DNA of 32,611 nucleotides from a virus (IMGVR_UViG_3300013108_000173:1-32611), one strand, 5' to 3'. Counted from the first letter of the stretch, positions 1 through 32,611 are shown. Made by a program: numbers and translations. The notes: generated by a model from the sequence alone, not told the origin.

Positions 1-1
1 G

Positions 2-67
2 GAATTCAATCAAATGGTTGTCCGTCCGGAACTATTAAAAGAAATTAGAAAAAAGATAAAATTATGA
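2..67 (+). CDS. C-terminal end of an unidentified phage protein (partial)
   Basis: An open frame enters from the left edge and stops with TGA, whose first two bases are shared with the ATG of the next gene (ATGA overlap, typical of coupled phage genes). The visible tail is basic, ending ELLKEIRKKIKL. By position, in front of a tail completion-like gene, it is probably a head-tail connector or head completion protein. Only about 21 residues are visible, so no family can be named. Confidence 0.5.
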   Translation, partial: EFNQMVVRPELLKEIRKKIKL

Positions 68-651
68 GTTCATACGCAAACCCAACGGTTCCAATTCCGC
101 CGATTCCGGTCTTTGTTGACGCATTAATCGGAAAACTTCAAACGTTGTTTGGTTCAATTAGTTGGTTGACACATTCGTTCGGTCGGTCCTACATTAAGAA
201 AACAAACCGGAACGGGATTGAATTTGTTGAACCGATGGTTTACCAGTCAAACGGAAATTATTATTCGGTTGAGTTTAACGATAATTTACAAGCGATGTCT
301 TTTTTTGAGGTTGGAACGCAAACAATAAACGGTGATTTTGAACGAAACGTCACGAATTATTATGATGTTGAACTTGGCGCAATTTTTTGGGTAAACCTGG
401 AAAAGATAAATTCAACGAAGGGGGCGAATTATTATTTTACTGAAGAATTAAAAAGGGACGTTCGCAACAAGTTGACAAACTCAATTCCAACGGGTGTTTT
501 TTTGACGATTGATTCGATTGAAGAAAACATCGACGAAATTTTTGCAAAGTATTCGTTTAACCAGTTGGACCAAAAAGATTTCTTTTCGTATCCGTACGCA
601 AGTTTCAAATTTAATTTAACCGCAACAATCGCCGAAACTTGTTCTATTTAG
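64..651 (+). CDS. Putative tail completion/terminator protein
   Basis: This 195-residue soluble protein has no membrane segment or signal peptide. It starts at an ATG that overlaps the previous stop by 4 nt. The C-terminal half is a mixed alpha/beta stretch ending in an aromatic strand (YPYASFKFNLTATI), a pattern I associate with small neck or tail-terminator proteins that cap the tail tube. It lies a few genes before the tail assembly chaperones and tape measure, where a tail terminator is common. No diagnostic motif is visible, so the role is inferred from position and size; another connector protein is possible. Confidence 0.45.
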   Translation: MSSYANPTVPIPPIPVFVDALIGKLQTLFGSISWLTHSFGRSYIKKTNRNGIEFVEPMVYQSNGNYYSVEFNDNLQAMSFFEVGTQTINGDFERNVTNYYDVELGAIFWVNLEKINSTKGANYYFTEELKRDVRNKLTNSIPTGVFLTIDSIEENIDEIFAKYSFNQLDQKDFFSYPYASFKFNLTATIAETCSI

Positions 652-899
652 AAAACGTCTTTTTTTATGGTTTGTTGACCTGGTCAATCATTAACCTTTG
701 TGAAAAGTGGGGAATCCGTGAACAAATGAGCGGACGCGCACCGAATCGGATCATTCAAACGGCGGTCGAATGCGATTTTTGTTTTGCGCATCATATCGCG
801 TTTATTTGTGTCGTTCCCGAATTTATTGGTTGTTTTGATTTTCGGTTTTTATTAATACCTTTATTTGTAGCAACAACCGTAAACAAATGCTTAAATTAG
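639..899 (+). CDS. Small multi-pass membrane protein with CxxC-HH motif
   Basis: This 86-residue protein starts at TTG 639 and overlaps the preceding gene by 13 nt; the only internal ATG would remove the first helix. Hydrophobic segments lie at about residues 7-22, 50-65 and 68-82. Between the first two is CDFCFAHH (Cys45, Cys48, His51, His52), which could bind metal or form a disulfide. The CxxC next to a membrane helix recalls DUF1360-type proteins, but the similarity is only by eye. A membrane protein inside a tail operon is odd: it could act in superinfection exclusion, DNA entry or envelope targeting. The gene is well supported by tight packing on both sides. Confidence 0.6.
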   Translation: MFYLENVFFYGLLTWSIINLCEKWGIREQMSGRAPNRIIQTAVECDFCFAHHIAFICVVPEFIGCFDFRFLLIPLFVATTVNKCLN

Positions 900-1291
900 G
901 AAAACACACGGTCGAATTTTACGATTCGATTGATTCTTTGCCGTTTGCAAGATTTAATTCATTCAATAAGTTTGTAATGTTGGACGCGGAACTTGGTTCC
1001 GACGTGATTGCATTTGACCAAAAGATTTCTAAAATATTCCAGTTCTTAGGAAAAGAAATGACAAAGGAAGCAACCGGCGAACTTTACAACTTGCGGAACA
1101 CGTATCACAACGTGATGACGGAAAACAATGTTCGCGGTCTTGCGTTTGCGTGTTTGATTCGCAAAATTGACGGCGAAAAGATTGAAGACTATTCGGTTGA
1201 AAATTTGAAAGTTGTTTTGGATAAATTGTCAAATTGGGGACTTGAAATCGGACAAGTCAAACAAACAAGCGAATCGATAAAAAAAAACTAG
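887..1291 (+). CDS. Tail assembly chaperone, G-like (pre-frameshift product)
   Basis: This 134-residue, mostly helical protein ends 333 nt before the tape measure gene, the usual place of the lambda gpG-type chaperone. Its ATG overlaps the upstream stop by 13 nt. The last codons are AAA AAC TAG, preceded by A, giving the canonical -1 slippery heptamer A AAA AAC at 1282-1288, directly before the stop. Most ribosomes would terminate at 1291 and make the short chaperone; a minority would shift into the next frame and make a G-T fusion ending at 1638. In known phages the pair coats the tape measure protein and recruits tail tube subunits. Sequence similarity to a known chaperone cannot be checked here. 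Confidence 0.75.
   Translation: MLKLGKHTVEFYDSIDSLPFARFNSFNKFVMLDAELGSDVIAFDQKISKIFQFLGKEMTKEATGELYNLRNTYHNVMTENNVRGLAFACLIRKIDGEKIEDYSVENLKVVLDKLSNWGLEIGQVKQTSESIKKN
1282..1288 (+). other. Programmed -1 ribosomal frameshift site (A AAA AAC)
   Basis: In the frame of the 887-1291 gene the codons here are AAA (1283-1285) and AAC (1286-1288), preceded by A1282, inside a run of nine A at 1279-1287. A -1 shift continues as CTA GAA ACG GAA from 1288, which is exactly the frame of the 1306-1638 ORF, with no intervening stop. A weak stem (GAAC 1297-1300 with GTTC 1308-1311) follows after about 8 nt and could stimulate slippage. Site, frame and genomic position all match the conserved G/GT frameshift. 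Confidence 0.8.
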
Positions 1292-1305
1292 AAACGGAAC
1301 TAAAT

Positions 1306-1638
1306 TTGTTCTTCCCGGCAAAGTTCAACAACCTTGACCGCAAAAACATATTCGTAAATAGAAAAAAACGTATATTAGCACTATGCGACAATTTGTTGAC
1401 GGGTAGTGAAAACGAAGTCGCGGAAAAAATTGAGCGTTATTTGTTAAGTTTGGCCAAACCAAAAACCTTCACCGGTTCGGGAAGTTACGAAATCGAGTTT
1501 GACAAAGCATTTGAAGAACTTTGTCACACGTTAAGCGCGAACGCAAACGGTCGCAACATTAAACAAATGACGGTCAAAGAAGTTTATATTTTAATTGATT
1601 TAAACAATAAACAAATCAAAGAACATGGCCGAAGGTAA
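1306..1638 (+). CDS. Tail assembly chaperone, T-like extension (made by -1 frameshift)
   Basis: The ORF could start at TTG 1306, but its frame is open from the slippery site at 1282-1288, so it is most likely translated as the C-terminal part of a roughly 250-residue G-T fusion starting at 887. The segment is basic and helical, with a C-terminal motif TVKEVYILIDLNNKQIKE resembling the short 'sub-helix' ends of other phage chaperones. It overlaps the start of the tape measure gene by 14 nt. In lambda the T domain binds tail tube subunits while G binds the tape measure. Independent initiation at TTG 1306 cannot be excluded but looks less likely. Confidence 0.7.
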   Translation: MFFPAKFNNLDRKNIFVNRKKRILALCDNLLTGSENEVAEKIERYLLSLAKPKTFTGSGSYEIEFDKAFEELCHTLSANANGRNIKQMTVKEVYILIDLNNKQIKEHGRR

Positions 1639-4600
1639 TCCAATAAAATATTCCGATTTAGTAATTGATGACGGCGCAATTGAACGCCTTATCAAAGCAA
1701 TTGACACGCTTGAAAAGCGTTTTTTGAGCGCACAAAAGAAATTCCGCGCGGAAATTGAGAAAACAAAAAAATCCGCCGAAGACTTCACGGACGCAACCGA
1801 AGAACAAGACGCGGAACTTGAAAAGTTGGAAAAACAACTTGAAAAACTTATCAAAGCAAATAAGGAATTGCAAGACACGGACGGCAAACTTGCGGAACAA
1901 AAGAAAAAGGCCGTCAAGCTAGCGAAGGAAGAAGAAAAGTTGCGCAAAAAATTAATCGAATTAACCGATGACCAGGCCGTCGCAAATGAAGAATTGAAAA
2001 TTGAAATTCAACAACAACGTAAAGTTGTAAAGGATCAAGCCAAAGCAAACAAAGGTTTGACGGGTGAATACGACAAGCAATCAAAAAGACTGAATGAACT
2101 TCGTAAACAGTATAAAAATTTGGCGGTTGCGGGCAAAGAAAACACGGCCGAAGCTAAAAAGCTATTGACTGAAGTGACCGAACTTGATGACAAATTAAAG
2201 GCGGTTGACAAGTCGGTCGGGCAAACACAACGTTCGGTCGGTAACTACAAAGAGCAAGTCAAAGAAGCATTGGCCGAAACCGATTTGTTTGGTGCGTCGA
2301 TGGGATTCGCGTCCGAACAATCCGGCGCGTTTGGAACTATCATTTCACAACTTCAAGTGATTATCGGTTTGTTGTCAAAAACGTTTATGAAGAACACCGC
2401 CGACGTTGTTGACAATACGGTTGCGCAAGAGGTGAACACAAAGGCAACAAAAAAGGCGACATTTGTTCAACGTGTTTTGGCGGGTGCGGTGAATTTCACT
2501 TCGAAAAGTTTTAGAAAATTAAAGGTTGCGTTGACACGTTCGGGAATTGGGTTGATTATTGTTGCGCTTGGCGGATTGATTGCGTTTTTCAAAGAATCAA
2601 CGGCCGGTGTTGACGCGTTATCCGGTGGACTTGCGGGACTTGGTCAAGTTTTTAAAGTTTTGGCCGGCCGTCTTGGATTGATTGGAAAAGGAATCATTGA
2701 TTTATATCAAACGTCAATCAATTTTTGGAAGGCGATTGGAAGTTTGATTTCGGGAAGTTTTTCGGACGCAAGAAAATTCATAAAAGAAGCCGGCAAACAA
2801 GGAAAACAAGCAATTGCAAGTTTTGGAAAAGCGTTTGACGGTATTGTTCCGGCAATAAAAAACGCGTTTAAAGTCGGTCAAGAATACAACAAACTAATTC
2901 GACAACTTCAAAAGGATTTAATCGGATTGAATGTTGAAATTGCAAAATTGAACGCCGAAAGCGAAAAACAAGAAGAAATCGAAGCGGACGCAACAAAAAC
3001 GTTTGAAGAACGAAACATTGCGGTTTTGAAATCAATTGAAGCGCAAAAAAAAGCGTCCGAATTAAGGTTGCAAATTGCGGAACGTGAACTTGAAGCGGAA
3101 CAACTTTTGTTGAAATCGTTGGAAAAAAACAACGAATCAACACTTGAGCAATCGCGAATTGTTTCCGAAAAACAAATTGCATTGATTGACGCACAAAAGG
3201 AAGCTGAAATCAAAGCGTTAGCACTAAGGCGAACGGCAAATCAACTAAACCAGGACTTAATTGAAAAGAATCTTGACATTTTAATCGATGGTTTTGACAA
3301 TCAGAAAACAATTAACGAACGGGTGATTGCCGACGAAAAAAGGCGATTTGATGAACGTCGTAAATTATTGCAAGAAACAATCGCACTTCAAAAAGACATT
3401 TTAAAACAAGAAGTTGCGGAAATTCAAAAAGTTGCGAAACAAAAAATTGACATTGCGGATCTTATCGCAACAAGCGATTCAAAACAATTGAATGACAAAA
3501 TTCGCGCAATTGGATTGTCAGAAATTCTTGAAGGACGTTTGTTGGAAGTTGTTCGCGAAGCGCGGACGCAAGAATCTGAATTGAATCAAACTTTGATTGA
3601 TTTGGACCGCGACCGTTTGGAATTGAAAAAGGAAATCCAAGAACAATTGGAAGACTTAATCGCGCAAAATATACAAGACGAAACAAAACAAGCGTTGGAA
3701 CTTCAAAGACTGGAAGAAAAGCGGGCGTTGTTTGAAATCGAAGAACGTCAAAAAGTTTACAACATTGACGAAGAAGAATTCAAATTGTTGGAAAAGCAAA
3801 AAACAGAAATAAAACAAAAAGGCGTTGAAGACCGGGAAACAATTGAAATCAATGCGTTGGAACGTGAAAACGCAAGGAATCAAAAAGTTTTGGAATTAAA
3901 ATTGTTGAATGAAGAAACAACACAAAAGGAAATCAACGAAGAATTAACAAAGTTGAAAATCGAACAACTAACAAAAGAAATCGAACTTGAAAAAAACGCG
4001 GGACGCGACGCAATCGACAAGGAACTTGAACTTGCAAAATTGAAAAGTGACGTTCGAATTGCACAAGAAAAGAAAACCGCCGACGCAATCAAGGAAATTC
4101 AAGACGTGACCGCGAAGGCGTTGTTTGATTCATTTCAAATGAATTTGGACAAACAAATCAATGAATTGGATCGCCTGGAAGAAAAACAAAGCGGAATTGT
4201 TGACCGTCAAATTGAACGCGCACAACAAGGTTTGGAAAATAACCTTGCGTTTGAGGAACAACAACTTGCGGAACTTGAGCAAAAGAAAATAAAAGCGCAA
4301 AAGAAACAAATCCAACTTGATAAAATTCGAACACTTTACAACGCGTATTCAAGTGCGTCCGCAAGCGGTGAGAAAAACGCAATTGCAAAGGTTTTGCGGG
4401 ACTTTTCAATCTTGCAAGGACTTGAATCGGCGGTGATGTCGTTCGGTGCGGGTACGGGCGAAAAAGGGGACATCAAAGACGTTTTGGACGCGAATTCAAA
4501 CGGTTCCAAAAATGGCAATTCAATTCAAAATGGTGTTGTTCGCGGTGAATCACACGGAAAACGCGGTTTCGGGATTCCCGTTTTGGTTGAGGGGAATGAA

Positions 4601-4918
4601 GGAATTTGGAAGGGTTCAACGATGGCGAAATTTGGGAAGGACAATTTTATGGCGTTGACAAAGGCAATTGACACGGGAACAATCGGTTCAAACTTTATGC
4701 AACCACAAGTCAACGCAATTCAGATACAACAACAAAACGGGGTTGATTCCAGGTTGTTGAACGAAATGAAGGCGACGCGACAAGCGATTGAAAACAAACC
4801 CGAACAAGTTGTTGACGTTGAAAAGGTGACGCGGGGTGTGATGGACTTTATTGATACAAGAAAAAGCGCAAACAAAAAAATCATTAACCGACACCGAATC
4901 ACAAAAAAACGATTTTAA
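1625..4918 (+). CDS. Tail tape measure protein
   Basis: At 1097 residues this is the largest protein of the window. It is rich in Glu, Lys and Gln, with long heptad-like coiled coils at about 10-215 and 420-930. A hydrophobic stretch around residues 303-322 (GIGLIIVALGGLIAFF) is typical of the membrane-active region that helps DNA cross the envelope. Near the C-terminus (about 970-1000) a Gly-rich segment with HGKRGFGIPVLVEGNEG resembles the end region of many tape measure proteins. No lysozyme or peptidase domain is visible. It sets tail length; at about 0.15 nm per residue this suggests a tail near 165 nm. The ATG overlaps the chaperone frame by 14 nt. Confidence 0.93.
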   Translation: MAEGNPIKYSDLVIDDGAIERLIKAIDTLEKRFLSAQKKFRAEIEKTKKSAEDFTDATEEQDAELEKLEKQLEKLIKANKELQDTDGKLAEQKKKAVKLAKEEEKLRKKLIELTDDQAVANEELKIEIQQQRKVVKDQAKANKGLTGEYDKQSKRLNELRKQYKNLAVAGKENTAEAKKLLTEVTELDDKLKAVDKSVGQTQRSVGNYKEQVKEALAETDLFGASMGFASEQSGAFGTIISQLQVIIGLLSKTFMKNTADVVDNTVAQEVNTKATKKATFVQRVLAGAVNFTSKSFRKLKVALTRSGIGLIIVALGGLIAFFKESTAGVDALSGGLAGLGQVFKVLAGRLGLIGKGIIDLYQTSINFWKAIGSLISGSFSDARKFIKEAGKQGKQAIASFGKAFDGIVPAIKNAFKVGQEYNKLIRQLQKDLIGLNVEIAKLNAESEKQEEIEADATKTFEERNIAVLKSIEAQKKASELRLQIAERELEAEQLLLKSLEKNNESTLEQSRIVSEKQIALIDAQKEAEIKALALRRTANQLNQDLIEKNLDILIDGFDNQKTINERVIADEKRRFDERRKLLQETIALQKDILKQEVAEIQKVAKQKIDIADLIATSDSKQLNDKIRAIGLSEILEGRLLEVVREARTQESELNQTLIDLDRDRLELKKEIQEQLEDLIAQNIQDETKQALELQRLEEKRALFEIEERQKVYNIDEEEFKLLEKQKTEIKQKGVEDRETIEINALERENARNQKVLELKLLNEETTQKEINEELTKLKIEQLTKEIELEKNAGRDAIDKELELAKLKSDVRIAQEKKTADAIKEIQDVTAKALFDSFQMNLDKQINELDRLEEKQSGIVDRQIERAQQGLENNLAFEEQQLAELEQKKIKAQKKQIQLDKIRTLYNAYSSASASGEKNAIAKVLRDFSILQGLESAVMSFGAGTGEKGDIKDVLDANSNGSKNGNSIQNGVVRGESHGKRGFGIPVLVEGNEGIWKGSTMAKFGKDNFMALTKAIDTGTIGSNFMQPQVNAIQIQQQNGVDSRLLNEMKATRQAIENKPEQVVDVEKVTRGVMDFIDTRKSANKKIINRHRITKKRF

Positions 4919-4921
4919 ACA

Positions 4922-6667
4922 ATGGCAAATCAAAATATAACGTTTGAAATTGACGGACAACCGGCGAGAACACCGGCAAATTTGGCGGAAATCACTTTGT
5001 CCGCAAATTGGGGAACACGTGAAGGAATCGCGGAACAAGAAATTTCAACAACATCGATTGAATTTGTTCTTGAAGACGCGAAACGATTGATTCAACACGT
5101 TTCGGACGGTATGAACGGCGGTGTTGGGATTTTTGAGGGTTTGCCGTACAAAATAAACATTGACAATACGAACATTTTTGACGGTTTTATCAATTTAAGC
5201 GAAGACGCGGAATTTGTTGAATCGGAAAAAGTTATCGCGAACTTGGTCAAGTCGGGCGGTTCGGACTGGTTGAATGATGTCGCGGACGGTTTTTCCTTCG
5301 GGTTTCTACGGTCGGAAAACTATATCAAAAACGCCGATTATGTTGTTGTCCCGTATGTTTTGAATTTTAGGCCGGAAGCGTTTGTTGTTGGTCAATTGTC
5401 AATCGCTTTGTTTTTGTTACAAAAAGAATTGATTCAAGGGATTCGCGACACGGCGGATTCAATCGCGAACTTTTCCGAAGCGTTTGGAAAAGTGAACCCA
5501 ATTGGTGAAATTATTTCCGCGTCTTTGAAATTGATTGCACAAATTGCATATACTACGGCGGTGATTGTCGCACTTGTTCAAACAATTACGGATTTGATTA
5601 ACCAGTTTTTTCCGCCTGTTCGACGTTACCGCGCAATGACAATCAAAAGAATGTTTGAAGTTGGTTTGAATTATCTTGGTTTGAATTTTCAATCAACAAT
5701 TTTCAACGATCCGACTTTTAAAAAATCTGTTTTTCTTCCGTCAAAATCCAAACGTGGGGGAATATTTGGAGAAACCGACCAATTCGGACACCCGAACCAA
5801 AACAGTTCGGTCTATAATTTCGGCGATTTTATTCGCGTAATGTTGTCAATGTTTAATGCCGACTACAAGATTGAAAACGGAACTTTTATTTTTGAACGTC
5901 GGGACTATTGGGATAACTTGTCAACGTATATTTTGCCGGACGTTGAAACAAATCAAACGGCGCGTTTGTCAGAATTACAATACAACACAAACGAATTTGT
6001 CAAGAATTATTTTATTTCGTTTCAAACCGACATACAAGACCAAAACAGTTTGGAAAATTTTGCGGGTACGAATTACCAGGTTATTAACGAACCGATAACA
6101 ATCAACAACAAATCAATGATTTCGGGTAAAGGTTTGGGACAAATTCGACCGCCATTTGCAAGGGGAACAAGAAAAAACGAATTGACGGCTTATGAAAAAA
6201 CCTTATTGAAGGTTGCGAAATTATGCGACACGGTTGTCAATACTTTGGGCGGAAATTCAAATCTTGGACCTTCAATTCAAAATCGCGCCGGAATGATGTC
6301 ACTTTCGGCTGACACAACGACGGTTGATAAATTTCTTTTTATTGAGAACGAACAAATGGAAACAAGTCAAATTTCCGCGCAATTACTTTGGGACAATTTT
6401 CATTTTATAGAATCATTTGCGGAAATAACACAAGGTGGAAAAGTTTTCCACAATCAACACATTTTGCGAACATCGGAAAAAGTTCCGTTTTGTTTGTCGG
6501 ACTGGAATCAACTTTTGAACAACAACAAGTTCACGACAACAAGCGGTCAAACGGGCGAAATAATTTCAATTGATTGGGATTTTCAAAAGGGTTTGGCAAA
6601 TATTCAATATAAAATCAAACAAGTTTATACTAAAAACATTAAATTAGTAATAAATGAGGGCGAATAA
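4922..6667 (+). CDS. Putative distal tail / baseplate hub protein
   Basis: This 581-residue protein begins 3 nt after the tape measure stop, the normal place of the distal tail protein or the tail-associated hub. The N-terminus is beta-rich (ITFEIDGQPARTPANL). Around residues 175-225 there is a long hydrophobic/amphipathic helical stretch (about SASLKLIAQIAYTTAVIVAL), unusual for a Dit-like protein and possibly a second membrane-active part of the tail tip. No catalytic motif is seen. The role is inferred from gene order; sequence alone would only justify 'tail protein'. Confidence 0.55.
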   Translation: MANQNITFEIDGQPARTPANLAEITLSANWGTREGIAEQEISTTSIEFVLEDAKRLIQHVSDGMNGGVGIFEGLPYKINIDNTNIFDGFINLSEDAEFVESEKVIANLVKSGGSDWLNDVADGFSFGFLRSENYIKNADYVVVPYVLNFRPEAFVVGQLSIALFLLQKELIQGIRDTADSIANFSEAFGKVNPIGEIISASLKLIAQIAYTTAVIVALVQTITDLINQFFPPVRRYRAMTIKRMFEVGLNYLGLNFQSTIFNDPTFKKSVFLPSKSKRGGIFGETDQFGHPNQNSSVYNFGDFIRVMLSMFNADYKIENGTFIFERRDYWDNLSTYILPDVETNQTARLSELQYNTNEFVKNYFISFQTDIQDQNSLENFAGTNYQVINEPITINNKSMISGKGLGQIRPPFARGTRKNELTAYEKTLLKVAKLCDTVVNTLGGNSNLGPSIQNRAGMMSLSADTTTVDKFLFIENEQMETSQISAQLLWDNFHFIESFAEITQGGKVFHNQHILRTSEKVPFCLSDWNQLLNNNKFTTTSGQTGEIISIDWDFQKGLANIQYKIKQVYTKNIKLVINEGE

Positions 6668-6917
6668 AATCTTCGAACAATCTTTGAAACTTGCGGAACA
6701 ATACGCGAAGGACGTTGACAACGTTCCAAAAATGTTTGATTCGATGTTGTCCGAAATTCTTCCGAAGGCAACACCGGAAGAAAAAATCAAATTGCAATCA
6801 CTTGTTAAGGAGTCAAACAAAGTTATTGAAGAAGCGCGCAAAACGGGCGATTTTGTGAAAATAAAACAATCAATTGACGAATTAACGGCGAAACATGGGC
6901 GCAATAATAACACGTAG
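6654..6917 (+). CDS. Small helical tail-region protein
   Basis: This 87-residue charged, mainly alpha-helical protein is encoded between two large tail genes. Its ATG overlaps the upstream gene by 14 nt and its end overlaps the next gene by 23 nt, so it is clearly part of the operon. It has no Cys, no membrane segment and no motif I recognise. It may be a small chaperone or linker of the baseplate, but this is only inferred from context. Confidence 0.65.
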   Translation: MRANKIFEQSLKLAEQYAKDVDNVPKMFDSMLSEILPKATPEEKIKLQSLVKESNKVIEEARKTGDFVKIKQSIDELTAKHGRNNNT

Positions 6918-9345
6918 AGAATACACAAACGAATTCAGACCGGAAGTCACTTCCTGGTTATTGGGAAATGTTGGCGACCGAATAACGCTTGAAATTGACG
7001 TTGAAATTTCAATCAATGTCGATTCAACTTATTCAAACCCGTTCAATTCAAACGGTTCGAATCAAATCACACGTTCGACGGGTTCTTTTCTTGATGACGG
7101 TTTTTTTGTTGGTTCAAATGTTAGTTGGTACGGAACTGGTTCGGGAACACCGTTTAGCGGTTCGGGTGTTATTTCAACATTAACACCGACAACAATGCGG
7201 TTGTCTTCAATCACGGGAACTTTTCCCGGTTCGGGTGATTATCCGTTCAACGATGGAACAACAGTCAATTTGTCGATGAATATTCAATCAACGGACAATG
7301 TTCAAGGCGTTAATTTTAACTATAATTTGATAGCAAATTCGGAAATCAATTCCGCGTCGTTGAATAGCTTAGTCGATGGAACAACACCGCGATTTGAAGC
7401 GGTTGGACTTGATCCAACGGACACGGTGACAATCATTCCATTGACACCAATTGGATTCAATTCGGGACATTCCGTCTTCAGTTCTTCAATTGTTGGACTT
7501 GGAAAAACGGGGCCGGTTCAAAAGTTTAAAATTTCGGTTAATTTTCAAATAATTCCTTTATTTGATAATTTGTCGGACTTTCAAAACAATGTCGCGCCGT
7601 CTTTTTTGTTTGATTCCGATTCATTGACGGACGTTTTCAAATTGCAATTTTTACCACAACTAAACAATCCGAACATTTCAATTTTTACCGATTCAACAAC
7701 AACGGCGTTGTCCGGAAATGTTGGTTGGTTTGATGAAAATTTCAACGGGAATGCAACAATTTATTCAAACGTGGGTGTTTCGTACACAAACACAGACGGC
7801 GTAAATGTTGCCGGCGTTTCAAAAGACGAACCGACGAATTTTCAAATCACTTTGAATCAAACCGGCGCGTCCGCAACGTCAAAATATAAAATCGGATTTT
7901 TGACCGTACCGTTCGAAAAAGAATTGATTCAAGAAAACACAAAAAAGAATTATGAAAATTTGATGTTGAACGATTTGAATCAAGTTGTTGACCAGTCAAC
8001 CGCACAATTCACGTTCGCGGGTTATGGCAACACTTCGGGCGCACAAATGGGAATCCGTTTTGATTCCGTTTCAAATGACGGTTCAACCGTATTTATTAAC
8101 GGACAATTTCAACCGAACAATGACTTTACTACTTTTTTTAATTCAATTGACAAGTCGAATTGGAATTATATCTTTTATGTTTCGCTTGCAAATGAAACGC
8201 TTGCGTCAAATGTTTCGGATCGGACAACTTTACTTTGTGACTTTAATCAATTGGTCGAGGTTGCGCCTTCCTTCGTTTTGGGTGACGCAACAATCGAAAT
8301 TTTAAACCACGCACAAGCGACAACAAACGTCGGTGTTTCGAATTATCTTGGAACAATTGAAGACGAAGTTTTGACAAAAACTTTGTTTTATTTGGACGCG
8401 TCAAAAACCGAATCGATTCAAACGATAAATTTCAAAGTCGAAGGATTCAACACCGTTAACGGTTCAACCTTTGATTGTGAAAACTACGAAATTGACACGT
8501 CCGGTTTTGATTTAGATTCAAACGGCGTTCAACTTTTCAACGTTGACACAACACGCGGTTTTCAAATGAAACCAGGTGTTGAAAAAAACTTTGTGAAAAT
8601 AGTTCGGGACCAAACCGAAGACATTGGAACAAAAAAAGCGTTTTATTTTTATTATGCAATTCGTCCGCGTTGGGAATACTGGATAGAAAACACGAACGTT
8701 CCGAACGATTTGATTGATGGAACAAAGCAATTTGACGGGAAAAATCAAAATTGGTCGCGTCTTGATTCCGTGTTCAATTACTGGAAGTTGCGTTTTTCAC
8801 TTGAAACAAAAATGACTTCTAACGCTTTGACCGTTAACACAAAGAATTCACAAAATCTTTACATTCGCACTTTTGACGAATCAACGATTTGGGACGGTTC
8901 AATAAATCACTACGACGAAACAAAGGCGGTCAATTTGTACACCGGACTAAATTCCGACGGTGTTCGCACAAATGCAATTCTTGAATCGGAAAATACTTTG
9001 ATTGAAGCGGATTTCGACCTTCAAGACGTTTCGGGGAATGTTGGAACAATTTCGGATTATTACGGTGTTATAAGAATTGAAATTTTTGAACAAGGCGGAA
9101 TAAAAGGAATTGAAATGATTTCGACCGTTTTGGATAATATCGACGGTATTTTGAAACCGGTTTCGGGTTCAACAAAATGTAAAATTGAAAAAATAAGCAA
9201 CACAAAAATTCGTTTGTCCGCTTTAATTGATTATAATTTCTTAAATTTAAGCGGTGTCCAGTACAAAACGAGCGGAAGAATAGGTTTTAAGAATTTAACA
9301 ACGCCGGGAATATACGGGACACAATACGGCAACCAATATGCGTAA
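6895..9345 (+). CDS. Large beta-rich tail/baseplate protein
   Basis: This 816-residue protein is rich in Asn, Ser, Thr, Phe and Gly, with many short beta-strand patterns (e.g. SISINVDS-like repeats) and no membrane segment. The composition suggests a stacked beta-sandwich structural protein. It lies between the distal tail gene and the beta-helix spike gene, so it is probably a baseplate or central fibre protein that carries receptor-binding proteins. The ATG at 6895 lies within the 3' end of the preceding gene. No enzyme motif is visible and the exact role is unknown. Confidence 0.6.
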   Translation: MGAIITRREYTNEFRPEVTSWLLGNVGDRITLEIDVEISINVDSTYSNPFNSNGSNQITRSTGSFLDDGFFVGSNVSWYGTGSGTPFSGSGVISTLTPTTMRLSSITGTFPGSGDYPFNDGTTVNLSMNIQSTDNVQGVNFNYNLIANSEINSASLNSLVDGTTPRFEAVGLDPTDTVTIIPLTPIGFNSGHSVFSSSIVGLGKTGPVQKFKISVNFQIIPLFDNLSDFQNNVAPSFLFDSDSLTDVFKLQFLPQLNNPNISIFTDSTTTALSGNVGWFDENFNGNATIYSNVGVSYTNTDGVNVAGVSKDEPTNFQITLNQTGASATSKYKIGFLTVPFEKELIQENTKKNYENLMLNDLNQVVDQSTAQFTFAGYGNTSGAQMGIRFDSVSNDGSTVFINGQFQPNNDFTTFFNSIDKSNWNYIFYVSLANETLASNVSDRTTLLCDFNQLVEVAPSFVLGDATIEILNHAQATTNVGVSNYLGTIEDEVLTKTLFYLDASKTESIQTINFKVEGFNTVNGSTFDCENYEIDTSGFDLDSNGVQLFNVDTTRGFQMKPGVEKNFVKIVRDQTEDIGTKKAFYFYYAIRPRWEYWIENTNVPNDLIDGTKQFDGKNQNWSRLDSVFNYWKLRFSLETKMTSNALTVNTKNSQNLYIRTFDESTIWDGSINHYDETKAVNLYTGLNSDGVRTNAILESENTLIEADFDLQDVSGNVGTISDYYGVIRIEIFEQGGIKGIEMISTVLDNIDGILKPVSGSTKCKIEKISNTKIRLSALIDYNFLNLSGVQYKTSGRIGFKNLTTPGIYGTQYGNQYA

Positions 9346-9348
9346 AAT

Positions 9349-10836
9349 ATGGCGGATTTAGGAAGTAGAACAAATTTAGACACGGCAATCGATACGTTGT
9401 TGGACGATGCGCAACCGAATGAAGCAATTCAACCTTCGGATCACAACACGTTGTTAAAAAACGCACTTGATACGGTTGCGAACGGTCTTCCAAACACATT
9501 ACGAACAAACCCGGAAACGGGCGGACAAGATTTGGAAGTCACTTCGGGCGATAATATCGATTTTAAAAATTCGGGTTTTGTTGGCGCATTGACTTCGGGA
9601 ACTTTGACCGGAAATCAAACTTATACTTTACCGGATAACACCGGAACAATTGCACTAACTTCGGACATTGGCGGGGTTTTGGGAATTTCGGACTCTTCCG
9701 GAAATTATACGTTTTATGACACTTTTGCTTTAGCGATTGCGGGCGCGTCAAGTGGGGACACAATTCAATTGTTTGCAAACATTACCGAAACAACGGACAT
9801 CACGGTCACTTGTGTTGACGGTGTTAATATAAATTTTAACGGTTACACGTACACTTTAAACACCGCCGGAACTTCAAACGCGTTTACCGTTGGGAACAAT
9901 GTTTCTTTGGAAATGTACAACGGTAAAATCAAAAGAATCGGCGGAACTTCGGCAACAACGTCAAAGGTTGCATTAAGAGCGTCGGGAATTGGTGTTTTGA
10001 CTTTGAATTCTATGATTTTAGAAAATGATTTCGGGAACGCGGGATATTTTTCAAGTTTAACAAGAACCGTCAAAGGCGGTGACTTTGTGGGTGAATCTTT
10101 AGGTGTTTTTGTATCAAGTTCAAGAATAGAGAACGCAAAAGGAAGTGCAAATTCGGGTGTTGGTTTGCAAATCCAAAACAACGGAATTGCAATCAATTGT
10201 TATGGATTTTCAACTTCTAGTTTTGGCGTCTACAATAATAATTCACAGGCGAACAATTGTATTGGACGTTCGAACGGGAATGTTGGTCTTTATCTTGGGA
10301 ACGGTGAAAGTTATAATTGTCAAGGTTTTTCAACTTCCAATTATGGCGCAAACATCACCGGTTCGGCTAAATTTGCAAACATTTTCGGCTTTTCTTCGGC
10401 AAGTGCGGGTGTCAATGTTGTTGGAGTTGGAACAAATATCACCGGTTATTCAACCGCAAGTTATGGGGTACGTTATTCTTCCGGTTCGGGGGATCACGTT
10501 ATTTCAAACGTTAAAGCCTTTTCAACTTCCGATGTTGCAATGTATGTTTTAAAAAACGCCGGAAAAGTTGAATTCACGAACATTGATTGCGCAACAACTT
10601 ACGATGACGCGGGCGGTCACGCCTTATTGGTTGCCGGTTCAGACGATGACATCATTTTCAGCGGTGGAAGTTTAAGAGTTGAAAACGCGTCGGCAAATTG
10701 TATCAATGCGTCAAGTGCAAAAAATTGTTATTTTGTAGGGTTAAAATTTAACAATTCAACAACCGCAATAAATGCAAATATTACTAATTTACAAAGCAAC
10801 ACGCCGGATTCATTTGGAAACATTTTAATCGGTTAA
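9349..10836 (+). CDS. Beta-helix tail spike / fibre protein
   Basis: This 495-residue protein begins with a probable tail-attachment region (about 1-110, including the LTSGTLTGNQTYTLPDNTGT block seen in many fibre proteins). It is followed by a right-handed parallel beta-helix from about 115 to the end: repeated short strands and turns rich in Asn, Gly and Ser, roughly 20 residues per coil. Five related coils of the GFSTSSFGV type are visible (see repeat feature). Such proteins bind or cut surface polysaccharide. I see no clear catalytic Asp/Glu pair, so binding versus hydrolysis cannot be decided. It lies 3 nt after the previous gene. Confidence 0.8.
   Translation: MADLGSRTNLDTAIDTLLDDAQPNEAIQPSDHNTLLKNALDTVANGLPNTLRTNPETGGQDLEVTSGDNIDFKNSGFVGALTSGTLTGNQTYTLPDNTGTIALTSDIGGVLGISDSSGNYTFYDTFALAIAGASSGDTIQLFANITETTDITVTCVDGVNINFNGYTYTLNTAGTSNAFTVGNNVSLEMYNGKIKRIGGTSATTSKVALRASGIGVLTLNSMILENDFGNAGYFSSLTRTVKGGDFVGESLGVFVSSSRIENAKGSANSGVGLQIQNNGIAINCYGFSTSSFGVYNNNSQANNCIGRSNGNVGLYLGNGESYNCQGFSTSNYGANITGSAKFANIFGFSSASAGVNVVGVGTNITGYSTASYGVRYSSGSGDHVISNVKAFSTSDVAMYVLKNAGKVEFTNIDCATTYDDAGGHALLVAGSDDDIIFSGGSLRVENASANCINASSAKNCYFVGLKFNNSTTAINANITNLQSNTPDSFGNILIG
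10201..10545 (+). repeat. Coding repeats of the beta-helix coil (about 60 bp period)
   Basis: Related units encode GFSTSSFGV, GFSTSNYGA, GFSSASAGV, GYSTASYGV and AFSTSDVAM, starting near 10204, 10324, 10387, 10444 and 10516, with a more diverged unit (GRSNGNVGL) near 10264. The period is close to 60 bp or 20 codons, i.e. one helix turn. DNA identity between units is moderate, so these are old or selected protein repeats rather than fresh tandem duplications. Confidence 0.7.
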
Positions 10837-10856
10837 AAAAATAAAAACAATAAAAA

Positions 10857-11042
10857 ATGGCAAATCTTAAACAAAACGTAGTTCAATTCAATTTGTTATC
10901 CGTTCCGCCTCGAATGATTGTTCAATACATTAGCGAAGAAGGTGAAGACACGCAATCAATTGTAAAATATGAAGACCTAACACCGGAAGAAAAAACAACG
11001 TTTGACGCGTTCAAAGAATTATCAATTTCTAAAATGGTTTAA
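10857..11042 (+). CDS. Small protein of the fibre cluster
   Basis: This 61-residue acidic protein starts at an ATG in the leader AATAAAAAATGG, which is like that of the following genes. It lies 20 nt after the spike gene and 3 nt before the next gene. The C-terminal part (YEDLTPEEKTTFDAFKELS) is helical. It has no membrane segment and no recognised family. It could be a tail fibre assembly factor or a small baseplate component. Confidence 0.6.
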   Translation: MANLKQNVVQFNLLSVPPRMIVQYISEEGEDTQSIVKYEDLTPEEKTTFDAFKELSISKMV

Positions 11043-11045
11043 AAA

Positions 11046-11408
11046 ATGGCGAATAAAAGTTTTAAAATTTTTGATGCGGAAACAATAAGCGCAAACCCAA
11101 CGGCAAAAGAAAAAGTTTCTTCGAATTATGCAATTGCTTTGCAAATTGTTTGGACTGGATTTAGTGGAACCGCGTCTTTGGGTGTTGGTGTTTCAATGGA
11201 TAATGTAAATTTTGACGATTTTCCATTTGTGGACGCAAGCGGAACGCGTGTCACTTCAATTCCGATTTCGGGCGCAAGTGGTTCGGCAACAATTGAAATT
11301 GAATCGGTTGTTTCGGACTGGATAAAATTCACCGTTGACGGATCGAGCGCAACGGGGGGAACAATTTCGGGGTATTATTCACAAATTGACAATCAAGATA
11401 CTTATTAA
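11046..11408 (+). CDS. Small beta-sandwich structural protein
   Basis: This 120-residue protein has alternating hydrophobic and small residues and many Ser/Thr/Gly, typical of a jelly-roll or other beta-sandwich. One stretch (VSMDNVNFDDFPFVDASG) resembles repeats found in virion decoration or fibre-tip proteins. It has no signal peptide. It sits 3 nt after and 3 nt before its neighbours, so it is translated with the fibre cluster. Probably a virion surface protein; the specific role is unknown. Confidence 0.6.
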   Translation: MANKSFKIFDAETISANPTAKEKVSSNYAIALQIVWTGFSGTASLGVGVSMDNVNFDDFPFVDASGTRVTSIPISGASGSATIEIESVVSDWIKFTVDGSSATGGTISGYYSQIDNQDTY

Positions 11409-11411
11409 AAA

Positions 11412-12380
11412 ATGGGACAAGTTTATAAAGGTGCGTTGAATCAAATTTCCGGCGGTGCGGGTGCAACCGATTTGAACGGATTGTCAGACGTTGAAACGGG
11501 ACTTCCAGGAACACCAACGGAAGCGGACGACGGAAAGTTGTTGTTTTATGATTTCGACGTTAATAAATTCATAACGGACGACGCGGTCACGCACGGAACG
11601 GTTGTGATAAATGGAAAAAAAGCAAGCGCAGGAACAATTGCAAAAGGTAAACCGGTTTATTTGGTTGGATTCGATAACGATTTGCACACGGTCGAAGAAG
11701 CAAACGCAAGTTCTTCGGCAACAATGCCGGTGATTGGATTTGCTTCCGAAACTTTGGACGCAACCAATTCGAAACATATTACAACATTCGGGAAATTAAC
11801 TGGAATTGACACTTCAATATATTCGGTTGGTGATGACTTATATATGGACACAACAACCGGAACTTTGACAACAACACGTCCAACGGGCGGTTCTTCGTTG
11901 ATTCAACGAATTGCGGTTGTTTTAAAATCGGACGTTTCCGGCGGTCAAATATTTATTTTCAACACCGCAAGAACGGCCGGACTTCCAAACTTGACTGAAG
12001 AAAATTTGTGGGTTGGTGATTCCAACGGGATTCCACAAGTAACGAAAAGAAAGGCGGTCAATGATGTAATTGACAACACGGTTGCAAGTTCGGCAACATT
12101 AACACCAAACGTTGACGAATACGACCAAGAAACAATCACGGCGTTGTCAACGGCTTTGACAATAAACGCACCAACGGGAACACCTTCCAACGGAATGAAA
12201 TTGGTTTTAAGAATTACCGATGACGGAACCGGGCGCGGGTTGACCTGGAATGCAATATATCAAGAAATTGGGGTGACATTACCAACAACAACAACGGCAA
12301 ATAAAACGATTTATGTCGGTTGTATATACAACGCAACCGCAACAAAATGGGACGTTGTCGCAATAAAAGAACAAGCGTAA
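11412..12380 (+). CDS. Putative tail fibre protein
   Basis: This 322-residue protein has an N-terminal segment (GATDLNGLSDV) of the type that opens many phage fibre proteins, followed by beta-rich repeats with conserved Gly and Thr. The middle part (about 55-180: VVINGKKASAGTIAKGKPVY and the following strands) resembles a fibre shaft or beta-barrel domain found in other phage virion proteins. The C-terminal third is another beta domain with TLTPNVDEYDQ. Role: probable adhesion or fibre component; no enzyme motif is seen. Confidence 0.65.
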   Translation: MGQVYKGALNQISGGAGATDLNGLSDVETGLPGTPTEADDGKLLFYDFDVNKFITDDAVTHGTVVINGKKASAGTIAKGKPVYLVGFDNDLHTVEEANASSSATMPVIGFASETLDATNSKHITTFGKLTGIDTSIYSVGDDLYMDTTTGTLTTTRPTGGSSLIQRIAVVLKSDVSGGQIFIFNTARTAGLPNLTEENLWVGDSNGIPQVTKRKAVNDVIDNTVASSATLTPNVDEYDQETITALSTALTINAPTGTPSNGMKLVLRITDDGTGRGLTWNAIYQEIGVTLPTTTTANKTIYVGCIYNATATKWDVVAIKEQA

Positions 12381-12662
12381 ATGTATTATATTATTTCAAA
12401 AATAGAATTGGACGGAACCGATAGTTTGAAATATTCAGACTATGCAACAACCGAAAGTGATGAAGTCGCGATTCAAGTCAATGAAGACTATGACGCGACA
12501 CTTGGGAAATTTTTGGCGGAAAATCGAACAAAATTAAACATTGGTGAAGTAAGCGTTTCAACATTTTTTGAAACAACTTCGTTTGTTTACGAAGCAAGAA
12601 CACAAGTTGACAATGTTGACGATTTGAATCTTTTATCAATAACCGAATTCAATCAATTGTAA
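12381..12662 (+). CDS. Small protein of the fibre cluster
   Basis: This 93-residue acidic protein begins immediately after the stop of the fibre gene (TAA then ATG), indicating coupled translation. It begins MYYIISKIELDGTD and contains no Cys, membrane segment or recognised motif. Like the 10857-11042 gene it is a short gene inserted between fibre genes and may be a chaperone or minor baseplate subunit. Confidence 0.6.
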   Translation: MYYIISKIELDGTDSLKYSDYATTESDEVAIQVNEDYDATLGKFLAENRTKLNIGEVSVSTFFETTSFVYEARTQVDNVDDLNLLSITEFNQL

Positions 12663-13328
12663 ATGTCCGCACCAGTCAAAGGAAATACAACAAGCGCGAA
12701 CCCGACACCGGGCGCAAACAATTATCAGTTCACGCACAACCAAAACACGGGAACGGGGCGTTTATTGATTATACAATTGACGATGTCGAACGTTCGTTCA
12801 TATACGGGTTGCACGTATGGCGGTCAAGCAATGACGCAATTGTACACAATTAATCGAGGTGGACTAAGTCAAAGAATGGGGTTTTATTATTTAGTTGATC
12901 CGCCAACGGGAAACAACACTTTGCGAATTAATTTTAATGGTTCGGTTTGGAATCCGATTTCAATTCATGCGCGTTCGTTTACTGGTTCGGCCGGTATTGG
13001 AAACGATGCGAAAACGGGCGGTCAACCAACACCAAACACGCAAAGTTTGACCGTTTCGGACGATTCTTTGATAATGGCGACGGCGTGTTCAATCAATGTT
13101 GTTTCAACGATTCAAATTCCACAAGGTTCGAACCGTTCGTTTGTAACACACAACACGAATCGACAAGTTGGAACGGGTGCGATTTCGGCAAATGCCGGAT
13201 TTTCGGCGGGAACTGAAAACATTCGAACAACATCAACTTTTGGAAGCGTTACAAACGACCGTGTTGAAATTTTGGGAATCAGTTCACCGGCAACAAACAC
13301 CGACGGCGATTTTTTTATGTTAATGTAA
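12663..13328 (+). CDS. Beta-sandwich adhesin-like virion protein
   Basis: This 221-residue protein starts directly after the preceding stop (TAAATG). It contains the pattern CTYGGQAMTQLYTI, then FYYLVDPPTGNNTLRINF, which matches a beta-sandwich pattern (xYGGxxMT ... YLxxPPxGxxTVxV) that recurs in secreted bacterial proteins and phage virion proteins. No catalytic residues are evident. A receptor-binding or decoration role on the tail tip is likely from context. There is no signal peptide, as expected for a virion protein. Confidence 0.6.
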   Translation: MSAPVKGNTTSANPTPGANNYQFTHNQNTGTGRLLIIQLTMSNVRSYTGCTYGGQAMTQLYTINRGGLSQRMGFYYLVDPPTGNNTLRINFNGSVWNPISIHARSFTGSAGIGNDAKTGGQPTPNTQSLTVSDDSLIMATACSINVVSTIQIPQGSNRSFVTHNTNRQVGTGAISANAGFSAGTENIRTTSTFGSVTNDRVEILGISSPATNTDGDFFMLM

Positions 13329-13335
13329 AAACAAA

Positions 13336-14907
13336 ATGACAAAGGCGTATTTTTATATAAAAAATTTATTCCAGGAAGCACAAACGAACGACGGAACAAA
13401 ATGGCGCGTTGTGTTGGAATCTTTGAAAGTTGCCGGAGTTGAGCAATTGACAACCGCATTTACAACCGAACGCGACACGTCTTTGAATTTACCTTTGTCC
13501 GCGTTTGAATACTCAAATTGTTCCGACGATGGAACAAGTATTGACGCGTGTGAATTGGGTGGATTAAATGATTCTTGGAACCCGTTTGTCTTGATGTTCA
13601 ACGGAACTTATGACAATGTTGTCAACACAAAAAATAGAGGTTCTTTTCTTGCGTCGAATTCTTCCAATCTTTACGGAATTGAAGGTTTTGGATTTGGGTT
13701 CGACAATTTATCTGTTCCAATCAACGACATTCCTTCCGGCGGTTCAACCGGCGCAAGTTCAAACGGGGCGTTTTTCGTAAACTTTGACGAATCGCAAAAC
13801 TTTGAATTTATTATAAAAGTAAAGCAAACCGACAACGCCGGAACAACAACTTTGAAGGAAGACCAACACCTTTATTCGTACACGGCAACAAGTTGTTCAT
13901 TTGTATATAATTTTCAAGATATTTTTAATTCGGGACCAGTTATCACACAAAACGAATACGCTTTTTTAAGTGGCGGTTCGGCGGGTTGGGTTGACTTTTC
14001 TTGCGGTTCTTCGGGCGGTGCGTTGGGTGACGATCCGATTGTCACACAATCATTTTGCACGGTACCAACAACACCGGAACCGGCACAATCAATCGTTTCG
14101 GAAGACTTGGACGAATGTTGTTATCAATCGCCGGTTTTAGCTTCGACAACTTCGAACGATAACTTTAAAAACGACATAAATTCATTTTTATTCAAAAGAA
14201 ATTTTTCTTCGGAATCAATAACATTAACGCTTCAGAAAAATGGCACAACGAACATTCCAATCATCAACGACGATTATGGAATATATTATGACTTCGGAAC
14301 GTTTTTGGACTTCCCGAACTACAAAGGCGTACAAATACAATGGCAAAAGGTTTTATTATTGCAAGGAACCGGAGTTTATAGGCTTAAGGTTGAATCAACC
14401 TTTTTAACTGGTTCCACAACAACTTATTCAATTCCTTTTAAGCTCGATGAATACACGCAAGACAAAGCGAACGGAACATTCCGAATCCAATCAATTCAAA
14501 ATGGTTTTCTTCGTCACCTTGATTTTGATTATAAAAATATTAATTGGTTAGATGGTTTAAGGGTTCCAGGATTCTTCGGAAACCGGCAAACTGAATACGA
14601 ACAAGAATTTGTTCTTTATGCAAACCGCGATTCAAAACAAGTTCGGTCGGAATTAATCAACACTTACGTTTGTCAAACAATGCACGTTCCGGATTGTATA
14701 ACGGATTTAATTATTGAATATCACAATTTCGGAAACGAATTGTTCTTCACGGACTACAATTTGAACAACCATAAAAAGACGTACATTCAAAAAAAGGTTG
14801 TTTTTGATTCGATGGATTCCATTGAATACAAGGACACGACAACTTTTGCGCCGTTACAATTGAACTATAAAGATTTTAATCAAAATTTTGTCAAAACAAA
14901 TTGCTAA
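13336..14907 (+). CDS. Cys-containing tail/baseplate protein, last gene of the tail module
   Basis: This 523-residue protein starts at ATG 13336, 7 nt after the preceding gene. It is beta-rich with Gly/Ser stretches at about 130-145 and 225-240. For a cytosolically assembled virion protein it has many Cys (for example near residues 62, 72, 280 and the terminal Cys), including DECCYQS, which could form a metal site or disulfides. No family is recognised. Being last before the lysis promoter, it is probably a receptor-binding or minor baseplate protein. Confidence 0.55.
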   Translation: MTKAYFYIKNLFQEAQTNDGTKWRVVLESLKVAGVEQLTTAFTTERDTSLNLPLSAFEYSNCSDDGTSIDACELGGLNDSWNPFVLMFNGTYDNVVNTKNRGSFLASNSSNLYGIEGFGFGFDNLSVPINDIPSGGSTGASSNGAFFVNFDESQNFEFIIKVKQTDNAGTTTLKEDQHLYSYTATSCSFVYNFQDIFNSGPVITQNEYAFLSGGSAGWVDFSCGSSGGALGDDPIVTQSFCTVPTTPEPAQSIVSEDLDECCYQSPVLASTTSNDNFKNDINSFLFKRNFSSESITLTLQKNGTTNIPIINDDYGIYYDFGTFLDFPNYKGVQIQWQKVLLLQGTGVYRLKVESTFLTGSTTTYSIPFKLDEYTQDKANGTFRIQSIQNGFLRHLDFDYKNINWLDGLRVPGFFGNRQTEYEQEFVLYANRDSKQVRSELINTYVCQTMHVPDCITDLIIEYHNFGNELFFTDYNLNNHKKTYIQKKVVFDSMDSIEYKDTTTFAPLQLNYKDFNQNFVKTNC

Positions 14908-14958
14908 TTAACCGTTTGTTGCATTTCATCGAAAATTCATTTTTTTTGCGGAAACGTT

Positions 14959-14991
14959 TTGCAATTAAAAAACTTTTTTGTACTAAATTCG
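14959..14991 (+). promoter_or_regulatory. Candidate Bacteroidota promoter for the lysis cassette
   Basis: TTG at 14959-14961 and TAAATTCG at 14984-14991 (7 of 8 to TAnnTTTG) are separated by 22 nt, within the 17-23 range reported for flavobacterial promoters. The palindrome AAACGTTT (14952-14959) touches the -33 element. The rest of the 138-nt gap is an AT-rich leader with a GGGAAGGGAAG stretch and no clear terminator. Confidence 0.45.
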
Positions 14992-15045
14992 TAACGTAAA
15001 GGGAAGGGAAGTTTTTTATTTCAATAACAATTTTTTAAATTCGCT

Positions 15046-15312
15046 ATGATTAAACACAGGCGAATGGAAAACAATTTTTTGATAGATGTCGTTGGCGATT
15101 TTATTCTTGTTTTTATTAGCATTACGGGTACTTTTATCGGCCTGGATTCGTTACCACAAGAAGAAACATTGATTCAAATCATAAACACGACGGAAGCAAC
15201 AACAACAATTGATTCCATTCAAAAAATAATGACAATTTTTTCTTTGTGTATTTCTACAATCGCGGGTTTTATTCCCATAATCAAATTTTGCAAGCGTAAC
15301 AAAAACAAATAA
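15046..15312 (+). CDS. Putative holin
   Basis: This 88-residue protein has two hydrophobic segments (about residues 12-33 and 60-81) joined by an acidic/polar loop and followed by a basic tail (KFCKRNKNK). Size, two membrane helices and a lysine-rich C-terminus fit a class II-type holin. It opens the lysis cassette, followed by a small membrane ORF and a peptidoglycan peptidase gene. A second in-frame ATG at 15064 (MENN) is only six codons downstream, reminiscent of dual-start holins. There is no sequence-specific signature, so 'holin' is a positional call. Confidence 0.6.
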   Translation: MIKHRRMENNFLIDVVGDFILVFISITGTFIGLDSLPQEETLIQIINTTEATTTIDSIQKIMTIFSLCISTIAGFIPIIKFCKRNKNK

Positions 15313-15321
15313 ATTTCGTAA

Positions 15322-15359
15322 TTGGGCGCGGTATGAGAAAAATCACAATTTGCGTCCAA
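15322..15359 (+). promoter_or_regulatory. Hairpin enclosing the start codon of the small lysis ORF
   Basis: TTGGGCGC (15322-15329) pairs with GCGTCCAA (15352-15359): eight pairs, one of them G-U, around a 22-nt loop. The loop contains the ATG at 15333. No U tract follows, so it is not a terminator. It could control translation of the small ORF. Confidence 0.4.
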
Positions 15360-15467
15360 AAGATGAACAACAAGAAGTTTTTTAAATTTTTTAAAAAATT
15401 GTTATTTGTTCTTTACTTTTCTTTTATTCTTTATCGGTTGATTTTGTATTGTTTAAAAGTTTTTTAA
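15333..15467 (+). CDS. 44-residue basic membrane protein in the lysis cassette
   Basis: This short ORF lies between holin and endolysin genes. The N-terminus is basic (MRKITICVQK, then NNKKFFKFFKK), followed by one strongly hydrophobic segment at about residues 23-41 (LLFVLYFSFILYRLILYCL). It looks like a small inner membrane protein: antiholin, second holin or lysis regulator. A second in-frame ATG lies at 15363 (residue 11), and the first ATG lies in a hairpin loop, allowing two products. The codons are very T-rich, so the ORF could be chance; position and topology favour a real gene. Confidence 0.45.
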   Translation: MRKITICVQKMNNKKFFKFFKKLLFVLYFSFILYRLILYCLKVF

Positions 15468-15528
15468 AATGTTACTATAAAAAATTAGCTAACTTTTAAC
15501 GATATGAAATAACTTTAAAAGAAACACA

Positions 15529-15957
15529 ATGGCAAAAAATTTCAATTGGGGAAAAACAAGTTTGAAAAGAATGGAAGGAATCGACGAACGTTTAGTTCGT
15601 GTTTTGTTTCGAGCGATTCGTATCGCGTCGAAGAAAAAGGACGGAATCGACATGACAATTCCGCAATTTGGTGGACTTAGAACGGCCGACGAACAAAACA
15701 AATTGTTTGAAAATGGTTTTTCGAAATGCGACGGGTACGAAAAAAAATCATATCACCAAAGCGGTCGAGCGGTTGACGTTATTCCATATATTAAAGGTAA
15801 AAACGTTTATAAAATGGAAGAAACAGAAAAACAATTGTTGTTTCATAAAGTTGCCGTTTGTATGTTGGAAGCGTCCAACAAAGAAGGCGTTCGGTTGAAT
15901 TGGGGCGGAAATTGGTCTTCCTGGTTAGACCGTCCACATTTTGAAATAAGAAATTGA
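15529..15957 (+). CDS. Endolysin: M15-type L-alanyl-D-glutamate peptidase
   Basis: This 142-residue protein has the zinc peptidase pattern of the M15 family (phage T5 endolysin type). SYHQSGRAVDV supplies His76 and Asp83, and LDRPHFEI near the end supplies Asp134 and His137. FGGLRTADEQ (about 47-56) is the usual substrate-side loop. Length fits single-domain phage endopeptidases that cut the peptide stem of Gram-negative peptidoglycan. It has no signal peptide, so it needs a holin for release. The start ATG 15529 follows AACACA. The stop overlaps a possible TTG start of the next gene. Confidence 0.9.
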   Translation: MAKNFNWGKTSLKRMEGIDERLVRVLFRAIRIASKKKDGIDMTIPQFGGLRTADEQNKLFENGFSKCDGYEKKSYHQSGRAVDVIPYIKGKNVYKMEETEKQLLFHKVAVCMLEASNKEGVRLNWGGNWSSWLDRPHFEIRN

Positions 15958-15965
15958 AAACAATT

Positions 15966-16154
15966 ATGATAATAAAAAAATTATTTGACATGGTTCCGAA
16001 ACTTGATCCAATGGTTTCGAAGGTGACAACGAACGCGAAACATCGCAAAATCGCGAAATTGGTTGTTCGTGTCATTCAAATCGGCGCGGTTGTTTATTTA
16101 TTAAAAAAAGGTTTAATTGATAGCGACCAGGCCGTTGAAATAATAAAAGATTGA
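15966..16154 (+). CDS. Small C-terminally membrane-anchored protein of the lysis cassette
   Basis: This 62-residue basic protein (from ATG 15966; TTG 15954 would add four residues and overlap the endolysin stop as TTGA) has one hydrophobic segment at about 37-52 (VVRVIQIGAVVYLLKK). The C-terminal SDQAVEIIKD is a short amphipathic helix. It is the last gene before a terminator. It might be a spanin-like, antiholin or phage-exclusion protein; no lipobox is present. The family is unknown. Confidence 0.55.
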   Translation: MIIKKLFDMVPKLDPMVSKVTTNAKHRKIAKLVVRVIQIGAVVYLLKKGLIDSDQAVEIIKD

Positions 16155-16197
16155 TTGATTCTTTTTCGTTTATTCATGGCGATAAAGTTGTGTTTTA

Positions 16198-16226
16198 AGG
16201 GAATTCCTTCGGGTTTTCCCTTTTTT
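16198..16226 (+). terminator. Intrinsic terminator after the lysis cassette
   Basis: AGGGAA (16198-16203) pairs with TTCCCT (16216-16221), with inner CC/GG pairs around TTCG and a run of T at 16221-16226. It separates the lysis cassette from the early promoter just downstream. Confidence 0.65.
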
Positions 16227-16252
16227 AATTAAAAAAAAATAAACTTTTTTAG

Positions 16253-16292
16253 TGAATGTATTTGTTCAGTAAGTTAAAAAAACATATCTTTA
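16253..16292 (+). promoter_or_regulatory. Early promoter with operator, copy 1
   Basis: TTTG (16261-16264) and TATCTTTA (16285-16292, 7 of 8 to TAnnTTTG) are 20 nt apart. The -33 box lies inside TGAATGTATTTGTTCA (16253-16268), an imperfect dyad with TGAA/TTCA arms. The block from about 16245 (TTTTTTAGTGAAT) closely matches 23771-23792. It should drive the first early gene at 16311. Confidence 0.65.
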
Positions 16293-16310
16293 ATAAAAAA
16301 ACACAACGTT

Positions 16311-16523
16311 ATGAAAAATTTAAAATTAAACATCGGTGATTCAGTAAGAACAGAACAAGACCATTGGACGGAATATGTCGGGAAAGTTATTGACATAACA
16401 AAAAAACCGCACCCGTTCGGAAATTCGGACAAATTGGTGACTTTTTATCGTATTGAATACGGTTGGCGACCTGGAAGTTTTGAAACTTGTTGCACTTCAA
16501 TTTTAACGAAAATTTACAAATAA
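16311..16523 (+). CDS. Small early protein, possible SH3-like barrel
   Basis: This 70-residue protein is the first gene behind early promoter copy 1, with the AACACAAC box ending 3 nt before the ATG. The pattern LNIGDSVRTEQ ... YVGKVIDI ... YRIEYGW suggests a small five-stranded SH3-like or KOW-like barrel, as in many host-takeover or nucleic-acid-binding proteins. Two adjacent Cys occur near the end (ETCCTS). It is followed by a terminator, so it may be a single-gene transcript or need read-through. Function unknown. Confidence 0.65.
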   Translation: MKNLKLNIGDSVRTEQDHWTEYVGKVIDITKKPHPFGNSDKLVTFYRIEYGWRPGSFETCCTSILTKIYK

Positions 16524-16528
16524 AAATC

Positions 16529-16548
16529 AAGGGCCTTCGGGCCTTTTA
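16529..16548 (+). terminator. Intrinsic terminator with TTCG tetraloop
   Basis: AAGGGCC (16529-16535) pairs with GGCCTTT (16540-16546, one G-U pair) around the very stable TTCG loop; T residues follow to 16547. It lies directly after the first early gene and 15 nt before the next, so it may tune downstream expression. Confidence 0.7.
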
Positions 16549-16562
16549 AAAACACAACTAAA

Positions 16563-16706
16563 ATGAAGGACAAGCGATTCAAAATAAAAAACGAAAATTT
16601 GTTTTTTGCCTTATTGACGTTATTGGCAATTTTTACAAGCGGTTTATTTTATTGCGAAAAACTTTTCTTGTTTATTAAATCACTTTTTAAAAAGGATCAC
16701 AAATGA
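16563..16706 (+). CDS. 47-residue early membrane protein
   Basis: This short gene starts at an ATG preceded by AACACAAC (16551-16558), the box seen before other early genes, and ends in an ATGA overlap with the next gene. It has a basic N-terminus (MKDKRFKIKN) followed by a hydrophobic segment at about 13-30 (LFFALLTLLAIFTSGLFY) and a second weaker one at about 33-42. It is a probable inner membrane protein. Box, overlap and topology together make it a credible gene despite its size. Function unknown. Confidence 0.65.
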   Translation: MKDKRFKIKNENLFFALLTLLAIFTSGLFYCEKLFLFIKSLFKKDHK

Positions 16707-16888
16707 ATTACGAGGAATTAAAACAACAAAGAATCGACGAACTGGAAAAGAAACTTCGCAACAATGAATACGTTCGGGTGTGGAATGTTATGCCGTACCG
16801 TTTCGAATTGCGCGACCGTCTTGTTGACGATGAACGCGCGTCCGAATACCTTCGCGAATGTATCGACTTAGCAAATGACACAATTTAA
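16703..16888 (+). CDS. Small charged early protein
   Basis: This 61-residue protein is rich in Glu and Arg, beginning MNYEELKQQRIDELEKK, and predicted to be helical. It is translationally coupled (ATGA) to the membrane protein upstream and overlaps the next gene by 14 nt. No family recognised. Confidence 0.6.
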   Translation: MNYEELKQQRIDELEKKLRNNEYVRVWNVMPYRFELRDRLVDDERASEYLRECIDLANDTI

Positions 16889-17204
16889 ACAATCAAAACA
16901 ATTTATAAAAATGCAAGCAATCAAAAATAACATTGAACAACGCGTTCAAGAATTAACAAAGTATTATTACGACAACCCGGAAAAAATCGCAACGATTAAT
17001 CTACTGGAAGAACTTGCGGACGCGGTTGATTTTTATCAAAAACAAGTCGCGTCGTATTATTGCGCAATTGACTGGAATCGACAACAAGGATTCACGGCGT
17101 CGGCAAAAGTTCGGTTTCACAATTGGGAAATCAAGAAAAAGACGTTGACACGACTTCAAAACAGATACAAAATTGTCTTGGAGTTGTTATACGAAACAAG
17201 ATAA
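16875..17204 (+). CDS. Helical early protein of unknown function
   Basis: This 109-residue, Gln/Lys/Tyr-rich, mostly helical protein starts at ATG 16875, overlapping the preceding gene by 14 nt. An internal ATG at 16911 (MQAIKNN) is also a plausible start and would remove a low-complexity N-terminus. It contains aromatic-rich YYYDNPEK and YYCAIDWNRQ segments. No membrane helix or known motif. It may be a DNA- or protein-binding accessory factor. Confidence 0.6.
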   Translation: MTQFKQSKQFIKMQAIKNNIEQRVQELTKYYYDNPEKIATINLLEELADAVDFYQKQVASYYCAIDWNRQQGFTASAKVRFHNWEIKKKTLTRLQNRYKIVLELLYETR

Positions 17205-17222
17205 AACCACAAACACCACACA

Positions 17223-17420
17223 ATGAAACAAGAGTTGAAACAAATCGCAAAACCCGAATCGGTTCATTCGGTTGCGCGTAAAATTAGAAACCACGAAACC
17301 GCCTTTCATAGGGCGGTGCGAACCAAGTCTTTGAAATTTACAGAATTTAAAAAATTTTGTGAACTATGCGACGCAACAATTGTTGTTCGTAAAAATGACG
17401 GAACGGAAATAAAAGTTTGA
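17223..17420 (+). CDS. Small early protein of unknown function
   Basis: This 65-residue basic protein begins MKQELKQIAKPESVHSV and contains NHETAFHRAVRTKSL; it may be a small helical DNA-binding protein, but no helix-turn-helix can be defended. It lies 18 nt after the previous gene, and its stop codon touches the dyad of the next promoter, so it closes this early operon. Confidence 0.6.
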   Translation: MKQELKQIAKPESVHSVARKIRNHETAFHRAVRTKSLKFTEFKKFCELCDATIVVRKNDGTEIKV

Positions 17421-17457
17421 TTGACGTTTGTCAATGTTAATAACTTTTATAATTTAG
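17420..17457 (+). promoter_or_regulatory. Promoter with perfect dyad over the -33 box (recombination/replication operon)
   Basis: TTTG (17427-17430) and TAATTTAG (17450-17457, 7 of 8 to TAnnTTTG) are 19 nt apart. The -33 box lies in the perfect inverted repeat ATTGAC-GTTT-GTCAAT (17420-17435). A protein bound there would block or recruit polymerase for the operon from 17483. Confidence 0.6.
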
Positions 17458-17469
17458 TAATAACTTTTA
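17438..17469 (+). repeat. 12-bp direct repeat flanking the -7 box
   Basis: TAATAACTTTTA occurs at 17438-17449 and 17458-17469, start to start 20 bp, i.e. about two helical turns, on both sides of the -7 element. It could be a regulator binding pair or a product of promoter duplication. Confidence 0.5.
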
Positions 17470-17482
17470 AAACACAACAAAA

Positions 17483-17974
17483 ATGAGTGATTCAAAAACA
17501 CATTGGAAGAATAATTTCGACTATACGTATTTAGGCGGTTATTCAATCGAAGACGAAGACCTTGAATTGACAATTTCAAAGGTTCAAAATGAAATGGTAA
17601 AGGGACAAAGCGGGCGCGATGAATCTTGCATGGTGATTTATTTCGAAGAACTTGACAAGGGAATGATTTGCAACAAGACGAACGCGAAAACAATCACAAC
17701 CGTTCACGGAACGCCATATATTGAAGAATGGCCGGGCAAAAAAATACTTCTTGGAACTGAACGCGTTTCGGCCTTTGGTGAAACAACCGACGCACTACGA
17801 ATACGACAAATTAAGCCAAAAACAAAGGTTGATCCGTCGCAAGCGGTCGCAAGGTTAAAAGGCGCGTTGGACATGGCCGACCTTCAATCAATCTGGAAGT
17901 CTTTGACAAAGGCGGAACAACAAAATAAAACTATTATTAACACTAAAAACACAATGAAGAATGAACTTAGTTAA
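17483..17974 (+). CDS. Putative ssDNA-binding/recombination accessory protein
   Basis: This 163-residue protein lies directly before the YqaJ-like exonuclease gene, overlapping it by 14 nt. The central part is a beta-barrel-like domain: TISKVQNEMV ... CMVIYFEELDKGMICNKTNA ... KILLGTERVSAFGE, consistent with an OB fold. The C-terminal ARLKGALDMADLQSIWKSL resembles the short helix pair found at the end of phage annealing/recombination proteins. I infer a ssDNA-binding or annealing partner of the exonuclease; family assignment by eye only. The ATG is preceded by AACACAAC at 17471-17478. Confidence 0.6.
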   Translation: MSDSKTHWKNNFDYTYLGGYSIEDEDLELTISKVQNEMVKGQSGRDESCMVIYFEELDKGMICNKTNAKTITTVHGTPYIEEWPGKKILLGTERVSAFGETTDALRIRQIKPKTKVDPSQAVARLKGALDMADLQSIWKSLTKAEQQNKTIINTKNTMKNELS

Positions 17975-18587
17975 AGATTTAGAGCAACGCACCGAAGAAT
18001 GGAAGCAAATCCGCAAAGGTTCAATCGGTGGAACCCGTGTCAAAACGGTAATGGCGAAAAACAACCTTCCATTGGTTGACGAATTAATCGCGGAAAAGCA
18101 TTCCGATTTGATTGAAGAAACATTCGTTAATGACGCAATGCAACGGGGAATCGATTTGGAACCGTTTGCAATTGCGGAATTTGAAGACCGAACCGAAATG
18201 AAAGTTGATTTGTTCGGACTTGTGACAAACGATGAATTTCCAGGTTGTCACCTATCGCCGGACGGATTGATTTTGGACGGTTCGGGTGTTCCGTTGTCGG
18301 GTGTTGAGGTGAAATGTCCGTCAACAAAAAAACACGTTGAATATATTCGAACCAATCGCGTTCCGGCCGAATATAAATTTCAAGTTTACCATTATTTTAC
18401 AATTTGCGAAACGATTGAATCAATGTATTTTGTTTCGTACGATCCGCGATTCGAGGTTCGACCTTTTCACATTATCCAAGTAAACCGCGAAGACATCGCG
18501 GACCAGTTGGAAGAATTTGAAACGAAACTTTACAAGTTCATTGATAAATTAAGCGAATACGAATCGCAAATCATTGACACGTTTTAA
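17961..18587 (+). CDS. YqaJ-like (lambda-type) exonuclease
   Basis: This 208-residue protein has the ordered motifs of the YqaJ/lambda exonuclease branch of the PD-(D/E)XK superfamily. These are QRTEEWKQIRKGSIGGTRV at about 9-27, RGIDLEP with Glu67, SPDGLI with Asp101, GVEVKCP with Glu116 and Lys118, and a following Gln141 in YKFQVYHY. It should degrade one strand of linear dsDNA to feed an annealing partner, probably the protein encoded just upstream. The length is typical. The pair probably serves recombination-dependent replication or concatemer formation. Confidence 0.9.
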   Translation: MNLVKDLEQRTEEWKQIRKGSIGGTRVKTVMAKNNLPLVDELIAEKHSDLIEETFVNDAMQRGIDLEPFAIAEFEDRTEMKVDLFGLVTNDEFPGCHLSPDGLILDGSGVPLSGVEVKCPSTKKHVEYIRTNRVPAEYKFQVYHYFTICETIESMYFVSYDPRFEVRPFHIIQVNREDIADQLEEFETKLYKFIDKLSEYESQIIDTF

Positions 18588-18589
18588 AA

Positions 18590-18751
18590 TTGTCTAAAAA
18601 ACCGAAAATTCAATTGTCTATGTTCCCGCAATTCATTTGCGAGATTTGCGGGGACAAATTGGACCACAACGGGACAACTTGTCAAGAATGCGCAACCGCC
18701 TGGATAAAAAAACTTAACGAAAAAACACCAATCAATCAAAATGCAAATTAA
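18590..18751 (+). CDS. Zinc-ribbon miniprotein (53 residues)
   Basis: This short ORF fills the gap between the exonuclease and the DnaA-domain gene, starting at TTG 18590 or ATG 18620. It encodes CEIC ... CQEC, two CxxC pairs separated by about 11 residues, the geometry of a zinc ribbon, followed by an amphipathic helix. It overlaps the next gene by 11 nt. Such miniproteins often bind nucleic acid or RNA polymerase. The two CxxC pairs make it unlikely to be random. Confidence 0.6.
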   Translation: MSKKPKIQLSMFPQFICEICGDKLDHNGTTCQECATAWIKKLNEKTPINQNAN

Positions 18752-19166
18752 TAAAGAACTTGTTTGGAATGCTATGCAACATATCCAAAAACAACAATTC
18801 ACAATGAACGAATTGTTCAAATCAATAGCCGAAGAAATTGAACAAGAAAATGGAAGCTATCCGAAAATTTTTAGATACAACGATATTATTCAAACGGCCG
18901 TTATTGTGACGGGAATCACAATCAATCAACTAAAATCCAAAACACGCCTTCGGTCCGTTGTTTATGTTCGCCAAGCGACGATTTATTTGATACAAAAATA
19001 CACGCCTTTAACAATGCTTAGAACGGGACAAATTTTCAACCGTGACCATTCGACCGTTATCGCTTCAGTTAAGCGCGTAAACGACGCTAAAAACGGTTAT
19101 AACGAACATTTAAAAGAGGTTTTGGAACTCATTGAATCTTGTTTGTTAACCGAAAACCCAATTTGA
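18741..19166 (+). CDS. DnaA domain IV-like replication initiator
   Basis: This 141-residue protein shows the DnaA C-terminal DNA-binding domain from about residue 45. It has ITINQLKSKTRLRSVVYVRQ (compare the helix before the signature), then a helix, then FNRDHSTVIASV (about 99-110), matching the DnaA signature G-R-D-H-T-T-V. There is no AAA+ ATPase part, so it can bind DNA but not remodel it alone. It lies directly before a 240-nt AT-rich non-coding region and the primase-helicase gene, suggesting that it marks the phage origin. It could also act as a transcription regulator. Confidence 0.8.
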   Translation: MQINKELVWNAMQHIQKQQFTMNELFKSIAEEIEQENGSYPKIFRYNDIIQTAVIVTGITINQLKSKTRLRSVVYVRQATIYLIQKYTPLTMLRTGQIFNRDHSTVIASVKRVNDAKNGYNEHLKEVLELIESCLLTENPI

Positions 19167-19406
19167 AAAGGCGAAAAGGCGTAGAAATACCGTTCAACTT
19201 ATTTCTTATTTTATATTATTATATTCTTTATTTATTTATTATTAATTTAATCCGCCAAAATAAAGGAAAAAGAGAATAAAAGAATATAAAAGTATAATAA
19301 ACACTAAGGTTTGAACGATGGCGGACTTGAAAATAAAAAACCGCCAACAAACGCCAAAAAACCGCCGTTTATTTTTAATTTTAAAAACACAACTTCTTAT
19401 TAGACT
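19167..19406 (+). other. AT-rich repeat-bearing region, candidate replication origin
   Basis: This 240-nt gap between the DnaA-domain gene and the primase-helicase gene starts with a tandem AAAAGGCG repeat (19166-19181). It continues with about 70 nt of almost pure A/T (19197-19250) and ends with CGCC-type elements: CCGCC at 19252, GGCGG at 19320, CCGCC at 19341, CGCC at 19352, CCGCC at 19362. An easily melted tract next to short repeated sites is the classic origin layout. No TTATCCACA-type DnaA box is visible. A 30-codon ORF (19318-19410) crosses the elements but looks fortuitous. Confidence 0.5.
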
Positions 19407-21779
19407 ATGAAAATAACTTGTTACAAGTCACTATTCAATCCAAAAGCGGGTGACTTCCAAATCCCAGTTGAAAAAGCATTCAACCGAATCAAAAACGGTT
19501 CATCAAAAACACTTCTTGAAAAAATTCGAACCGTTGAAAACAAAGACGAAAAAAACAAATTAAAACAACAACTTCCGTGCTATTTATTTGCGGGGACGTT
19601 TTCCGCAAGAAACGACAATTCGATTGTTGAACATTCCGGATTGATTGCACTTGATTTCGACGGATTTCCCGACAAAAAAACTTTTAAGACTTGGCGCGAT
19701 ACATTGGAAGCCGATGAACACACAATGTCGGTTTTCACTTCACCAAGTGGGGACGGACTGAAGGCAATCGTCAAAATTCCAAAATGCGATAGGGACGAAC
19801 ACAAACTTTACTTCACCGCATTAGAAAAGTATTTTGATTGTGAATATTTCGACACGTCTTGCAAAAATATATCGCGGGCGTGTTACGAATCGTACGATCC
19901 GAAAATATTTGTCAACCTGGAATCAAAACTTTGGACCGAAAAAACAGAAGAACAAGGATACCAATTCACCGACCGCGAACCGCAAATTGTACTAAAGGAA
20001 ACGAACGAAATAATTGAACGTTTGTTGAAATGGTGGAACCGTGACTTCGGACTTGTTAAGGGTGCGAGAAATAACAATCTTTTTATCCTTGCGTCTTCGT
20101 TCAACGAATACGGCGTTGACCAGTATGTTGCGGAATCGACAATTTTGTCGCAAATCGTTGGGGGTTCAATGCCGGAAAAGGAAGTTGAAAACGTTATCAA
20201 ATCCGCATATAAAGCGCGTCACCAATTCGGAACGAAATATTTTGAGGACCGCAAGACTTATCGACAAATTGAAACGCAAGTGAAACGCGGGGTTCCGATG
20301 GAAAAAATTCAAGATTCAATTCCACAAGCCGACGCGCAAACAATCGAAGCAATCAAGAAAAGTTCAAAGGACATCATTTTTTGGTTTATGGTTGAAACGC
20401 GTCAAGGTGAACGCGTTGTGATTGACAACGTTCAATTGAAATTGTTTTTGGAAAAAGAAGGATTCTTCAAGTTTTATCAAGAAAAATCAGAAACACCAAT
20501 TTTCATAAACATAAAAGAAAACATCGTTCGAAATTCAAGCGCAACAAAAATCAAAGATTTTGTTTTGAATTATTTATTCGACCGAAACGAACTTCAAGTT
20601 TGGAATTATTTGGCTTCAACGACAAAATATTTCACCGACGTTTTTTTGTCGTTCCTGGAATCAATTGAGTTAAAAATGCAAACCGATTCAAAAGACACCG
20701 TTTACCTTTATTTTCAAAACGGGGTTGTTGAGGTTAAAAAAGACGAACAAAGATTTTTGGACTTCATGGATTGCGATGGATACATTTGGGAAGACCAGAT
20801 TATAAAAAGAGAATACAAAGCAAGCAAAACCGACGCGAATGATTTCAAAAAGTTTGTTCACCGAATAAGTGCGGACGAACAAAAACGAATTCAAACGATG
20901 GAATCAACACTTGGTTATTTGATGTCATCGCACAAGGACAAGACCGACCAAAAATCAATTATTTTTAATGACCAAGAAATTTCCGACGGGAATCCAAACG
21001 GCGGTTCTGGGAAGTCTTTAATTTTAACCGCATTAGGGCAATTCAAAAAACTTGTCACAATTGACGGGAAATCATTCGACGCGAACAAATCGGATTTCGT
21101 TTATCAACGTGTCAACCTGGATACACAAGTTCTTGCGTTTGACGATGTCAAAAGAAAATTCAATTTCGAAAGTTTGTTTTCGTTAATTACGGAAGGAATA
21201 ACAGTCAACCGAAAAAACAAAGATGAAATTTTCATTCCTTTTGAGAATTCACCGAAAATAATAATCACAACGAATTATGTAATTGACGGCGCGGGATCAA
21301 GTCACGACCGAAGGCGACACGAAGTTGAATTGTTCCAGTATTTCAACCAATTCCGAACGCCGTTGGACGAATTTGGAAAACTTTTGTTCGACCAATGGGA
21401 CGTGAACGAATGGCACAAGTTCGACGCGTACATGATTAATTGCGTCAAATTGTTTTTGAATTTTGGACTAATGAAACCCGAATCAATCAACGCAAACACG
21501 AAACGTTTTATTCAATCAACGTCAAAAGATTTCTTCGACTGGATTCAAGACGATTCACTTCCACACAATTGCAAAGTTTATACGTCCGAAATTGTTGACG
21601 ATTTCAAAAAGGAATTTTCGGATTTTTCGAAAATATCAAATCAACGCTTTATTTCTTGGGTGAAAAACTATTGTAATTTCAAAGGGTACGAATACGAAGC
21701 ATTTAAAACACCGCGACGCGGTTTTCAGATACTAACAAAAAAACACGACACAATCGACGGTCAACCATTACCGTTTTAA
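19407..21779 (+). CDS. Primase-helicase fusion (BT4734/VirE-N-like primase plus SF3-type helicase)
   Basis: This 790-residue protein has an N-terminal part (about 1-175) with IALDFDGFPDKKTF, FTSPSGDGLKAIVKIP and NISRACYESYDP, the pattern of BT4734/VirE-N-type archaeo-eukaryotic primase domains known from Bacteroidota elements. A helical PriCT-like linker follows (about 195-285). The C-terminal helicase has a P-loop GGSGKS (about 532), Walker B VLAFDDV (about 572), and KIIITTN (about 616, motif C Asn) followed by DRRRHEVE. It should prime and unwind phage DNA at the fork. It starts 13 nt after AACACAAC (19386-19393) and lies directly after the candidate origin. Confidence 0.88.
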   Translation: MKITCYKSLFNPKAGDFQIPVEKAFNRIKNGSSKTLLEKIRTVENKDEKNKLKQQLPCYLFAGTFSARNDNSIVEHSGLIALDFDGFPDKKTFKTWRDTLEADEHTMSVFTSPSGDGLKAIVKIPKCDRDEHKLYFTALEKYFDCEYFDTSCKNISRACYESYDPKIFVNLESKLWTEKTEEQGYQFTDREPQIVLKETNEIIERLLKWWNRDFGLVKGARNNNLFILASSFNEYGVDQYVAESTILSQIVGGSMPEKEVENVIKSAYKARHQFGTKYFEDRKTYRQIETQVKRGVPMEKIQDSIPQADAQTIEAIKKSSKDIIFWFMVETRQGERVVIDNVQLKLFLEKEGFFKFYQEKSETPIFINIKENIVRNSSATKIKDFVLNYLFDRNELQVWNYLASTTKYFTDVFLSFLESIELKMQTDSKDTVYLYFQNGVVEVKKDEQRFLDFMDCDGYIWEDQIIKREYKASKTDANDFKKFVHRISADEQKRIQTMESTLGYLMSSHKDKTDQKSIIFNDQEISDGNPNGGSGKSLILTALGQFKKLVTIDGKSFDANKSDFVYQRVNLDTQVLAFDDVKRKFNFESLFSLITEGITVNRKNKDEIFIPFENSPKIIITTNYVIDGAGSSHDRRRHEVELFQYFNQFRTPLDEFGKLLFDQWDVNEWHKFDAYMINCVKLFLNFGLMKPESINANTKRFIQSTSKDFFDWIQDDSLPHNCKVYTSEIVDDFKKEFSDFSKISNQRFISWVKNYCNFKGYEYEAFKTPRRGFQILTKKHDTIDGQPLPF

Positions 21780-21791
21780 AAACTTTAAACA

Positions 21792-21977
21792 ATGTCAAAA
21801 ATACTCATAACAAAAATGAAGGTTGAAAAGGGTTCAATCGAAATATCTGAAGCGAAAATCGTCGACGCGAACGGAAACCCGACAAGAAGCGTTTCAATCA
21901 ACGAATCGTTTGCGGTTGCGCTTAAAGGTTCGATAATTAATTTGGATTTGTCACACCTTAAAAACGAAACGAAATGA
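21792..21977 (+). CDS. Small protein between primase-helicase and acetyltransferase
   Basis: This 61-residue beta-strand-like protein (SKILITKMKVEKGSIEISE ...) starts 12 nt after the primase-helicase gene and ends in an ATGA overlap with the acetyltransferase gene. It has no Cys or membrane segment. No family recognised. Confidence 0.55.
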   Translation: MSKILITKMKVEKGSIEISEAKIVDANGNPTRSVSINESFAVALKGSIINLDLSHLKNETK

Positions 21978-22534
21978 ATTTAGGAAAATTTAATTGTTCA
22001 ACCGGGATAATCAATATTTTATATAGTGATAAAATAAAAAACATTTCGGTTCGAACAAGTACAATTAAAGATATGTTACTTGTTGACAAACTTCAAAAAG
22101 AAAATAGTTTTGCCGTTGGCTTTATTCAAAAAACGGTTTGGGAAAAATACGTTTGGGGGGGTGAAAGAAATTTTGTTGTTTTAATTTGTGAAGCAAACGC
22201 GGACGCGGTCGGCTATGTTTTAATTACACCGGGAAAAGGCGGTTATAAGTATGCAAAAATTCAACAAATTGCAATCCGCAACGATGCAAGGCGTTTGCAA
22301 TATGGAACCGCATTGATTGATTGTTGTCGTCAATTTTGCGAACAATTTGGTCGAATTGGTTTCACTTTGCGTTGTCGTGTTGATTTAGAATCAAACAAGT
22401 TTTGGAAAAGTTTAGGATTTGAAAAATATGATGTTTGGGAAAAGGGGAAAATTAATCATGTCGGTTTTAAAGCAAGTGACAACATTAATTTATGGAAAAT
22501 TGAATTGAATAATAAAATTTATAGACTTTTTTAA
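21974..22534 (+). CDS. GNAT family N-acetyltransferase, paralogue 1
   Basis: This 186-residue protein has the GNAT core. IQQIAIRNDARRLQYGTALI (about 96-115) corresponds to beta4 and the acetyl-CoA pyrophosphate loop (R-x-x-x-G-T/A), and TLRCRVDLESNKFWKSLGFE corresponds to the last helix/strand region. It shares TLRC-DLE-NKFW-GF with the 26052 gene. The target is unknown: protein, small molecule or modified base. It is coupled (ATGA) to the preceding small gene and followed at 1 nt by the SF2 helicase gene. Codons look more A/T-rich than in the flanking replication genes, hinting at separate acquisition. Confidence 0.8.
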   Translation: MNLGKFNCSTGIINILYSDKIKNISVRTSTIKDMLLVDKLQKENSFAVGFIQKTVWEKYVWGGERNFVVLICEANADAVGYVLITPGKGGYKYAKIQQIAIRNDARRLQYGTALIDCCRQFCEQFGRIGFTLRCRVDLESNKFWKSLGFEKYDVWEKGKINHVGFKASDNINLWKIELNNKIYRLF

Positions 22535-22535
22535 A

Positions 22536-23762
22536 ATGTTTGAATTAAGACCAATCCAGGAACAAAAATCAACGGAACTGAAAAAAGTTGTTCGAAAACA
22601 TCGAATCGGAATCCTTGCGGGTGAAGTGCGGTCCGGGAAAACATTGACCGTTCTTGCAACGGCCGAAAAGCTACGAAAAAAACACGTTCTTTTTTTAACG
22701 AAAAAACGCGCAATGTCTTCGATTTTATCCGATTATAAACTTGCGGGATTTACGTTCAAACTAACTTTAATCAATTACGAATCAATCCACAAAGCCGACA
22801 CAAAATCCGTTGACCTGGTTGTTTGTGATGAATCACACACGATGGGCGCGTTTCCGAAACCGTCCAAACGAACAAAGGCCGTTCGCGATATTGTCGCAAC
22901 AAACAAACTTGATTTGATTCTTGCGTCCGGAACAATTCACCCGGAATCGATTGCGCAAATATTCCACCAACTATTCGTGTCCTACTACACGCCGTTTAAA
23001 AGCGTGAATTTTTATCATTGGGCGAAAAAATATGTTGATGTTTACAAAATAAAAATCAACGGTTACGACGTGAACCAATACGACCGAACACACGACCAGT
23101 TGATTGAAGAAGTTGTCGCGCCGTTAAAAGTGACAATGACACAAAATGACGCGGGATTCACATCGAAAGTTTTTGAGAATTTCGAAACGGTTGAACTTCG
23201 TCCAATTACTTATAAATTAATTAATCAACTAAAAAGGGATTTAGTAATTGAGGGAAAAACGGAAACGATTTTGGCGGACACGTCGGTAAAATTGCAACAA
23301 AAATTGCATCAACTCTATTCGGGAACAATAAAATTCGAATCTGGCAACCGAACCGTGATTGATCCGACAAAGGCGGAATTTATTGCAAAGAAATGGAACG
23401 GTCAAAAAATCGCAATATTTTACAAATTTGTTGCCGAACTCGACGCAATCAAATCCGTGTACGGCGATAATATAACGACGGATTTGGACGAATTTAACGC
23501 AACCGGTAAAAGTTACGCGGGGCAAATTGTTTCTTCGCGTGAAGGCGTTAATTTAAGCAAAGCGGACGTTTTGGTTTTTTACAACATCGATTTTTCCGCC
23601 GTGTCTTATTTCCAAGCGCGGGACCGACTAACAACAAAAGAACGAACCGAAAACAATGTTTTTTGGATATTCTCAAAAGACGGAATCGAACGCGCAATCT
23701 ATAAGGCCGTATCGAAGAAAAAAGACTTCACATTGAACGTTTTTAAAAATTATTTGAAATAA
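22536..23762 (+). CDS. SF2 (SNF2/DEAD-like) helicase
   Basis: This 408-residue protein has Q-motif-like LRPIQEQ at 4-10, Walker A GEVRSGKT (about 29-36), Walker B VVCDESH (DESH at about 98-101), motif III LASGTIHP (about 129-136), motif V SSREGVNLSKADVLVFYN and motif VI QARDRL. This matches compact phage SF2 helicases. Motif VI has the DR of SNF2 proteins (QAxDRxxR) but lacks the second Arg, a possible arginine-finger change. It probably works with the VRR-NUC nuclease encoded about 1.1 kb downstream in DNA processing or recombination. It lies 1 nt after the acetyltransferase gene. Confidence 0.85.
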   Translation: MFELRPIQEQKSTELKKVVRKHRIGILAGEVRSGKTLTVLATAEKLRKKHVLFLTKKRAMSSILSDYKLAGFTFKLTLINYESIHKADTKSVDLVVCDESHTMGAFPKPSKRTKAVRDIVATNKLDLILASGTIHPESIAQIFHQLFVSYYTPFKSVNFYHWAKKYVDVYKIKINGYDVNQYDRTHDQLIEEVVAPLKVTMTQNDAGFTSKVFENFETVELRPITYKLINQLKRDLVIEGKTETILADTSVKLQQKLHQLYSGTIKFESGNRTVIDPTKAEFIAKKWNGQKIAIFYKFVAELDAIKSVYGDNITTDLDEFNATGKSYAGQIVSSREGVNLSKADVLVFYNIDFSAVSYFQARDRLTTKERTENNVFWIFSKDGIERAIYKAVSKKKDFTLNVFKNYLK

Positions 23763-23776
23763 ATTTCATTTTTTAG

Positions 23777-23816
23777 TGAATAAATTTGTTCACAGACAAT
23801 AAATAAACTATATTTA
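23777..23816 (+). promoter_or_regulatory. Early promoter with operator, copy 2
   Basis: TTTG (23785-23788) and TATATTTA (23809-23816, 7 of 8 to TAnnTTTG) are 20 nt apart, as in copy 1. The -33 box lies in TGAATAAATTTGTTCA (23777-23792), a near-perfect palindrome centred on AAATTT with one mismatched pair. It should drive the gene at 23843. Confidence 0.68.
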
Positions 23817-23842
23817 TAAAAAAAACGCAAAAACACAACAAA

Positions 23843-24148
23843 ATGAATCAAAAGCAACTTAACATTAAAATTGAAAACCTTAAAGAAGGCGATTTTTTGG
23901 ATTTTACAAGAACAAACATCGGACAAGCCGGATTGATTATTCAAGTTGTAACCGAAAAAGCTATAAAAGTAAATAACAATTGGATACCAAAAAGTCAAAT
24001 TGTAAATGTTGAATATGGGTATAAATACAAGGGCATTGAATCAAATGAAAAATTTACAGAATGTAAACAAATTATTTTATCACAATGGTTTGATGATAAA
24101 CTTGCCAATGAAAATTGGGAAAAAAGAAAGGGTTCATGCGCTTATTAA
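23843..24148 (+). CDS. Early protein behind promoter copy 2, possible SH3-like barrel
   Basis: This 101-residue protein is the first gene behind the second copy of the early promoter/operator; AACACAAC ends 3 nt before the ATG. The pattern LKEGDFLDFTRT ... GLIIQVVTEKAIKV ... WIPKSQIVNVEY looks like a small beta-barrel, loosely similar in layout to the 16311 gene product, which also follows this promoter type. The C-terminal part is charged and contains two Cys. Codons are notably A/T-rich. Function unknown; a host-takeover role is possible. Confidence 0.6.
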   Translation: MNQKQLNIKIENLKEGDFLDFTRTNIGQAGLIIQVVTEKAIKVNNNWIPKSQIVNVEYGYKYKGIESNEKFTECKQIILSQWFDDKLANENWEKRKGSCAY

Positions 24149-24167
24149 AAACAAAAACACAACGAAA

Positions 24168-24509
24168 ATGAATTACGCAATTATAGACTATAAGCAAAAA
24201 AATGGTAAAATTGATTTTAACAACGCAATTTTAGACACACCAAACGGACAACATTTTTTACAACATTTAACAAATAAAGGGTATTACTCTAAAAAACCGC
24301 TTTATATAGATATTGAGTATAATTATCACAATGACGGCGGGGTTGATTGTTTAATCATATCGGAAAAGACTTTCAAATATTTGTTTGATAATTACACAAA
24401 TTTAAACGGTAAAATATTTCAAACTTACGAGCAAAGAAAAAGAAAAGAAAAAACCGTCGGTGATTTGGCTTGGTGTGATGTAATGAAAGATCCTTATGAT
24501 ATAGGATAA
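24168..24509 (+). CDS. AT-rich early protein of unknown function
   Basis: This 113-residue protein is taken from ATG 24168 because AACACAAC (24156-24163) ends 4 nt before it; the longer open frame upstream overlaps the preceding gene and has no such leader. It begins MNYAIIDYKQKNGKIDF, is rich in Tyr, Asn and Lys, and ends in charged KRKEKTVGDLAW. No membrane segment or known motif. It shares the A/T-rich codons of the gene before it, and the two may have been acquired together. Confidence 0.6.
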   Translation: MNYAIIDYKQKNGKIDFNNAILDTPNGQHFLQHLTNKGYYSKKPLYIDIEYNYHNDGGVDCLIISEKTFKYLFDNYTNLNGKIFQTYEQRKRKEKTVGDLAWCDVMKDPYDIG

Positions 24510-24555
24510 AATTAAAACAACTATAAAAATTGAAGAATTTAAAAAACACAACAAA

Positions 24556-24711
24556 ATGAATCAACAACAAATTATTGAAGAACTGGAAGAACTTGTCGAA
24601 ATGGCAAGTTTTCCCGTTCCGTATGAAGACGATACGGAACAAACATTTCGAGCCGTCGAAGTTGGCGACATTGAAAAAATAATTGACAAAATTAAAAACG
24701 CAACAAAATGA
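24556..24711 (+). CDS. 51-residue acidic early protein
   Basis: This short gene has the AACACAAC box ending 3 nt before its ATG and an ATGA overlap with the next gene, strong signs of real translation. The product is acidic (ELEELVEMA, EDDTEQTF) and ends with KIIDKIKNATK. It resembles its downstream neighbour in being a small helical acidic protein. Function unknown. Confidence 0.6.
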   Translation: MNQQQIIEELEELVEMASFPVPYEDDTEQTFRAVEVGDIEKIIDKIKNATK

Positions 24712-24938
24712 AAGACATTCACGAACTTTTGGAATCGTTGGTCCAAACATACAACGAACGAAAACCAATGAAATACGAAGACCTTCGCGACATAATCGCG
24801 CAAGTTGACAATAAAAAATTGGTTCATCAATTTATTGAAGTTTACGAAAACAAAGAACAATTGAATTTCATACATTTAAGAAGTTTGGAAAATTATATTG
24901 AATATGACCGAATCGAAAATTCAGAAAAAAATAATTGA
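24708..24938 (+). CDS. Small helical early protein
   Basis: This 76-residue charged helical protein (MKDIHELLESLVQTY ...) starts in an ATGA overlap; the leader AACGCAAC is one base different from the AACACAAC box. It overlaps the nuclease gene downstream by 35 nt. No family recognised. Confidence 0.6.
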   Translation: MKDIHELLESLVQTYNERKPMKYEDLRDIIAQVDNKKLVHQFIEVYENKEQLNFIHLRSLENYIEYDRIENSEKNN

Positions 24939-25158
24939 CAACTTCACAAATCGCGGGTTCATGGTTATTAAACTAATGAAAACCAACACAAACGGAATTC
25001 CGGACTTGTTGATTCTTAAAAATGGAATCGCGAAATTTGTTGAGGTGAAGAAACCAGGCGGAAAAATATCACAACTACAAAAATACCGAATTAAAAAACT
25101 TCGGGAACAAAATTTTGAAGCGGTTGTGATGGACGGAATTGATTCAATAATTTATTAA
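24904..25158 (+). CDS. VRR-NUC domain nuclease
   Basis: This 84-residue single-domain protein starts at ATG 24904 (TTG 24898 is possible). Motifs of the VRR-NUC branch of PD-(D/E)XK nucleases are clear. These are ESKIQKKIIDNFTNRGF at the start, NGIPDLLIL with Asp34, FVEVKKPGGKIS with Glu47 and Lys49, Gln59 in SQLQKY, then the helix and VVMDG. Stand-alone phage VRR-NUC proteins are structure-specific endonucleases, thought to cut branched DNA, often encoded near helicases and primases as here. Length is normal for the phage form. Confidence 0.88.
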   Translation: MTESKIQKKIIDNFTNRGFMVIKLMKTNTNGIPDLLILKNGIAKFVEVKKPGGKISQLQKYRIKKLREQNFEAVVMDGIDSIIY

Positions 25159-25161
25159 ATT

Positions 25162-25308
25162 ATGAGCGAAAACAGTTTAATTCGAAAAGAAAAAAAAGGA
25201 AATTCACGGTCGTTCGAAGTCGTTGAATTTGGGAAAAAATATATTATTTTTGAAAAACGTACAAAGCGCGGAAAATGGATTCGGTCCGGAAGAATGCGCA
25301 TTGAATAA
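25162..25308 (+). CDS. 48-residue basic protein
   Basis: This short ORF lies 3 nt after the nuclease gene. The protein is very basic with a beta pattern: SFEVVEFGKKYIIFEKRTKRGKW, ending IRSGRMRIE (split here for length: strands at about 18-31 and 37-46). It could be a small nucleic-acid-binding protein. Close spacing and continuous pattern support it; no family recognised. Confidence 0.5.
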   Translation: MSENSLIRKEKKGNSRSFEVVEFGKKYIIFEKRTKRGKWIRSGRMRIE

Positions 25309-25340
25309 TTAAATTAATAACCAATTAAAACCATAAACAA

Positions 25341-25619
25341 ATGGAAATCAAAGGAACAATCGTTCAAGTCAATCCGGTCGAAACGGTCGGAAAAAACAAC
25401 TTCAAGAAATCAACAATTTGGATTGAAACGTCGGACCAATATCCGCAAACAATTGAAATCGAATTTGTAAAGGATAAAGCCGACGAAATTCAATCACTTG
25501 CACTTGGAACCAATATCACCGTTCAAATAAATATAAACGGCCGAAAATGGACCAGTTCGGAAGGCGTGACAAAGGTTTTTAATTCAATTCAAGGTTGGCG
25601 ATATGAAACCGATTTTTAA
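25341..25619 (+). CDS. DUF3127 family protein, possible phage SSB
   Basis: This 92-residue protein matches the DUF3127 pattern known mainly from Bacteroidota: MEIKGTIVQVNPVETVGKNN, WIETSDQYPQTIEIEFVKDK, LGTNITVQININGRKW and a final aromatic GWRYE. The family is predicted to have an OB fold like single-stranded DNA-binding proteins. In a replication region without another obvious SSB it may protect ssDNA at the fork. There is no acidic C-terminal tail of the bacterial SSB type. It overlaps the next gene by 17 nt. Confidence 0.78.
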   Translation: MEIKGTIVQVNPVETVGKNNFKKSTIWIETSDQYPQTIEIEFVKDKADEIQSLALGTNITVQININGRKWTSSEGVTKVFNSIQGWRYETDF

Positions 25620-25827
25620 TCCAAAAACTTGCGAACTTAGAAAAGCGGTAATTTTGAACCATATAAAAGAACACCGCAACGCAATTGACAACGTTCAAAC
25701 TTGTTTGGCGTATCACCCGGAAATCGACCTTGAAACATTTCAAGAACGATTCAACGCACTTGAAAGAAAACATCGACGATTAATCGCAACAATAACGCTT
25801 TATGAAACAACAAAAAAAAGTAATTAG
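25603..25827 (+). CDS. Small His/Cys-containing helical protein
   Basis: This 74-residue protein starts within the end of the DUF3127 gene and overlaps the next gene by 26 nt. It is helical, with Cys10, Cys34 and several His; metal binding is possible but not a clear motif. No family recognised. Confidence 0.55.
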   Translation: MKPIFNPKTCELRKAVILNHIKEHRNAIDNVQTCLAYHPEIDLETFQERFNALERKHRRLIATITLYETTKKSN

Positions 25828-26038
25828 TACGGAAGAACTTCCAACAAAATTCGGTTGGCCGTTTTGGATTATTTACTATTTAATACTTGACAAACTAAAC
25901 GCAAACGCGACGGCTTGGATTGTTGGCGGTTCCGTTCTTTTGGTTTGGATTCTTTTATTCGGGTTTATAAAAAGCCGGGAAGAATCGTTTTCAATACTTA
26001 GATTAAAAACCGCCATTGAAAAATGGATTTTGGAATAA
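25802..26038 (+). CDS. Small two-segment membrane protein
   Basis: This 78-residue protein has hydrophobic segments at about 18-30 (GWPFWIIYYLIL) and 38-55 (AWIVGGSVLLVWILLFGF), with charged ends. It is a probable inner membrane protein made early. The overlap of 26 nt with the previous gene and the ATG in TTATGAAAC suggest coupling. Function unknown; superinfection exclusion or membrane anchoring of replication are possibilities. Confidence 0.55.
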   Translation: MKQQKKVISTEELPTKFGWPFWIIYYLILDKLNANATAWIVGGSVLLVWILLFGFIKSREESFSILRLKTAIEKWILE

Positions 26039-26051
26039 AATTTTTTAAAAA

Positions 26052-26663
26052 ATGGAAGACTTTGTAATTGTAAAAGAACACCCAGACTTATTGAAATATG
26101 TTGATGATTTGCAAAAGAAAAACGCGGAACAATTAAGTTTTTATCCAAAACAAGTTTTTGAACGTGAAAAAGAAAAAGGCCGTTTATTCTTGGGATTGTT
26201 AAACGGACAACCTTGCGGATATATTTACGTAGGTGCGCCGGGCGGTGACGTTAAATGTCATCAAGTTTGCATTCAATACGACGCAAGGCGGAAATTATAT
26301 GGCGCAAGTTTAGTTGTTGCGCTCGAAAACTACGCAAACGAAAGTTTATCAAATTCAATTACTTTGCGTTGTGGGTTTGATTTAGAAGCCAATAAATTTT
26401 GGCGTGAAATGGGTTTTAATTGCATAGCAATAAAACAAGGCGGAATTCGAAGAATGCGCAAAATCAACGTTTGGCGCAAATATTTACAACCGCAATTGTT
26501 TGAACCGGAATGGATTGAACCGGTAAAGGGGAAAGCTAATTCAACTTTGTGGAGAAAACACAAAGAAACCGGAATTGTGACGCGTTTTAATCGAGGAAAA
26601 AAACTTGATGAATATCGATTGAAAATATTTGAAAAAAATAAAAACAATGATTATCCAAGTTGA
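26052..26663 (+). CDS. GNAT family N-acetyltransferase, paralogue 2
   Basis: This 203-residue protein shares the GNAT core with the 21974 gene. VCIQYDARRKLYGASLVV (about 74-91) holds the acetyl-CoA loop, and TLRCGFDLEANKFWREMGF (about 102-120) is the shared block. After the GNAT domain it has an extra basic tail of about 60 residues (NSTLWRKHKETGIVTRFNRG) that paralogue 1 lacks and that may bind DNA or another partner. Substrate unknown. It overlaps the next gene by 17 nt. Confidence 0.8.
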   Translation: MEDFVIVKEHPDLLKYVDDLQKKNAEQLSFYPKQVFEREKEKGRLFLGLLNGQPCGYIYVGAPGGDVKCHQVCIQYDARRKLYGASLVVALENYANESLSNSITLRCGFDLEANKFWREMGFNCIAIKQGGIRRMRKINVWRKYLQPQLFEPEWIEPVKGKANSTLWRKHKETGIVTRFNRGKKLDEYRLKIFEKNKNNDYPS

Positions 26664-26862
26664 AAACATAGTTGAACAAACAATCGTTCAAAAGGATTTG
26701 GAAGAAAACGCAATCGAAACGCAAACAATCGAACCCAAAAACAACACCGCAAGTTTTATCGTTGTAAATTATACCAAACCAATTGAAAACGCGGTCGATT
26801 TTGTTCGTTGGAATGCGGACAAAATCGTCACGTTTGACCAATGGCGAAAAGGGTTTTTTTAA
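26647..26862 (+). CDS. Small early protein of unknown function
   Basis: This 71-residue protein is taken from ATG 26647 (the frame also has a TTG at 26629). It starts inside the acetyltransferase gene. The N-terminal part is Glu/Gln-rich (VENIVEQTIVQKDLEENAIE) and the C-terminal part aromatic (FVRWNADKIVTFDQW). No known motif. Confidence 0.55.
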   Translation: MIIQVENIVEQTIVQKDLEENAIETQTIEPKNNTASFIVVNYTKPIENAVDFVRWNADKIVTFDQWRKGFF

Positions 26863-26883
26863 CAACAAAAACAATCAAATAAA

Positions 26884-27057
26884 ATGCCGAAAACATATAA
26901 AATCGAAATTACCGAAACACTACAAAGACAAATCGAAATCGAAGCAAATTCACCCGTTGACGCGTCGATAAAAGCACAAGAACAATGGAACGAAGACCAA
27001 ATCGTTTTGGATTCTGAAGACTTTGTGGACGTGGAAATAAAAGTGATAAAAGAGTAA
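26884..27057 (+). CDS. DpnD/PcfM-like small protein
   Basis: This 57-residue protein matches the DpnD/PcfM-type pattern: KTYKIEITETLQRQIEIEAN, a central helix, then QIVLDSEDFVDVEIKVI. Members are small phage and mobile-element proteins of unclear role, some named from the DpnII restriction locus. It lies in the early region between the acetyltransferase cluster and small membrane proteins. The ATG has an AAATAAA-type leader. Confidence 0.65.
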   Translation: MPKTYKIEITETLQRQIEIEANSPVDASIKAQEQWNEDQIVLDSEDFVDVEIKVIKE

Positions 27058-27064
27058 AAACACA

Positions 27065-27298
27065 ATGACGGATCAAGACAAAGAAATATTGGAAACTGAA
27101 CTATTCAACAAAGTTTTATTGAATAGAATCGAGCAAAAACGCGACGAAATAAAAGAACTAAAATCGACTAATTACAAGCTAAAAACACAACTAAAAAAAC
27201 AATCCGGTTCGCAATTAATCAAAGAAATTTTTGCCTTTGTCGGAATGATTTCAATCGCGATTTTTACACTTTTGGCACTTTATAAAGCGTTTTTGTAA
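27065..27298 (+). CDS. Coiled-coil protein with C-terminal membrane helix
   Basis: This 77-residue protein has a charged coiled coil at about 1-48 (RIEQKRDEIKELKSTNYKLK) followed by one membrane helix at about 55-75 (IFAFVGMISIAIFTLLALYK). It is probably tail-anchored in the inner membrane. The ATG follows AACACA directly, a shortened form of the early box. Function unknown. Confidence 0.6.
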   Translation: MTDQDKEILETELFNKVLLNRIEQKRDEIKELKSTNYKLKTQLKKQSGSQLIKEIFAFVGMISIAIFTLLALYKAFL

Positions 27299-27307
27299 AT
27301 TCGTACA

Positions 27308-27604
27308 ATGAGCGAAAACCAAAAAATCAAGCTAACACGTAAACAAATTACAACGCTAATTTCAATCGTTGTCCTATTTCTAAGCGGTGAAACTTTCGTC
27401 GGTGCGAAACTAATCGAATCCAAAATTCAAGACTTTTCACGTCCCGAAATCAATCCATATTTCGTCGGTTTCTTTATCGAAAAAGCATCGAAAAAAATGC
27501 GATTTAAGCACCTTGACGGGGAAATTTATCGACCAATAATCGACGAAAAAACCGGTCGTTATTTCATTATTTTAGACAACAATCAACGCGTTTTTTGTTA
27601 TTAA
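27308..27604 (+). CDS. N-terminally anchored membrane/periplasmic protein, last early gene
   Basis: This 98-residue protein has a basic start (SENQKIKLTRKQ), a hydrophobic helix at about 14-32 (TLISIVVLFLSGETFVG) and a soluble remainder probably outside the inner membrane. It closes the early region just before a terminator and the repeat-rich non-coding region. It could be an exclusion or envelope protein. Family unknown. Confidence 0.6.
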   Translation: MSENQKIKLTRKQITTLISIVVLFLSGETFVGAKLIESKIQDFSRPEINPYFVGFFIEKASKKMRFKHLDGEIYRPIIDEKTGRYFIILDNNQRVFCY

Positions 27605-27608
27605 TTCG

Positions 27609-27641
27609 AGGCGAAACAAACTTTTTTTCCCGCCTTTTTTT
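27609..27641 (+). terminator. Candidate terminator after the early region
   Basis: AGGCG (27609-27613) can pair with CGCCT (27631-27635), with further AAA/TTT pairs inside, followed by a long T run to 27641. It lies 5 nt after the last early gene, the expected position. Confidence 0.5.
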
Positions 27642-27969
27642 CTGAAGTCAATCCGCCTTTTTCACTTTTTTCTGTTTTTGTTCTTCCAAAATCAACATTT
27701 TTTGTCGGGCGGTTTGATTTGTTCCGCCGTTTTTAGGTTCGTTCGCCTTGTGTCCGCCCACAAGTCCGCCATTTAAAGTAAAGGTTTAATTAATCTTTGT
27801 ATTTTATTTAGTATCAATTAGTTACCTTACTATATTTATATATTATTTAGTTAGCTTTTCCCATTTTTGGCGGAGTGGCGGAGTAGTCTATATAATAAAT
27901 AAAATAAAACAAGTTTATGAAATGAGAGATAAGTAAAAGAAAAAGTTTGCCCATACGCCAAAACGCCAA

Positions 27970-28002
27970 TTTGAAAAAATCAATAAAAATTGCGTAAATT
28001 AG
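27970..28002 (+). promoter_or_regulatory. Candidate promoter for the packaging operon
   Basis: TTTG (27970-27973) and TAAATTAG (27995-28002, 7 of 8 to TAnnTTTG) are 21 nt apart, about 30 nt before the small terminase ATG. The tandem ACGCCAA elements (27955-27970) abut the -33 box, a good operator or activator position. Confidence 0.5.
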
Positions 28003-28031
28003 TCTAAATCGAAAAAGGGAAATTCGTATCA

Positions 28032-28481
28032 ATGGCGACGCAAAAAAACAAAGTCGGGAAACCACGAGAAATAAAATCACCGGAACAAATGAAAAGTTTG
28101 TTTGAACAGTACAAACAATTTTGTAAAAATAATCCGTGGATTGAAATCGATTTTGTTGGAAAAGACGCAAAGCGCGTTGAACGTCCAAAAACAATTCCTT
28201 ACACAAAAAAAGGATTTGCACTTTTTGCGGGACATTCCGAATGGCGGTCAATTACTGATTACAAAAACGAATCAAAAGAATTTGCCCTAGTCATTACGCG
28301 TATAGAAAACGAAATTTACAATCACAAATTTATTGGTTCTTCAATTGGTGCGTTCAATTCTTCAATTATTGCGTCGGACTTAGGTTTGAAAAATAGAACC
28401 GAAAACACCAACAAAACCGAACTAAAAATTTCCGTGTCCGACGGACTTGACAAAAAACTTGATGACTTGATTTCGGATTGA
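28032..28481 (+). CDS. terS: Terminase small subunit (gp3-like)
   Basis: This 149-residue protein begins with a basic GKPREIKSPEQMKSLFEQYK of the gp3-like DNA-packaging family. The middle follows the pattern of that family (TKKGFALFAGHSEWRSITDY, then a helix), ending with ASDLGLKNRTENT and a charged tail. It should form a ring that recognises viral DNA and loads the large subunit, whose gene follows after 3 nt. The repeat-rich region just upstream is a natural binding target. Confidence 0.85.
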   Translation: MATQKNKVGKPREIKSPEQMKSLFEQYKQFCKNNPWIEIDFVGKDAKRVERPKTIPYTKKGFALFAGHSEWRSITDYKNESKEFALVITRIENEIYNHKFIGSSIGAFNSSIIASDLGLKNRTENTNKTELKISVSDGLDKKLDDLISD

Positions 28482-28484
28482 TAA

Positions 28485-29708
28485 ATGAAACTTTCAAAGC
28501 TATTCGAAAAGATTGCGGGCGGTTTCAAACAAAATCGTTTTGTGATTAATCAAGGCGGGACCAGTTCGGGCAAAACTTATTCAACGCTTCAATTTTTGAT
28601 TGTTTGGTCTTTGAAATCGGATCACAACAAATTGGTTTCAATTGTTGCCGAATCGATTCCACATTTGAAGCGGGGCGCTTATCGCGATTTCTTAAAAATA
28701 TTAATCGAATCAAATCTTTACCAGGAAGACAAACACAACAAAACGGATTTCACCTACAAATTGGGTTCATTTTATTTTGAATTCTTTTCGGCCGACAATG
28801 ACGCAAAACTTCGCGGTGCGCGTCGTGACGTTCTTTATATCAACGAATGTAACAATGTAACGTGGGACGCATTCACACAATTAGAAATTCGAACCCGTGA
28901 CAAAATCTTTTTGGACTTCAATCCCGTGTCCCGGTTTTGGGTTCATTCAAAGTTGATGAATCCGAACAATTCATATTCGTTTATAAAATCAACCTATCTT
29001 GACAACGTGGACCATTTGACCGGACAACCATTGTTGGAAGAATCAATCATAAAAGCGATTGAATCGCGCAAACCCGTCTATGATTCGGACGGGAATATTT
29101 TGAGCGGTGACGAACAATTCTGGAAGGTTTACGGATTGGGTGAAGTTGGTTCAATGGAAGGCGTTATTTTCAACAATTGGGAAACGGTCGATTCGATTCC
29201 CGACGTTGGCAAATGGTCCGCGTTTGGTCTTGACTTTGGTTTCACGAACGATCCGACCGCGATTGTTCGCGTCGTGTATCAAGGCGGGGACCTTTGGATT
29301 GAAGAACTTTGTTTTGAACCTGGATTGACGAACCCGGATATTGTTGAAAAATTGAAATCGGTCGGAGTTGGAACGCTTGACGATATCATTGCGGATTCTT
29401 CCGAACCAAAATCAATCGCGGAAATTCGTCGCGGTGGGTTCCGCGCGTGTCGAGGTGTCAAGAAGGGACCGGATTCGATAACAAACGGAATTGACATTTT
29501 GAAACGCTACCGAATAAAAATTCACAAAAAAAGTACTAACTTGATTGAAGAATTTTCGAATTACCAATGGTTCAAAACAAAAGACGGTGAATATTTGAAC
29601 AAGCCGATTGACAACTTCAATCACGGAATCGACGCGATTCGATACGTTTGTTTTGATAAAATTGGAATGAATCGACAAATCAAAAAAGGAATAAAACGAA
29701 GAAATTGA
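28485..29708 (+). CDS. terL: Terminase large subunit
   Basis: This 407-residue packaging motor has a P-loop GGTSSGKT (about 24-31) and Walker B VLYINECN (about 117-124, Glu as catalytic base). The RNase H-like nuclease part begins with GLDFGFTNDPTAIV (about 247-260, first metal-binding Asp), followed by DDIIADSSEPKSI and the final NHGIDAIRY (last metal-binding Asp). It drives ATP-dependent DNA entry and cuts the concatemer. Length and motif order fit the PBSX/SPP1-like (Terminase_3) group. Confidence 0.95.
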   Translation: MKLSKLFEKIAGGFKQNRFVINQGGTSSGKTYSTLQFLIVWSLKSDHNKLVSIVAESIPHLKRGAYRDFLKILIESNLYQEDKHNKTDFTYKLGSFYFEFFSADNDAKLRGARRDVLYINECNNVTWDAFTQLEIRTRDKIFLDFNPVSRFWVHSKLMNPNNSYSFIKSTYLDNVDHLTGQPLLEESIIKAIESRKPVYDSDGNILSGDEQFWKVYGLGEVGSMEGVIFNNWETVDSIPDVGKWSAFGLDFGFTNDPTAIVRVVYQGGDLWIEELCFEPGLTNPDIVEKLKSVGVGTLDDIIADSSEPKSIAEIRRGGFRACRGVKKGPDSITNGIDILKRYRIKIHKKSTNLIEEFSNYQWFKTKDGEYLNKPIDNFNHGIDAIRYVCFDKIGMNRQIKKGIKRRN

Positions 29709-29714
29709 AATTGA

Positions 29715-29954
29715 ATGACAATCAAAACGCAAATACTTTGCAAGGAACAAACCGAACATGATTCAACACCGCGTGAGTATTGGGAAAAGTTTGAATTTGA
29801 TATTCGGTCCTATGTTGCGCACAGTGAACATGATTTCGGTTCGGTTTTGTATTTGTCCGGCTTGCTTGTTTCGGTTGTGATTAAATTATCTTTTGAAGAA
29901 TTGTCCGAAAAACTACAAATTTTTAATAGTTTTGAAACCATTGGCCTAAACTAG
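29715..29954 (+). CDS. Small protein after the large terminase gene
   Basis: This 79-residue acidic protein starts 6 nt after terL and is followed by a hairpin. Residues 40-60 are moderately hydrophobic (GSVLYLSGLLVSVVIKLSF), possibly one membrane segment or a buried helix. No family recognised. It belongs to the packaging operon by position. Confidence 0.55.
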   Translation: MTIKTQILCKEQTEHDSTPREYWEKFEFDIRSYVAHSEHDFGSVLYLSGLLVSVVIKLSFEELSEKLQIFNSFETIGLN

Positions 29955-29976
29955 AAGTTTTTGTTTATGGTTTCGG

Positions 29977-30008
29977 GGGTTGAACACGTACGGTTCGCCC
30001 TCGTTTTT
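29977..30008 (+). terminator. Candidate terminator after the packaging genes
   Basis: GG-TTGAAC (about 29978-29985) pairs with GTTCG-CC (29993-29999) with one mismatch, around ACGTACG, followed by TTTTT at 30004-30008. It separates terL and the small gene from the strongly placed promoter of the tail-tube-like gene. Confidence 0.45.
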
Positions 30009-30033
30009 GAAATAAAAAAAAATTGTATATTTA
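30007..30033 (+). promoter_or_regulatory. Candidate promoter for the tail-tube-like gene
   Basis: TTG (30007-30009) and TATATTTA (30026-30033, 7 of 8 to TAnnTTTG) are separated by 16 nt, slightly short of the usual range. A 73-nt A/T-rich leader with an AGGATT stretch follows before ATG 30107. A private promoter would suit a highly expressed virion protein. Confidence 0.4.
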
Positions 30034-30106
30034 CAACAAACACCGTTTGGATTTTTAAGGGTAGAAACCAAAAGGATTATTTTTAAACTTTTTAAAAAGA
30101 ATAAAT

Positions 30107-30721
30107 ATGTCTTTATCTTGTCAATGCCCAAATCCAACGGCGATTGGGAACATTCCGGCACAAAGTTGCCCGGAGAACTTTAATCAAATTCAGAAATTTG
30201 CAATTCAAAGAAGTGGATTCACTTTCGACGGTACAACCGGGAAGGACATCACATTGCTTGCGGATTGGCAAACATTAACTTCAGCAACGGACGATACGCA
30301 CGCGGTTGTGACGCCATTTGTTCACGAAGCAATTATCACGGCCGGTGAAGCAATCACAAACGGCGGGGGTGATAACTCAACGTTGAACGGTGAATCGGAA
30401 CTTGTTGGAATCAATCCTTCGACATTCACGGGGGTTTTCAAATCGTTATCAAAGGACGTTATCCAAGCGTTATTTGACCTACGTTGTGAAACAAGCCTTG
30501 TTGTTTTCTTTTTCAACGAAAACGGTGAAATCATTTGCGAAGAAAAAACAACCGGGAATTATACTGGTTTTTCAATTTCTTCATTCTTTGTTGGTGATAC
30601 TAACAACGAAGGTTTTGCAACAAATGACACACACGCGGTTTCATACAATTTGAAAAAGGACTGGTCAAAATATCAATCAATTGTAACGCCGGCGGATTTC
30701 GATCCATTAACCGATTTATAA
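30107..30721 (+). CDS. Putative major tail tube protein
   Basis: This 204-residue protein is beta-rich with a long flexible-loop pattern (TTGKDITLLADWQTLTSATD, then VGINPSTFTGVF) and a helix (SLSKDVIQALFDLRCE) between strands, a layout similar to phage tail tube proteins. Its N-terminus has a Cys pair region (LSCQCPNPTAIG). It sits unusually between the terminase and portal genes, behind its own promoter. It is probably a major virion protein; a capsid role is less likely from its size. The family call is by pattern only. Confidence 0.5.
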   Translation: MSLSCQCPNPTAIGNIPAQSCPENFNQIQKFAIQRSGFTFDGTTGKDITLLADWQTLTSATDDTHAVVTPFVHEAIITAGEAITNGGGDNSTLNGESELVGINPSTFTGVFKSLSKDVIQALFDLRCETSLVVFFFNENGEIICEEKTTGNYTGFSISSFFVGDTNNEGFATNDTHAVSYNLKKDWSKYQSIVTPADFDPLTDL

Positions 30722-30724
30722 AAA

Positions 30725-30949
30725 ATGGCGAAAACAATCGAACTAATAGAAAAAAACGGACGTGTTCAAGAGTTTACTTTTGAACACGCCGTTTCTATTT
30801 TATCGCTAAAAAATAGCGTTTGGACTATTCCGGCAACAAGTGAATTTGAATTCGTGAACAATGCAATTACAAAAAAACCAGGTTCAACACCTACTCGAAA
30901 AAAGACCAAAAAGACAACTTCTTCAAAAGGCGGAACGGCATCAAAATAG
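30725..30949 (+). CDS. Small protein with Lys/Thr/Ser-rich tail
   Basis: This 74-residue protein starts 3 nt after the tail-tube-like gene (TAAAAAATGG leader, as in the fibre cluster). Residues 1-48 look folded (IELIEKNGRVQEFTFEHAVS), and the last 24 are a disordered basic tail rich in Lys, Thr and Ser. It could be a head or tail accessory protein or bind DNA. Its 3' end overlaps a longer reading of the portal frame in another frame. Confidence 0.65.
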   Translation: MAKTIELIEKNGRVQEFTFEHAVSILSLKNSVWTIPATSEFEFVNNAITKKPGSTPTRKKTKKTTSSKGGTASK

Positions 30950-30950
30950 A

Positions 30951-32567
30951 TTGAAATTACACGGTGAAACCGAAATTGAATCTATTCGAACAAATCCGGC
31001 TTATGTTGAATTGTTGAATTGGGTTGAATCGTTTTTGACACGGGACAAATACAAACGATTTTGTGATTTGTTGCGTTTGCCGGTTGTGTCTTTAGAAATC
31101 ACACAAGACATTTATCAAGAATATTTCAGAATCTTTGAAGGACAAAACCCGTTTTTTAACTATGAATTTTCGAATCCGGATTATGCGGATACGTTCAAAG
31201 CATACTTAAAAAATGGATTAAAAGATTTTAATTTCTTCAAAACAATCGGTTTTGAACAATTGAAGTATTCAATCAATTCAATTTTGGTTGTTGATATGCC
31301 GTCCGACGGCGAAGGAAATCCATACTATTATTTCGTTGACGTTTCAAGGGTTATTGACGTAAAATCGGACAAAAACGGAACGATTCACCATTTAATTTTC
31401 CAGGTTGACGCGGAATCGGTTGCGGTTTACGATTCGGAATCATATCGAATTTACAAAATCAACGGAACCAAAATCATTGGTGAACCGATTGTTGAAAACC
31501 TTCACGGTTTGGGATATTGTCCCGCGTCTTATTTTTGGAATAAAAATTTGAAGGGTTCGAACACGATTGAAAAAAAATCACCAATTACCGACGTACTTGG
31601 TCGCCTGGATAAATATTTGATTGAAGACACGTTCAAAGAATATGCGGACCTCTACGGAACGTTCCCAATTATCACGACATACGAAGAACTTTGTAACTTC
31701 GAAGGTTGCGACAATGGGTTCATTTCTGAAGACTTTACATACTTAGAAAACGGAATTGAAACAATAAAGAAACGACAAATCAAATGTCCGTCGTGTAGCG
31801 AATCGGAAGAAATCGGACCGGGAACAATATTTGAAATTCCAGTTCCACAAACAACGGACGATCCGAATTTGTCGAATCCGGTTTCAATTATTTCACCGGA
31901 TACAAAGTCACTTGAATACGTCAAACAAAAGTTGGTTGAATACGCGGATATTATTCGCGAAGTAACAATCGGAACGCGTGGACGGGTTCTTGATGAAAAG
32001 CAAGTCAACGAAACACAAATTTTTGGTTCGTTCGAATCGCGTCAAAATATTTTGTTGTCGATTGCTTCCAGTTTCGAAGCAATTCACAAATTCGCGAACG
32101 ACACGGTTGCGCGGTTGATGTTTGGCGATTCGTTCTTGTCTTCGACGGTTTATTATGGCGACCAGTTCTTTTTGAAGTCGGTTGAAACATTACAAAACGA
32201 ATACGAAAAAGCAAAGTCAAGCGGGGAACCGGACGAAGAAATTGACCAGATTTACAGACAAATTTTAGCGACGAAATATAAAGGAAACGACGAACGAATC
32301 GAACGCGCTTGGATTCTTTACAACTTGAATCCGGAACCGCACAAGACGGTTGAACAATCGCGCAAATTGGTTGATTTTGGCGCGATGGACCAACCGGATT
32401 TTGTTATTAAGTCGCGATTCAATAACTTTATCGCAAGGTTTGAACGTGAACAAACGAACGTTTTAGACTTTGGGCGTGAATTGGATTTTGATGTTAAAAT
32501 TGAAACAATTTACGACATTTTAAAAACTTACATAAACATAAACAATTCAGAAAATGAAGAAAATTAA
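30951..32567 (+). CDS. Portal protein with embedded zinc-finger-like insert
   Basis: This 538-residue protein has the position and pattern expected of a portal: an alpha/beta N-terminal clip region, IIREVTIGTRGRVLDEKQ and a helical C-terminal part with SFEAIHKFANDTVARL. I place the start at TTG 30951, 1 nt after the upstream stop; ATG 30861 would overlap that gene by 89 nt and add low-complexity Gln/Lys sequence. Around residues 248-282 there are CNFEGC and CPSC, a possible zinc site. The end overlaps the next ATG by 14 nt. Portals form the DNA entry ring of the head. Confidence 0.75.
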   Translation: MKLHGETEIESIRTNPAYVELLNWVESFLTRDKYKRFCDLLRLPVVSLEITQDIYQEYFRIFEGQNPFFNYEFSNPDYADTFKAYLKNGLKDFNFFKTIGFEQLKYSINSILVVDMPSDGEGNPYYYFVDVSRVIDVKSDKNGTIHHLIFQVDAESVAVYDSESYRIYKINGTKIIGEPIVENLHGLGYCPASYFWNKNLKGSNTIEKKSPITDVLGRLDKYLIEDTFKEYADLYGTFPIITTYEELCNFEGCDNGFISEDFTYLENGIETIKKRQIKCPSCSESEEIGPGTIFEIPVPQTTDDPNLSNPVSIISPDTKSLEYVKQKLVEYADIIREVTIGTRGRVLDEKQVNETQIFGSFESRQNILLSIASSFEAIHKFANDTVARLMFGDSFLSSTVYYGDQFFLKSVETLQNEYEKAKSSGEPDEEIDQIYRQILATKYKGNDERIERAWILYNLNPEPHKTVEQSRKLVDFGAMDQPDFVIKSRFNNFIARFEREQTNVLDFGRELDFDVKIETIYDILKTYININNSENEEN

Positions 32568-32611
32568 ACCAAACAAATTGACGGAATGTCAAAAACAAAT
32601 TGGAAGTTTCG
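32554..32611 (+). CDS. N-terminus of the next head-module gene (partial)
   Basis: An ATG at 32554, within the last codons of the portal gene, opens a frame to the window end, beginning MKKIKPNKLTECQKQIGSF. By position it is probably a minor head, protease or scaffold protein. The frame does not match the partial gene at the left edge if the ends are joined, so sequence is missing between them. Confidence 0.5.
   Translation, partial: MKKIKPNKLTECQKQIGSF

Follow-up and report, generated by a model that had tools for sequence, protein, structure and literature searches.

Bacteriophage SPP1 carries two separated arrays of direct repeats, oriL and oriR, together with an AT-rich element, and a single phage protein, gp38 (G38P), binds both; one array is found with the replication genes, the other in an extended intergenic segment of the late gene region (PMC6316719, PMC3485210). 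Twin phage origins are thus already known, as are DnaA-like initiators on plasmids and phages (PMC4750851, PMC3853050). Of the box bound by E. coli DnaA, the TnCACA portion is read by the recognition helix and the TTA portion by Arg399 (PMC5742627). In the open-access papers searched, no phage initiator was found that consists of DnaA domain IV only and is paired with a duplicated, word-switching box array.

The stretch of DNA analysed here (the “window”) is a single IMG/VR virus record of 32,611 bases, in which two non-coding regions, R1 (19167-19406) and R2 (27605-28031), form arrays of short G/C-rich elements. Like SPP1, the window has two separated repeat arrays and an AT-rich element, with one array in the replication gene region and one in a long intergenic stretch by the late genes, and one phage-encoded protein is proposed to bind both. 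SPP1 also has a phage recombination exonuclease, and the window has a RecE/YqaJ exonuclease with an SSB-like gene. The systems differ in that SPP1 uses gp38, the loader gp39 and the DnaB-type gp40, whereas in the window a DnaA domain-IV protein, encoded beside a primase-helicase, is the proposed binder; in that the arrays are about 8.2 kb apart rather than 12-13 kb; and in that the array copies are inverted in the window and direct in sister phages. The likeness to bacterial oriC and DnaA lies in the predicted domain IV fold, in the multiple oriented boxes beside AT-rich DNA, and in a word, found in one group of relatives (class C below), that is near the DnaA box; unlike bacterial DnaA, the window protein (141 aa) is without the AAA+ domain, its box word has diverged, and other loading machinery is to be expected. 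Rickettsia plasmids and Bacillus phage Pony resemble the window in having annotated DnaA-like initiators on mobile elements, but neither arrays of boxes, nor a further origin, nor a switch of word is mentioned in the accessible parts of these reports (PMC4750851, PMC3853050). The genome of Caudoviricetes sp. ctfjg026 (MW202828) has, like the window, a cluster of annotated dnaA-domain, exonuclease, VirE-type primase (41% identity) and helicase genes, but its dnaA gene is not immediately before the primase gene.

R1 is flanked upstream by the gene for the DnaA domain-IV-only protein (18741-19166, + strand; PF08299 Bac_DnaA_C, 4.5e-16), the proposed initiator and box reader, and downstream by the gene for a primase-helicase (19407-21779, + strand; phrog_28855, 5e-177; PF08800), which has a BT4734-like N domain and, by alignment, a conserved GGSGKS Walker A motif. 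A YqaJ/RecE-type exonuclease gene at 17961 precedes the DnaA-domain gene, and genes for an SF2-type helicase (22536) and an SSB-like protein (25341) follow the primase-helicase. R2 separates the last small early gene (27308-27604) from the genes for the small terminase (TerS), TerL, head and portal proteins; TerS itself (28032-28481, + strand) is of the P22 gp3 type (phrog_606, 2.4e-24; PF16677). Neither R1 nor R2 holds a plausible gene, no match to an RNA element was found in Rfam, and intrinsic terminators and sigma-70-type promoters show no clear excess over shuffles in 14800-32611.

The first-pass annotation had reported clusters of CGCC-type elements in both non-coding regions, and these are real, with counts slightly above those that it gave. 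R1 contains 7 GGCG/CGCC cores, 4 of which are the five-mers CCGCC/GGCGG, where 0.98 +/- 0.89 (maximum 4) are expected from 1000 dinucleotide shuffles; R2 contains 12, 8 of them five-mers, where the same number of shuffles gives 1.98 +/- 1.27 (maximum 6). The core density is 28.5 per kb in the two arrays together and 5.9 per kb in the remainder of the window, and a scan of the whole window found no other 240-nt or 427-nt segment that equals the core count of R1 or R2. The excess is largely due to + strand CGCC, of which the two arrays have 12 in 667 nt and the rest of the window 42 in 31.9 kb, GGCG by itself being frequent in coding sequence, and each of the remaining + strand gaps of at least 90 nt holds 0 or 1 core.

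The seven boxes of R1 (+ strand) are arranged as >><><<< around a T-rich to A-rich core, where > denotes GGCG (or, in relatives, GACG) on the + strand and < its reverse. A tandem box pair, GGCGAAAAGGCG (19170-19181, + strand), lies within a tandem repeat of AAAAGGCG that starts at 19166 and 19174; it is followed by an inverted box, CCGCC (19252-19256, - strand), at the centre of the switch from T-rich to A-rich DNA, by a GGCGG box (ATGGCGGACTTG; 19320-19324, + strand), and by CCGCC, CGCC and CCGCC boxes in 10-11 bp steps (19341-19366, - strand) ahead of the primase gene. R2 (- strand) has a left part with eight boxes in T-rich DNA (27610-27770, without assigned strand; boxes at 27610, 27631, 27654, 27708, 27725, 27744, 27755 and 27767), several of which are kept in the relatives L002-L007, and two tandem box pairs, GGCGGAGT x2 (27869-27884, + strand) and CGCCAAAACGCC (27956-27967, - strand). 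The heptamer ACGCCAA occurs in R2 at 27955 and 27963, with a third copy in R1 at 19351. The tandem 8-bp repeats that had been noted in both regions are present, as same-strand site pairs exactly 8 bp apart; this leaves little room for boxes of about 9 bp, which counts against the reading as sites of the DnaA domain-IV protein. R2 ends with a conserved stretch of the TAnnTTTG type, a putative promoter by its likeness to those of Bacteroidota, and a leader before the first late gene (27970-28031, + strand); a similar stretch is found in L007, L011, L013, L017, L019, L026 and L113, whatever gene follows. When the window was scanned for T-to-A switches, R1 was the strongest position and R2 was unexceptional, so that the switch does not serve as a genome-wide marker.

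Relatives were collected by scanning IMG/VR with TerL, the primase, DnaA_C and TerS, which gave loci L002-L118. A DnaA_C gene is located upstream of the primase gene, usually as its neighbour, in about 60 of them, and a repeated word, different from clade to clade, occurs in the short non-coding interval that separates the two genes. The word is GGCG/CGCC in class A (the window, L031-L040, L042, L045 and L046), GACG/CGTC in class B (L113-L116), which is a sister clade of class A, TGTGGAAT in class C (L054 and L057), and GTGACGAT in class D (most of L063-L108). Arrays thus recur between the DnaA_C and primase genes in many relatives, and the earlier designation of 19167-19406 as a candidate origin is supported. 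A scan of genomes for possible hosts yielded three distant primase relatives, in Bacteroidota MAGs, and no close prophage.

The layout of the boxes is conserved across classes although the words differ; the more distant phages, with GTGACGAT or with the near-DnaA-box word TGTGGAAT, likewise retain it in R1. In relative positions it is >0 >8 <83 >150 <172 <182 <193 in R1 of the window, >0 >8 <82 >136 <168 <179 <199 in L113 (identically in L114-L116), and, for example, >0 >8 <77 <85 >131 <150 <160 <191 in class D; order, orientation and the first pair 8 bp apart all hold, this pair being kept in classes A, B and D. A plain alignment of R1 from the window with R1 from L113 scores 37, which is not above the best shuffle (47), so the homology of these two arrays rests on layout and gene position. 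For the start of the layout, a search of the window for any G/C-rich 4-mer occurring twice at a distance of 8 bp, with an inverted copy 65-95 nt further on, returned GGCG at 19170, 27869 and 27967, the further matches being overlapping 4-mers of the GGCG sites and three isolated matches with other words. Among relatives, the R1 sites are better conserved than the spacers (identity 0.89 vs 0.69, with 1 of 230 circular shifts equally good), and in R2 only the core sites around 27766, 27869 and 27956 clearly show the same difference.

R2 contains an origin-like copy of R1, and this copy is inverted in class A, direct in class B, as the alignment scores between the two arrays indicate. In L113, R1 and R2 align directly with a score of 119 (shuffles 22.6 +/- 2.6, maximum 36), and all seven R1 boxes recur in R2 in order. 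In the window, R1 scores 50 against the reverse complement of R2 (shuffles 23.2 +/- 3.1, maximum 39 of 300), whereas the direct orientation, at 31.5, is near background (22.8 +/- 2.6, maximum 32.5) and was discarded. The reverse comparison of R1 from L034 with R2 from L019 gives 90 (shuffles 23 +/- 2.9), and the inverted pair formed by L036 with L022 gives 77.5; for class A pairs in general, the inverted score exceeds the direct score in most, and a number of them are not above background. R2 from the window and R2 from L113 do not align above background in either orientation, and R2 of the window has additional boxes without an R1 counterpart. The two distant homologous repeat arrays with an AT-rich segment that characterize the twin origins of SPP1 are present here. 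In the class D records (about 27-31 kb), the word is clustered in R1 only, which indicates that R2 is a feature of the clade formed by classes A and B and is not essential to such an origin.

The words at R1 and R2 change in concert. In the window and L110, R1 has 7 CGCC-type cores and R2 has 11-12, with no CGTC in either array, while in L113 and L115, R1 has 7 CGTC-type cores and R2 has 9-13, with 0-2 CGCC; since these four contigs, two per class, are the only ones that hold DnaA_C, R1 and R2 together, and the two of class A are near-identical, the joint switch amounts in effect to one evolutionary contrast. If both arrays are read by one protein whose preference has changed, a shift of some 16-19 sites at two locations 7-8 kb from each other is to be expected. 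The concerted switch between clades makes a shared DNA-binding protein for R1 and R2 well supported at the level of sequence comparison, and we infer from it that this is a single phage protein.

The natural candidate for the box reader is the DnaA_C protein, given that its gene adjoins R1, that its model is confident, and that it matches DnaA-DNA complexes. Its sequence matches the PDB entries 3pvp, 8btg and 1j1v, and DnaA_C is the only domain matched in its 141 residues, the AAA+ ATPase domain III of DnaA proper being absent. The AlphaFold2 model has a pLDDT of 83, with values above 90 for the greater part of the domain; it is confident for most of residues 46-136 and predicts a DnaA-type fold: Foldseek aligns it to the DnaA-DNA complexes 3pvp and 1j1v with TMt 0.80-0.84, and the only strong matches in the fold search are DnaA structures. 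The DnaA_C proteins of classes B-E are about 16-23% identical to that of the window, and at the position equivalent to Arg399, class A has Arg and class B has Lys. Aligned as 8-mers (TGTGGAAT, TGGCGGAT, TGACGSWT and TGACGATR), the phage words appear to resemble, in reverse, the part of the DnaA box that is read by the recognition helix (TGTGGATAA), differing mainly at positions 3-4; the class C box TGTGGAAT is close to it, and the variation among words would thus fall in the part that this helix contacts. The putative binding site of the protein would be a box of 8-9 bp, about TGGCGGAT. In principle, another phage-encoded protein of the same clade could be the reader.

Several other explanations of the arrays must be weighed against binding by the DnaA_C protein. 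That the clusters are an artefact of composition, or relics of minus-strand genes in A/T-rich spacers, might be suggested by the fact that the arrays are G/C islands within A/T-rich DNA and that the minus strand of the left part of R2 is A-rich, as coding strands in the window are; it is refuted, and its probability made negligible, by the dinucleotide shuffles, which yield 1-2 sites where 7-12 are found, and by the preservation of order, orientation and 8-bp spacing through changes of word. The position of R2 directly before terS and terL in the window would suit a packaging start or TerS-binding site (pac), the resemblance to R1 then being secondary, but the word does not track the TerS type. 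The TerS of L011, whose boxes are CGTC, is 76% identical to that of the window, whose boxes are CGCC; L013 (class A) and L014 (class B) share a second TerS type at 75% identity; and L007 has the same CGCC layout with a third type, which resembles the window TerS only in a short C-terminal tail. In L113, L013 and L026, moreover, R2 precedes ParB-like and methyltransferase-type genes and terS is not directly next to it. This matrix of TerS by word rejects TerS as the box reader and makes a packaging site highly improbable. The shared binder that had been suggested, either the DnaA-domain protein or TerS, is thus retained as a shared protein for which the DnaA-domain candidate fits, and dropped as TerS; the link between replication and packaging through TerS finds no support, and R2 is better read as a second origin array at the boundary of early and late genes.

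Recognition by host DnaA or another host factor would account for the resemblance of the class C boxes to the canonical DnaA box, but it is very unlikely: the window has a single TTATNCACA-type site, which lies at 11375, outside R1 and R2; sister phages have different words, while the specificity of host DnaA is as a rule conserved; and a phage DnaA-domain gene adjoins the array. The main rival is a role in late transcription, because a conserved promoter-like stretch adjoins R2. The boxes would then be operators through which the DnaA-domain protein or another phage regulator controls a primase promoter at R1 and the late promoter at R2, timing early and late expression, and the T/A-rich cores would be promoter DNA with no unwinding element. 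DnaA proteins can also serve as transcription factors, R2 is at the early/late boundary with its boxes just upstream of the TAnnTTTG stretch, and both arrays adjoin promoter-like stretches, as regulation alone would have it. Seven boxes in 200 nt, in an inverted layout around a T/A-rich switch that is kept in very diverged phages, are nevertheless beyond what operators need; the class D phages retain only the copy on the primase side, and R2 of L113 repeats all seven R1 boxes. Regulation alone is accordingly considered unlikely, though it deserves more weight than the other alternatives.

It is probable, on the sequence comparisons described above, that the boxes are sites for the phage's own DnaA domain-IV protein, that R1 is its replication origin, and that R2 is a duplicated, second origin-like array. 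The protein would bind the seven R1 boxes around the T-rich/A-rich unwinding segment and open this core, upon which the neighbouring primase-helicase would load; R2 would be a duplicated copy of the origin at the border of early and late genes, inverted in the clade of the window. By analogy with oriR of SPP1, the most likely role of R2 is that of a late origin or fork barrier, and it may also influence the adjoining late promoter.

A broader proposal is put forward more tentatively, with a likelihood somewhat short of even: a family of Bacteroidota phages may use an initiator consisting only of the DnaA DNA-binding domain, whose target word (TGTGGAAT, TGGCGGAT, TGACGSWT or GTGACGAT) has been rewritten several times within a fixed box layout, and in the clade of classes A and B the whole origin would have been duplicated and both copies would have changed their word jointly; the second copy would be a late origin or fork barrier from which concatemer formation starts. 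The phages would then provide a natural set of initiators with matching origins that differ in their protein-DNA code but share one architecture, so that DnaA-type recognition could be decoded by swapping parts. The arrangement also suggests SPP1-like twin origins with a different initiator in Bacteroidota phages, which makes the proposed switch from theta to sigma replication testable in a second system. Beside the four word classes, loci L048-L053 have weaker, GTGACG-like repeats and a longer gap between the DnaA_C and primase genes.

A partly palindromic element, near TTAAAGTAnnACTTTAA, adjoins a box (GGCG/CGCC in class A, GACG/CGTC in class B) at positions 27771-27795 of the window, in both arrays of the class B locus L113, and in the related locus L011. 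It is conserved in the second array, R2, which lies upstream of terS, in class A and class B, and in the candidate origin array, R1, of class B. To the left of the R2 core, T-rich DNA at 27610-27770 carries additional boxes for which R1 has no equivalents, and the R2 of L113 likewise extends to the left.

The interval between R2 and terS contains an inserted ParB-like gene together with methyltransferase-type genes in L113 (10960-12533), L013 and L026, and the leader 5' of the first gene after R2 remains similar. Three different TerS types, swapped among phages, are found upstream of related TerL genes (window 28032-28481, L007:5496-5903 and L014:9627-9998), and only a short C-terminal tail is common to them.

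The DnaA_C (DnaA domain-IV) proteins of L036 (6815-7357) and L038 (643-1185) have an extra C-terminal tail rich in cysteine and histidine, which looks like a putative zinc-binding motif. A tandem pair of DnaA_C-type genes occurs at L054:4020-4677, with a primase gene downstream. The early region of the window also includes two GNAT acetyltransferase-like genes, at 21974-22534 and 26052-26663.
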